Shown: piece after piece, positions 1 to 64,000 of the stretch | Layout of the letters: every line of letters starts with the position of its first letter | How positions within the stretch are numbered: position 1 is the stretch's first letter | From: Hymenopellis radicata | Lineage: Eukaryota; Basidiomycota; Agaricomycetes; Agaricales; Physalacriaceae | Reading direction: 5' to 3' | Assembly (NCBI GenBank): GCA_015501595.1 | Contig: JADNRX010000019.1 | Location: 248,001 to 312,000, forward strand | Length of the DNA stretch: 64,000 nt | Made by a program: the position numbers and the translations under genes | The notes under the pieces: model-generated | What the model was told of the DNA's origin: nothing | The model's database searches: none | Seen by the model: the letters and a program-made list of their open reading frames with translations, nothing else

Positions 1-647
1 AATGACTCGCAAATATTTAGATCTATATTTAAACTAAATTTACGAATTTTTTGCAGAGCAAATGGTCCGCAACGTCTCGAGAACGAGACGTGCACGATTA
101 TCCTGCCCGATCCGGCAATCCGGGCCGAGTCCCGAAGCGACGCGTCAGCGTCTGATCGAGTGTTATTTCTTTCTTCTGAACCACCACCACGACCACCACG
201 ACTACCCAGGGAGTGACGATTGTCGCTCCCGCTGCTCTGACGATTATCAGGCAGCCTGTGGGGTGTGGATTTGGCTCTGGCTCTGTGCCGGGCCTGCTGC
301 TGCTGGCTCTGCGCCAGTAGCAAATCTTGAGGACGACTTCCGTCGCTCGACTTCAAGTCGGCGACGATGACAATGGCGCTCGACTCTAAGTCGGCGTCCA
401 TATAAATGGAGACCGACTTCTATAAATGGAGACCGACTTCACGTCGTCTTCATGGAAACGTGGACGCGACGCGTAAGCCCCAGCAAGTGGGCAGTATTCG
501 ACGATGATGGCAATGACACGACGACCGAGATGGACGGCGATGAGAAGGAGGAGGAGGAGGATGCAACATGATGAGGAGGAGGAGGTGAGGGGTCGGATGA
601 TGTGAGAGGACGTGTCGACGCCGCAACCGCCACCACCACCACCACCA
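1..647. repeat. low-complexity, gene-free stretch with a 20-bp tandem repeat
   Basis: No convincing gene is visible. At 401-440 a 20-bp unit (tataaatggagaccgacttc) occurs twice in a row, and variants of 'cgactt(c/t)aagtcg' surround it. A GAG/GAT-rich stretch (about 500-600) and a CAC trinucleotide run (about 629-650) give spurious open frames full of Val, Trp, Ser or Pro. The CAC run is where the next inverted repeat begins. Confidence 0.6.
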
Positions 648-2899
648 CACCCAATGCAGTACCCTTAACTAGTTTCAGCCCTATCTAGCAGGGCACCGAA
701 ATACATTATAAGTTGTATTTAGATGCCTGCGACTTAGAGTCTAAACTAGTTTCAGGCCACCTACCTATAATAATAGGGCCCTCCAGAGCGCCTTCCTAAT
801 AGGGAGGGCTCACCCGGGGGTGGCCTGCTGCCTGGCCCAGGATCTATAAATAGGTCTAGGATCTGGTAGGGTTCTGCAGGGTCTACTGATAGGGAGATTA
901 GATATTGATGGGATGTGGGGAATGTGCCTGGGATTGATGGATTGATGGATGGGATCTAGGATGGGTGGGGAATGCCCTTTGTGGCGCATTTTTGATTAGG
1001 TCAGCATTAGGCTGCATGGGGTGGGCATTGATGAATGCTGCTGTAGGGGATGGCTGTTGGGGTGATGAAAACCTTTTTTATAGTTTTTTGGGCTGGGAAT
1101 CCAATGGTATAAACCATTTTGCGATAGCTTCAAAACTGGAGGAGATATTAGAGGTACAAAAATGCGCCACACTTCTAGTAGGCTTTGTACATAGCCTATA
1201 GCCTTGGGACTTTGATACCCTTTAGAGGTACTATAGAGCGATGTCTGATATCAGTTTCAGGTCATTTCATCAAAGGGTTCAAGAGATATGTCAGGATGAC
1301 TGCTCCAGGGCCACCAGGGATATAGCACAGGATCCTACAATCCTGGAAGCCTAGGACTTGGCTACATCGTTTATAGTAGTAATAGACCTCTATTTATGAT
1401 ATAGATAGTGTCCCCAACCCAGTAGTCCATGTATAGATAGGTCCCCAATGCTGTTTTAAGCATTTTCGCATTTTTGGTTATTTAACATAGAGATACCTCT
1501 CTAAATTGTACTGGGCTACCTTTAGACATTTATTTACAACCTTTTTGCAAAAGGAACCATGTCATTTGGTGAAGGGACCTATGTTCTAGAGGTCAGTCTT
1601 CCTCCCCACCGGAGTTTTGATCAAAATTCCCACGCTCTAGAGGGAGGATCGTCCACTCAATTTAACGTGTCTCACACATGCTACTGCCTTCATTTCTTCT
1701 GCAGGACGTGTATATATGTTATATATATGATCTCCCAGTATCAGACCAGTAGATTAATGAAGTAATCAGGTCAAGAGACCCGATTACTTCATTAAATTAC
1801 TAGTTTGAGGCCTAGAGATCATACATATAACATATATACACGTCCTACAGAAGAAATGAAGGCAGTAGCATGTGTGAGACACGTTAAATTGAGTGGACGA
1901 TCCTCCCTCTAGAGCGTGGGAATTTTGATCAAAACTCCGGTGGGGAGGAAGACTGACCTCTAGAACATAGGTCCCTTCACCAAATGACATGGTTCCTTTT
2001 GCAAAAAGGTTGTAAATAAATGTCTAAAGGTAGCCCAGTACAATTTAGAGAGGTATCTCTATGTTAAATAACCAAAAATGCGAAAATGCTTAAAACAGCA
2101 TTGGGACCTATCTATACATGGACTACTGGGTTGGGGACACTATCTATATCATAAATAGAGGTCTATTACTACTATAAACGATGTAGCCAAGTCCTAGGCT
2201 TCCAGGATTGTAGGATCCTGTGCTATATCCCTGGTGGCCCTGGAGCAGTCATCCTGACATATCTCTTGAACCCTTTGATGAAATGACCTGAAACTGATAT
2301 CAGACATCGCTCTATAGTACCTCTAAAGGGTATCAAAGTCCAAGGCTATAGGCTATGTACAAAGCCTACTAGAAGTGTGGCGCATTTTTGTACCTCTAAT
2401 ATCTCCTCCAGTTTTGAAGCTATCGCAAAATGGTTTATACCATTGGATTCCCAGCCCAAAAAACTATAAAAAAGGTTTTCATCACCCCAACAGCCATCCC
2501 CTACAGCAGCATTCATCAATGCCCACCCCATGCAGCCTAATGCTGACCTAATCAAAAATGCGCCACAAAGGGCATTCCCCACCCATCCTAGATCCCATCC
2601 ATCAATCCATCAATCCCAGGCACATTCCCCACATCCCATCAATATCTAATCTCCCTATCAGTAGACCCTGCAGAACCCTACCAGATCCTAGACCTATTTA
2701 TAGATCCTGGGCCAGGCAGCAGGCCACCCCCGGGTGAGCCCTCCCTATTAGGAAGGCGCTCTGGAGGGCCCTATTATTATAGGTAGGTGGCCTGAAACTA
2801 GTTTAGACTCTAAGTCGCAGGCATCTAAATACAACTTATAATGTATTTCGGTGCCCTGCTAGATAGGGCTGAAACTAGTTAAGGGTACTGCATTGGGTG
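648..2899. repeat. 2.25-kb near-perfect inverted repeat (fold-back element)
   Basis: The left arm (about 648-1767) and right arm (about 1782-2899) are reverse complements over about 1.1 kb, with only a few mismatches and single-base indels. They are separated by a spacer of about 14 bp (around 1768-1781). The left end reads cacccaatgcag and the right end its complement. The flanks share a 7-bp direct repeat (accacca, 641-647 and 2900-2906) that could be a target-site duplication, although the left side is a CAC run, which weakens this. Both arms hold the same 78-codon frame (965-1201 on plus, 2346-2582 on minus) purely through the symmetry; I recognise no protein in it. It is most simply a fold-back or MITE-like transposon, or an inverted duplication. 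A palindromic assembly artefact cannot be excluded. Confidence 0.9.
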
Positions 2900-3039
2900 A
2901 CCACCATTCCCCATCACCACTTCCCTCACTTCTCTACCATCTTCCCCACTCTCCTACCATCACTCCCATCCCATCCTCATGCCCAGCTGACTGTCCCTGT
3001 GCCATTGCCCGGGGATGCTCGCTGAGCATGAATACTGGA

Positions 3040-3240
3040 AGGTGATGGACTCGCGAGTACTCACAAGTATCCGAGATGACTCGGACTCATGGTGAGTACT
3101 CGCGAGTGGACTCGCGATGACTCGTGAGTCATCGCGAGTCGAGTCCGACGCGAGTCTGAACTGGACTTCGTTTTGCCTGAGTACTCGCGTCACGAGTCGC
3201 GAGTCTGACTCGCGTCGGACTCGTTGAGGTCTCTAGTTCA
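3040..3240. repeat. cluster of GACTCGCGAGT-type short palindromes
   Basis: About 200 bp are built from variants of gactcgcgagt and gagtactcgcgag in both orientations. They include a 32-bp imperfect palindrome at 3109-3140 whose halves pair except at the centre. There is no coding signal; the open frames here are by-products of the repeat. Confidence 0.75.
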
Positions 3241-3287
3241 GAGGCTCAGGTTCGGGTATCGGTCCGCTGACCCGAACCCGACCCACG

Positions 3288-3540
3288 CTATTCACTAAGG
3301 ATCATACGCCTTGTTGTGGAAACAGGGACGGTCTGCGTAGAGATCGGCACGAGTGGCAGATACTTGCGGGTGCCGGCAAGTATTTCGATCACCCGGGTGG
3401 TGCCGCACCCGGCATCCGGGTAGCAAGTATCTGTTTCCCACGGGTGGTGACGCAGGTGGCGAGTATGGCTTTGCCGAGGCAAGTACTTGTGCCAAGTACT
3501 TGCCTCATACCTGCATATAGGTAGATACAAATTTTATAGA
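3288..3540. repeat. CAAGTACTTG / CACCCGGGTG repeat cluster, copy 1
   Basis: The stretch alternates caagtacttg, gcaagtatt and acccgggtgg words, each self-complementary, spaced about 20-40 bp apart. The same vocabulary recurs at 4440-4650, including 'gagtatggctttg' versus 'agatatggctttgg'. It is not coding. Confidence 0.7.
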
Positions 3541-4400
3541 ATTTATTCAAATTTATTTGAGCTTGAATGAGCCCAACGTCGTTGAGAAACGACCTGGTCG
3601 AAGAAATTCCGCGATCGCCGAGATCGCCGAGTGTCCCGGCAGTTGCCGGATAACTGATCAGATCCTTGCTCTTTCGCTCTTACCATCAGAGCACGACCTT
3701 TGTGTCGTGCTCGTCGGCCCCAGAACTTCTTCTGGGGCTTAATCTACTTCTCCTCTTCGTGTTCTGTTGCTTTTGTGGTGCAGTTTGGCTTCGCGCCGGC
3801 TGCTGCGCCCTCGGATACGTTCCGGGGCGCATTTTGGTGCTCGTCTGCACGACGGCACTCTTTCGTACGGATCTGGACGGCGTAAGCCCTCAGGACGAGG
3901 CCGCCTTGCTATAGGACGTCGCCCACGGGATTGACTTGGCTCAGCGCCGGCCGCTGCGCCCTCGGATGCATTCCGGGGTGCTTTCTTTGCGTTTGTCTTC
4001 GGGACGGCGCTACCTGGACCGCCCGGGACTACAATACGGCACAGGCGTGCAGACGTTAACTGCGCTCACGGAGGAGAAGTCAGACGACGGGCTGGATGGC
4101 GTTGCGGACGCGTCCAGCCCCAAACGGTGCGCGTTTCCCTGCTTGTAATTAATTCTACTTACTTCATCGTCCCGCAGGCGCCATCTCTCTGCTCCAGACA
4201 TCACCATCCCCCCGCCGTACCTCCACCTCGGGTTACTCGCCGCCAGTAACACAGCTTCCATGGATCTCCTCCTCTTCCACCGACATCTCGCCCAATACCG
4301 TCGCCTACGGCCTCCTCACCATCCTCTCGCGGCCCGTGCGTGTCCACATCTCGTTAGTGCAAACTAACGAATGTGTGAACACCCACGGAATGCATCATGC
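3541..4400. repeat. GC-rich intergenic DNA with a direct repeat
   Basis: No gene is recognised. A module reading gcgccggc(t/c)gctgcgcc followed by ctcggat(a/g)c(g/a)ttccgggg(c/t)gc occurs near 3796 and again near 3944, so a segment of about 40 bp is duplicated about 148 bp apart. The remainder gives short unrelated open frames on both strands. Confidence 0.45.
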
Positions 4401-4439
4401 ACGTTGAATGCCCCCGCGCAATTGCTCGGGGGACGTCAG

Positions 4440-4650
4440 CGGGCATGAAAAACTCTCAACAATGGCAGTACTTTGCGCAAGTACTTGCACACCCGGATAC
4501 TCCAAGTACTTGGCAAGTACTTCACCCGCGGGTCAAGTACCCGCGGGTGGCAAGTATTTTGATGGGTGCCAGATATGGCTTTGGCAGCACGAATACTTGC
4601 CTCCCGGGTGGCAGATGCACCCGGGTGGACACTCGTGCCTATCTCTAGGT
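4440..4650. repeat. CAAGTACTTG / CACCCGGGTG repeat cluster, copy 2
   Basis: A second cluster of the same self-complementary words as at 3288-3540. It includes caagtacttggcaagtactt, acccgcgggt repeated twice and cacccgggtgg. The shared words and the shared 'atggctttg' core mark both clusters as copies of one repeat family. Confidence 0.7.
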
Positions 4651-6410
4651 CTGCGCAGTCTGCGCGGTGCTGGATCTTATTTTCTACTTGGTGTTTATGC
4701 ACAACAACTTTCATTTAGCTCCCAGCATCACTCTCACGAAGGTGTATTCGAACTGTTTGCAGTGAGCGATGTGCATCTCTACGTGATGCTTAGCTCCTCC
4801 GTGCTGAGGAGTTTCCTCATCACTCCACTAGATCCTGAACTCAAGATTACGAGTGGCCAACGGAAAGATAGGACAATACGCAGATTCCGCAGACACGACA
4901 CTATCAATTCATGTTTCGTCTGAACATCCGCCGGCTCCTCTCCGCATCAGCAGAGGCCATATAGTAGGTGCATATCCTCAGGAAGCAGTTCAACGGGTGG
5001 AGCTTGATGAAATGCCTTCAAATGTGGCAATTGACTTAGAAAGAAGTGTTGGAAGGAGAGTCCCCAGCCACGTGATTCCCGCCATCCCTCGCGCCGTGCC
5101 TGCCTCACGCCACATTATTGTTTCTACATATTTACCATTCTGTCAGTATTTAGGCTGTATCTACCCCTAAATACACCTTAGTTCTTGCCACCATCACTTC
5201 CTGTGTGCATCCTCCGTCGTAGCGCTGTTCATCCGCTTCCCGATGTCTCTATCTTCCAATAAGAAGGAGTGAAGATCGAAGTATGAATTATTTCACATAA
5301 GCGGTTGCTACTCTAACGTGTAACCTTCAGAAACCATTCATCTGGGCGACTCATCTGAAGCACTCTGATTCAGGTAACTTTCCTTCCTCAGGAACATTGG
5401 AAGTAGACTATAGTTGTGATGGTGGCGGACGAATGGACTCGTGTTTCTTAAATAAAAGCTAGGCTTTAAATTTCGTCGTCAACTTGTGACAGGAAGACAC
5501 GCATAACGGCAGCCACTCAAGTCCAATCACTGGCATAAACAATTCAAATCGTTTCACTCCGTACGGGAACCTTGTTTCTGCAAAATGTCCCTTCAAGGAG
5601 TCAGTTGACCCAAGTGACTGCTGCACTCCACCGCCCAACGGTATCAGAACTGTATTCTCACCCGTGCATCACCGAGTCTCCAAGAGTTTATTATTGTATG
5701 AGAGTTCAGTAAGCAGATTTCGATAATGGGAGGGATTTCAGAACTTGCGAAATCCAGGCTTTGAAGTGTGCGGGTTTCTTCTTGTCGTTACTGTTTGTCC
5801 AGTCAGTGTGGCGTCTTCTAACCTCAGGCTTTGGCGCTGGCCTCGTGGGTCTTTCTGCCCGAGTTCTGTATTCGTGGAAGAGTAGGTGACGACGGCGGAC
5901 GCGCTCCAAGGTAGGCCGACGGCAAAGTCACATTACGATCAGCAGGTGCCGCCGGAAAAGGGTTTTTTTTAGTTGCCTCCGCACCTCACTGACAGTCGTG
6001 TCGTGGATTTTAATTTCAACGCTCATCCAGCCTTAAGGCTGGACCATGCTGGCCAACGCGTGCTTTCAATAAGTGCGACCTACTTTTAAGGAGATTGCCT
6101 CATTGCGCTTGCACGCTCGACGTCCACGTTCTCAGTGCTCTGATAGAGAGGGTATCTCCAGTTTTAGGAATGATCGCAATACAATGTATCCATGCTATTG
6201 AGTTTACTTACTATCTGTAGATGGTTGTTGATGTGACTCGGTCAGACGAGCTTTCGTCGGACATTGTGCGCGTAGGCTTCGCCTTTCTCGGTCTTGTTTT
6301 CACACCAACTCCTCATCAGAGGAGCTCCATTTGCTGTAGGTCTTCTTTAGTGTCATTCTATGCTTATTGATAATGTCTATTATTGCACAGGAGTCCCTTC
6401 AATCGACCGT
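4651..6410. other. 1.76 kb without a recognisable gene
   Basis: Open frames are short (the longest extends from the repeat to 4923; another is 4853-5170) and match nothing I recognise. The composition is mixed and there are no clear splice-linked exons. The last bases before 6411 (ending aatcgaccgt) form the left flank of the retrotransposon. They do not continue the SWIM-domain frame found on the other side of the element. Confidence 0.5.
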
Positions 6411-6452
6411 TGATAGGCAGTGTAGGAATACACCACAGAAAATAACACAACA

Positions 6453-8324
6453 CATCAGTAAGTTAGCATGTGCGTGGCTGGCATGGCGACATGCTGATTA
6501 TGTCGATTATGCAGCCACACATCCGCATAATGATATGAGGTACACCAGGTTTCCCATGCACCCTCGCATAATGAGTTATGTCACTGCCATGCTCAGTCTA
6601 TGCATACCAACCATGCCTGTTATGCATCCCTATGTACCATTCAGATACCTCGGAAATCAAAGAATGATTAAATGATATGCATTGGGTTGTATACAACAGG
6701 CAGGCAAAACGAGCTACAGCATGACAAGGAATACTAGAACTACAAGCACTAGACACCAACAGCACCGGAGAAAGCGACACGCGAGCTATTTACTGCAAAC
6801 CAAGACATCTGTAGAGGCAGTCAGCAACATCACGTTGTAGAAAAAGAAGAGACGTACTCCTGATACGCGCGACTTGACATCGTATCTCGTCATTGTTTCC
6901 TTCGCTCCATCATGTTCGCCATCTAACATAGCTTCAATGGTAATAACCCTTGTACCTGCTGGCTTGTAATCGACCATTGTGTATCGTCGATGCCCTAATA
7001 GTGCCCAGGGCGCAGTCATCGCCTACGCCAGTTCATATCATCATCCGCGCCACCTGATATTGGTCATCCCAATCTGGTATCAGTCGAGCGCATTGCGTAG
7101 TATCGCCCGTGTTGTCTTGAATCATCGTCTACGCCGTCTTGAATCGTTGCTCGTGCTCCTCGTATCGCCCACGCAGACAGTACCGTCGTCCAGGATATCA
7201 CCGCACCGCGGCTGCAGCAACGAAGGAAGAAATCTGTTAAGTCGGTCAGCAAAAGCACAATATTGAGTCAATAAAAAGACGCACCAACAACCTGTATTCC
7301 TATCCACCTGCTAAAGTCGTCATTCAGATGTGCTTGCATCGCTGGGTGCCATCGTCGTCCAAGCTTGATTGCGTCGTCGTCCATGCGTGGTTATATCGTC
7401 GTCCCGCTCACATGCGTGACACCGTCCGCGCTCTCATTGGTAGCATCGCGGGAGTACTTCATTGTTTGGTGGTGCCATGTCCGTGCTCTCGAGAATCGCA
7501 TCGTCGTCGTACTTGGTACTCGTCGCAGTCCAGGGGTCGTCCAGACAGTTCGTAGTCGCTGTGGTCCGTTCTTGGGTTCAGTGGGCACTAACACCCTCGT
7601 CACACGTCGTCTTCGGCGCTCCCTGGTCCCGTCGTCGTCCATGTTCCTCCGTCCAATGTCTTCTGCGCTGGCGTGAGTGTTCGGCACGCCTGGTGTAGTG
7701 TAGTCGTTACCTTGTGCAGGAATTTGGTTATCCCAGCGTTCGTCGGGCTCACGCTCCATATGTTCGTTGGGAAAACAGTCAGTGGGTTACTTGCGCCCGC
7801 GCCGGTGCCGATGTCCACGCTAGCGGAGAAGTCGTCGTCCAGGCGCTTACTATGGCTCCTTGTCGTCCCGAGCTTGGTGCTGCCTTGCGCGCACGCGGCG
7901 TGCTCGTCCAAGATCCGAGGTGGGTGCATAGGCGTAGAGAGGGAGCGAGCCTGGAGGGAAGGTGTCAAGAACGAAGGTGGCAGGAGGCAAGCCAGAACTG
8001 ACATCGGACTTCAAAAAAACGGAAACCGAACATGCACGTGCTTGAATGACGTGTGCGCACGGACCACGATCATCAACACAGTGCGGGTTCGCCGCGTCTT
8101 GAGTGCTGGCTCAAGTCGGCTTGCAGTCGGGTACGGAGGAAGACATGTACGGTGGAAGTCTGGATATTCATACATTCTACCGTTGTTCGACCCTCCCATG
8201 CCATGAGAAACATATGAGCATATTGGACATACACATCCTGGTAAGCATGGCTATGACATGGCTGAAAATTCCGCCATGCCACTTATGCTGATATGCGAGA
8301 TATACGCATGCTATCTTACTGATG
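6453..8324. mobile_element. 1.87-kb TIR DNA transposon nested in the LTR
   Basis: The ends are inverted repeats: catcagtaagttagcatg on the left and the complement of catcagtaagatagcatg on the right. Comparison with the uninterrupted right LTR shows a clean insertion inside an (AC)n run, with a 2-3 bp duplication (ca or cac) whose exact length the run hides. Subterminal zones are rich in catgc, gcatgg and cataat words on both sides. No transposase is recognised, so it is probably non-autonomous. A possible short spliced minus-strand fragment (about 6977 down to 6745) and CGTC/ATCGTC-rich sequence at 7050-7700 fill the middle. The superfamily is unknown. Confidence 0.82.
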
Positions 8325-9544
8325 CACACACACAAAACACAAATCAATAAAAGGTACTATACAAACACCAACAGACTGCTGCAGTCTGTCTGGACAAGTA
8401 AAAGGATCCGACCTTTAACACTCGTAACGAAATACAACTTTAGTCAAACACTCGTTGACTCAAAGAGGATCCAAATGGAAGGGTGAAGTGTACTTCATAA
8501 ACTACAGAAAGGCAAGTTCGAGGGAGCTAGGGTGTGCAGAACTTGTAAGGTTCCGGAAGAACGGAAAGGGCTTCCAACGTCTTAGCCGATAGCTTGGTTC
8601 ACAGGTACACGAGTTACGGGTTTAATCGTCTGCGCGTTGACCGTCTTGATCCAATCCACCTATAACTAACCGAGTGAGGTTCAAGTTCGTTCTTTGAGTA
8701 AAGATCCGCGGGGGCTTGATACACACACTAAGCTTGTCTGAACTTAACGTCTGAGGATTCTGCTCTTATATGAACCAAAAGCAGTTGCAAGCGTGGTGAC
8801 TTCAAGATTTCTTAAGTGGTCACGGAAAGGTTTTCTTGCTTCCGCCGTTTAGACTTCATCTAGGGACAAAGGGGCTTCAACAAGGTCTTTCCGAGTATAC
8901 ACAGTACTGTCTTAAAGAACACCAAGTAACACAACTTGTAGTTCACGGGGGTCTGAGTCTGAGTCTAAACTTAAACAGGTTCTTGGAAGCAATGTTTCCG
9001 AGTCAAAGATACACTTGTATTGGCTTGATAGGCTGTATACGGGAGTGCAGATTAACTACTGACTACGATGTTGAACAGTCCCTTTTATACTACGTACGGC
9101 TAAAGAATGGCGTAAGGCTACTTACTAACTACGGCTTATCTTTGTAGTATAACCGGAAGTATTTGAAATGTTTCCTGCGTAGAACCGAAAGTATAGCTCT
9201 GTTTCCGGTCCGTCGGACATCTGGAAGGGTACATTCCCGGATGTAGTCAAGGTAACACATGGACTGCACCAGGAACAGTATCTGGGCCTTTCGTTATCAA
9301 CCCAACTGTCCTGACTTGTCTGAGTGTAAGTCTTGCTTAGCCTAACAGTGTCTAATCTTGTCCCTAAGCGGAGGTTCAAGGTCTAAGTCTTAGGATTCTG
9401 TAGATACCCTGTACATGGTTCTTTGGAGTGGGTATGGTTCTGGGGTTGGAGATCCAGTAGATATACAGTTTCTCTTATCTCGGATGTAGCTGTGCCTGGT
9501 AGTTTTGGCACTGGGTCAAAGCTGAGCCTATTTGCAAAAGGTGC

Positions 9545-9564
9545 CTGCGGATAGCTATCCGCAG
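9545..9564. promoter_or_regulatory. 20-bp perfect palindrome in the 3' LTR
   Basis: ctgcggatagctatccgcag is perfectly self-complementary and is conserved in both LTRs (the other copy is at 25998-26017). It has the form CGG-N8-CCG, the inverted arrangement that dimeric fungal zinc-cluster proteins bind. A binding role is inference. Confidence 0.5.
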
Positions 9565-10123
9565 GGTGCTATCTGATCGGACTGTCTGTCCGGACGGAAG
9601 TATGGTGTGATTGTGGAGTATTTTGGGTTCTAGGTTTTCAGGGTTCGGGTGGTCCATGTGGGCCTCAAATACCGGATATGCAGGCATCCATAATGATCTA
9701 CCTTACTGTTTCTGTGCTCGTAGAGACGAATGAACGTTGTGTGCGCGGTTTTACTGTGTACCGGATAACTCGCAGTGTTTTCCGTGTCTGTGTGAAGTAC
9801 ACACGCTCCACGGAAGGGAATTTGTCCTTCCACAGGTTCAGAGAGTTATGATAAACCCGGTCGCCTTGAGTATTTGATATTCAGGTACATTCTGGAGATA
9901 CAGAAGCGTCCACGGAAGTTTTACGGAAGCATCCGCGGGTCCTTCCGGGGGCGTGATATCGCCACCTTGGAGTCTCTTCGCGTCCTAAAGAGAGTCTCCG
10001 TGAAGTTAGATAGTCTAACCTCAGTGTACTTCTGGGTTGTAAACGCGTCTAGTTCCGGTCTAGCACTTGTACAGAAATCGCAAAATGTAGCCATTCTGTG
10101 GCATAATTGTAACATGCATATCA

Positions 10124-10138
10124 TCTCCCCTTAACTTA
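10124..10138 (-). promoter_or_regulatory. polypurine tract
   Basis: On the minus strand the sequence directly before the 3' LTR start (TGATATGC) reads taagttaaggggaga. This purine-rich tract is the usual primer for plus-strand DNA synthesis in LTR elements. Confidence 0.75.
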
Positions 10139-10222
10139 GATGATATCGTCCGCGATATCCTTAATTGATCCGCGCAGACTAGTTCCTTTTGAACTCTCTT
10201 GCTGACCCTGATTCACAGGTGG

Positions 10223-10229
10223 TATAAAA
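10223..10229 (+). promoter_or_regulatory. TATA box of accessory gene A
   Basis: TATAAAA lies 45 nt before the ATG at 10274, just inside the 3' LTR. This suggests an independent antisense transcription unit. Confidence 0.5.
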
Positions 10230-10273
10230 CTTAGTCAACCGGCAAGGCCAACTTTCTGTACCATCCGTTCACC

Positions 10274-11813
10274 ATGTCGAAAGCTCCCAAATCTGTGAAC
10301 CTTCTCGTTCTGTTTCCACACGCTGCGTCGGGACCGACACATCCGCCTCCGGATTCCGTGCACAAGCATCTCATGGAGTCTGGTTCTGCTTTGACTCGCT
10401 TCTTGCCTAAGGTTGCTGACCTTCCTGACAACGTTACGACGAGCTTGCACTGTTCACCACGTCAGTGGCTCCTAGGGCTCAGGCCCTTATTGCTACCTTC
10501 GACGACGAGAACACCGCCTTGACGGTTAGGTGTGCTAAACTCGAGGCCACTATCAACAAGATTATCGTATGTCTTTGTTTTCTCTTTGTCCCGGAAGCGT
10601 GTTAACACCTCCGTGTCTAATAGAATCGTAATCCCACGCTTAGCCAGCTTAAGAACGTCCAAGTCATCCCGGTGATGCTTGACTTCGGTCTTGCCTTGCG
10701 CAGTTTCTTGGCCTGCGTGTGTGCTAGTCTGGGCATTAACCCTCAGGATTCTCGCATGCACATTGCCAATTTGTGTCAACCCTTCATTCGCTCTGTCAAC
10801 CGTCCTCTCAACCGCCACTTGCCTGCCTTCGCATCGGACCATCCCTTGTTTAGGGAGGCACCCAAGGAAGCCAAGGCTAAGGTAAGCTTTAGTATTGATT
10901 CTGTGTCTTCGCGTTTAAACAGTCTTATAGGCCCCTGCTAAGAAGGTCCCTAAAACTCCGGAGTTCGTCGCCTCTTCCGGTGACGAAAGCGAGGGCGAGG
11001 AAGGGCCCGACGTGGGTAAGTTCCTTGCACCCGGCGATCCTTTCCGTTGGTCTGACGATGTCGAAGAAATGGACGACGGTGAGGGTGCTAAGCCTTCCGG
11101 GTCCAATGTGAGCTTACGCTTTGTTATAGCGAGGATCAACTGGCTGATTTCAGAGTTGTCTTTGATAACTGTTCAGGACATCGACAGGGTTCTTTCCGGT
11201 GCTCGTATTGCTACTGGTGATAAGGTCAAGGGCAAGGTTTGTTTTCCTTTTTCCTTACTTGGTCTTTTGACTGACTATCCTTAAATTGCTAGGAACCTAA
11301 CAACTCTGGTACCCGTTACCAACCCTTGGCTGAAGTTGAAGGTATGGATACCACCTCTTTGCTTTTCAAGAAGGCTCTGAAGACTATTGGCGTAGCCCAT
11401 GGCACTGAGCTGGCCCCTCTTAAGTGTCGCATTGCACACGCTGAGGACTCTACTAAGGATGCTAAGGTTGCTAAACCGGATGGCATCCTCATCGATCCGC
11501 TGGCGTTGGGATACTTCACTCAAGGTATCTGTCGTTTTCTTAAATGCGACGGAAGGAATTTGACACCTCCGTAGCACCACCTTACATTGAAGGTTATCGC
11601 AACCAAGTCAATCGTTTGGTTCGCATTTTTGAACACTTGTCTAAAGACAGTGCCCAACTCGGCAACTTGTCCCCTAGTGCCGTCAAAGCAGAGTCTCAAT
11701 ATAGGTTTGACCTTACTGCTGCTTTGAACCGTATCTATGGCGAGATTCAGGTTTTCAACCGGGCGGCCTCGTTATACATTAGCACTACTCAGAGCTTGGG
11801 GGTTACGTTGTAA
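10274..11813 (+). CDS. accessory gene A of the retroelement, antisense, six exons
   Basis: Unknown protein of about 418 aa encoded antisense to gag-pol, starting 150 bp inside the 3' LTR. Exons by splice signals: 10274-10566, 10624-10881, 10931-11107, 11177-11236, 11293-11524 and 11575-11813; introns are 49-69 nt. The first exon changes frame near 10436, where a single missing base separates ...LPDNV from DELALF, so this copy may be broken there or carry a sequencing indel. The middle is acidic (SSGDESEGEEGPD) after a Lys/Pro/Ala stretch. The C-terminal about 150 residues look helical. I recognise no domain, Cys-His finger, signal peptide or membrane segment. The downstream exons stay open and in phase, which argues for a real gene. 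Function is unknown; its place suggests it helps or regulates the element. Confidence 0.65.
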
Positions 11814-12113
11814 ATACTCTGACCGTCTTTAACAAAATACCGCTTAGCCTGTTGTGTACTTCTTTTCTAGTAGGCTTAGCGATGAGTTGTCTGTAGTTTC
11901 TAGTATGTTTGTAGTATCTTTAGACACTTGACAAGTGCTACAATCATAGTTGTCTTTTGTTTGAACTTCCTTTGGTGTGAACTTAAATTTGTACACAATC
12001 TCCGGAAGCCTAGCAACACTTCCCGTGCGTCTTGTATTGATAAGAATAGGGGGACACTGCGGATCCACGGATGGATATGGTGCCGCTTCCGTTATTTGCA
12101 ATTCGCTGACGGG

Positions 12114-12119
12114 TATAAG
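12114..12119 (+). promoter_or_regulatory. TATA box of accessory gene B
   Basis: TATAAG stands 33 nt before the ATG at 12147, a normal distance for a short 5' leader. Confidence 0.45.
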
Positions 12120-12146
12120 TAGTCTTGCTTGGTTCGTTGACGACCC

Positions 12147-13012
12147 ATGGAATCTGTACCCATTTTCGCCAACTTCAAGCTGCACTTGCTCCCTGAGTTT
12201 CAGGATGAGGCTACGCGCGATCCCATTCGTTACGACTTAGCGTGCAGGTTGCTAGACCTACGCATGGCTCTACAACTTCACAGGTCTCTGGGAGGCTTTA
12301 TCGTTGTACATCGCGTGCCTTTGCAGGCTCTTAGCTTCGTCGATATTACCACCACCATTCGGGTTGGGAGTGATATCGGTCCTAGGGGAACACAAGACTC
12401 TCCCTTGCTGCGTTTTGCAATCCGCGCATTGGTACGGAAGACTATTTCCGTGTCGTTACCAATGATCTGATATTGTTCTTTCTAGGGTGCGACTACATTT
12501 ATCTGGCGGATTAGTCCTGGCCGTTCGATGTCTGAAGTCGAAAAGCTTTGGGCTCGCACTTTCTTTGTTGCATTGTACGCCTTGGTCGAAGACTTCATGG
12601 TGTCTTACCAGGTCACGGTCCAAGGGGTGACCTTGCTCAACATCCTTTCTCCTGAATTTCGACACTTTGCCACCGACTTCCGTGCGACTTATGAAGAAGC
12701 CATGGTCAACTTGGCGGTACGTCTTTTTGTAATTGTAACGGAAGGTTTCTTCCGTGACTAAAAGTTCGCCTTTCCTAGTTGCACACCATGAGGGTCTCTA
12801 TCTTGGATTCTTCCGTGTTCTACCGCAACCTGGTACCAAGCCTTCATCTTTGTGACGAATTGCTTATTGGCGAGAATGATTTGTCTTATTGGAATAGGGA
12901 ACTAGTCTTGTGGTGGTCGGGATACCAAGGGCAGTGGCGGAGAGGTCAGGATACCATCCGGTTCCACATCGCGCTTGATGAACCCGACTGGGACGAGTTT
13001 GGCTCCCCTTAA
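12147..13012 (+). CDS. accessory gene B of the retroelement, antisense, three exons
   Basis: Unknown protein of 249 aa. The exons 12147-12431, 12486-12716 and 12779-13012 join in phase 0 with introns of 54 and 62 nt (GTACGG...CTAG and GTACGT...CTAG), and every exon length is a multiple of three. The protein is mixed and Leu/Phe/Trp-rich (ends EPDWDEFGSP). It has no Cys cluster, no signal peptide and no clear membrane helix, and I know no family for it. It is tail-to-tail with gene C (135 bp between stops). Both introns contain a CGGAAG...TTCCGT inverted pair. The intact frame across two introns supports it as functional, or only recently lost. Confidence 0.7.
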
Positions 13013-13147
13013 CTTAGATACTTGCTCAGTACTCTTAGTATTAGGTTGCGCTGATCAAGATGTAATCCATTTTAGACTACTGCGACTGGTGTTACTTTTT
13101 ACTAAGGGAAACCCTAAGTACAACACTTCTCCACCTTGTTGTTGAAG

Positions 13148-14530
13148 CTACTCCTCCATGGCGACATCTCCATCCATTTGGGAGTCCTTCTGATCCTTGG
13201 GGTTAGGAGAGGGCGGACGAGCCCCGTCAACGGGTGCAACGGAAGGACCGTCCGGCCTTCCATCTCCTATCGCGAGGTTTATATCCGACCTATACAAATT
13301 ATAGAGTCGTTCCAGGTGCTCTCTAGTGGTTGGTCCACCGCTTATCCACATGGCCCTAGTCGAAGTCTGGATTTCTCCTAGGACTGCATCAAGCCGGGCC
13401 CTGGCCTCGTCTTGTCGACCGCGCGACTCTAGCACTAGCCTGTTTTCTGCTCTGGTTAGTTCGTTGAGTTGCGCCGTTCGTTGGCCCATCTGTTGAGAGA
13501 GTTCTGTGCACAACCCGAAATAGTTCCCTACTAGTTGCTCTAGGCGTACTAGCTGGATGTCCTTGATTTCTGCTTGGGCTTTCAACGACCTATTTTCCTC
13601 CTTAAGATCGTCTACTTGCTTGCGAAGCGCTTCGACCTCGACGGATACGAACGGAAGTGCTTCCGTGCGCTTCGTGTCCGCACTCTTTTCAGCCTTTCCT
13701 CTGGGCTTACGCTGTGCTTGGCTACCAGAGTGTTGCGAAGGACCGGACGGAAGAGGACGTTCTTCCGTGTACTCCGAATCGTCAGAGTCGCTTGGCTCTT
13801 CTTCAGACCCAGTGTCTAATAACGCCTTGACTAGGATGAGTACTTAACTGAGTAGTCAAAGTAAGTCAATGCGCACCTCGAGTTCGGGGTGAACTTGTAT
13901 AATGGCGGTAGCCAAGTACGAATCCAACCAGTGTAGAGGGTCTTCAAACTGGTCTGGTCCTGCTGCATCGTCTTTCAAAATTAGACGGGCCGCGATCGTG
14001 AGCAGGCCCGGACATTTGTCTGCTTTCTGCTGTTCAAGGAGGAACAGGGAAGAGCGAGAAGCCCGTTCCGCGTCCTCTTCTCCAAAGACATATTGACAGC
14101 AGGGCTTGAGTGGAGCCAACTTGTCGAAATAGACGAGTTGGTCAGAGTTGTCCCACTCCGGGTTCCAAGGTTCTTTGTCAAGTTCGTCCATGGCACGTAT
14201 ACCACGGATGACTTGATTCAATACCGAGTCCAGCCAGTACCACTTGGTCGGAAAACGGCTAGGCTCATCCGCGCGGATGGAGGCAGCGGCTAGGTCAGCT
14301 GCATCCGCGAGGAATCGTAAAGACTCGTCGCTTCGCGGAGGCCATTCCTTGATAGACTCGGGACGACGGAAGGCCTCCTCGGCCTTCTCCGTCGTAAACA
14401 CGTAATAGAACTCGGGAGGGATGACTTTGTCCTGCCCCAGATACAACAAGGCACGGTTGATAACGGGGCTAGACGGGGGTTTTAAACTGTTCCTTGGTCC
14501 TTTCTGGGCCTGGGACACCGAGCTGGCCAT
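13148..14530 (-). CDS. accessory gene C of the retroelement, coiled-coil protein, paralogue of gene D
   Basis: Unknown protein of about 443 aa on the same strand as gag-pol. Exon 1 is 14530-13877 (218 codons), the intron 13876-13826 (51 nt, GTGCGC...CAAG), exon 2 13825-13148. The N-terminal 210 residues match gene D in spaced motifs: LLYLGQDKVIPPEF (about residue 28), W-LDSVLNQVI (about 100), YFDKLAPLKPCCQY (about 135) and a second W-LDS (about 200). Exon 2 begins acidic and Ser-rich (EEEPSDSDDSE), then forms a long coiled coil (VEALRKQVDDLKEENRSL onward) and ends acidic. It lacks the Cys6 cluster present in gene D. Function is unknown; it could partner the gene D product through the coiled coil. 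The acceptor choice is inferred from frame. Confidence 0.65.
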
Positions 14531-15439
14531 GGTTTCGGCTGTGATGGCGCTGTTTCCGCGGTCTTTGGGTGGTAGCTGGTGATGGGGAAAAGCAAGTTTA
14601 AAACTTCAACATTGCGTAAAACAGGTCACACGCGTTTGCCGAGATGCCGGGTGACCGATGCCGGACTGTGCCGAGCCTCAATGTACGTACGCGTTTTGGT
14701 GGGCAGGGGCTGCCACGCCTCTTATACGTCTGAGTAGCATTGGGCCTTAGTGTTGCCCATTCCTTCTGTAAGGGACTAGAGGGGGCATGACCTTTGGTTT
14801 AACAAGTCTTAACTAGTTCTTAACTGAACGTTTAGACTTTGTTACAAGGTCAAACCAGTCTTGTACGCGGAAGGTGCTAATGAGGCCTTTCGTGTACTTG
14901 TACTAGTACAGTCACGCCGTTGTTATAGAGTCTTAGCTTTAACTGTTAAGAGTCTCTATAACAACGTCTTAAGTATGGATCCACGGATAGATTTATCCGT
15001 GTCATAAGCATAGCTTGACGTCCACTAAGCCTTTTGTCATGACCCCTACAAGTCATAGACAGCGTGGATTCTTAGTGAACAGGCATGGTAGCTATACTGC
15101 CATGTCTGTATGGGTGTAGACTCTAGCTTCTACAATTTGGGTATAGTTCAACGGTAGCTTATATCTGCTTCCGTGTCCATGCGGAGCCTAAGACTACCGA
15201 GGCTTGTTGGTTGACAGACAGTTGCTTGAGCTGTCTGTTATCTTAGGTCTGGCTTACAAGACTTGACTTCTCTTAGAGCCTTTGTCAAGTTCTTATCTTC
15301 TTACAGTCACTCAACTAGAGGCGCCAATAAACAGATACGGATTTTTCTATGTACAACTTTTTGAGCTGTGAAGTGTACAAGATATAAGCGACATTTTGTC
15401 GCGGCCTATTCTACACGTAGCGTCCAATACTACAGGGCT
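14531..15439. other. 900 bp between accessory genes C and D, with a hairpin
   Basis: No gene is seen. A hairpin at 14919-14965 pairs gttgttatagag with ctctataacaac around a loop that itself contains tctta/taaga. CACGGATAGATTTATCCGTG near 14986 is another inverted pair. TTTAAA near 14592 may be the TATA-like element of gene C. A 3' untranslated region of gene D and a 5' leader of gene C are the likely content. Confidence 0.5.
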
Positions 15440-16810
15440 CTACTGCGTACCCGAACCACTCGCGACTTGATTCTCCAACGTCTCTAGCCTTTCCTGCAGA
15501 TCAGCCACCAGGTACTCCAACTCTTCAATGCGTCCTTGGGTACCCGAACGCTGCGCAATGCCTTGGATTGGTTCGTCAGAGTCAGGCAAGTCCGTGTCTT
15601 GGTCGGACGGGAGATGTTCTTCATCATCCGTGCCCAGCGGTTCCTTCGTGCATTTGATCTTGCGTCGAAGACACTCTTCGCAACAATGCTTGCGCGCCCC
15701 CGACTTGGCATACCTGAAGATGCACTTCGTGTTCTTCTTGCTACACGGAATGCAAATTCCGTTGATCCAGCGCTGAACGGCAGTGCTGTTGTTGCCAGTG
15801 CTGATCTTGTTGGCTCGCGGCTCGTACTTGCGAGTCTTCTTGGGTTTGGGTGCGGCGTCGGATTCGTCGTCAGACGAGTCAGACGAGCTTGGCCGTGCCC
15901 TTTTGGTGCGGGGAATGACGACGGCAACGGTAACTCCCTTGGTGGCGGCCTTGGGAGCAGCCTTGGCTTTACCCTTGCCTTTCGAGGGAGGCGACGGAGT
16001 AGACTCGTCTTCCGTGTCGTCTTGAGCTGGCGGCGAATACTCCTTTTCATCAGACTCTTCGTCGTCGCTCTGTTGAAGGTTCTTTTAAGTCAAATTTGAC
16101 CTGAAAGCAAGACGTGTACTTACGTCTAGAGGTGCCGCTTCTACATGCAACACCTGAAGTGTTTCCAGGAACACTTGGTCCAACGCTTCAAACTTTGCTT
16201 CAACAGTATGCGCCGCTTTAAGGGCGGTGCGGGCTGCTGAGCGTCGGTCTCTGAAGTGTTTGAGGAACCTTCGGCAGTGGTCATCTGTCCACTCGCCAGG
16301 TCGCTGTTCCAATGGTAAGAACGCCAAGTGATTCGCAGATCGACGGATCTCCTCTGCTTGGCCTTCCGTGAGCAAGTATTGACAACAGGTGTACTTGTCT
16401 GCCAGGTTGTTGAAGTACTTGCCCGTCTGAGTTTCGAAGTAATCTTCGGGCTCGGGCGAGGCTTCCGGCTCAGGCGTGGGCTCGTCGTCTTCTGTGGGGG
16501 ATGGAGGGCGCTCGTCGGACTCTGCTTCGTCGTTCATGAAGCCCTGCACGGTCTCAAAGAAGACCGCATCCACCCAATGCAGCAGGCTGAAGTGGTCGTC
16601 TTCGTCTTCGGGGCGGCGCTGCAGTCTCTGCACGACTGCGCGAACAACGCCCATGTCGCGCCCGCCGCTCTGACCATTCAACGCTTCGAAGATCAGGTTG
16701 GGGCTCTTAGCCAGCATGAAGGCAACTGGCTGATCGAGCGGGAAGTTGTATTTGGCGGGAATGTCGGCGTTGCCGATGTAGAGGAAGGCGGGCTCATCGT
16801 TGGCGGACAT
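15440..16810 (-). CDS. accessory gene D of the retroelement, zinc-cluster (Cys6) protein
   Basis: Protein of 438 aa on the gag-pol strand. Exon 1 is 16810-16124, the intron 16123-16070 (54 nt, GTAAGT...ACAG) and exon 2 16069-15440. The N-terminal half is related to gene C (FLYIGNADIPAKYNF, HWVDAVFFETVQGF, YFNNLADKYTCCQY). Exon 2 is acidic, then basic (TKRARP, KPKKTRKYEPR; probable nuclear signal). It then has six cysteines in a fungal binuclear-cluster spacing, CX2CX6CX13CX2CX6C, at residues 334, 337, 344, 358, 361 and 368; the last knuckle (CEECLRRKIKC) carries the basic loop typical of GAL4-type DNA-binding domains. A short coiled coil (IEELEYLVADLQERLETLE) follows near the C-terminus, as in dimeric Zn2Cys6 regulators. 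Inferred role: sequence-specific regulator carried by the retroelement. The knuckle order differs from canonical GAL4, so a protein- or RNA-binding role is possible. Confidence 0.75.
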
Positions 16811-16865
16811 AGCGAGTATTTGGGGGGTGGACGTAAGAGAACAAACGGTTCCATCCGTTGTGCTC

Positions 16866-16873
16866 TTTATAAA
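16866..16873 (-). promoter_or_regulatory. TATA box of accessory gene D
   Basis: TTTATAAA lies about 60 nt upstream of the gene D ATG on the minus strand, suggesting a promoter separate from the LTR. Confidence 0.4.
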
Positions 16874-17396
16874 TCATTTCTGGTCCACTTCTCGGCTATT
16901 TCCGGGCTGCGGGCGCTTCTTCCCTAGCAACGGAACTTAAAATTCTTCCTAGCGTAACAACGGAGGATCTGCTCCAGCTTCCTTGTTACTTGAGCCCAGA
17001 ACTCTGGTTCTGAGTGAATTCTGGTGCACGGATGGGTATATTTCTTGCATTCCGTGCCCAACTTGAATCCTGATTTTGAAAATTGACTGGTTTTGAGAGG
17101 AATACTACTGTACCCTCTCCTTTCTTTTTCTTTACATGGCGTCCGCGCCATCTATGTTACTTCTCTAGCTTTTGTTACAATGAAAGAAGGCTAAGCTTGT
17201 ACGCCTGTAAATATTTAACTAGAAACCTTCTAAGTCTTGGGTTCAGTGCCTTCAAGTATTTAGGCAGCCACTGTCAAGTGTGAAGCAGTCAACATGTAAG
17301 ACTATCAGCTACTTGAGATTCTTAAGTTCTTAAGTAGCCTTCTCCATGCAACTTAGACATGTTCTTGTAAGTTAGACGCTTTCTGGTTGTCTGTAT
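16874..17396. other. non-coding gap between pol and accessory gene D
   Basis: About 520 bp after the pol stop codon (17397-17399) hold no recognisable gene. They are AT-richer than the flanking frames and probably carry the pol 3' region and the gene D promoter. Confidence 0.4.
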
Positions 17397-19553
17397 TTAA
17401 GGTCTGCGACTTGCGTGACTTAGAATCCATAAGGCACTTTTGGCAATCTTGTCATAGACTTTACTGACACTGCCTCTTATCGCATTAAGTCTGTTATGGA
17501 ATTTCGTTCCCAAGTCAATTGGGTCCCTTCGTGAATAGAAAGGTAAGACACGGAAGCCCGCGATCTTTCCGTCTAAGAGGACACCGTTCAAGTCACATAG
17601 TACATAGTTCCCAGCAGTAGTCCTTGTAACTACCACATAAGGTCCCATAAACCGTTCCTTGAACTTTGAGTTGAGTTCATCTTCTATGCGAGTATTCCTG
17701 ACTAGTACCATTTCCCCAGTCTTGAATACCCAGTTTGGCATTGTGTTCTTGAACTGTTCCATGAACCGTTCTGCAGCCTTCTTCTTAGCTGCTGTTACTC
17801 TTTTCTTCATGGCTGCTACATCTTGGGCGTGTTTAGCTATAAGTCTAGCCCTGTAAGCCACTAAATCTGAGTGTGATATTATCTTGTCTGGCGAATCAAC
17901 AAGCCAAGTCACCTCCATGTAGTCCAACGGAAGGATCGGTTCGCTTCCCGTCACCGCATAGAAGGGTGAACAACCAAGTCCACGTTTGACTGTAATCCTC
18001 TCTGCCCATAGGACTTCATATAAGTAGGCAGGCCACATGCTTGGGTCACCCTTACACACTTTAAAGAGTGATTGTCTTATATCCCAGTGACCACGTTCTA
18101 CTTTTCCATTGGCTTGTTTGTTGTAGGCTGTAATGAGAATGCCTTTAATGCCATACTTTTCTTCTACGTATCGCATTGCTTTCTTAATAGATGGACCGTT
18201 ATCTGTAACGATTTCTCTAATACAACCCCATCTTGATAGAACTTCTTCAAATAGCCAGTCTCCTAAGGTTTCAGCTGTTTCTTCTTTAAGTGCTCGGGCT
18301 TCAGGCCAACCTGATAAACCACATCGAGCTACTGTTACTGCGTTGTAACCGGAATACTTATCGTCTTCCGCAGCTAATCCTTTCTTAGAAGTCTTGCCAT
18401 CTTTGTTTGGTGAGCCCGTCGACTTAGGCATCCGGAAGGTATCTACATAGGCTTTCTCAAAGATCCCTGGAGTTGAGGTGATCCTTGGTTCCATATGTAT
18501 ATTCTTCTTTTGCCTCTTCTGACAGAGAACACAGGTCTTGATATACCAATTGATATCGATTTCTGAAGCGGGCCACCAGAATCTTGACCGAATCAAATGT
18601 CTAACTGAATACTGTCCCTTATGACCGTTCTTATCATGTATGACCTTGCAGACAGCCATTCGTTCTGGTTTTTGTAACACTCGCTTGTGTTCTCCTTTCT
18701 TGTCTGTTTTGTAAAGCCTTTCATTTCTAACGAAGAAATCTTTCTCTGCCCACTCTTGCATCTTGTCGAGTAGGAACGGATCCAAGTCCTCGTCTTCCGT
18801 GTGCGGTTTGTTTTCTAAGTAGGGTTGTACGTATGGCAACATGACTTCCCAAGTCTTCTCTCTTTCCGACCGTCCTTGGTCTGGGAAGTTAGGAATGTCT
18901 ACCCACTTCTCAATGTCTTCTACCGCTACTGAGGTTGCTTGTAAGATTTCGTCGTTCGTTGACCACGGATGGGTTTCCGAGCTTTCCGTTTTACTGGGAA
19001 GCACGCCTTGTAGGAATCCCGTTCGTGTATCAATGTTATTTCTGAATTTCTCAAAGTCTAGAGGCCGATCTGCTTGTGGCAGCTTCGGGTCCTCTTCGTA
19101 CTCCAGTTCTAAAGTATCATCAGGTTCATCGTAGACTATTATTGGATCCTTTTCTGAAGGAGGTCTTCTACTCAAACCGTCGGGTCCATGAACCTTTCCG
19201 GGTACATGTACCAACGTGAAATGATACATTAAAATGTCTTCTGCCCATCTTTGTAGATTGGCATTTGTTAGGGAGTCTATGTTAGATAGCATACCCTTGA
19301 TGTACTTTGCGTCTACTTCTATACGAAGCTTTCTACACCCTAAGAGATAGTACCTACAGTGAGCCAACGCTCGATGTAAGCCAAATAGTTCTCTTTTTGC
19401 TTGAGAGTATCTTGCTTGTGTATCGTTTAGAGTAATAGACATGAACTTGGCGAAGTTCGTTTTCTTTTCATCTTCAGGATCCTTCTGTGATAGATAGAAC
19501 CCAATAGCCTGGTAGGATGTATCAACTGATAATGTTATACTGTACACTTTCAT
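17397..19553 (-). CDS. pol: pol, RNase H and integrase part
   Basis: 718-codon frame encoding the C-terminal half of the Ty3/gypsy polyprotein. RNase H occupies roughly residues 5-135 (SVDTSYQAIGF with the first Asp, RELFGLHRALAHCRYY, HVPGKVHGPDGLSRR). The integrase zinc finger follows near 305-345 (HDKNGHKGQYSV..., TCVLCQ; an HHCC pattern), then the catalytic core with the three acidic residues in YVDTFRMP, VTDNGPSIKKA and KQANGKVERGHWD. The C-terminus has a GPY/F-type module (ERFMGPYVVVTRTTAGNYVL). I see no chromodomain. The first codons are MITE-derived: the natural frame entered from the reverse transcriptase before a MITE landed at 19545-19735. Confidence 0.93.
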   Translation of the reverse strand: MKVYSITLSVDTSYQAIGFYLSQKDPEDEKKTNFAKFMSITLNDTQARYSQAKRELFGLHRALAHCRYYLLGCRKLRIEVDAKYIKGMLSNIDSLTNANLQRWAEDILMYHFTLVHVPGKVHGPDGLSRRPPSEKDPIIVYDEPDDTLELEYEEDPKLPQADRPLDFEKFRNNIDTRTGFLQGVLPSKTESSETHPWSTNDEILQATSVAVEDIEKWVDIPNFPDQGRSEREKTWEVMLPYVQPYLENKPHTEDEDLDPFLLDKMQEWAEKDFFVRNERLYKTDKKGEHKRVLQKPERMAVCKVIHDKNGHKGQYSVRHLIRSRFWWPASEIDINWYIKTCVLCQKRQKKNIHMEPRITSTPGIFEKAYVDTFRMPKSTGSPNKDGKTSKKGLAAEDDKYSGYNAVTVARCGLSGWPEARALKEETAETLGDWLFEEVLSRWGCIREIVTDNGPSIKKAMRYVEEKYGIKGILITAYNKQANGKVERGHWDIRQSLFKVCKGDPSMWPAYLYEVLWAERITVKRGLGCSPFYAVTGSEPILPLDYMEVTWLVDSPDKIISHSDLVAYRARLIAKHAQDVAAMKKRVTAAKKKAAERFMEQFKNTMPNWVFKTGEMVLVRNTRIEDELNSKFKERFMGPYVVVTRTTAGNYVLCDLNGVLLDGKIAGFRVLPFYSRRDPIDLGTKFHNRLNAIRGSVSKVYDKIAKSALWILSHASRRP

Positions 19554-19735
19554 TCAATTCGTCGGCCATGTGACCTGTGACCGGTCCGACGAATTTGGTT
19601 TCGATGAATTACCATATATGGTATGGCGGCGGAGCTGCGGGAGGTGGGGGGGGCGACGATTGGGAGTCGCGTGAGCTGTGACTTTTCGTCGATTTCGATC
19701 GCCTGTGACCGTGACCGACGAATTGAATTAAAGTC
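19545..19735. mobile_element. 191-bp MITE splitting pol
   Basis: Both ends carry the inverted repeat CTTT(C/A)ATTCAATTCGTCGG, followed inside by TGTGACC motifs, and TA flanks each side (19543-19544 and 19736-19737), as for Tc1/mariner-derived MITEs. It contains accatatatggt and has no coding capacity. It separates the reverse transcriptase from the RNase H frame; with one TA copy removed the two frames still differ, so an additional small indel is present. A relative lies at 37176-37419. Confidence 0.85.
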
Positions 19736-21574
19736 TACAGTAGGTGAGTCCCAATCGTAACGGAGTGGCTTTAACATTGGACAGTTTGTGATAGCATCTT
19801 TCAAGGCCTGCATTGAAGCCTTTTCTTTTGGTCCCCACTGGAAGGGTATCGCGCCTTTATTTAGTCTATTCATGGCATATGCTTTAACTGCATAGTCTTT
19901 TATGAAGGCACGGAAGATTCCCGTGGTTCCGAGGAAGGACTTGACATGAGTTAAGTTTTCACAGTCCGGCCAGTCCTGAATAACCTTAACGCGGTCAGCG
20001 GCAGGCTTCCGTCCCGCGTACGAACATACATGTCCCACTACTACTATCTCGTCTGCGCAGATAATAGCTTTGAGACCAGAGAATGTGCCACCGGCGTATT
20101 TCATACGTTGAATGATTCTATTCATATTGTTAAGGTGTTCCCAAATGAATCGTCTGACTTTAGGATTCTCCGGAAGGACTTCCGGGTTTCCGTCCTTGTC
20201 CTCGTAACGAGTACTGGGCCCTTTGACTGGTACATCATCAATGTAAGGTCTGGTATACGCAGGTATCTCATCTCTGAGAATGTACGTTACATCTTCATGA
20301 AAGATGGGTACTGAATTTGTCCATCCCATGGGTAAGGTTCTAAGTCTTAAGGCTCCATAGGGTGTGGAGAACGTAGTCATATCTCGTGAAGAGATTGCTA
20401 ACAGTCGTTCATCATACCCTACATACAAGTCTAAAGTTCCTCCACAGGCTAAGCCAGCGAAAGCTTCTGCCAACTCTTCCGTTGCCGGAGGTAAACCTGA
20501 GTGCGCAATAGTTACTGCGTTCAAAGGTTCTAAACTATGTACTAGCCTTAACTTCTTACTATCTTTCTTAAGTACACAAAACCATCTTGATCTGTATGAA
20601 GAGTTGGATGGTTCATATACTCCCGTATCTATCTTGTTCTTAATAATCTTACAGACCTCCTCGTATATGCCCGGAGGGATTGGGATGTTCCGTAACACCC
20701 ATGGTGTATGCGGAATGATAGGCATGTCAACCGGTGGGAAGAAGTCTTCACGAAATTTCCCTTTTTCCGATTTATCCCATGCGAAACCCTCATTCTGAAG
20801 GCACATCAAGTGGTCTACAAGCTTTCTTTCCTCGGGCCATAAGAAATCTCCCTTATGGTCATTCTGTACTTGCTCCCGTCTTTCCGCTGTGTACCGGCCT
20901 GTAGGTACAAAGTCAGGAGGATGCATAGACAGTTTAGGTAGCGTGGCTAAAGGATCCCCTTGTATGTCACGGATGATCCGGAACTCATCCGGTAGGGTCC
21001 CGAGATGCGGTTTTGTCTTTAAGGCTACTGGTTTGTATTTCTTAGCCACGAAGGCACCGTAGACATCTGGTTTACGCATTTCGAATAATCCTTTAGGCTT
21101 GTGCATTTTCTTAAGTCCTTGAAGGAACACTTCTTGTTGTTTATTAATATACCCTTCAGCCATAGATACTGTAAACTGATTAAACACGCTTTGTAGTTCA
21201 TTAGGTACTCCATAGAACAACTGTGGAGTATCTAAAACTAGGCCATCCTCTGCTTCTTCTTGTGTTAACGGTTTTTGAATGTTAAACACCTTACGGAAGC
21301 CTTCGACCTTCCGTCGCGCATGTAATTCGATAGGGTGATCTCTTGGTGCGGGAACCCATATAGGTTCTTTGGGGTCCCGGTACATAAATTCTTTTCTAAG
21401 TGGTTTGACTGCTCGTTGAAGTCCTTCATTCGACTTCTTCAAGTATAGACTGGTCAAGTCACTTTGTGTAAAACTGGTCCTTTGTTCTCCAGGTACATAG
21501 GTCTCTTGTATCTTGTACCCAACTTTGCTATTACCCGTAATGTAGAGAGCCACCTCTCCTTGATCCGGGATCAA
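19736..21574 (-). CDS. pol: pol, reverse transcriptase part
   Basis: Reverse transcriptase of the Ty3/gypsy element, interrupted at its C-terminal end by the MITE. Visible motifs in order: WVLRNIPIPPGIYEEV, the fingers segment SRWFCVLKKDSKKLRLVHS, the first catalytic Asp in GGTLDLYVGYDERL, FSTPYGALRLRTLPMGWTNS, and the catalytic YIDD in RPYIDDVPVKGP. The thumb/connection follows (KSFLGTTGIFRAFIKDYAVKA). The frame meets the protease frame around 21571-21600 in a different phase, so expression may need a frameshift, or there has been an indel. The variant YIDDVPVKGP is one I associate with agaricomycete gypsy elements. Confidence 0.92.
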
Positions 21575-22869
21575 TTCCTCGAGCGGCTCTGAAAACCCTC
21601 TTGTTGAACAGGTCGGAGATACCTGGGTACTTCCCCTCTGGTGTAGGTCGGCATCGTAATCTTCCTTCCGTTACTGGGATCGGTGATTGTAGCTGCTACA
21701 TGGCCTTCTGAGTTCGAAGTCATAAGGTTGGATACCACTTCGAAGGGTCTTCCTAGTAGTACCTCATAAGCAGGTGCTTTGAGTATATGTACTTGTAGAT
21801 AGTATGTAATCCCTTCGAAGGTGAACGGAAGGTTCTGTGCTAATCCGACCGTGGTCGTTCGGGTCTGATCGGCGCTTTCCATCGTTATCTGGATGTTAGG
21901 GTTGTAAGGGATCCCTAATTCTAAAGCTGCCCTAAGTGACATAGAGACGATTTGTGACCCGGAATCGAGTAAACACTCCTTCCGGCCAGCTCCTCCAATG
22001 ATTGGCCATACTGTTCTTAATTCTTCGCTCTCTTTAGCTACATTTGCAGCATTATAGTTTACGTTGAAGTAAGGACCCGCATACCCATTGTTAAAATGGT
22101 AGAGCTGTACCACTGGATCATGTACTACTATGGCACCCTTAGGTAGGCCCTTGTTTTGGTCTAGATTGATCGTATAGTCAGATGGCGAAGTTGGTGCAAA
22201 CTCTAGCTGCACATTTACTTTGACATTCCGGCCTTTTAATAACTCTAACAAGTCCTTCTGCCAGGCCTCATTAGTAGCCAACATCTCAAAAGGTAAGAAG
22301 TGTTTCCAAAGTGACCGCCATTCTGGGTTTTCATTCAACATGGATCTAATCTTCGAGATTCTTTGGTAAGTTCTCTGTTTCTGTTGTTCGACTGGATCAG
22401 TTGAAGTAGCTACTGGCTCTGGAGCCTTTAAGGCTTCTTCAATGATCTTGTTTAGTTCTTGGTCTTCTTGGTCTATACCTTTGCTTAGAGTAGTAGCTTC
22501 TTTCGGTGTCACGGAAGGCTGTGCCGGTTCCGGTTCCTCTACGAATGTTACTTTCTTCCTCATAGGTATGACTACTTCCACTTGTCTTTGGGAAGGTCTA
22601 GGTGCGTTTCCGGCTTGGAAATTGGGACCAGGTTTAGGTCTGGTCTCCACATTATCTGATTTTTCTAGATTAGTTTGTGAACGAGTGTTTGCATATTGGC
22701 TCTCAAGAGGCTCTACTGTTACACTAGTAGGCCCAGACTTTGGCGGAAGCTCCGATTTTATTTCCGGAAGAGGATTATTGGCACTCCAACTTTGTCTTTG
22801 TGACTCTATTAGGTGCTCTAATAATTTTCTTTCCATCGTATTAAGTGTCGCGTCTTCCTTCTTTTCCAA
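21571..22869 (-). CDS. retroelement protease region
   Basis: 432-codon frame. The first about 150 residues are polar and Pro/Glu-rich (linker after gag). A retropepsin-like aspartic protease follows near residues 300-390: the active-site loop reads CLLDSGSQIVSMSL (D-S-G in place of D-T-G), and the partner hydrophobic segment is YEVLLGRPFEVVSN. It cleaves the Gag-Pol polyprotein. It lies between gag and the reverse transcriptase, each in its own frame, and the stop overlaps the next frame by a few bases. Confidence 0.88.
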   Translation of the reverse strand: MEKKEDATLNTMERKLLEHLIESQRQSWSANNPLPEIKSELPPKSGPTSVTVEPLESQYANTRSQTNLEKSDNVETRPKPGPNFQAGNAPRPSQRQVEVVIPMRKKVTFVEEPEPAQPSVTPKEATTLSKGIDQEDQELNKIIEEALKAPEPVATSTDPVEQQKQRTYQRISKIRSMLNENPEWRSLWKHFLPFEMLATNEAWQKDLLELLKGRNVKVNVQLEFAPTSPSDYTINLDQNKGLPKGAIVVHDPVVQLYHFNNGYAGPYFNVNYNAANVAKESEELRTVWPIIGGAGRKECLLDSGSQIVSMSLRAALELGIPYNPNIQITMESADQTRTTTVGLAQNLPFTFEGITYYLQVHILKAPAYEVLLGRPFEVVSNLMTSNSEGHVAATITDPSNGRKITMPTYTRGEVPRYLRPVQQEGFQSRSRN

Positions 22870-22993
22870 AGTCTTGTCTATCCTCGAGCTTAATCGAAAT
22901 TTGCCTGGGTCTCTGAGCCTCTACTTTGATCAATCATGGTCTGAGGGCTGAACATTTCTTCTTCGTCTTCAATAGCGAAGTTCTGAGTCTTGA

Positions 22994-24388
22994 TCATGGC
23001 TGAAGCTTCTGGGGCAACTTGCCATTCATTTTCTCCATCAACTTCCAAACTTGCCAAGCGGGCCAAATGCCTGCTTTAGCTTTACTTCCAACAGACACCC
23101 CATTTCGTAAGAAATAGAATTTAACACCGTTCGGCTTGTAAATCCATCCTTCCGTTTCCATCTTCTGACAGTGAGGACACTCTCTGGCAAAGTGACCTTC
23201 TTCACCGCAAAAGTAACAGAGGTTTCCGTTGTTATTATGATGTTGATGTTGATGCCCCGGAGGGCTTCTACTGCTTCCGGGTTGGTTTCTGATCAACATT
23301 CCGTTAGGAGCCACATTACTGTGTTGCATAGTAGGTGGTCCTCCCGGATAGTTGGGGGCTCCTTGAGCTAAATGTTGTACTACGTGGTAAGGATAGCTTA
23401 TAGGTTCACTGGCATAGTCATACTGTTGGACATGTTGGGTCCTGACTCCCTGATTCCCTCTAGCTATCTCTTTGAACGCCGCCAACAGTTGTTCGTGGTG
23501 ACGAACTTGGAGCTGTTCTTGAGCAAGACGTGCTTCTCGTTGTTCCTTAGCTTCAATCTTGAATCTATCCATAAGTAAGGCCAAGTTCTCATTTTGTTGT
23601 GATAAGTCCTCAGTCTTGACTCTGGAGGTTGAAACTGGTACCAGACCCCGCTCATAAGTGCGTCCAGAAAGCACATCTGGTGCTTCCGTGGTCTGGCCGA
23701 AGACGTTCATATCTCCGAAATGAGTGCTAATGGCACCAACTACCTCTTCTAAAGTCCAGCGTAGTCCAACTGCCTTGGCTTTATCGGAAGACTCCGGATG
23801 TGCCCGTTTCAGTTCCACTTGTACACTAGCCCATGCTGGGCCTAGGATACAGGAAATGATCTGGTCTATAGCATATTTTTCCGTTATGTCCTTATTGTTG
23901 ATCAAGTAAAGCATAACATGCATGATGACACGTTTGAACTCAACCCAACTTGCTTTGTTGTAGATCTGACTAGACCTATACAGGTTGAGCTTCTCTTCTA
24001 GTTCTCTGGTAGTGTAACGTCTATCATCTGCACCAATACCATAACTTTCCATAATAGCTTTCTTGAACTCCGGATAAGCACCAGCCGCATACTCTGGCAT
24101 GGCCATCCACTGAGTTCGGATGTCTTCATCTACATAACTGACGGCAACTTCAATTTGCAGTTCCGTGTCTGTGACCTTATTAGCTGGAAAGATCCAGTCT
24201 AGGGCGTTGAAATATTTCTTAATACCACCTGGTGTGGCATTAAAGTCAGGTGCATGTCTGGTACCCGGAATGGGTAGATGCTTTCCGTCTAGAGCGTCTG
24301 AGACAGCTTTCGACGGGTATTTAGTGGGGTCTAATCCCATTTTGGGTAACTGTTGTCGTAGATCTCTAAAAAGAGAATGCGGTTGCAA
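22994..24388 (-). CDS. gag: gag
   Basis: 464-codon frame for the capsid/nucleocapsid protein. The central part is the Ty3/gypsy Gag capsid fold region (for example FNALDWIFPANKVTD, followed by W-rich helices and ELEEKLNLYRSSQIY). The C-terminal zinc knuckle is CYFCGEEGHFARECPHC (CX2CX4HX4C, the CCHC nucleocapsid signature). The reading frame stays open upstream of 24388 (...SLVPYPDPLSGDENEDF) to about 24490. There it meets a second frame (24451-24860) with a Ser/Pro-rich Gag N-terminus; the shift falls at a C5A4 run and fits a one-base indel. No ATG is seen in the N-terminal part after the PBS, so the true start is unclear. Confidence 0.88.
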   Translation of the reverse strand: MQPHSLFRDLRQQLPKMGLDPTKYPSKAVSDALDGKHLPIPGTRHAPDFNATPGGIKKYFNALDWIFPANKVTDTELQIEVAVSYVDEDIRTQWMAMPEYAAGAYPEFKKAIMESYGIGADDRRYTTRELEEKLNLYRSSQIYNKASWVEFKRVIMHVMLYLINNKDITEKYAIDQIISCILGPAWASVQVELKRAHPESSDKAKAVGLRWTLEEVVGAISTHFGDMNVFGQTTEAPDVLSGRTYERGLVPVSTSRVKTEDLSQQNENLALLMDRFKIEAKEQREARLAQEQLQVRHHEQLLAAFKEIARGNQGVRTQHVQQYDYASEPISYPYHVVQHLAQGAPNYPGGPPTMQHSNVAPNGMLIRNQPGSSRSPPGHQHQHHNNNGNLCYFCGEEGHFARECPHCQKMETEGWIYKPNGVKFYFLRNGVSVGSKAKAGIWPAWQVWKLMEKMNGKLPQKLQP

Positions 24389-24450
24389 GGAGTAGTCTGG
24401 AAGACGGAAGTCCTCGTTTTCGTCTCCGGATAGAGGGTCCGGATAGGGAA

Positions 24451-24860
24451 CTAGCGACTTAGGGGCCGCTTTTGGTGCACTTGGTGCTTTTGGGGGTTAG
24501 TCCTGATAGGAGGAGTAACGGGTTCCGGAAGGACTTGTGTCTTCTTCCGTAACGGGTGTTCTTTTTGGTTAGACTGAGCTGCCTTAGCGATAGCTTTTTG
24601 TCTAGCTTCTGGACCACCGTCTACAAGAGAACCTGGGACTAGAGCACTTGGTCTGAGGGTTCTATCCGAACTAGTAGAAGGGTTTCTAGAACTTGTACTA
24701 GCACGGGGAGCAGGAGGTGGGGATAAGTCTTTCTGACTTGCAGTATATCGCAAGGACTGCGAGGTCGGAGTCTGCTTGGCAGGTATTTTGGTTTTTGAGA
24801 GCTGGGTAAGCTCTATAGCGCTTCCGGGTTCTGGTCCCTGGAAGGTTCTGAACAATTTAA
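24451..24860 (-). pseudogene. gag: frameshifted N-terminal part of gag
   Basis: An open frame between the PBS and the main gag frame encodes a basic, Ser/Thr/Pro-rich sequence (for example PPPAPRASTSSRNPSTSS, then KKTQVLPEPVTPPIRTNP). Joined with the main gag frame by a one-base change near 24490, the sense continues (NP-K-AP-S-AP-K-AA). The stop at 24451-24453 is therefore probably secondary. Confidence 0.6.
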
Positions 24861-24881
24861 GCCCCCTCGCGGTGGGCTCCA
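24861..24881 (-). promoter_or_regulatory. primer binding site
   Basis: Five nucleotides inside the 5' LTR the minus strand reads TGGAGCCCACCGCGAGGG. It starts with TGG, complementary to a tRNA 3' CCA end, with a GC-rich continuation of 18-21 nt. I cannot name the tRNA from memory. Confidence 0.75.
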
Positions 24882-24886
24882 AAATA

Positions 24887-26576
24887 TGATAGGCAGTGTA
24901 GGAATACACTACTGAAATAACACAACACACACACAAAACACAAATCAATAAAAGGTACTATACAAACACCAACAGACTGCTGCAGTCTGTCTGGACAAGT
25001 AAAAGGATCCGACCTTTAACACTCGTAACGAAATACAACTTTAGTCAAACACTCGTTGACTCAAAGAGGATCCAAACGGAAGGGTGAAGTGTACTTCCTA
25101 AACTACGCAAAGGCAAGTTCGAGGGAGCTAGGGTGTGCAGAACTTGTAAGGTTCCGGAAGAACGGAAAGGGCTTCCGACGTCTTAGCCGATGTCTTGGAT
25201 CGCAGGTACACGAGTTACGGGTTTGATCGTCTGCGCGTTGACCGTCTTGTTCCAATCCACCTTTAACTAACAGAGTGGAGTTCAAGTTCGTTCTTTGAGT
25301 AAAGATCCGCGGGGGCTTGATACACACACTAAGCTTGTCTGAACTTAACGTCTGAGGATTCTGTTCTTATATGAACCAAAAGCAGTTGCAAGCGTGGTGA
25401 CTTCAAGATTTCTTAAGTGGACACGGAAAGGTTTTCTCGCTTCCGCCGTTTAGACTTCGTCTAGGGACAAAGGGGCTTCAACAGGCTGTATACGGGGGTG
25501 CAGATTAACTACTGGCTACGATGTTGAACAGTCCCTTTTATACTACGTACGGCTAAAGAATGGCGTAAGGCTACTTACTAACTACGGCTTATCTTTGTAG
25601 TATAACCGGAAGTATTTGAAATGTTTCCTGCGTAGAACCGGAAGTATAGTTCTGTTTCCGGTCCGTCGGACATCTGGAAGGGTACATTCCCGGATGTAGT
25701 CAAGGTAACACATGGACTGCACCAGGAACAGTATCTGGGCCTTTCGTTATCAACCCAACTGTCCTGACTTGTCTGAGTATAAGTCTTGCTTAGCCTAACA
25801 GTGTCTAATCTTGTCCCTAAGCGGAGGTTCAAGGTCTAAGTCTTAGGATTCTGTAGATACCCTGTACATGGTTCTTTGGAGTGGGTATGGTTCTAGGGTT
25901 GGAGATCCAGTAGATATACAGTTTCTCTTATCTCGGATGTAGCTGTGCCTGGTAGTTTTGGCACCGGGTCAAAGCTGGGCCTATTTGCAAAAGGTGCCTG
26001 CGGATAGCTATCCGCAGGGTGCTATCTGATCGGACTGTCCGTCCAAACGGAAGTATGGCGTGATTGTGGAGTATTTTGGGTTCTAGGTTTTAAGGGTTCG
26101 GATGGTCCATGTGGGCCTCAAATACCGGATATGCAGGCATCCATAATGATCTACCTTACTGTTTCTGTACTCGTAGAGACTAATGAACGTTGTGTGCGCG
26201 GTTTTACCGTGTAGCGGATAACTCGCAGTGTTTTCCGTGTCTGTGTGAAGTACACACGCTCCACGGAAGGGAATTTGTCCTTCCGCGGGTTCAGAGAGTT
26301 ATGATAAACCCGGTCGCCTTGAGTATTTGATATTCAGGTACGTTCTGGAGATACAGAAGCGTCCACGGAAGTTTTACGGAAGTATCCGCGGGTCCTTCCG
26401 GGGGCGTGATATCGCCACCTTGGAGTCTCTTCGCGTCCTAAAGAGAGTCTCCGTGAAGTTAGATAGTCTAACCTCAGTGTACTTCTGGGTTGTAAACGCG
26501 TCTAGTTCAGGTCTAGCACTTGTACAGAAATCGCAAAATGTAGCCATTCTGTGGCATAATTGTAACATGCATATCA
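24887..26576 (-). repeat. 5' LTR
   Basis: 1690 bp with TG...CA ends on the minus strand, matching the LTR at 6411-10123. It is undisrupted except for the missing segment of about 150 bp near 25483. I count twelve CGGAAG or CTTCCG words in it, against less than one expected. It contains the 20-bp palindrome at 25998-26017. The short open frames in it are by-products. Confidence 0.93.
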
Positions 26577-28159
26577 GCGTGCATCTCCGCCGATCGTGGA
26601 AAAACCATCGGAACAAAACAATCAAAGGCAAGGCTGCCGTTTATGCCGAGATACGCAACCAGCTCCACACGCTTGAAGACGCGTTGGTCATGAGCATGTC
26701 CTTTGCTGGGGCGAAAGCACGCGTCGCACAGGAATGCATTCTATTAGAGGCCAGCGCACTGGCAGACCCATCGTACAACTCCGGTCTTGTCCATCTTGAC
26801 TACCTCGAAAACTATTGGCTTCAGTCTCAAGGGTTATGGGAAAGCTGGGCTGAATTTGGTCGACACAGAGCTGCATCGGTGTTATGTTGTTCTCCCGACA
26901 AAGTTGTTATCACCACGAATCACCTCGAATCATTCAACAATGTGCTCAAGAACCATCATATCCGCCGAAAACAGCGAGGTGGTCGTCGCTTGCGACTTGA
27001 TGTCCTCATTAAATTTGTGGTTACCGACATGATTCCTTCCCTTTTTCAGCAACGGCGGATGGAGCGGGCAGAGCGGCAGCGCTATAAAGCGTGGGTTCTA
27101 TCATTGCCTGGAGGTGATCAGCTCTGGCAGGAGAAACAGACGGGTCGACCCTCCAATCAACCACTTATGTTCCTTGTTGTTGATGAAGGAAGGGACAGGT
27201 TGGCGCCGCGCGCGTGAGCTTGTCTTACACAAGCAAATCAGCGCTCCAACGCTTCTGCCTGGTGACACAGGGCTGAGCTTTACTTGCTACTCATCCGTCG
27301 CCACAGAACTTGACGAGGAACCCGTTATCTACACCATTCTGCTTAGTTTCAACGGCCTGGGCTCGTGTTCTTGTCCAGACTTTTCATACCGCGGAGGTGC
27401 ATGCAAACATATCCGTGCGGCTCTCATCATTATTGATCAACTACGCGCCAAACGCGGTATCCAGATTCCCGCTATCTGTTTACCATCAACGGAAGTGGAT
27501 GCACGACGACTTCACAGTAACTTGGTCCTCCAGGGCATACAGCTTGGTGATAACCAGCCAATCGCAGCTTCAGCACATCGGCTGACTGATATTCTGGGAG
27601 GACCCAAGTTGGATGGTGTTGGCATCGAAATCGAAGCGGAACAGGATGAGATTGATGGAAGTGAAGAGGAAAGCGAGTGTGAGGATGATAATGATGATGA
27701 TGAACTGTCATTGGTGTGTCTTGCCTACTTGGTCTTCTTGATCTTTCTTGACTAATTCCGAGTCCATGTTTAGAGCGTTCCGAGTCTTCAAACCATCACC
27801 TCAAGTTCCCAAGCTGGACTTCAAGATCAGGCTGTTGCTCGTACTTTGCACGACCTCAGAAGGATAGCCCCGGCTCTTGGAGATCTTGCCACTCTTCTCC
27901 GTGACACGGGTGCCACCTTGCCGCTATCTGATGTACCGGAAGCCAGTATTCTCTGTTCACATCTTCTCTCACATTTACTTCTCAGCTATCGGCCATGATA
28001 ACATCATCATCCACACCTTCTTCGTCAGCTACGATTGATAGCGCCACGGTCCCGTCAGTGTCGGCATCGAGCGGGCCGTCCAAGTTGTCCGCCGGCGACA
28101 TTCTTCCTCCCTCACCCGAAAAATTGCAGAAGCGACATGAATCATACTCAGTACATTAA
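26577..28159 (+). pseudogene. truncated MULE-type transposase with SWIM zinc finger
   Basis: The frame starts abruptly at the LTR edge (VHLRRSWKNHRNKTIKG...), so the N-terminal part with the DDE core is missing. Visible parts are a helical region (LESFNNVLKNHHIRRKQRGG, RRLRLDVLIKFVV) and a SWIM finger, CSCPDFSYRGGACKHI (CXCX8-10CXH), as in Mutator-like transposases. A frame change at a CGCGCGCG run near 27216 (RAPRA stop versus RARELVLHK), an intron at 27714-27773, and a further change near 27990 lead to the likely natural end LPPSPEKLQKRHESYSVH with a stop at 28157-28159. It is a decayed transposon gene rather than a host gene. Confidence 0.75.
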
Positions 28160-28795
28160 ATACACCTGCTATACACTTGCTCCCTCTGTATATAGTCTTT
28201 CATTCCAGATATTTAACCCGACATGTCCCAAGCGAGTTGTCGAATGGATTTGAAGTCTTTTAGTTGCCGGATAGACAACGTGGCGTTATCTGTGCTTCGA
28301 TTATCGGATCTACCTGGGAGGAAGCCAGCACACGTCATCCGCACCCTTCCCAAATGGGCAGGTCTATGCGTCGTCTTAACGTCCTCCCACGTACGACATC
28401 GTATTTTTACATAGCCAGGAAATTGCAGGAAGAAACCATCGTTCTGCTCGTTATCTAAACCGTCGCGTCGTGCACGCGTTCACGATCGCACTCTAAAGCT
28501 CTGAGTCCGATTTTCGATCGTGTCCAATTGCAAGTGCACACAACATCGAGAACAACAAGGATTTCCTCAAGTCCTCAGTATCACGTATCCGTTGGTTCCA
28601 GCCTCAAACGAGAAGTATTCTTCTTATCTGTATCGGCGAAGCCGCCGTCGGCCGCGAGCTTTTGTTGTATAGCTGTCAGTGAGCTTTAAGCCTCTTTACA
28701 GTAAGCACAGCGTAGTCATCCGGTTACCGGCCCGATTGCTGTATCTTGCTGTTTACGGTCATCAGTCTTGTTTGTACTCAGCGCTCTCTTCTACC
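28160..28795. other. intergenic region upstream of BUD13
   Basis: No gene is recognised. Short unrelated open frames exist at 28223-28458. The region must hold the BUD13 promoter. Confidence 0.4.
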
Positions 28796-29817
28796 ATGTC
28801 GGATATGAAAGCGTACCTCGCACAGAAATACATGTCTGGGCCAAAAGCGGATGCAATATTAGCCCGCTCTGCCCCAAAGAAGAAGAAACGAAAGACCACG
28901 ACCGCGACATCAGGCGTTTCACTGGTTAAAGACGACGACGGTGGCTGGGGAGATGAGCAGGCAAGAGACGACCCAGATGATGCTGCAGAAGCGGTCGTGG
29001 AGGTATCTGACCGGTCGTTCAAGAAGAGAAAGCGCGAGGGCGAAGCGGATTCAGGATGGGCGGTCGTACGCGAGCCGACACCGCCGCCAGCAGAGGATGA
29101 GAAACCCCAGGTTGTCGAGACCGACACGCCCTTTGCTGGTGGTCTTGTGTCGGCGAAACAGTTGAAGAAGGTTCTTCCGCAGGTTCAAGCTACGACGTCG
29201 GCGGACAACAACAGCCTTACTGCAGAGGAGATTGCCAAGGCCCAAGAGACTGTGTATCGCGATGCTACTGGGCGCAAAATAGACACCAAGGCTGCGCGCG
29301 CAGAGGCTGCACGGAAGAAACGGGAATTGGAGGAGAAAGAGGCGCAGAAAATGGAGTGGGGCAAGGGTCTGGTGCAGCGAGACGAGGCAGAGCAGAACAA
29401 GAAGGAATTGGAAAAGCAGCGGAATAAGAAGGGATTCAGACACGCTGATGACGAGGACTTGAACGAGGAACTCAAAGCAAAGGAACTTTGGAACGATCCC
29501 GCTGCTGCATTCTTGACGGTACGCTCACTTCATTGTATGTGTTCAACATACGCTGACATTGCCAACAGAAAAAGAAAGCCAAAGGACCTAAGCTTCCACA
29601 ATACAATGGCCCTCCGCCACCGCCAAATCGCTTTGGAATACGACCTGGGTACAGATGGGATGGTGTCGGTATGTTTATGTTCCCCCGTCTTGCTACCTAC
29701 TTGGCTGACATTTTGGTAGATCGCAGTAACGGCTTTGAGAAGAAGTTCTTCCAAAACCAAAACGCCAAGAAGCGGAGAGGTTTGGAGAGTTACCAATGGA
29801 GCGCCGAAGACATGTAG
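28796..29817 (+). CDS. BUD13: pre-mRNA splicing factor BUD13 (CWC26)
   Basis: 306-aa protein from three exons: 28796-29518, 29569-29668 and 29720-29817, with 50- and 51-nt introns. The start [15 protein letters not shown] and the C-terminus [38 protein letters not shown]... (its first 20 residues being the signature) identify BUD13, a subunit of the RES (retention and splicing) complex that binds the activated spliceosome in the nucleus. The middle is basic then acidic and coiled-coil-like ([15 protein letters not shown]). Length is typical of fungal BUD13. The upstream in-frame extension to 28679 has no good start context. Confidence 0.93.
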
Positions 29818-30540
29818 GCCTTGACGGATACTATCATTCTGGATGCAGCTATAGCGCCGCGGCCCATGAGAGGCGGGCGGTGTTGGGGACAAACTATGAG
29901 CTGGGCACATTCGGTACTTGCTTCCTTCTGTGCTAGTTCGATCTAACTCGCGGTGACGTTCAGCTGTTTCGAACGAAACGTTGTCTGTGCATTTCGATGT
30001 ACGCCAGCGCCCTTAATATATTGGTGTCACGTCTACTTGAAAGGCGACCTATTATCTCAAGAGTAACTCTCGAGAAGTAAAATCTCTCATACGTCTCGCT
30101 GAAACGTCACAGCACCTTGCCCATTTACCCAGTCACTTGCGCTCTCTATGTCGAGGGCTCGTTCAATTTTCACTAAGCTTGTACATCCATTTCTACGCCC
30201 TGGCGGTCTCTTGTCACCGTGTTGATTTCAGTTCGCCCTCTTCCATCACTGCCGCATACATGAAGGTCGATTCCATTTGCGCGATACAAAATCAGATTGA
30301 AAATATTAAGGCGGCAGGACTGCAATGTAGCCGACGCATCCGTTACCATCCTGAACAGCGTCAGTGAAGTGTCGACAAACCGGGATCAATGACAAGACTC
30401 GTACATCTTCACAATACAAACTCTGGATGTACGGCGTACCCTTTCATCCTGGAGCCTCCTCGTACGAGATAATAGGTAGAGATCCCAACGTCAACATGTC
30501 GAAGAACATTGCCCAGATATAGGATGTCCAATGTACAGAT
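29818..30540. other. intergenic region, no gene seen
   Basis: Downstream of BUD13 about 720 bp carry only short frames (for example 30137-30367). I see no motif or splice-linked exons. Confidence 0.4.
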
Positions 30541-31143
30541 CAGATCCACTCGTCTGCTTATAGCTCTGCCTCATACCTTGAACTTCTTGTGGCGATGACT
30601 TGTCTCGCGTGAGGTGTCCTTGCTCAACCTCTCTCCCATGGGCATCTGGCATATCGGCTCACGTCTCTGCCCAATACGCGATTGAAAGGCGATAAACGTG
30701 AGATTTTTTCTCATCTGCTTACATGTCAAGTTGACCGATGCGATGTCCACTCGTCTGCTTATAGCTCTGCCTCATACCTTGAACTTCTTGTGGCGATGAT
30801 TGTCTCGCGTGAGGTGTCCTTGCTCAACCTCTCTTCCCATGGGCATCTGACATATCGGCTCACGTCTCTGCCCAATACGCGATTGAAAGGCGATAAACGT
30901 GAGATTTTTTCTCATCTGCTTACATGTCAAGTTGACCGATGCGATGTCCACTCGTCTGCTTATAGCTCTGCCTCATACCTTGAACTTCTTGTGGCGATGA
31001 CTTGTCTCGCGTGAGGTGTCCTTGCTCAACCTCTCTCCCATGGGCATCTGACATATCGGCTCACGTCTCTGCCCAATACGCGATTGAAAGGCGATAAACG
31101 TGAGATTTTTTCTCATCTGCTTACATGTCAAGTTGACCGATGC
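30541..31143. repeat. three tandem copies of a 201-bp unit
   Basis: The unit begins at gatgtccactcgtctgctta and recurs at about 30541, 30742 and 30943, with the next unit start at 31143 diverging at once. Copies are nearly identical, differing by single bases (ctctctccc versus ctctcttccc, atctgg versus atctga, gatgactt versus gatgatt). The open frame at 30682-31014 is a repeat product. Confidence 0.88.
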
Positions 31144-32300
31144 GATGTCCCATTCCGAGTACGCTTACGTGCAGGATCGTAGCGCACCAGCTATGTCCTC
31201 TGTTGCGTTGAGTCGACGTTGTACATGACTGTTTTCTTTGGCTTTTCACGCACACTCGGGGCAGCAAACAGCTGTTTTTATGCCTGGAATTTCTTTTGAT
31301 GGCGACTTGCCTCCTTGTTCCCGCTCGTCTCTTCCATGGGCGTTTGACGCATCTCGGCGACGTCTCGGTCGTAGAAAACTTTTTACTCCCTCTGTGACCG
31401 GTCAGCTTACACCTGCGAGGTATGCGTGGACTCGTGGACGTCAACCTCCAACAGCCAGGTTTCGACTTGGAGTCCACTCGACCGAGGGCGATCTCCTTCA
31501 ACGCCGGTGCTTGACTGTCTCCGGTGTGGATCTTCTTCTGCTTCTCGTCTGCCTTCCAGTCAGCACAATGAGCGGATTTACGTGGGACGAACAGTGGACA
31601 TCGTTTCTTGCTGACTTGCCGCGACTTGGTCAACTCATGTACACTTTGCAGTTTAGTACATGCGGACGCGTGGTCCAGCGAGAGCGCGCCCGCCTGAACG
31701 GCAGCGATTCCATTTTTTTCTGCAAAAAATATACCATTGCTCGGGAAGGACGCCGTGTCTGTCGCTGCTTTCTCTTGTGTAGACTTGTGTGGATCATCAC
31801 TGGCAGCTGTAACTGCGGCTCTGACTAGAAGCTTTTTGATAACTTGGAATTTCTTTTAATGACGACTTGCCTCGTGTGACGTGTTCTTGCTCGTCTCTCC
31901 CGTCTCCGCCAGTGTCCTTTCATCAAGCTTTTCATCCTGTCGACTCGGATGAAGCGCGTTTTATTCACTGTCTCCGCCTAGTTGGTCTTTCCCCATTAAT
32001 CAGTACACGGATAACGTTAGTGAGTGAACAGTGCCGATATCGTCCCACTCAACACGCATGAAGGTCTCAAGGGCTTTCCCTCGATAGGACGCGACGATCG
32101 AGACGCGAATTGAACCGCGGACACGTGCTCGACGCGACCTAAAACTCGCAACCTACGCGTCTTAAGAGGACAAAGAAATGAAAGCTCAATCTTTGAGAGC
32201 AACAACCAGCAGCGTTCTATTCGATACATCAACCCAAAAAAAGAGAAATATAGATACAAAGCCATGTACAACTAATCAACTGGTGAAGAATGAAGCGTTG
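31144..32300. repeat. degenerate relatives of the 201-bp repeat; no clear gene
   Basis: Segments near 31285-31370 (ggaatttcttttgatggcg...cccatgggcg-like) and 31845-31910 (ggaatttcttttaatgacg) resemble part of the 201-bp unit, suggesting older copies. The 196-codon frame at 31238-31828 overlaps this and has no recognisable features, so I do not call it a gene. Confidence 0.4.
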
Positions 32301-32307
32301 CGACGCC

Positions 32308-32939
32308 TCAAACGAGTGTCTGCTTGATAGACTGCGACTCAGCCAAGTCTGAGTAAACTTCGTCCCACTTGGGGAGAGGGGAGCGCCTCGGAATGGGGCC
32401 GTAGCCGCGGAAAGGCTCTTGGGGAGATTTGGGCGTAACGGGAGAACGTGGGGAAAGAGGAGCCGAAGTCGGGGTAAGAGGTGGCGTGTTGGGGGTGTTG
32501 GGCGAGAATGGGGATCGTTGGACAGGAGCAGGCGTGCGGGGAACGACCTTGATAGGCGGAGGAACGTTGAATTTTCCTTTGGCCTTCATGGTGTCAACGA
32601 TCTCCTTGAGACTCAGCTGAGGATGAGCGATAGCGGCTTGAGCGATGAGATCCTGTCGTTTATTAATAAGAAATCATGTCGAATATTCGGAGAAGAAACA
32701 CTCACGTAGGGGTTCTTGGACTTGAGCATAACGGGAGGACGCGGCCTGTTCGCCATTGTGCCGCGGGGCGGATGGGCGGCAGCGGCGGAGCTAAGACGCC
32801 GTGGACGGTTGAAAGAGTCTTCTTTAACGGGAGAAACATTGGATGGCAGACTGGGAAGGAAGCACTGCTCGGTTAACGAGATGTCGCCATAGGCGCAGAG
32901 GGTATGCTCATCCTCCTCATCTGGGATGGTGGGAATCAT
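32308..32939 (-). CDS. hypothetical proline-rich protein
   Basis: About 192 aa from two exons: 32939-32706 and 32652-32308, with a 53-nt intron (GTGAGT...ACAG) joining KNPY to DLIAQAAIAHPQLSLKEIVD in phase. The C-terminal half is rich in SP/TP repeats (SPFSPNTPNTPPLTPTSAP), possible sites for proline-directed kinases. There is no signal peptide or membrane segment. An upstream ATG (about 33029) opens a frame (MYASARRNRASSPEPP) that would join only after a one-base shift, so the start could be further 5'. It resembles nothing I can name. Confidence 0.6.
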
Positions 32940-33029
32940 GGGAGATGAAGGGCGCGGCGTCGGCGAGTACAAGGAGAGCGCGGAGGCTCAGGCGAGGATG
33001 CACGGTTGCGACGGGCGGAGGCGTACATG

Positions 33030-34100
33030 ATGATTCAAGTCAGAGAGGAGAGTCAATGAGAGATCAGTGCGATGCTGGTGGAAAGCGTCTGAGAGAGCAG
33101 CGACTGAGCGAACACTATTTATACTCAGAGCAGCGCGTCAGAGAACAATGGCCTGCAACTAGGGTGGCCTTTGTAGTTCGCATATAGACAGTAGCGCTAT
33201 ATTACCATAATAGTCATACCAGTGCCATTGTTTGGTCGATTGTCCCTGCACTTGCCCTGAGGACGTCCACTATGAATTGAAATCCTGAACAATGGGCCAC
33301 AGAAGTGCTACAGGATGGTCCACAATACAATAGGATAGCGTTTACCCGGAAGGACGGCGGGGACATAGTCAACAGAGAGACACAGCGTAGTCATTAGCAC
33401 AGTAGAGCACATTCCAGAACAGAATACCGGCCTGGCCATTGCGAAGAGACCACTCCTAGTATGGACGTTTGCGGCAAATGCGAAGTGCGATGGATTAGTA
33501 GAGCTTACCAGCGGGTGCCTTTAGATAGAACTAGAGTCAGGGGGCGGAGAAGGATTACTTATCTTCTTCCACGGACGCATATGAAATGTGGAACATGTGA
33601 GGGCACTGAAAATGTGCTGTACGCCGAGGTCCGAGGAGCGGAGGCATGCCTCAAATTTCCTCGTCACATGAGTTTCACGTGCGCGCGTACTTTCGTGCCG
33701 GTTGAACCCGGCCGTTGAAGTTGTCCTCGACCCAGCCACAACCACCGACGTCTTTTTGGTCGTACGAGCTCTCTACCTTCAGGCCTCTCCAGGCACTAGT
33801 CTCTATTCAGCCGTTTGAATGGGGATTCAAGATTGGAAGCATGTTGCAGAGGCTTGGCATGTTGTCCCGAACAGGGAGTACCCACGCACGTTGGTGAACT
33901 GGTCAATACGCGTTTGCTTGGCAGACAACTTCAGCCAGCGATACACCGACCGATATTCTCAGAATTTGTCGCGCCAGGTACATCTTGGACTACCTGCAGC
34001 ACGGTACGTCGGCCGTTGGCAAACGTGCAGCTTCAAACCTCATGCCGGCGACGATACCAAGCCGTATGGCAAGCGCATCATTCTTGAACGTGGGCGGCGG
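33030..34100. other. intergenic region
   Basis: About 1.1 kb between the divergent hypothetical gene and the alkaline phosphatase gene. An 85-codon frame at 33461-33718 contains CGKC and CGTC motifs but has no start context or splice partners, so I leave it uncalled. Confidence 0.4.
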
Positions 34101-34111
34101 TGGACAGGCTA

Positions 34112-34117
34112 TATAAA
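34112..34117 (+). promoter_or_regulatory. TATA box of the alkaline phosphatase gene
   Basis: TATAAA, in ggctatataaaccgg, lies about 50 nt before the ATG at 34166. Confidence 0.55.
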
Positions 34118-34165
34118 CCGGACCATCTCGAGAATTGATCCTTCGCTTCCGCCATCACGCCCAGA

Positions 34166-37130
34166 ATGCAAAGGAAGATAGCCTCCTTGTTGCTCGGCGC
34201 CAGCACATTTGGTTGGGTCGCTGCACAGACCTTTACGCGTCTCGGGACGTGCCCCACTCTGGGCTGCGTCTTCCCACCTGACCAAGCTAGCTTTCTTCCT
34301 GGTCAATACTTCGACATTCGTCTCGAAGTTCATGCGCCAGTCAACGGAAGCGAGGCGTTTAATGGTGGCGTTGTTGACGAAGACTTCACCTTTTGCATTC
34401 AGGTTGGCGATGGAGAGTGTCAGGACGCGGAGACCTTCTTTCAGGTTTCTGAACCTGAAGTCACAACTTATAACTTCACGTACGTATATCATTTACGCGT
34501 AATCCCGTCCCGTTAACATTGGCGCAGTTGGTTCGAGGATCTCTTCGCGAAAACAGCCAAGTCTCCTTCTATCGTCAATGTTGCTGCAAAGTCCTACCGT
34601 GCTGTGCGTGTCTTCAATCCCATATTCTATGCCCCGTCGAACGAAACTACAGTTGAGCCTCACTAATCCCGGACAATATAAAGCTATTCTCAACTACTAC
34701 GATAATCGCCAAACAGTAGCTACCTGGTTTGTGCGCGAGACACCCAAAGAGCCTGTTGCGAAAAATGTTCTCTTCTTCATTGGAGATGGTGCGTCCAGTA
34801 ATAGAGATACTCCTCCTGCTTATACCTCTTTGTAGGAATGACGCAGTCTATGATTACCGCAGCTCGACTCATCGCTCACAAATCCATCAACGGTGTCTAC
34901 CAATCCCTCATGCAGATGGACCAAATGGAGGCTCTTGGACAGTAAGTTGGTTGACGTCGTGTTTCATGCATTCTCCTTCTTACCCAGTACTAGCCAAATG
35001 ACCCATTCGATTGACTCCTTCATTACTGATTCGGCTAACTCGGCCACTGCTTTGTATACGGGCAAAAAGTCCACCGTGAATGCCCTAAATGTCTACGTCG
35101 ACAGCGTAAGTGTTCTATTGTTCGATGCCCCACCGAGTCTAACGCAAAGTCTAGTCGGCCGATCCATTCGACGATCCAAAATTCGAAACCATCGCCGAAT
35201 TATTCCGTAGACGCCGCCATGGACCCATTGGGATGGTCTCTACTGCATACATTACTGATGCGACACCTGGTACGTTTTTCTTCCATTGAATGTGTCCATT
35301 TCGCAAATATTCACTCTCTTCAGCCGGTTTGTGTGCGCATACGCGCGCTCGTAAGGCTATCATTCATTGGTAGAAGTCAGCCACGTATAACCGTACTTGA
35401 CAGGTTCCGAGTTAGCCGCCGTTGTGTATGAATATCTCTACGGCCCTCAAGCATACTCTCCCGAGATTGAATGGCCAACTAGCTGCGAGGCTCCAGATGT
35501 CATCTTTGGGTATGTTCCGCTTTGAAACCCTGATTCCAACGCTCCATGTCCTTCCAGAGCGGGAGCTGAACAATTCATTCCTGGTGATGGCTCTCCCGGC
35601 GGTAAAGATTTCTACGCTGCTTTTGCGTCTGAGGGTTACAACGTTGTTTACAACAACACTGAACTCCAAGGGACCGGTAACAACACGAAGACCCTCGGAA
35701 TTTTCGGAAGTACGTTGTATAGCGTTGTGATTGGGCTTCGGATCGCATTGAGACAGCTCTTCAGCTGAGAACTTGTCAAAGTGGGTGGATCGCCAGGTAC
35801 GTCTCCGCCATTTGGGCATGCGACTCGCTGATCCTCTGTAGGTCTATCCCGAGAACCTCGTCGGTTTGGGGAACTCGCCTCTCGGGGATGGTACAGATGC
35901 CCTTGACCAACCCGGTCTCAAGGAGATGACCCTCAAGGCTATTGATATTCTCCATGCACGGTCTCAGGAGAATGGTACTGGATGGTTCATGATGTAAGCG
36001 TTGCTCTCAAAAATCACCGCTTTGTATCAATGGATACATTTATTAGGTCCGAGGCTGCCAGTATCGACAAAGTGGGTCCTCGTGCTTACGAGCCATACTC
36101 AAGTGATCTGACCGTCGTAGATGATGCATGTACTTGATTACGACCGTGCTCTCGGAGAATTGTTGGAGCTTGATGATACGATCCGAGCATCCATGGAGCG
36201 TTAGTGTTCTTCTGTCTGGACCTTTCGCCACGCTCAAAGGTTATAGATCTTGAGGCACTCGGCGAACTAGAGAACACGCTTATTGTCGTTACTGCCGACC
36301 ATGGACATGGCTTTGTGAGTAAAAGAACCCCAAATAGTGAAATCACCTTCTGAATCATCTTCAGGACGTCTACGGTTCTGCGGATACTAAATATCTGAAG
36401 GCGCAGACGACTGACCACGCGAAACGCTCTGCCGGTAAGCGCTGACTGCTTTTCCTCCTCTCGTTACTCAGTGTCCTCAGTTGGCACATATGCAAACTCT
36501 GGATTGAGCGGCTACACTGCCGATCCCGCCGCTCTGCCAAACAACGATACTGTCATCATTGGCTCGCAAGGACCTAACTTCCCTGTGAACTGGGAACCTA
36601 GATACGTCTATGCGGTACGTGCACTCTTGACTTCATAGTCAACACAACCAACCACCGGATATAGGCAGGTCTCAGCGCATTCCCGGATCAGTATGTTTAT
36701 CCGAAATCTGAGAAGTTCGTTTTCCCAACTAATTGCTTCTGTGTAGCCGCGAAGGTTTCGCCATCAATACCGAGGGCCCCAGAGTGCCTGCTACGGAGGG
36801 CGACGATGAAGTCGTCTCAGTCAACCCCGAGGATCAGCCGGATGGCTTTGTTCTTGGTACGCGACTTTCCTTCCATGTAGTACACAGTGTCCTCAATCGT
36901 GCAGACGGCAATCTGCCTCCGGACGTCGACCAAGGGTTCACTCGTTGACGGACGTTTCTGTCTTTGCCAGCGGTCCGGGCTCGGAGAAGTTCCGAGGTGT
37001 TTGTGAGTCTGCATGAGCGCTCCTCCTCGGATGGATGTTGACTTGGTTTAACGTGATAGACAACAGCATTGATATTTTCTTCAAGATGGCCGATGCGTTG
37101 GCTCTTGGAGCGACGGATGATGATTGCTAG
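34166..37130 (+). pseudogene. secreted alkaline phosphatase, 19 exons, two frame breaks
   Basis: Alkaline phosphatase family protein (phosphomonoester hydrolysis; Zn/Mg enzyme). It has a signal peptide (MQRKIASLLLGASTFGWVAAQ), NVLFFIGDGMTQSM (metal-binding Asp), the catalytic serine in SFITDSANSATALYTGKK, the metal-site region TADHGHGFDVYGS, the later His in TTDHAKRSA, and a conserved end, IFFKMADALALG. I placed about 19 exons with short introns (for example 34480-34527, 34789-34835, 35106-35154, 37003-37059). Two breaks remain that splicing does not solve: near 34640 (NETTVEP/LSLTNPG; a loss of about 5 or 2 bases) and near 36937 (DVDQG/VHSLTDV; one G missing from a G run). Either the gene is recently inactivated or these are sequence errors. 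All other exons are intact. Confidence 0.8.
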
Positions 37131-37175
37131 TATATGAAGCGGAATGTTAATGTCCTCAGCACGTCAAATACTGTA

Positions 37176-37419
37176 CCCTTTAATTCAATTCGTCAGGTCT
37201 TGTGACCTGTGACCACGCTGACGAAAAAATTATTTCGTCGCGGCGCCGGAGGTGCCGTGACCAGGAAAAAAAATTCGTCACTTCCACACGATCTTGGGCC
37301 ATTTTTGAGCGAATTTTTAGCCGGTTTGGGATTTTTTTTTCGTCAGATTCGCCGCGGACCGTGACTTGTGTGACATTTCGTCGCTTGTGACCTGTGACTG
37401 ACGAATTGATTGAAAGGGT
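37176..37419. mobile_element. 244-bp MITE, second copy of the pol-disrupting family
   Basis: The ends are CCCTTTAATTCAATTCGTCAG and, inverted, CCCTTTCAATCAATTCGTCAG, with GTGACCTGTGAC just inside, like the 19545-19735 element. TA flanks both sides (37174-37175 and 37420-37421). The inside holds several TTTCGTC/GACGAAA words and A/T runs and has no coding capacity. It lies 45 bp beyond the alkaline phosphatase stop codon. Confidence 0.85.
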
Positions 37420-38165
37420 TACATGAGTACAGGCCTTGGCACCAAAATCGACGGCAGCTTTGGTGTTGTTTGGTCCCCATATTTCGTGGCAGATGACTTG
37501 GGGGAAAGATATTGAGCTCAATTCTTCCCTAAATGTACTGTTTCCTAGTTCAAAATGACTTAAAAATCGATTTCGCAGACAGCCCCGGGAGTGGAATTTT
37601 TTATTTTGTGATTATGGAAAACTCAGACATCGGTAGAGGCAATTTACGGGAAATCCGTTCCCGGGGCTCGATTCGGAATCAAAAAATACATAGACTGCAC
37701 TTTACCAGCTAGAAAACGCCTGCTGTACGCCGTGTAATCCTTCCCCAAGCATGATGGTAGAACAACGCGATCGGACAATGACATCATCACGCGCATCTTC
37801 GACGACACAGTCTTGACGCGTTTTCGCCTAGTTCCGGCAAATGAGGAAACTGTGTGCATTGATCCTGGGAGAGGATCTCCTTAGCTGAAGACAGCATCTG
37901 ATAGGTTGTTGACAACCCCGCCAAAGAAAGTGGCAGGCTGACAGCCATTTGCCGGGTGATTAGATGGTATAAATGGTGACTATATTCATCCTGATATTTA
38001 GTGTATATACTGTACATAGTTTTGAGGACTTACGGCGCGTTTCGAGTCAGTTCTGAAGGCGGGAAGGAGCAAGAGACAGATTTGCCATCGATTCAGTGGG
38101 ATATGCAGGGTGTAAACACGAACAAACAAGCCGCCGGTTTTGGTGCGAAGGCCTGTACTCACTAA
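37420..38165. other. intergenic region, no gene seen
   Basis: About 750 bp with only short frames. I found no exons that would extend the following large frame upstream. Confidence 0.4.
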
Positions 38166-40091
38166 ATGGGCAGGTTGAGGTGTCGGCTTAAATTCCATGC
38201 GTATCAGGCTATGTTATTACCCTGGCATATTGTGCGGAGGGCTGTTGAAAGACGACTTCAGCGCAGCCGCCCCGGTTATTTGCCTTGGGATATGGGACAT
38301 GAGGTCCTACCATTGCCAGTGGATTTCGAAAATCGTTCCGTGGACATGACTTTCAACGAGGTCTCCGTTGATGCGCTAGACTGGCTTTATAATGTGTCGT
38401 CGAATCCTGTTGTGGAGCGCATTGTGATTATGGCCATTGGAGGCCTTCCCGCTTCAGTACAACAGTATGCTGCCTCAACCTGGCGTGACACATGGAATAT
38501 GGCGTTTACGCGTTGGGACATTCTGAAGGAGTCGACCCACTGGCAAAAAGTCAACGAGGTTCTCGCGTGTCTCCCTGGTTCGGAGTGTACTCTCGAGCGA
38601 CTCTTTCGCTCCCATCTCTTCCTTCCAGCACCTGTATACTGGCCTGAAACAATCATTCACAATACAGGAAATGCTCGCTTTGATCTAGCATTGGCGATTA
38701 CGCCAATGGTCCGGAGAACACCAATACAGATCAGGGAGCTATTCATTGAAAGCCACAAAGTTGCTGTCCATCCTCTGGTCTGGAGCAAATTTGTCACCCT
38801 TGCTGCTTTCAACGGTGCTTTTCGTTTGAGTGACCCGAAAGTGACATCTGGTGCCCATGCTCGCTTCATTGCTGTCATGTTACCAGAGTACTACAGCCCT
38901 TCCCCACCAAACGATACTGTCTCTCCCGACACATTGCGACATGCATTAAAAGTGTGTCCCCCGCCCGCTCTCTGGGACTACCTTTTAGAGATGCCGGCGC
39001 TGATGGCCTTTGATGTTGGCCCGTCGTCGTCGTCGTCGACCTCCGTTCGCGCCCTCCTGGCCGCTGCGAAATTCGCATTGCATCACATTGACGAGGGTCA
39101 CACTCTGCCCGAAGTCGACATCGATGTTTCCTCTTTAGCGTCCGAGGCGCAATCTCATTGGACCTTGTTGGAGGCGGTTTTGCGTTATTTGACATCGGTG
39201 TGCTACCATATGGATGAACCGACACTTGTACTCCGAGATGAGGTCATGCAGCTATTGGAACAGATTATAGTGCTTGAAGCATTCAGACATTTGGACAGCC
39301 CTTCCGTACTGATACACCTGCTCGATGGATGTATGTCCTCTATCTTCTCACTTCGCGACACATGTGCTTTATGGAAGCCTTCGTATCCTCTGCGACCTAT
39401 TCATGCACCTCTATTACATATCGCGATGTCTCGCTTGCAGTACAATTTACACTCCGTATGCACCCAACACCCAATGGACTACGTATCCTTCTGTTCCAAT
39501 CTACGATTCGCAAATTATCTGATGGCTACGACACTATATTTAGGCCAACACGAAGCATATTGTCTCTTCGTCCAAGACGAATGGATACAGAGAGTCGGTC
39601 CACTGTGGATAGCAGGATGGGACTGGGCAGGGTTCACGACAGAAGTGTTGTACCCAGCACCGGAAGAACAAATCATTGACAGCTATATTTCCGGTCTCAC
39701 ATCATTGTCGATGGCTGTCTCTCGACAACAGTTTGTCGACCACCTCTACGACCCCGAGAACCTCGCTATCGCCTTGTGTGTCGTCTTTCCCGACGCCGGA
39801 ACGTTGCGGTCGTTGATTGCGCTCAATCCGACACATTCGTCCTGGGATAGGTGTCGCACTCTCCTGGAGAGTATTATAGCCTGGAACCGTAGTCCTGATC
39901 GTGAAAATACAGAGTTTCCAGGCGACTATTTACTTGGCAGCAAGATCGTCCAGTGTTCAGATCGGTCTGTATCTTTGGAGGAGGATATACGCAGGCGGTT
40001 TACGGGTGAGGAGGCTGGAAAGAAGCTTGATATGGCTATGCAAGTCCTCAATGAAAGCCTCCCTGTAGCTGAATCAAGTCGGCCCCAGTGA
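38166..40091 (+). CDS. large hypothetical protein, possibly a 5'-truncated agaricomycete DUF6535-type gene
   Basis: Single uninterrupted frame of 641 codons. The protein is mixed alpha-helical, without signal peptide, transmembrane segment or known catalytic motif. The segment VDALDWLYNVSSNPVVERIVIMAIGGLP (quoted in parts: DALDWLYNVSSN, VIMAIGGLP) recalls the cytosolic C-terminal region of the expanded agaricomycete DUF6535 membrane-protein family. In that family this region follows four N-terminal membrane helices, which are absent here. A poly-Ser run (GPSSSSSTS, near residue 295) comes from a CGT repeat. If the family guess is right, the 5' part was lost; otherwise it is simply an orphan gene. 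Confidence 0.6.
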   Translation: MGRLRCRLKFHAYQAMLLPWHIVRRAVERRLQRSRPGYLPWDMGHEVLPLPVDFENRSVDMTFNEVSVDALDWLYNVSSNPVVERIVIMAIGGLPASVQQYAASTWRDTWNMAFTRWDILKESTHWQKVNEVLACLPGSECTLERLFRSHLFLPAPVYWPETIIHNTGNARFDLALAITPMVRRTPIQIRELFIESHKVAVHPLVWSKFVTLAAFNGAFRLSDPKVTSGAHARFIAVMLPEYYSPSPPNDTVSPDTLRHALKVCPPPALWDYLLEMPALMAFDVGPSSSSSTSVRALLAAAKFALHHIDEGHTLPEVDIDVSSLASEAQSHWTLLEAVLRYLTSVCYHMDEPTLVLRDEVMQLLEQIIVLEAFRHLDSPSVLIHLLDGCMSSIFSLRDTCALWKPSYPLRPIHAPLLHIAMSRLQYNLHSVCTQHPMDYVSFCSNLRFANYLMATTLYLGQHEAYCLFVQDEWIQRVGPLWIAGWDWAGFTTEVLYPAPEEQIIDSYISGLTSLSMAVSRQQFVDHLYDPENLAIALCVVFPDAGTLRSLIALNPTHSSWDRCRTLLESIIAWNRSPDRENTEFPGDYLLGSKIVQCSDRSVSLEEDIRRRFTGEEAGKKLDMAMQVLNESLPVAESSRPQ

Positions 40092-40425
40092 GCCAGCCTG
40101 CTGTCTCATGATTTTGGTGTAGTCGAACAGATGTACGAAATCATAAAACGAAACCTCGAAGTACGACGTTGCACCGTATCGTCCTAATTCCTGAATGAGA
40201 GGCGTCGTCGAGACGGAGGCATGTGGCGTTATGAAAAGACTGTTGAGAAGGCTGCTCGGAGTTTGAATGCGGGATATATACTTACTTCTTCTGAGTTATG
40301 CCCCCCAATACTTATAACGCTTCGGAAACCAAGGCATTAGTCAAAAGAAAGCAAAAAGTCCATTAAAAATGCGCCGAGGATCAATCTATGCAGCGACATG
40401 TACCGTAACTCAACCCGCAAGGCGA

Positions 40426-41086
40426 CTACTGGTCGGCATGGACCCAGAAATCAAACAACTGGTCAAACCCGTTACCGCAGGTAGCAATGTACATGGGATC
40501 ATCAAGCTTGGGCCCCGTCTGAACACAGAAACTGTTGTTCACGTTGATGATCTTGCACCCAAGACCGGCGTAATGACCAGTGCTGTAGTTGGGCGAATCG
40601 CAGGTGCCGCACTCGACGGTCCACATTTGGGAACTACGTGGTACAAGTAAGTTGGGCGTTTCCCTAGAGAGAAACACAACACGTACCCAGCCTTTGCGTC
40701 GCGCGCAACAAGCTCGAGGAGGCTGCTAGAGGTGTGGGACACAACGGAAGCCTTATTGTTGAAGTCGCTACGTATGATTGAGTACTTCTACATCAAGTTC
40801 TAACCGCAAAGCGCACAAACCTGATGGTGTATCCGTCCCCGTCCGAGCGCTCCTCAAAAATGAACTCGGGATAGTCCGGGTTCGTAATACGGAGGCGGGA
40901 CACGACCTCCTCCGAGGAGCCTGAAGAGTAACCTCTAGCCCACTCCCTCTGACCGTTGAGGATGGACATTCCCTTGGAGGAGTCAAAGGCGGGCTTGCAA
41001 GTCCCCGAGCGAGAAGCAACGGGGCTAGCAGAAACCATGCCAAGGGCCGAGAGAGCGAGGACAAGCATGGAGGATGGGGAAAACAT
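40426..41086 (-). CDS. small secreted protein with Cys-rich C-terminal half
   Basis: 184-aa protein from three exons: 41086-40821, 40767-40687 and 40633-40426. Both introns are 53 nt and the joined length is an exact multiple of three. A signal peptide is clear (MFSPSSMLVLALSALGMVSASPVA). The C-terminal exon has six or seven cysteines (VECGTCDSPN, GLGCKIINV, SFCVQTGP, ATCGNGFDQ) and ends in FDFWVHADQ, suggesting a disulphide-bonded, perhaps lectin-like (beta-trefoil-type) fold. The role is unknown; small secreted proteins of this kind are common in wood- and litter-degrading basidiomycetes. Confidence 0.78.
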
Positions 41087-42306
41087 TATGAGTGTTCAAG
41101 AAAAGTAAGGGAACGGTGAAAGTAATCAAGAAGAGGATGAGATTCAGGTCTTGTCTGATTGGGCTTTTATACTGCAGGACGATGGAGAAAATTCCATGTT
41201 TCTTTCAGGACTTGGCTGTACACCGGGGGAACGAGGTGGTTTGGATCAGGATGGCGGCGCTCGGCAGAGCACTATGAAATGTTTGAGCAAGGAGACTTCG
41301 GATTCCTGTGCTCTTGATTGAGCTTGAGTGACTGTGAACTCTGAAGTATACTTGGGGTTCCGTTTCTAGACTGACGGTATAGAATTATGGGTGCATTGGG
41401 CGTGAAGGACGAGTCGAAGGAAGGAATCCCCGATCACCTTTGGCGCTCGGACAATCGGACCGAACTGCCGCAAAGAACTTCAACAAAAACAGTGGTGCCA
41501 TCATGTTCAGCTCTTATGGGGTGAGAGTCCTTGCTTAGACGCAAGGAAACTTGAATAGACCTAGCGTGGTCTGCTTAAATCGCTTTACATTTGTCTCATA
41601 AGACAACCCATTATACTGTACATACATCACGTAGCAAGCCTGTCGCTCCTCTGAGGTCGTACAACAACTTGAGAATCAACTTCGACATCATCTCGAGGTG
41701 CCCACCACTGGCACTGCTCACTAATCTCTACAAGATCATTATCTACCAGAAATTCCCAAAACAAAACGGGGACTTACAGAGCAGCGACGCTATGACTTCC
41801 TCCGCAGAATTTCATGTAATTCCGGTTCTGGAGTCTGCCTCCCGGAGTATGGAGGTACAGTAAACTCACGAATTTCGTGTACTGACGAGCGATAAACCTT
41901 CAGTTTGAGGCGATAATACAGCATGCAAAGGAGAGCAGTCGCTTCCACAACGCCACCTTGGCTCCATTCAATAGGTCGCGGAACGGATGGATTCACTACA
42001 GAACGCATCTACTCTCCGTCGCTCGGAGTCTCAAGGTAATGAGGGCGATGCTCGTCTCCCGTAAGAAATGCGACGATTGGGCTCGATGAGCTCCTGAGAC
42101 TGGGTTATCACTAAGACCACACTATAGCTCTACAGCACGCCAGACGGTGAATGGTAAAATTTTCAGCGCTAACTAGGGTATTCAAGGCAGATTTGATTGG
42201 GGGTGACTAGTAAACTATCAACATATATGATACCGAAAACAACACTTCAAGCGTAAACTTAGACTAAGTAGCAGAGACAACAAATCAAGAGATAAATGTT
42301 CAACTA
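41087..42306. other. 1.2 kb intergenic region, no gene seen
   Basis: Only short frames (for example 41591-41863) without motifs. It separates the secreted-protein gene from the end of the MFS transporter gene. Confidence 0.4.
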
Positions 42307-44440
42307 TCATAACTGTTCTTCTTCATCGACATCTTCTTGCCCCTCCTCGACGCTCCTGACAGGTACATAGACATTTTTCGGATCCCTAGCTTTTATCAAT
42401 CCAAGTAGTAACACCGTCGTCCCCAAGAAAGCCGCAGCGAGGCAAAATATCGCCCGCGGGAAATATGCCACAGTTTGGCCGTACGTGAGAGCATAGATGG
42501 TTGGCTGCGGATGTCAGCGCACGTCAATGGGTACCTAAAATGACTCACCGAAGTAGCATGCGCAATAGCGGATAACACCGCCATGGCGCCGAACAGCGCG
42601 CCCGCTTCCGCACTTGTCCCACTCGCATGCAAGCACACCGCCCCAAGAGAGTGCATCGCCGGGTTACCGCCGGACGTGAAGGAGTTTATGCACGACAGCG
42701 CTGTGAACACAGCTGGAGACGACGACCCAGAGACAGCCACTAGCGCATCGGCTAGCCCGTCTACAGCTAGTGAGCACTGCGCCAGCCGCTGGTCAAAGTG
42801 CATCTCAGAATAGATAGAAAAGTTCGGGGAACCGGGTTTAGGCTTTAGATAGGCGACGATAACTGCAGATAAGAAAATGAGAAACTCTACGATTACCTTT
42901 TAGAGTGCGAACTTTAAGGACGTACTAGGAATGAAGCCTAGAAGGTTGATGGCACGCGATACCCAGAGAAGCGACATGTAGAACCCGAGCTATCGCGTCC
43001 TGTTAACTCTCGTTGTGGTACAGAGGCCCAGCACTTACCTCACTGCTAGTCCAAGAATAGATATGTTTCGCGTACAAGTACTTGATCTGGTATATGCCCT
43101 GTCAACGTTAGTTCGTTTGAATACATTGTCACGGGAATTAAGGTCAGCTACCGTTGAAACGAGATAGATAAACAACCCAACACCCAGGAATGTCAGATTG
43201 TAATCTCTCCTCTCAGATCCGAGCACAGTGCGCGGAGTGAATATCGCTATTGGCGAAATCAAGGCAGCACCGAGTTTGGTGACTGCTCGACGGAGGGAGA
43301 GCAGAGAGATCTTGGGCATAGAGCCTAGGTTGTCGGCGTTGATTATGCGACGATCTTTCTCTAGCGACTCCGGACAGATGAAGACCAAGTAGCACAGGAG
43401 CGTAATGAGAAGACCTGCACTGATGCGGAACAGAAGATACGGATCGTCTTTGAACACTGATAGAGCGATTCCACCGAGCTAGAGGTTGTTATTCAAAAGT
43501 TACACGCCGTGAATCGGACGCGTACCCATGGCCCTAAGGCTAAGCCGATGAAAACGATGCCTTGCATTGTGCTGAATAACTTGGATCTAAAATCGTTGTC
43601 AGATACCTAAAAAACACGCATCAGTATATGCGCGTGCCTAGATCCATGTTCAGTACAGTCTGCCATATAGCTGACGAAACAACGGTCAGAAAAGGATTAT
43701 GGGAGATTACTAAGAACGCACGCGTGTACAAGGCCGTTGAATGACGAGAGGCCCCCGACTGCGCCGTCGAGCACAAAGCCAAACATAAGGAGCTGCTGCG
43801 CGTACGCGGAGAAGAACGAATTTTCGGTTGTCACGAAAATGAAGACGAGTTCTCTGTTGGGTATCGATTTCAGTAACCATCACGAGTGATAACGCGCCGC
43901 ACGCACAGGCTAAGGGCGCCCATCAGACTGGCAAAGAGGATAGGCTTCCGGCCAACTGAATCTCCAAGCTTGCTCCAGGGCCCGGTGGTTATCGCACTGA
44001 GGATGCTCATAACGGTCATGATTGCTGTGGTACTCGATAAGGGTGTACAGCGCGAAAATGAGAGGTGTACGTACACGCTTGTAAGCTAGCAGCACCCCGT
44101 TGTACTTCCGGCAGAGAAGTACACTCGTCCGGGAGATTAGAAAGCGGTTTTTGCACAGCGCGACAGGCGATATCGGTATAGACTTGAATACGCGGAGCCA
44201 GCGTCATCCCCCGCTGTGTTCAAGGCGAGAGTTAAGACGGGGAGAAGCATTCTCAAGCGATGCTTACAGCCATGGAAGCGACGACCACGACTGGAATCAA
44301 CCTAGAGACATCGGGTGAAGGTCCATCGGCCGGTAGTAAAATGGCGTAGGGGCTTACCAGAATGGGTTTGCCTTCCATCTCTGTCTGGACGGTGCCAGTA
44401 ACAGAGGGACCGTCTCAAGGGAGGACTCAGAATGAGGCAT
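42307..44440 (-). CDS. MFS transporter (HIAT1 / tetracycline-type)
   Basis: Multi-exon membrane transporter on the minus strand. The start MPHSESSLETVPLLLAPS... is followed by a first membrane helix (FWLIPVVVVASMA) joined over two introns to RGMTLAPRIQVYTDIACRAV. The MFS signature loop reads SKLGDSVGRKPILFASLMG (G-D-x-x-G-R-K). Later exons carry further hydrophobic helices (AGLLITLLCYLVFICPES, YNLTFLGVGLFIYLVS) and one with a Gly/Ser/Ala-rich core (42780-42550). The C-terminal tail is acidic (VPVRSVEEGQEDVDEEEQL). This pattern fits the HIAT1/tetracycline-resistance-like proton-coupled solute transporters of fungi; the substrate is unknown. Exon edges in the middle were not all resolved, so some segments (43600-43870) are provisional. 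Confidence 0.75.
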
Positions 44441-45261
44441 GAGAGTGAGAGGAGAGAGAGATCTATACTTGGAAAATGTGAATTAACCACTTCATATGTC
44501 GGAGCCGAACGTGGTTCCCGGCAAGTCGAGAGGGGATGGGTCTATTTTCCCATACACGCGGGAATTTCTGGTAGAGTACCCGATTGCCTGAGCTTGATGG
44601 TGGTGGTTACTGGTCAAGAAACGTTGAATGAATGAAAGAACGAGCTCTCTTCCGGTTTACGTGTGTAAGTTATCAGAGAATCTTATCCGCTTAGATCCGT
44701 ATCCCATCCTCCGTTGTTCGTATCCTTGCGTTGTTCTGGCTCGTTCTGGTCAGGCTCTGGCTTTCTAAGTTCCGGTAGTGATTCTGTACTATACAGCTGT
44801 AGAAGAGCTGGTACACTCGATACTATCTAGGTTCTTTAGCTTTTGTGGCTTGTCTCAAAACCCTCTGGAGTACTTAGGCCAAATTGACAGTGTTTGACGT
44901 GGATATCAACACTTGGATAATAAACACCATTTTAAAGTGCGCGTACAATGCTGAAGGGAATGCAGCAAAAAATTGTTGAAAACGTGTTGAATGGAAAGAC
45001 AGGAGACCCTTGTTTCGGACTCCGGCGGCAAGAAGGGTATTCCCAAGCTTGCCGGCGGTTGAGTGTCAGATTTCGTAATTCTCTTCTTCTTTCCTGCTTC
45101 TTCATCAGTGCTTTGACGCCGCTTGTAAATAATCAAGAAAAGCATTCAATTATTCTTACCCATCTCTTACCTTTCCGCCATCATCAATCCTTTCTTTTCC
45201 CCCGCCTCGACGCGCGCCCTATCTCGCTCCAGTCAACGGCACGCCCGCCCAGCTATCCGTA
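44441..45261. other. shared upstream region of two divergent genes
   Basis: About 820 bp between the MFS transporter start and the zinc-cluster transcription factor start, divergently arranged. No gene is seen. The pyrimidine-rich run before 45261 (ctttccgcc...cttttccccc) is a typical fungal promoter feature. Confidence 0.45.
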
Positions 45262-47596
45262 ATGGACAAGCCGCCCAAACGAAAGCGTCTCGCAAAGGTT
45301 GGTCTCTGGCTCTCGTGTTCATTTGCTCCTTTTCTCATCGCACCAAGGCCTGCGATGGATGCCACAAGAGCAAACGACGATGCGACGGAACGGGTATGTT
45401 TTTGTCAATGCTCCGTTGACTTGGGTACTGAGAAATCGCAGATCCGTGTAGTAACTGGTACCTCTAGGTGCCCTTCTTGCTCCCTTCGTACTCACTGGAT
45501 TGCAGTTATTTTGCTTCAAAACCGTGTACATATACCGATTCCACTGGTCGTCCGGTACCCCCTCCGAGATTACCTGACCCTCAGCCTCAGCCCCAGCCCC
45601 AGCCTCAGCCTGCGTCCTCACAACCATCGTACCAGTTCCCTCAATCTCAGCCGCAGTCTTCTTACGCTGCCTCTTCCGCAAGAAAGCGCTCCCACTCCGA
45701 ATGCGATCCTGAGACCCTGGATCCTTTGTTGACGAGGGAATTGACCAACCGTATGGCGAACATCTGACCAGGTCTAAGACTACTGCTGACCTTATCCCTA
45801 GTATTCTTCGCGCATTCTCATCCAGTCGTATCTATAATTCACAAACCCACATTTACCGCCGCGCTGTCCCACAATCAAGTGCCGCGGTACCTCGTAAACG
45901 CTGTCTCTGCCATCGCTGCCCGCCATAGCAAGCAACCTTCACTTCAGGTCAAGCCTGCGCGCTGCGCAGGACGACGTTTTCAGGATGCTGCAATAGCTCT
46001 CATGTTTGATTCTTCGGGACGTCTGACCGCACCAGCAAATCTCCAAACGGCCCAGGCTCTATGTCTTCTATCCACCTACGAAATCGTCGCACATGATGAC
46101 TATAAATTTGACAAGAATGGAAAGGACAAGAGTCACTCGGGATGGATATCAGGGGAACGCTTTCGGGCGCTCACGCTCCAACTAATCGAGTCTATGAATG
46201 TTCACACTCCCGAGAATCCTCTGTTATCTTCGACACCTTCTTCCGCCATGGTTACCGAAACTCTGGAACGGGAATGCATCCGGCGCATCTTCTGGCTCGT
46301 GTACGTTGTGGATTGTGTACGCGGCGTCTGGTTCGGCTGGACGGGTGGGGGCATGTCGCATTCATCTCCCAGCACCGAGGGGTTAAGCATCGGTGGTGGC
46401 GTCATGGGCTTCAGCGAGGCCGAGCTCCACCTTCGCTTACCTGCTGATGAAACCAGCTTCGAAATGGGCGTGGTGCACCAAAGCTTGCCGGAGTACTTGT
46501 ATCTACCGGCAGTGCGCACCCACTATGCTTCCGAATTCGGGCACCTAGTTCGCGTCATTACTATTCATCAAAAGGTGGAATCGGCTCTGGATGTGTTGGC
46601 TCGACCTGAGACAAAAAAGGTTGTGGCAGACTGCGAGAGATTATTGGAGGTACGTGTATCTCAAAGCCTTTACGTCTTGTTGCTCATTGGCATGTAGGAG
46701 TGGTCGTGTTCATTACCACCTCACCTTCTATTTTCGAAACAATGTGTCTCTGTCCAGAAGTCCATGTTCGAAACTAGCTCTAATCTCGGTGCTTGGTGTT
46801 ACGCTCTGATACACATTTATCATGCGACTTCGTCACTTGCTCTCATTGTGGTACGTGTCATCTGTTGCAAATTTCACGAGCTAACACGCTTCAAAGGCCC
46901 GACAACGTCTAGCAGAGCAAAGCCGCACAATTTACAACATTCCCGATCTCGATTTCATCATGGAACGGATATACAGTATCATGAACATGCTTGGATCTCG
47001 CGCGAAATACAGCTTCATTCGTGAGTTTCTCTCCACCTGGTCCGCGAAGTGTTTGTTGATGGCTCCCTTATTTGATTAGAGGGTTCCGTTCTCTGGGTAA
47101 TGTGATGGTTCCATGACGATGACCCTTTGCTAACTGACTTTCGTAGCCGCTTATCAAGTACCTGGACATGGCCAAAGATCCTCAGGTCATGCTCTGGCTT
47201 GAGGACTACGAGGATCTCGCTGGAGTCCGAATGGAGCGTCTTGTCCGGGATCGATGGGGAGATCCTCAAGGCCCCTCCTCCTTATGTCTGAGACATACCA
47301 CTCCCACCTTACCGCCGCGTCCATCTCAACCTGATCGTTCCGATACGAGCATTGATCCCGCACTCGTAACCCCGAAGGAAAAGTCTTTCCACTTCGCGCC
47401 GCCCTTATCAAATGGCAGCGACAAGCTGCTTCCTTCTCTCAAGTCAAGTGGGTTGCTTGAATGGAGTAACCCTGCACCAACAAATCTTCCTCCGTTTGGC
47501 TTGCAAACGGAAAGGAGAGGACCAATTGCTTCCTCGGATTCAGGTCGGTCGTTACCTCTAAGCCTGTCATGGCTGGCCAATGACTCGCGAGATTGA
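45262..47596 (+). CDS. Zn2Cys6 fungal transcription factor
   Basis: GAL4-type nuclear regulator. The first three introns split the DNA-binding domain; joined it reads ACDGCHKSKRRCDG then PCSNCYFASKPCTY, the canonical CX2CX6CX5CX2CX6C preceded by PPKRKRLAK. A PQ repeat (PQPQPQPQPQP, about residue 60) and a Ser/Gln-rich linker follow. The fungal-specific regulatory domain (Fungal_trans type) comes next: FFAHSHPVVSIIHKPTF, VNAVSAIAARHS, QTAQALCLLSTYE, RRIFWLVYVVDC. The C-terminus is Pro/Ser-rich. The start ATG at 45262 gives a 12-codon first exon. Target genes cannot be told from the sequence; the divergent MFS transporter is a candidate neighbour target. Confidence 0.9.
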
Positions 47597-48072
47597 TTCT
47601 ACACTACGAAATTACGGAATGTTCGCGCTTAATGATGTATATATATGCTTGTATCATACGTGTCGTTTAAATACTTTTTCGCTCTACGTGAGCGCACTTA
47701 ATTAGTCTACGTACGCGTGCTATTACTACTGCTTTGAATGATTACAATACAAACGAATTCGAATTACTCCAGTCCCATCCGATGTGAACGCTTTTTCTCT
47801 TTTGAGAAAAGCGGAGCGAGGCGGAGAAGGGAAGAGGCAAATAATCCTTGATGATCGGTGCCACCATGACAGGAACCTAATCTGGGAACGACCCTGCCAC
47901 GCGATTGTCTCAGTTGAAGGAGTGTTGACGAAGGTTCACGATCTACCGCGAGGGACGATCTCATTGAGCTTGACTTTCCGGGTCGGAGATGATCAGAATG
48001 CACGCAGTTCGAATTTTGGGGGAGGTATCATTGTATTGTACGCAAAGGTATACTAAGGAGAAACTGCGCGCT
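47597..48072. other. intergenic region between convergent genes
   Basis: About 475 bp between the stop codons of the transcription factor (plus) and the GH5 gene (minus). No gene or notable repeat is seen. Confidence 0.45.
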
Positions 48073-49969
48073 TCACAAAAACGGCTCCAGAGCCTGAGGA
48101 AGCATCTCGGATACAGAAGCGCCACTCGGGGGCTCGATGGATTGGAAATACTGTAGTGAGGTGGGTCAATATTCACTTGCACGACGCCACGCAACACAAA
48201 AAGTACTCACGTCGCCCCACCATGGTCCCGCAGCCCAGTATGCGGCACCAATCCAGGAGCCGCCGGCCTGCTGCATAGCGCACATGGTGCCGTACACGGC
48301 AGCAATGCTTGGAACATTCAAATATTCATATATGAAGCTACATGGAGAAAGAGTACGTACCAGTCGGCGTTGGACCCGGCGCCGATTTCGCCCAAGAAGC
48401 CCTTGAGGCCAGTTTCTTGCAACCACGCAGTGGCGTCTGCGATTCGTTCGGCGCCTATCGTAGACGAGACGCAGGTCTCTGAGGTCCCGGAACCGTCAGA
48501 GTCGAGGTACTGATGCATCTCTGTGATTATTGTCAATATTAAGTGGCGCCACGTTAGACAATGCGAACCAATAGCGGTGTTGTCCAGAGTATCGGTGATG
48601 GTTGCAAAAGCATCAGAGTTGCCAGATGTCGTCCAGGCTGTACGGTGATTACACTCGTTAAGAAGATGTCAAATTTCTCAATGTTAGCGACGTACTCCAT
48701 GCACCGGTCCAGGCTGCACCGAGTTCGTCAGCTCGATGCTAACGAAAAGAGGTGGGCATCACGTACAGGTCCCTTCGACAAGGATTAACTGGGTGGCTCC
48801 AGTTGAACGCACACCGTCAATTCCAGCTTGCATCTGTAAATGTGAGCCGATTGAGAAGGCCTCCGAAAGAAGGTCCCGACCATCTCAGCAACAGTGGTAG
48901 CCGCGATATCGTGCGGTTCGTTCATCAAATCTGGAGGACTTGAGTGTTGTCACCTAAATGGAGGAACTGTTTGTACCGAAGATGACTCTGGGATTCGAAA
49001 CGTATTCGTTGGCGAGATTTGTCCAGACTATGAGATGATATCAGACGCGAAATTGACAGAGCCAAGCACAGGACGAGAACGCACAGGTTTGAAAGCTGTA
49101 TGTAGAAGCAATTAAGGGTGAAAACCTCAGTAAAGATGTGCCCCGTACTCTGATGTGCTCGAAAGCGTGGATCCATCGTAGATCATGAAGTTATGCGCTC
49201 GAAGACGGTGAGTTGTACGAAGGCAGAAGCTTCAACACGTACGTTCAATTGCGACGGAGGCCCCCTTTGAGGTGATGTAGTTGACAGTCTAAGGGCGCTT
49301 GCTCGTCAGTCTTTAGAATATTTTCCTTCAATACTTACGTCGTTCAAGAGACCGAAGTAATCTGCATCGAACTCGCCAGTAATTCCGGTGGCAGGCGGCA
49401 CCAAGCGTTCCATCAAGAAGGGTACACGGAAGAAGTTGAAACCCAGGTCGACGAAGTACTAAGAATGTTATTAGTAACATGCTTATTGCTTTCCCTCTTG
49501 GGCTAGCTCACATCAATAGAGCTAGGAAATGTTTCCTTTTGTTGGCCCCGATCATGAACAAATAACACTAGAAAGCGCACCTTTCTGCTGGGAAGATATA
49601 ATCCGTTCCAAGCGTTCCAGGGATGTTGGCATTCCCGAATTCAGCTCCGGCTTCATTGACACCAAAGTAAGTGAATTTTGTCAGATCTCCCGAGCAAGTT
49701 CCAGCCGCAGCTGAAGTTGAAGGTGACGTCGTAAGCGAAGCCGACGTTGTGGTGGGTGCCGACGTTGTCCCTTCAAAGGCGGCCGAGGTGGACGACGTGG
49801 CCTGAGTAGCTACACTCGACGTAGATACACTTTCGAAGGGCTGCGCTGTGGAAGAGGTCGATTCGACGACACTAGATGACTCGGAAGGATAGACGTATTG
49901 CGTGCAAGGTCGTGCAGTGGCGCAGCTCAAAAGAGAGGCGAGATAAACGAATGACGAGAACGACCTCAT
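48073..49969 (-). CDS. secreted GH5 endoglucanase (cellulase)
   Basis: Glycoside hydrolase family 5 enzyme, probably subfamily 5 (endo-beta-1,4-glucanase). It has a signal peptide ([19 protein letters not shown]) and a long Ser/Thr linker (residues about 35-90). The catalytic domain starts at [16 protein letters not shown], with the acid/base Glu in LMNEPHDI (near 48915), [16 protein letters not shown], and the nucleophile Glu in [11 protein letters not shown] (near 48390). The end is [19 protein letters not shown]. Many short introns divide the gene. In relatives the linker usually joins a CBM1 cellulose-binding module at the N-terminus. Here only a remnant-like stretch ([12 protein letters not shown]) is seen, so the binding module seems lost. 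Confidence 0.9.
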
Positions 49970-50352
49970 GGCTGCAACGCGAGTGAACAGGTTACTACCA
50001 GAGTTATCCTGTGAGTTGAATGATGTGAAAGGTTGGAAAGACTCGATGTGGAAGAAGCCATTTTATATGAGCTTCGGTCTGCGCAAGGCGGGCGTCCATA
50101 GAAACCCGGAGAGGCGAGAGCCTACCGGCGCGTGGTAGTGGTGACCTCGAAATAGAACTTACATAGTGTCTTCCGTTCGGCAAGCGTTCATCGTCATTAG
50201 TATGTCCGAGCATTTTCCAGAGGCATAGGTACAAAGAGTATATACACAAACTTACTGACGAAATGAGGCAAGCTCGTGAGAAAACAGTAAGTACCAGTGA
50301 AGAAAGACTCACTCGGATTCTATCGTACACGTTCGTCACTTTTCCTATTTGT
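49970..50352. other. intergenic region upstream of GH5
   Basis: About 380 bp; no gene is seen. It holds the GH5 promoter and the 3' end of the SARAF-like gene. Confidence 0.4.
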
Positions 50353-51452
50353 TCACCTTACATTCGAACCACCTAGCCCGGTACTCCTTCTCATGGTTCC
50401 AAGGTTGGACGTGCCTTCTCCGCGATCGTCATTGTTGTGATTATACGACGACCGCCTGGTAGAGTCTGAGGCGAAATAGCCAGGCCGGTAGGCACCAGCG
50501 CGCTCCCAGTCCCAAAATCGTCTTGGGGGTGGTTCCTGGCGTGCTTCTGGTTCACGACGATCACCGCGATTTAGCAGATGAGCACCTAGACCACCAAGAG
50601 CAGCCCCCGTCCAGAAGCCAGGTTGCCAGCCAGTTTCTTGTTCCGTCCTGGGAGGGCTTTTTGAGTAGGGAGGAGGTGGTGCTCTAGGACCACGCCTATC
50701 ATCGCCATAACCTCCGGGGAACCATCCAGACGAGGAACCAGGGCGGTTTTCGGGCGGATCGCGAGGTCCACGCTGGCTGGTGCCGGTGACACCTGAGCTC
50801 CAAAGACAGGATGCAATAAAACTATACAAGATGATTCCCAAGACAAGGAAAAATAAGATGCCGAAAATCACAGAGACGACATCGAGTGCTGTAATAGGAA
50901 ATCAATTCCGCTATCGGTGCAAGGGCGATTATAGTCGTACATTGCCCCGATTTGACTGGCCTGTCCTTGCCTCGGACAGCGCCCGGGATCTCTACCAGAC
51001 GGTACTCCAAACCGCATGAACCTGGTGACCGGGTTAACGTCGCGACTCTCCTTTCCTTCGAACGCATTCACCTTTGAGCACCTCAGGATCTCCAGGACGA
51101 GACCATCCCTCACAGGAAACCTACACGTCGCCTTATTTGAGTCGGGCTCCTAGAGGACAGCACCAACGTTCGTACCTCTACTCTGCCAAGACGTAGAGAA
51201 TCAGGCAAGTCTGTTTCACACTAGAGAGATCGTGAAGTGATGAGTCCAGAGGTGAATGGTTCGGTATACCTTCCAGTCCACATCGATCCCAGAGCCACCG
51301 TCGTTCTTGCAGCGTATAACGTCAGGTTGATAATATTTGCACGGCTTTCCCACACAAGTCAACTGAGGGACCGGGTCTGTGCGCCGCGCCTTGGTGTCCG
51401 CCCCATTGTAGAACGTTAAGGACGAAATACTCGCCAACTTCACTTTCGACAT
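50353..51452 (-). CDS. SARAF-like ER membrane protein
   Basis: Homologue of SARAF (TMEM66), the ER membrane factor that dampens store-operated calcium entry in animals. Exon 1 (from 51452) encodes KVKLASISSLTFYNGADTKARR..VPQLTCVGKPC..Y.PDVIRCKN.G..G.DVDWK, the conserved luminal domain. The next exons give CETDLPDSLRLGR, VSCEGWSRPGDPEVL and SCGLEYRLVEIP. The membrane helix VVSVIFGILFFLVLGIILYSF and a cytosolic Pro/Gly/Arg-rich tail with GFWTGAALGGLGAHLL follow. Introns are at about 51269, 51165, 51070 and 50935. Starting at MSKVKLAS leaves no signal peptide, unlike animal SARAF, so a small upstream exon may be missing from this model. Family assignment is firm; the role in fungi is less known. 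Confidence 0.86.
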
Positions 51453-51874
51453 GGCCGTTAACTAAACAGCAGTTGAATGATCGGCCGACAGCATTGATCA
51501 AGAAACGTGGCACAGACGTGTCGTTAACGTGTTTAATGACGTGACGCGTGGGCCTCCACAGACTTAGTTAGTACTATAGTTCGCGCATACATATAAGACT
51601 ACGAAAGGCAAGACGCTGCAGAGATCAGCTGCTGTGCGTGAGTGCTGAGTGATTGGTAAGGTACAGTAACTTGTCTTGTAGAACGTCAACTGATGATGGC
51701 GATGCTCGTCAACTTCCCGTCCGAGATGCTGCTGGCTGTACAACACTTACAACAATGAGAAATCCTACTCCTATAATACGGCATAGTACAGGCGGCGAAT
51801 AGTTCTATTACAGTACGCTTTCATCTATGGTATAAGTAAATAGATTAAGTCGTTCGAGCGAGTGCTGCAGTACT
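51453..51874. other. intergenic region
   Basis: About 420 bp between the SARAF-like start and the OPT transporter stop, both on the minus strand. Only short frames are present. Confidence 0.4.
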
Positions 51875-54331
51875 TCATGCAGGACATCCGCCACACATTC
51901 CATGACCACATCCCCAACAACTGATTGCTCCAACACCAAAGGTACGAAGAACGAGAGATATCACGCTGGTTACGCCTTCCCCTAGCACAAATCCACTGGC
52001 GACGACTATGAGGCGTATATCCGACGGATTCTTTGAAAATCGAGTCCGATAGACATGATCCAGAATTCCACCAAGAAGTCGTGCGATGGAGAATGACGGT
52101 GTGTTCAAAAAACCAATCGCAAAGGCCACTCCTGATGGTATCCACTTCGCCCACCATCGCTGCTTTCGTGCTGCGTAGTTCTTTCCAGCAGCAACAAATC
52201 CAAATACGATGGCGAAGGCGAGCATGAAGATACCGCTCTGGTCAGGTAGTTGCCCGTCACCTAGAACTCGTCAATCCAAGTTCACTTTTTAAAATACTCT
52301 CCACTCACGAAGTAATCTCGCAAGGCTAAGCCATACGTATGCGGTCGGTGCTGGGAAAGACGGTCCCGGAATTTCGTATGCACGGTTGTATAGAGTGTAC
52401 GCCGTAGTTGTGACCACTATGGAGAAAGTTGACCCAATCAATTGTCCGTAGAACTGTGCCTAGGAGAAGCATGACAAAGATGTCCAGTCTTCAAATCTTG
52501 CATCAAGTCACCAGCTCTGGAAATGTGGTTTACACAACAAAAGTTACCATCATAAAATCGACTCACTGTTGTGCGCCTGCTTCGGCTACACCTCCAGCTA
52601 TGATATTGGCGACAATATTTCCGGGTTGGATCCAGGCGAAGAAGAGCTGAGAGATCTTTCCGAGCCCAGAGACAGGATTTATGTCAGTCTCTCCTAAAGC
52701 TCGGACGCTGCAAAGAAACATGGGATGAGCACTCTATCTAAGATGCGATAAACGTACGCGAGGATACTGAGCATGCCTCCCATAACGAAGCCGATAAAGG
52801 TTGCCCAAGGTTTGATGCCTTCATGCCCAAACACCAACCAGACGAGGAACGTTCCGACGATCACACTGACACTCCATCCTATGACGACCCATTTCATAGG
52901 CACCAAACGATCTTCAGTTTCAGTTTCTTTGTCGTCTCGTAGAGCATCTTGCTGACCGAACCCAGCAACATCTCTGATGTATCCGTAGACAACAGGAACA
53001 AGGGAGACAAGACTGTCCGCACACATAATGGCAAGCGAAACCCAGAGGATCCATCCACGGGCACCGTCTGTCATACTTCCCACAGGACCAGGCGCCCAGC
53101 CAGAATATTTTGACAAAGGTGACAAAATTGCCCAACCCACGAACATACCCTGTGTAACTGCATCAGTTAGCTCTCAAGGCAGAGAACGATCCCTACCAGG
53201 TTCATCGAAAGAGTAACAGGAAATCCCATAATGATACCTTGACCAACATATGATAGACTCGGCGTGAAACTCCATAGCCAGTTGCTAGCTAAATAGTTAC
53301 CGAATATGGGTATAGCGAAGATGACGGGGAAGAAATAGGCAGCAAGCTACGATCGAATGATAAATCAGCCGCTGGCGACGCTGTACAACTCTACTCACTG
53401 TCATGGCTCCGGAAGTGGCAAAACTCCAGAGAAGAGTATGCCACCCGGTCTCTTGAACAACTTCTTGTTCCGCCAATACGAGCGCTTCCTCCTCATCGTG
53501 AACTGAGTCACGATCATTTGATACAGATTCTTCCTCGCCTATCGCCTGGTAGCCGGTCCGGTGACGCAAACTTGCTTCTGGGGGTGGAAGTTTGTGTAGA
53601 ACGGATATAAGGTGGGCAGTTGCAGTCCCAGACGGAAAAGCAAGCTGTTCTTCAATAATCTAACGAAAGATAAGGCAGACATACGAGAGACCGTCGAAGA
53701 CAGACTAACCACTTGTTTCCGGATAGGTGGGGACATGAAAACGCTGTAAATAGAACGTAAGTACCGAGTAGTTTCTGACCTAACTAGATATCTCACCCGA
53801 AGAACGCGACGGCAAGCGACCATCCTACACCAGCAATCCAAGATAAGTGCACAGGCGGAGTGCCATCTCTCTCTTCGTCTAGCAGACCTAGCGCCGGCAG
53901 AATGCCCACGAAACCTGCCTATGGATGATTATGCTCAGCGACACATGTTGAGAAACGCAAACCATACTGCGAGAGGCATCGTTCCAGTAGCCACAGCCGT
54001 CGTCTGCACGACAATGATTTCTTGAGGACTGAGAGGTTTCGGAAGCATCCTAGATATCAGGAAACCAATCAAGGCGGACTGTAACGACATCCTGCATGGA
54101 CGATATCAATTGCTTGAGTACGGATACCATACGATAGTCGACGCACATGCTGATAAAGCCCGTCTGCAAGCCAAAGTAGAGATTGGTAAAGCACAGCAGA
54201 CATCCTATTAGTAAACCCAAGATAACGGCTGTAAAGGTGAATTCATTGGACGCCGAATGGCCTTCGCCAAGCGGCTTCACAATTTTACTGGCATCAATTA
54301 GCACTAGCAACGACTTTGAGAGAGTGGACAA
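51875..54331 (-). CDS. OPT-family oligopeptide/metal-chelate transporter
   Basis: Polytopic membrane protein of the OPT superfamily, of the type of yeast YGL114W. Visible exons in order: EFTFTAVILGLLIGCLLCFTNLYFGLQTGFISM (in parts), MLPKPLSPQEIIVVQTTAVATGTMPLAVW, FVGILPALGLLDEERDGTPPVHLSW, MFVGWAILSPLSKYSGWAPGPVGS, WVVIGWSVSVIVGTFLVWLVFG, and the C-terminal AKWIPSGVAFAIGFLNTPSFS ... SCWGCGHGMCGGCPA. It imports oligopeptides or metal chelates across a cell membrane; the substrate is unknown. At least nine short introns are present. The N-terminal exon is unresolved: the first readable frame begins without ATG (LSTLSKSLLVLIDASKIVKP), so the true start lies upstream of 54331 or the 5' end is damaged. 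Confidence 0.82.
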
Positions 54332-54911
54332 TATACTTGAACCAGGTCATAGCATGAAGGTAAGAGGCAAGGCGTTAGCAAGCATGCAGGGCAACCTGCC
54401 TCCGGCAGGCATCGGACCGTTCCTCCGAGACCAACTCCGAAGACTGTTCAAGTACATTTTACTTTCATTATTCGACGAGTTGAATGGAACGGAACGACCA
54501 GATAGGGCTCTAAGGTGCCATCGAGGACGTTAGCACTCGCGTCTCAAACGCTGCTGAAGTTCGGGTTGAAATACATGGGCGAAACTCTGCATTTCGTTCG
54601 TCCTCCTCAACAGCAGCGCCGACGAGAACCCTGACAGCCCCAATAGAGCCGTCCAAGGCAGATTTCTCACAATTTCGCAACAAAAATACGCGCATCCTGT
54701 ATTCAACCTGTAACTATGTAGCACCTTTCCACATGCCCTGGCCATTGACAAGCATTGCCCCGCAACTAGTGTGGGTCGCAGTAGACAGTGGGCGGGAGAG
54801 GTGCTTCATAGATATATGTTGACTTATTGAACAAATGAAGTAGAGATTGTGTTATGATCCAGCTACAGAGTCTCCAGTTGGACGATCGGGCTACATTACT
54901 ATCATCATCCA
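54332..54911. other. upstream region of OPT and MetRS genes
   Basis: About 580 bp between divergent genes. It probably contains the unseen first exon of the OPT gene. No other feature is recognised. Confidence 0.35.
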
Positions 54912-55212
54912 ATGCCTCGCCCTCATCGTGTCCGAAATCAACAACCTGACAACGCCCCAGGAGCTGGCGCGTCGACGCGAAACGGGATGAACAGGCTTGA
55001 GATGCTGGACCGACTCAGAGATGGCGACCAGAAGCGGAATGATGGTGAGTTAGTTCAGGATTGATCAGGAATTTGTACGCGTTATGTACGCGTCGCAGGG
55101 CTCGGCACGGCTTGCCGGGGGCACCGAGTCATCGATAGCGCTCCTTGTCCTCTTACTCCGAGTTCACCTCGACTGCCAGACAGTGCTGACGATGGCGACA
55201 CAGAAATTTAGA
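54912..55212 (+). other. possible small upstream ORF overlapping the MetRS start
   Basis: An ATG at 54912 opens MPRPHRVRNQQPDNAPG...; a consensus intron (55045-55098, GTGAGT...GCAG) then joins it to a frame ending [10 protein letters not shown] with a stop at 55210-55212. It overlaps the first codons of the methionyl-tRNA synthetase in another frame. It may be an upstream ORF, an alternative leader exon or chance. Confidence 0.3.
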
Positions 55213-57887
55213 CAAGCAGATGGCCTATTGCAGATTATACCACATCCAGGTGCCCCAGCCATGTACGTGACAAGTCAGAGGCCACTTGAGAAACTGATCT
55301 GTCACTAGACTACCCAAGGAGGGCGAAACAAATATCCTAATCACTTCAGCATTGCCATACTGCAACAATGTACCTCATCTGGGTAGGCCAGTAACCCACT
55401 ACGCTGGTCTTTGATTGACCGGAAACACAGGGAACATCATTGGAAGTACTCTTAGTGCCGACGTCTTCAGTCGGTACGTTTCCATCATTGCTGGTCGGTG
55501 TAGAGGCTGATATGGCTGCAGTTACAATCGTACGTGGATGTGATGAAGCGCGCTTGATTTTTTTCAACTCCTTTGTCGGACAGGAACGAGAAATAGAACG
55601 ACATTGTATATCTGTGGAACCGACGAATACGGAACTGCGACAGAGACCCAGGCCATAAAAGAAGGCGTAGAGCCGAAAGTGCTTTGCGACAAGTACCACA
55701 TTCTCCATAAGGAGACCTATGAGTGGTTTGACATCGGGTACGAATTCTCTTCGAGTCGTGAATCATGCTCATCGCGCCACAGTTTTGACTACTTTGGACG
55801 CACTTCCACCGAATGGCATTCCACGTAAGCCTCCGACATATCTTCCATAGCTTCGCTCATCTCGAAACTAGTATCTGTCAAGGTATCTACCGGAATCTAC
55901 GGAAGAATGGATATCTCGAAAAGCAGGACAAGGAACAAGTCTATTGCGAAGGGTGCCCCAAGCACGTATCTTTTTCCGTCCCAACGATTATCGTTAATCG
56001 GCTCCCTTAGATTCTTAGCAGACCGCTTCGTCGAAGGCATCTGCCCGCACTGTGGCTATGAGGCAAGTTGTATTTACACTATATCTGAATGTATAACTGA
56101 CAAAATCATTCAGGATGCCCGTGGAGACCAATGCGATCTTTGTAGTCGTACCTTAGATGCAATCGAGCTAATCAAGCCTCGTTGTATGGTCAACAAGGAC
56201 CACAAAGTAACCACCCGAACTTCCACCCACAACTATCTCAAGCTCAACGAGATACAACCACGGACGGAAGAGTGGATCAAGAAGTCCTGGAAAGCTGGCC
56301 ATTGGTCTCCCAACTCCGTCATTAATGCCAACGGTGAAATAATTGATGCGCGTATCAAAGCCGGTCTTCTTCCGACGCCATTGACACGAGATCTCAAATG
56401 GGGTGTCAAGGTGCCTATAGATTCGGAGGAGGACAAGGCCATGGAGGGGAAAGTCTTATGTGAGGCCCATACGGTTCGATATACATGTAACTGACGCGTC
56501 TCGTCTAGATGTTTGGGTAATGGCGGAATATTCGACGATCTTATATGTCAGCTCACCCGCCTTCGTAGTACGATGCACCGATTGGATACCCCAGTATCAC
56601 TGCCAATTATACACCAGAATGGGAGAAGTGGTGGTTCAATCCCAACGACGTTAATCTCTATCAGTTCATGGGCAAAGACAACGTGTATTTCCACACTGTG
56701 TACTTCCCCTCCGTTGAACTTGCGGATGGACGTAATTGGACAATGTTACACCACTTGTCCACTACAGGTAATATTCAGCAGACCGATTCACCCCACACTG
56801 AATACAATGATTACAGAATACCTTAATTACGAAGGCGGTAAATTTTCGAAAAGTAGAAATCGTGGCGTCTTCGGTCCAGCCGCGAAGGAGACGGGCATAC
56901 CGTCTTCCGTTTGGCGCTATTACCTTTTGTCGACCCGCCCAGAAACGGCCGATGCCATGTTTTCTTGGGCTGATTGCGTAAGTCTCTGAAATACACTGTA
57001 CACTTGTTATCCTCATGATCTCTCTAGATTGCTGCTAACAATAACGTTCTTTTAAACAAGTGAGTCGATTCTCTCAGTCGTAAGAAACGTGTTTCTCAAT
57101 CGATTGTAGTTTTGGAAACTTCGTCAATCGAGTTCTGAAGTTCGTCGCGTCGCAGTACGACAGTGTCATTCCAGAGAGTGGAGACGAGCCTGGCCCGCTT
57201 TCTCCCAACGACGAACACGATGCGAAGTTCATTTCCGACGTAAACGCCTCACTACAAGAATACATTTCCGACATGGAGGCTGTCAAGCTCCGCAAAGGTC
57301 TGCACACTGTTATGCAGATCTCGGGTCTCGGCAACAACTATCTGCAGTCGTCTGGTCTTGGAAAGGCCTTGATGACTTCGGATCCCAAGCGCTGTGCGCA
57401 GGTCGTCTCCCGCGCGGTCAACCTGATCTGGGTGTTATCGACGTTGGTGTATCCCTACATGCCTGCGACGTCGGCGGCCATTTTAGAGCAGCTCAATGTG
57501 CCGGCACGAGCTGTACCCGACGTTTTGTCAACGGACATCCTTGCCGGCCATACCATCGGCAAGCCAGCCCACTTGTTCAAGAAGATCGAGGAGAACATGG
57601 CTGAAAAATTCAGGGCCAAGTTTGGCGGTCTTCCTGAGGTAGAGGAGGCACCGAAGCCGAAAGCGGGAAAGAAGAAGTCTTCGAAGGCACCTGCGGCGCT
57701 GTCTCCAGATGTTGTTAGGACGCCCGAGATGCTCGCTGTAGAGGCCAAGATTGCGGAGCAGGGCGATGTCATTCGCGCCTTGAAGGCGAAACCGAAGGCG
57801 CCGGAGACGGATTTGGAGATCAAAGCTGCGGTGGATGTCTTGAACAAGTTGAAGACGGATTTGTTGGATCTGGCGCCCAAGGCATGA
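55192..57887 (+). CDS. MES1: cytosolic methionyl-tRNA synthetase with C-terminal WHEP domain
   Basis: Charges tRNA-Met with methionine (class I synthetase). The start [23 protein letters not shown] is followed after one intron by [18 protein letters not shown], the HIGH-type signature (HLGN). [16 protein letters not shown] and the zinc-knuckle region with paired cysteines (CEGC..., CPHCGYE, CDLC) come next, then the KMSKS-type loop [14 protein letters not shown]. The anticodon-binding helices include YNFGNFVNR-like and [13 protein letters not shown] Lys/Pro/Ala linker leads to a C-terminal WHEP-type helix hairpin ([15 protein letters not shown]...[10 protein letters not shown]). About seven introns are present. 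The N-terminal GST-like extension of the yeast enzyme is absent. Alternative starts cannot be excluded. Confidence 0.92.
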
Positions 57888-58383
57888 AGATAGAGAAGCT
57901 GTACCTAGAGAAGTGATGTTAAACTGTGATCCGTGTAACAAAGACTGATCATGGATTCACTGTTAGAGCGCAGATGGATCCACACCTTCCACGCTCGGTA
58001 AACTGGTAATGCCTGGAACGCGACAATCTCCAAGTCTTCTTCAAGTTGTTGTCACGCGCGTGGTACCTCAGTCGCGATCGATTTCGATCGTGCTTGTCGA
58101 GCTTTCACCATCAGAACTGAGTTCTTTAAAAGCAAGGATACACTGTTTCCCAAAGCCAAATATATGCATGTGTCGCGAGAAAGTCTAGCATTATTGTGAC
58201 GTGATCGGGTGGGCTGCTGGGCGGTTACACCGAAGTCGGACGGATGGTTTTACTGAGCGCTGCGGCACGCCTGACCAATGTACTGTACTGGAGTACGAGC
58301 GCTATCCGTTCATCGGTATCATTGCAATTGGAAAGTATAAAGAATCTACCTGACTTCCCAATCTTCAACAAACGACATTAACA
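57888..58383. other. intergenic region
   Basis: About 500 bp after MetRS, with a TATA-like aagtataaag near 58332 ahead of the decayed dehydrogenase. Confidence 0.4.
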
Positions 58384-59430
58384 ATGCTCTACACAGGAAA
58401 GACATTTAAAGGCTCACCGACTGGAGAGCTCTCTGGAGGGATGCGACTCGGAGGTCCTCGTCAGGATCTCTTAATAGTGGATTTTGTGGTACAGATCTTC
58501 TCGCAGTGTAAACCGGTTGTGCGCTGGGACACGAGGGTATACCTCCTACCTCCCGCACTCAATTTGATGCTGATTTCAGGCTCAAGGTGCTGGATACGTA
58601 GAAGAAGTAGGGCCGTCCTGCAAGGTAGGCTGGAAAGTCGGTGATCGCTGTAGCCAGTGCCGCCCTTGTTTGAGGGAAAGAGGAATATTGTCCGGAAGCA
58701 TCAATACGCCACGCACCCAGGTGATGAGCAAGAGTTCATAGGCGGATTGGCTTTCAAGCTCCCCGATGGCTCGAGCAATGAACATGCCGCGCCTCTCATG
58801 TGTGGGTACACCATTTGGATGTGTGCAACAGGCCGCGCTTATAGAACATGTCAAGCCTACGGATTGTTGGTATTGGTGGACTCGGACATCTCAACATCCT
58901 GTTCGCGTCCAAGATGGGCTGTGACATTGTCGTATGCTCTGGGACGGAATACAAACGTGAAGAAGCCTCGGCGATGGGCGCTCATGTTGAAGTTTACGCA
59001 ACGAAGGGCGTGGAGGACTTCAGCACCCTCGGTCTGTCGACCGGCTGATCATTGGCGGACAACTATTTCTAGCTCCTGTCAGTCAACTGCATCATTATAC
59101 CTTTGTATGTCACTCTTGGAGCCTAGCTGTCGACCCCATCCACTGAAATGACCCTCCCGGGGTACAGCATTGATGATTTTGGATGGGAGGAGTATGCAGT
59201 GAGTGCCTATCAATGGCTAGTAGAAGGAACGACTGTCTCCGTTCATCTCATACAGTTTGAGTAACGAGACTATCTCAATGCCACTGATTAACGACCTGCT
59301 GATGTTTTCTTTAGCAATGACATGCCGGAGTTCGCGCTCCCAAGATTGAAAAGTTTCCAACGACTAAGGAAGGTATTATGGAGGCGATAGAGCAGCTGAA
59401 GGCAGTATATATATGCGTTACACGGTTACC
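58384..59430 (+). pseudogene. decayed zinc-dependent alcohol dehydrogenase
   Basis: Scattered but ordered pieces of a medium-chain Zn alcohol dehydrogenase of the cinnamyl-alcohol-dehydrogenase type. They are MLYTGKTFKG at the start; GAGYVEEVGPSCKVGWKVGDRC followed by QCRPCLRE (remnant of the structural-zinc loop); IVGIGGLGHLNILFASKMGC with VVCSGTEYKREEASAMGAH (nucleotide-binding fold); KGVEDFSTLG; and a C-terminal remnant read as PTTKEGIMEAIEQLK near 59370. Frames change several times and catalytic segments are missing, so the gene is not functional. Confidence 0.72.
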
Positions 59431-59529
59431 CAGGCGTACTTGCGACTACTTGCGAACGATTGTTATCGGAAGACCGGGCCGATATCCTTTCCTGATTTGG
59501 ATTTTTCCCTTCTCGTTTTCCTGCTCTTG

Positions 59530-62300
59530 ATGTCGCTATGTCGGTCGATTAGGCCGTGCTCTTCGTCTCTGGCATCCTCGTCGCACGGCCCACAAATTAT
59601 CACTACGTTCGGTGTGCGCTACCGTTCAAGCAAGGCGGCCAAGAGATACGGGGCCAAGGTGAAAGCGAAGGCGGCAGCTTTGTCGGCGGCTTTGGCGCCA
59701 ACTCGCGGGAAGATTTTAAACAAAGTAGGCTTCACGCCGTACGCGAGCCCGGACGAAGACCATCATACCAAGCGTAGGTCGCGTCTCTGCATCTCGACTG
59801 AAGCTCATATGCTCTTTAGCCTTCGCCATTCCCGATCTCGCCAAAAATCCTGACTTGATCGTTCCTCCCTCCCCGCTCACCCCGGATTCTCCTGCCTCTG
59901 ACGTTCTGTCTTTCTTTGAGGAAAATGCAAGGCGTTGGACCAGGCAAAGCCGCGTGAAGGACAGACTTGCCTCATTCGGAGTGCATGCCTCTTACCTACC
60001 GAAAGTATTGCACGCTTTTGCTTCGGACGCTGCAGCTGGACGGGTGCGCTATGACGATGCAGATCCTGCTGGCACTTTTACTGCCATTCGAAACATGACC
60101 GATGTGCAAAAACGAGAGATTGACGAACACGGCCAGGACGCGCTTGGTTTTAGTCTGGCGAGGTTCGCTAGGTCGGAATTAGGCGATGGTGTCGACTCCT
60201 ACATGGATCTCGTATACACCAATGTTCTGTACGCATGGGCGGGAAGCCCCATCGCCCACGCGCACACCCAGACCCAAGCTGTTTTCCCCGCTTCAGTTCT
60301 GGAGCAAATGACCGCTCTTTCAACCGCCGTCGCCGCGCCAACGCCATCGTTCTACCTGGGCGCGCGCACCCTAAAGCGCCGTTTCATTCTGCATGTGGGA
60401 CCGACCAATTCCGGCAAAACGCATGCGGCGTTGAGGGCATTGGCTGCTGCTCCAAGTGGTGTATATGCGGGTCCGCTCAGGCTACTCGCGCATGAAATCT
60501 GGGAACGGCTGAATATGGGCTCTATTGTCCCCAAAGGCGTCGACGAAAGTCAGATTCGGGACGAGGAAGTTGCTGGGGAGGAGGACACCAATCTGGATAC
60601 TTCTGGTAAGGCTATCATCAAAACAGGACTCGGCAGACAGAAATGGGTCCGTGAAACTAACATGATCACCGGCGAAGAAATCAAGAGTGTATCACCATTT
60701 GCGCAGCACATTTCGTGTACGGTAGAGATGCTCAACTTCGGCGTGGTCTACGATGTTGGGGTTATCGACGAAATCCAACTTCTTTCGGATCCGGAGCGTG
60801 GTTTTGCCTGGACGGCGGCGGTGCTTGGTCTCAACGCAGCCGAAATTCATCTTTGTGGAGAAGCCACAGCCATTCCCCTCATCCGGGCCCTCGTCGAATC
60901 GTGTGGAGATTCACTTGAAATCCACGAGTATACGCGTCTATCTCCGCTCATAGTAGAAGACCAGTCGCTTGAACATGACCTGGGTCGCATACAGGCTGGA
61001 GATTGTATAGTCGCCTTCTCACGCAGTCAAATCTTCCGATTCAAGAGCGAGCTGGAAGCGAAGGGTCTCCGTGTAGCGACCATTTATGGACGTCTTCCTC
61101 CTGAAGTGAGGAGTGAGCAAGCTGATCGGTTCAACACGGGCAAGGCTGACGTGTTGGTGGGAAGTGATGCGCTTGGCCTCGGTCTCAACTTGTATGTCGC
61201 TATTCTGTCGTTCCCACTTAGTTTCTTATATGATTCACAGAAAAATTCGGCGTATGATATTCAGTCAAATGGCTAAAGTGCACAGTGGCGGCTATGGTCG
61301 GTTGCAGCCGCTGAGTGTAAGCCAGGTCAAGCAGATCGCCGGACGTGCTGGTCGTTACGGACTTCACTCACCAGCGCCAACACCCAAGGCTGGAGATACA
61401 CCATCTGATAATACGCCCTCCCAGCCAACCTCTACAGTTGGCGCAGTAACCACCGTGTATCCTGGCGATCTGGCCTTCCTGCGACGTACTATGGAACTTA
61501 CGCCGCCCCCGCTTTCCACTGCCAAAGTAAACCCGTCCATCGAATCCGTGCAAGCGGCCTTGCGAATTATTTCCAAAGCCAGCGTCAAGTACACACTTCC
61601 GCTTATCTTCAATGCACACCGATATGCTGCGCGTTGCCCATCGCACCTGCGATATAGCGGATTCGAGAGGAACGATGCCAATTGGGAGGCCGTTATCAGC
61701 TTTATGGATTCTCAGGGCCTAGGTTTAGACAAAGTTCCGCTCGAAGTAACGATGCTGAGCTTGGCGGCCCCCCTTCCTATCCGTGATCTGCAATCCCATC
61801 TCTATATTCGCAGTCTGTTTAGCCGTCTAGTAACAGATCTGGTCGTCCCCGTTGAAGCTGTCCTCCAGGATGGTCTCGGGGGGCCATATGGATATGCGGA
61901 GTACTTGCAGGCAACGGAGGTTGCGCTTGGGTTCCCGAACGTGTCGTCCGATGCCAACATTCTCCTCCCAACGGCCAGGGATCTCCTCAGCATAATGGAG
62001 ACAATGCACTCTTGTTTAAGCTTGTATTCTTGGATGCACTACAGACGTCCGACCAGTTTCCCCGACTTGACAAGAGTGCAGGAAGATCTCCTGCCACGGA
62101 CACGTAACACCATCGACAGCATATTGGCGGGAGGGTTGGTGAAGAACAGAAGAGCCTCTGACCATGGAGTTTATGGGGAGAAGGAACAAAAGGTCAAGTA
62201 TCAGCAAAATGTTTACATGAAAGGGCTCCAGCTGGATATGAGGGACAAGATGTACAGCGGGCTGCGGGAAAATATTAAACGGAAACAGCAGCAGCACTGA
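59530..62300 (+). CDS. SUV3: mitochondrial ATP-dependent RNA helicase SUV3
   Basis: Superfamily II helicase of the mitochondrial RNA degradosome. Exons are 59530-59773, 59820-61191 and 61241-62300. The N-terminus (MSLCRSIRPCSSSLASSSHG) is Arg/Ser-rich, as expected of a mitochondrial presequence. Motif I is HVGPTNSGKTHAAL and motif II DVGVIDEIQLLSD (DEIQ in place of DEAD, typical of SUV3). CGEATAIPLI, AFSRSQIF, TIYGRLPPEVR and VGSDALGLGLNL follow, then IAGRAGRYG (motif VI), and the SUV3-type C-terminal domain. An acidic/Gly insert (about residues 240-260) and a Ser/Thr/Pro insert after motif VI (TPKAGDTPSDNTPSQ) are lineage features. Length of about 890 aa is within the fungal range. The next exon phase supports the ATG at 59530. 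Confidence 0.93.
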
Positions 62301-62827
62301 CAATGAGGATGGTGCTTTCTAGATAACTTATTTTACTTGCTTTTTCGCTTACATCGACATACGTCCGTACCGTATACATACTGCATATAATCTCACCGAT
62401 GCTCACACGCCTATTGATCTCAATATACTATAGCAACTAAATAACTCATCATATCATCAAGGTGCAATCATATAAGCAAAAGGATATTGATATCCTCAGA
62501 GCAGAAGGAACAATAATAGTCCTAATAATCGTAACGTGTCATAAGGATCAGAAGAAAACAGGCAAACCAAGAAATTCATTCCAGAGTAAAATATAAAGAG
62601 ACACGAGCGGAGCGAGTGTCTATTCGCAGCACTCTGGCCTTTATCTGGCCTTTTCTCAGTCTGAAACTTTCTGCTTGTGTCCTCAGCTAGCCTCAGCTTT
62701 GCCTTTATCTTATCGTATCTTATCTCGGCGGGACTTGACTGGTGAATGCCGACGTGCCGATCGAGCCAAACAATACCAACAAAACTTGGAGCGGTCGACT
62801 GCATGTTGCCGCTGCACAACGTCGCCG
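62301..62827. other. intergenic region, no gene seen
   Basis: About 530 bp, AT-rich, with no motif or conserved frame. Confidence 0.4.
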
Positions 62828-63008
62828 ATGCTCGACTCTATGTCGGCGCCGTCATTGTCCCTCTGCTACTTGCCCTCTACTTCGCCCATAGTCGCTGTCG
62901 ATGAAGGGATTGCCCGCCATTCCGACATCGTCATTATACTTTATCGTGAGTGCTGTTGTCGATAGAAAGTCGTCTTTCATGCAACGGGCAGGGTCCCGCT
63001 CCACATAG

Positions 63009-63709
63009 GTCTTCGACGAGTCCATCTGGGAGAAGGCGTTGGGATCGCCCACGACGGCGAGCAAGCACTGGTGGAGCAGCAAGCCTCGTATGGGCCCCTG
63101 GCGGGACACGACCAAGAAGCATACAATCTCCACTGAACAGGGGGAAGGATGGGACAATGTCAAAAAGGTATGTCTCTTCTATCGATGCGTAACGCCAAAC
63201 TAAAATGCCTTTTAGCGCGTCGCCAAGGTCGCTTCTTCTATCCTAGGCACAACACTGGGCTATGAAGCCCTTCTCCTCAGTATGGACCTACTCGAATTTC
63301 CCCTCCAGAATGCCGCCAGACCGCTACTACAGATCTGGGATTCCCTTCAACTAGTCGATGTATGCGATTGTTTCCTGCCTATATTACTTTATGCTCAATT
63401 TGCTCGATAGATGAATCGCTCTGCCTGTCTTGGTTTAACAGAACGCTGCGCCGCAAGAAATCAAGGACACAGGGGACCAAGTGGGCAAAGAACTTCGGCT
63501 GCCCATGACCAAGCTCGACCGGTATGTGATCAGCTTTGCTTTCCTTAACATCGGCTCATATTCTTTTCAGCGTGTTCGAGTCCGTACGCGACTTTCTAAT
63601 CAAGGAGGCCGACAGGCCATTCCTGAAGCGATACCTTCAACGAGACGAGAACCGTAGGGAGATTGCAGGCTGTGACAATCTTCTTCACGAAGCCTTCGGA
63701 ATGTTTAGT
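63009..63709 (+). pseudogene. partial gene resembling fungal MLKL-like N-terminal (four-helix) domain
   Basis: Splice-linked frames read ...QGEGWDNVKK|RVAKVASSILGTTLGYEALLLS (in parts), MDLLEFPLQNAARPLL, QIWDSLQLVD, then QEIKDTGDQVGKELRLPMTKLDR|VFESVRDFLIKEADRPFLKRYL and DENRREIAGCDNLLHEAFGMFS. The order and the ending resemble the helical N-terminal domain that precedes kinase, NACHT or WD40 modules in many agaricomycete genes (compared to the MLKL N-terminal domain; a membrane-acting or signalling role is proposed in that family). Between QLVD and QEIKD, MNRSACLGLTERCA lies in another frame, so an indel has occurred. After 63709 the sequence ends in a stop within 20 codons. The upstream exon (from 63009) is tentative. 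Confidence 0.5.
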
Positions 63710-63844
63710 GTACGTCACTCTTCTTTTTTTCTTGTACTGCTCTAGGTGTCGATTCTGTTAGCGAGTAGATCCATACGCCACGGTGGCTATGCTGGTTAGT
63801 TAGTTTCCGATCGTTACTTATCTGTCAATTCCGTTGCTACCTCA

Positions 63845-64000
63845 CCTCAGTCCGTTTCCTTCACGGTCTGAGGTGAGTCTACTCATATTTACATTGCTTA
63901 TCATTACTTATTCTCTGTAGCTAGTCCACTTACTCGTGTGCTATTTCTACAGGTATTAATACAGTTCGTTTCCTTCACGGTCTGAGCTAGTCCACTTACT
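63845..64000. repeat. direct repeats at the window edge
   Basis: gt(c/t)cgtttccttcacggtct-type sequence (tttccttcacggtctgag) occurs at about 63854 and 63970. agctagtccacttact occurs at about 63919 and 63985. These interleaved repeats suggest a small duplicated segment of about 65-115 bp that runs past the window end. Confidence 0.6.

Follow-up and report, generated by a model that had tools for sequence, protein, structure and literature searches.

Is the block of spliced genes that lies between integrase and the 3' LTR of a Ty3/gypsy retrotransposon in Hymenopellis radicata an inherited part of the element, and if so, what might it do for its carrier? The window, the whole stretch of 64,000 nucleotides of contig JADNRX010000019.1 that was analysed, holds this element on its minus strand at 6411-26576 (Table 1). 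It measures about 18.3 kb once the nested insertion is subtracted, in keeping with the roughly 18 kb of the original prediction, and the four spliced genes predicted between the integrase stop codon and the 3' LTR are present, with D and C in the sense of gag-pol and B and A antisense to it. The predicted four introns are too few: D and C have one each, B has two and A at least five.

Table 1 Features of the element and their positions in the window
Feature	Position	Strand	Details
5' LTR	24887..26576	-	1,690 nt, TGATA...TATCA; 17 CGGAA sites
gag ORF	22994..24496	-	zf-CCHC zinc knuckle, PF00098, E 1.3e-7
Protease ORF	21571..22920	-	PF13650, E 2e-4, just below the Pfam cut-off
Reverse transcriptase ORF	19550..21670	-	phmmer: PDB 4ol8, E 2.5e-14; Ty3 7q5b, E 7.6e-13
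RNase H and integrase ORF	17397..19553	-	PF17917, PF17921
Accessory gene D	15440..16810	-	438 aa; intron 16070-16123
Accessory gene C	13148..14530	-	paralogue of D; WLD motifs, coiled-coil-like second exon
Internal polypurine tract	13003..13019	-	ATCTAAGTTAAGGGGAG; identical to the 3' tract; between C and B
Antisense gene B	12147..13012	+	249 aa; introns 12432-12485, 12717-12778
TATA-like box of gene B	12114..12119	+	also ahead of B in family 2 (by eye)
Antisense gene A	10274..11813	+	at least 5 introns
TATA box of gene A	10223..10229	+	also ahead of A in family 2 (by eye)
3' polypurine tract	10125..10141	-	
3' LTR	6411..10123 (8325-10123 and tail 6411-6454)	-	split by insertion 6453-8324
CGGAA/TTCCG sites	10142..26577	.	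102 sites, 6.2/kb; 20 close inverted pairs CGG-N8-19-CCG

The gag-pol block (17397-24496, minus strand) has the order PR-RT-RH-IN with a Ty3-like reverse transcriptase, and the paired LTRs and polypurine tract are also those of a Ty3/gypsy LTR retrotransposon. Gag, protease, reverse transcriptase, integrase and polypurine tract had all been read from the letters alone and are borne out, the proteins by Pfam, with protease just under the cut-off and with the reverse transcriptase, which the Pfam scan did not match, recognised by phmmer. No env was recognised among the ORFs scanned with Pfam. The candidate tRNA primer binding site, TGGAGCCCACC, directly follows the LTR. The LTR pair is 97.9% identical over 1,094 nt and 96.6% over 558 nt. 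The 1,872-bp insertion in the 3' LTR has the ends CATCAGTAAG/CTTACTGATG and a duplicated TG (read by eye). About 147 nt are missing from the 5' LTR of the window and present in other LTR copies, including those on C982, C810, C672 and C114 (contigs are labelled C plus a number; all copies, families and controls were compared within one genome), so the window's 5' LTR has probably suffered a deletion. The sequences at the element's ends, ACGC and ACGG, do not form a perfect target-site duplication and are possibly a decayed one.

The accessory block was predicted to belong to the element, and the other copies do not lack it; as far as contigs and truncations show, they keep the same gene order, with matching strands wherever more than one of the genes lies on a contig. 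All four genes occur in the same order and on the same strands in C507 and C273, of the same family as the window copy (family 1), and in C894, of a second, diverged family. C982 and C80 have C-B-A-LTR in that order; these two and C683, which also keeps this arrangement, are without a full D or integrase. The 3' flanks of C507, C273, C894, C982 and C80 share nothing beyond one 49-nt stretch (84%, opposite strand, in C273 and C894), so that these five copies represent independent insertions. A D match lies 3' of integrase on 12 of the 13 contigs with a family-1 or family-2 integrase end, the exception being the decayed C1026. As the prediction would have it, every match to B exon 1 (9/9, on 8 contigs) and to an A exon (8/8) sits in an element remnant, and none was found outside elements in the genome (E <=0.001). 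Families 1 and 2 have five intron positions of A and two of B in common. Over matched stretches of these families pS is 0.72-0.80, which is saturated, and pN is 0.23 for A, 0.35-0.36 for B, 0.41 for C, 0.45-0.47 for D and 0.06-0.13 for integrase, with replacement sites thus short of saturation and the four accessory genes under purifying selection. In a third family, which measures about 33 kb including insertions, some six genes resemble D or C, and neither A nor B was found.

These comparisons bear on the possibility that the window copy acquired the block by chance, as captured host genes or as a second nested insertion. Lone D-like zinc-module exons on C1063, C613 and, as a weak match, C576 would fit such an origin, and so would five contigs, C471, C715, C876, C1225 and C810, in which the LTR of another family adjoins the middle of gene C. 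We considered these five as copies without A and B and interpret them instead as interrupted by nested insertions, one of which is seen from its other side on C609. Against capture stand the presence of the block at independent loci and across families with its signs of purifying selection, and the confinement of A and B matches to elements. Chance capture is thus very improbable and is already contradicted by the sequence comparisons, for which the best explanation is that the block is an old, integral and inherited accessory module of a fungal Ty3/gypsy lineage.

Gene D encodes a WLD domain, a Zn2Cys6-like module and a C-terminal coiled coil. Its cysteines, C-x2-C-x6-C-x13-C-x2-C-x6-C, have the six-cysteine arrangement of Zn2Cys6 modules, with a gap of 13 that is longer than the usual one in fungal Zn2Cys6 factors; across 10 sequences three of them are invariant and three nearly so. 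Six of 10 members match PF00172 (Zn_clus) at E <=1, the best at 0.0026, short of the gathering score. Sequence searches of PDB with D gave no named domain and AlphaFold gave no confident fold for the WLD domain; both AlphaFold models are poor (mean pLDDT 57-58). In a Foldseek search of PDB with the D model (E <=10) the four hits, all weak (E 3-6), are GAL4 (two), PUT3 and 1cld, which we take to be the DNA-binding protein LAC9. Gene C aligns with D at 29% over 190 positions (E 4e-8); the cysteine module was not seen in it and its intron (13826-13876) is uncertain, with an AAG acceptor. Neither RH-IN nor the D exon found relatives in IMG/VR scans.

The copy of A in the window has a frameshift in exon 1; by eye, the same exon is in frame in four other copies. 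A and B gave no Pfam match at E <=1, including to TRP28 (PF04195). The prediction that some accessory genes have their own TATA boxes holds for A and B in both families and is unconfirmed for C and D. Because the boxes of A and B lie outside the LTR, the suggested likeness to antisense proteins expressed from a 3' LTR is not the likely arrangement; A and B would be expressed from their own antisense promoters and could, as a guess, be post-transcriptional or chromatin helpers. The second polypurine tract and the CGGAA sites did not figure in the original prediction. The tract is conserved in family 2 and probably primes a second plus strand on a very long template.

New here, besides the Zn2Cys6-like module and coiled coil of D, are CGGAA sites that pepper the family-1 element at more than twice the density in the host (2.4/kb). 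Among 6-mers of the 5' LTR, CGGAAG ranks first (12 observed, 0.7 expected), and it occurs 23 times in gag-pol (3.0 expected) and 22 times in the accessory block (4.2 expected). The repeated motif drew attention on visual inspection of the LTR and accessory block, ahead of any counting, so gag-pol and the non-autonomous element C159 serve as the independent tests. In each of GAG, PR, RT and RHIN, the two top LTR hexamers occur more often than in any of 500 synonymous-codon shuffles, and the gag-pol sites fall on both strands and in all frames. Tested singly, five of six accessory exons have no excess over synonymous shuffles. Among family-1 sites within 25 bp of each other, 20 of 26 pairs are inverted (null mean 6.3; reached in 0/5,000 shuffles), against 0/4 in the host. 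C159, which has no match to A-D, nor to integrase within 3.75 kb, and retains parts of the accessory spacers, has 6.7 sites/kb and 5/5 pairs inverted (p 0.0008). Genome-wide, the perfect palindrome occurs 159 times and a reversed control pattern 136 times; 37 of 50 among the matches listed fall in these elements. In the old copy C80 site retention is only slightly above that of other CpG hexamers.

The enrichment of an element's own motif is strong in family 1 and weaker in families 2 and 3. A scan of all 1,024 5-mers for the best inverted pair gives CGGAA..TTCCG in family 1 and CGGGT..ACCCG in family-2 C894; in family-2 C544 and in family 3 the leading pair is TTTTT..AAAAA, followed by TCGGG..CCCGA and CTCGG..CCGAG, respectively. 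For C159 the top pair is GGAAG..CTTCC, with CGGAA..TTCCG in fifth place, and no CGG..CCG pair is among the best six in another gypsy stretch or in two host stretches. The family-2 LTR has different top hexamers, the family-2 integrase no excess of the family-2 motif, and for the family-2 inverted pairs p is no better than 0.15 at distances up to 25 bp and 0.014 at up to 40 bp.

GAL4 and PUT3 bind inverted CGG-N-CCG pairs. D shares with these factors the six-cysteine module and coiled coil, together with inverted CGG-N-CCG pairs, and differs from them in its gap of 13, sub-cut-off Pfam score, location of the module in the C-terminal half and carriage by a retrotransposon. The CGG sites lend sequence evidence to the regulatory role that the original prediction had offered as conjecture. 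We propose that D is a dimeric Zn2Cys6-like protein, perhaps acting with its paralogue C, that would bind CGG-N-CCG sites throughout the element which encodes it. In VANDAL DNA transposons, the anti-silencing VANC proteins bind a short motif that has accumulated in their own family and differs between families (PMC5735166). A family-specific motif enriched in its own element is likewise found here, strongly in family 1. In VANDALs the motifs occur mostly within non-coding tandem repeats, with a single orientation (PMC5735166), whereas the fungal case concerns an LTR element with sites also in coding sequence, close pairs that are mostly inverted, and binding that is predicted. Since the sites span the whole body and not the LTR alone, the likeliest effect would resemble that of VANC: the regulator would coat all copies of its family and de-silence or activate them, and it would act in trans on non-autonomous derivatives too. 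We give a probability of about 0.7 to this reading, an old inherited module in which the element encodes a dimeric DNA-binding regulator of its own that works along its full length. We lean, with less assurance, towards the broader claim that a retrotransposon lineage encodes its own dimeric Zn2Cys6-type regulator with sites spread bodywide, coding sequence included, that protein and site co-diverge by family (CGGAA, CGGG, CTCGG), and that in a giant relative duplication has raised the gene to as many as about six copies, as VANC-like self-recognition in LTR retrotransposons.

D and the sites are linked by correlation, and a host factor could read them. A reading in which the sites work for a host transcription factor, or at the RNA level in hairpins, packaging or export, draws on the fact that CGG triplets are read by many fungal factors and that CGGAA..TTCCG pairs could make short stems. 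We judge it quite unlikely: within one host the preferred CGG-containing pair differs among all three families, with weak support in two, both strands carry the motif, and RNA hairpins are disfavoured because outside the core the agreement between paired arms is at about the chance level. D might instead be a simple promoter transactivator of its own LTR, in the manner of Tat or Tax, with the other sites as side effects. Site density does peak in the LTR, at 10.1 CGGAA/kb, and inverted pairs stand there at 25163, 25424, 25639, 26264 and 26377; yet sites cover LTR, gag-pol, introns and spacers, those in gag-pol coding sequence are far above chance and both introns of B contain them, and a promoter factor would not need such body sites, which makes this role unlikely. 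Similarly doubtful is a real module devoted to nuclear entry of cDNA, target-site choice or copy-number control, with D binding cDNA. Whole-element cover suits a cDNA-coating protein and A and B lack Pfam matches, but nothing positive favours it, and the separate TATA boxes of the antisense units point to the integrated copy as the source of expression.

Complex retroviruses have accessory genes after pol and antisense genes, and lentiviruses have a central polypurine tract. The likeness to them holds for the accessory genes after pol, the antisense genes and the second polypurine tract; no homology was found, this tract of the fungal element lies 3' of integrase, and the closest layout found is that of the plant Retand/Tat lineage. 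In those gypsy elements the region from pol to the 3' LTR is 2.9-6.6 kb long and contains antisense ORFs, mostly with a TRP28 domain predicted to bind DNA, for which a regulatory role is proposed (PMC11963269). The fungal element shares the long region with antisense ORFs, and differs in its four spliced genes, two of them sense and one Zn2Cys6-like, its own TATA boxes, A and B without TRP28 match, and element-wide family-specific sites; the word 'intron' is absent from the main text of PMC11963269. Bdelloid rotifer LTR elements with ORF3 have an extra gene downstream of gag-pol (PMC5408684), and giant gypsy elements, Burro and Ogre included, are large (PMC6431247). Their extras are env-like proteins, enzymes or ORFs without assigned function, and the consulted parts of these two papers describe neither a self-binding regulator nor an antisense spliced pair. 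No fungal gypsy element with such genes appeared in a literature search by titles and abstract openings, with most subscription papers outside its scope, and 'ORF', 'open reading frame' and 'antisense' are absent from the main text of a Laccaria transposable-element paper (PMC3411680).

Candidate sites over the whole element hint at self-control or self-protection of the element. To our knowledge, the extra genes downstream of pol in plant gypsy elements are without shown function; candidate target sites are visible here, and the role of such genes thus becomes testable in vitro. If the proposed self-encoded regulator is real, sites would have evolved inside coding sequence, the three related families would be natural specificity pairs, and transposon self-recognition would extend from plant DNA transposons to fungal retrotransposons.

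The four accessory genes of the window element, two sense and two antisense to gag-pol, lie between its integrase and 3' LTR. C and D are paralogues (55/190 aligned positions identical, E 4e-8) with a common WLD motif, of which one W and one D are invariant in an alignment of nine D/C-type sequences. Beyond this motif D carries C-x2-C-x6-C-x13-C-x2-C-x6-C and a coiled coil. The AlphaFold models obtained for the accessory-protein analysis were poor. The element itself, ~18.3 kb with the nested insertion subtracted, retains Gag, PR, RT and RH-IN; identity between its LTR pieces is 97.9% and 96.6%.

Coordinates of the window element, its accessory genes and D-like modules elsewhere in the assembly
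Feature	Position	Strand	Remark
5' LTR of window element	24887-26576	-	
3' LTR of window element	8325-10123 + tail 6411-6454	-	
D	16810-15440	-	sense to gag-pol
C	14530-13148	-	sense to gag-pol
B	12147-13012	+	antisense to gag-pol
A	10274-11813	+	antisense to gag-pol
3' polypurine tract ATCTAAGTTAAGGGGAG	10125-10141		adjoins 3' LTR
Internal polypurine tract ATCTAAGTTAAGGGGAG	13003-13019		between C and B
D-like zinc module (L042)	C613:1747-2181		
D-like zinc module (L022)	C576:69275		weak

The 3' LTR is interrupted at 6453-8324 by a 1,872-bp insertion with ends CATCAGTAAG/CTTACTGATG, which resembles a DNA transposon in having terminal inverted repeats of 10 nt and a duplicated TG. Beside the element lies a SWIM zinc-finger ORF (26577-27755, +; PF04434, E 6.5e-8), which we take to be MULE-like and into which the element may have inserted. 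Elsewhere in the window, a near-perfect 2.25-kb inverted repeat at 648-2899 (its arms, 560, 239 and 329 nt long, are 96-100% complementary and flank 4 central nt) is either a palindrome or an assembly artefact, and a tandem repeat at 30545-31150 comprises three copies of a ~200-nt unit with 98-99% identity.

The accessory gene block, taken in the original prediction as part of the element, is inherited and selected. All copy searches covered the species' own genome (75.49 Mb, 1,405 contigs; the window is C507 248001-312000). Genome-wide there are 22 matches to the D exon, 24 to C, 9 to B exon 1 (on 8 contigs), 8 to an A exon (on 8 contigs), 89 to RH-IN and 77 to LTR DNA. The complete order IN-D-C-B-A-LTR is present on C507 and C273. 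The shortness of the contigs leaves several copies partial. C982 has the final 60 nt of D, then C-B-A-LTR; C80 and C683 also show C-B-A-LTR, with neither D nor integrase matched; on C114, IN-D-C is followed by a contig end inside B; and C609 is limited to the end of C, B and part of A. Comparison of the 3' flanks of C507, C273, C982, C80 and C894 gave no match apart from 49 nt that C273 and C894 share on opposite strands (84%), and these are therefore independent insertions. C715, C876 and C1225 are near-identical to one another and may be one locus.

Linkage of D to integrase was counted in family 1 (the window element and close copies) and the diverged family 2, on contigs with an integrase piece of at least 80% identity and a match extending past residue 600 (n=13: C507, C103, C672, C273, C56, C810, C438, C114, C1026, C424, C544, C471 and C894); the fragments on C1087, C797 and C1084 fall short of residue 600 and were left out. 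D lies downstream of integrase on 12 of the 13. Its match is weak on C56 (31.8%, E 3e-5), C672 stops inside D, and ~12.7 kb separates integrase from D on C424; the D search gave no match on the decayed C1026, where 3 kb was read. D-like modules at C1063 and C613 had no window gag-pol match in the ~10 kb read at each, nor did the weak module at C576 in the 3.1 kb read. The same ORF, apparently homeodomain-like on our reading of the sequence, adjoins the modules of C613 and C576, which are possibly domesticated or a remnant.

Family 2 (C894 and C544, with 97.7% identity between the two from integrase through C) has the gene order and strands of family 1 with different LTRs (~71%); in C544 the gap from C to B is ~19 kb. 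Its identities to the window proteins, taken by stretch, are 25-31% for the N-terminal part of D, 44-45% for the zinc part (or 38% when a longer stretch is taken), 45% for C, 32-52% for B and 37-74% for A. Between the families synonymous sites are saturated (pS 0.72-0.80) and pN is 0.23 for A, 0.35-0.36 for B, 0.41 for C, 0.45-0.47 for D and 0.06-0.13 for integrase, values computed on matched stretches only and so biased towards conserved parts. The two families share five intron positions in A and two in B, with diverged intron sequences and an unclear donor for family-2 A intron 2. Within family 1, exon identity exceeds intron identity in seven of eight comparisons, the exception being B of C982. 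In family 3 (C1295 and C566; integrase 63-65%), about six D/C-like sense genes, four with the zinc pattern, follow integrase on C1295, as counted by motif and manual ORF grouping. The family-3 polypurine tract adjoins the 3' LTR directly, and neither A nor B was found in this family. The C1295 copy spans ~33 kb including insertions (LTRs at 41493 and 73487). Giant family-3 elements with a D/C-like gene array occupy C1295:41493-74800 and C566:18726-54603, with outer LTRs 33-36 kb apart including insertions. A more distant gypsy on C604 has no D/C-type motifs within 5.9 kb past integrase.

Both polypurine tracts recur in C273, C982, C683 and family-2 C894 and C544, and in C80 with a mismatch in one. 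Genome-wide, the tract matches 22 places when up to one mismatch is allowed; the reversed control matches none. Its 17 nt are identical across families 1 and 2 despite the saturated synonymous sites, and the family-2 B reading frame stops ahead of the internal tract (judged by eye); coding is therefore not the explanation. The internal tract would serve as a second primer, resembling a central tract.

Short CGG-containing sites in the elements are non-random and paired, strongly so in family 1. The repetition of CGGAA/TTCCG was first spotted by eye, before counting, in both the LTR and the accessory block. CGGAAG is the most enriched 6-mer of the 5' LTR (12 vs 0.7 expected) and is likewise enriched in gag-pol (23 vs 3.0) and the accessory block (22 vs 4.2), with far less enrichment in host DNA (29 vs 19 across 36 kb). 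None of 500 synonymous shuffles reached the observed hexamer counts in GAG (13, shuffle mean 3.6), PR (9, 1.7), RT (15, 4.0) or RHIN (10, 2.6), and gag-pol sites occupy all frames and both strands; among accessory exons tested singly, C exon 2 alone (1/6) was above its shuffles. Hexamer hits run at 4.6-7.8/kb in eight stretches drawn from seven further family-1 copies, compared with at most 2.0 in the remaining stretches and none in the other family's LTR in C471. CGGAA totals 102 in 16.4 kb of element and 86 in 36 kb of host. Adjacent CGGAA copies no more than 25 bp apart are inverted in 20 of 26 pairs (null mean 6.3; 0/5,000 shuffles), and in 0 of 4 host pairs. The CGG-to-CCG spacing, with C159 pooled in, is 8-10 (6 pairs) or 14-19 (19 pairs). 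RNA hairpins were considered as the reason for the inverted pairs and judged unlikely: beyond the core the arms agree about as independent draws would (10/20 vs 0.41 expected at offset -1, 9/20 vs 0.47 at +5), which speaks against them. CGGAAG-N1-13-CTTCCG occurs 159 times genome-wide, vs 136 for the reversed pattern; among the matches listed, which are those of lowest contig number and not a random sample, 37 of 50 distinct places lie inside these elements by hand count. Between the window and C80, sites are retained only a little more often than other CpG hexamers (0.54 vs 0.44; 0.70 vs 0.58 in the reverse comparison).

C159:3968-12640 (L051, L052) is a non-autonomous derivative with a truncated gag. 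It retains part of gag and parts of the accessory-block spacers and has no match to A-D; the regions of both polypurine tracts are also kept, with mismatches in the internal tract. It carries 6.7 sites/kb, with 5/5 pairs inverted. Family 2 is rich in [T/A]CCCGA, at 3.4-4.9/kb where host DNA has 0.86 and family 3 has 2.2; this motif is not in excess of synonymous shuffles in the family-2 integrase, and other hexamers rank first in the family-2 LTR. A scan of all 1,024 5-mers for inverted pairs, with plain Poisson, uncorrected p values, ranked CGGAA..TTCCG best in family 1 (p 2e-12) and CGGGT..ACCCG in C894 (p 7e-5). TCGGG..CCCGA in C544 (p 2e-3) and CTCGG..CCGAG in family 3 (p 5e-6) were the best pairs after TTTTT..AAAAA. 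Taken alone, the family-2 values would not survive correction. In C159, GGAAG..CTTCC came first and CGGAA fifth; in one host stretch TGCCG..CGGCA, of opposite arrangement, came third (p 5e-3).

We infer that D dimerises via its coiled coil and would read CGG halves. Since the sites lie throughout the element body, action on the whole element, such as anti-silencing, seems more probable than simple activation of the promoter. The antisense genes A and B would be transcribed from their own TATA boxes. By analogy, D may have a role like that of VANC, the anti-silencing proteins of VANDAL DNA transposons; the resemblance is functional only and is not a claim of homology.
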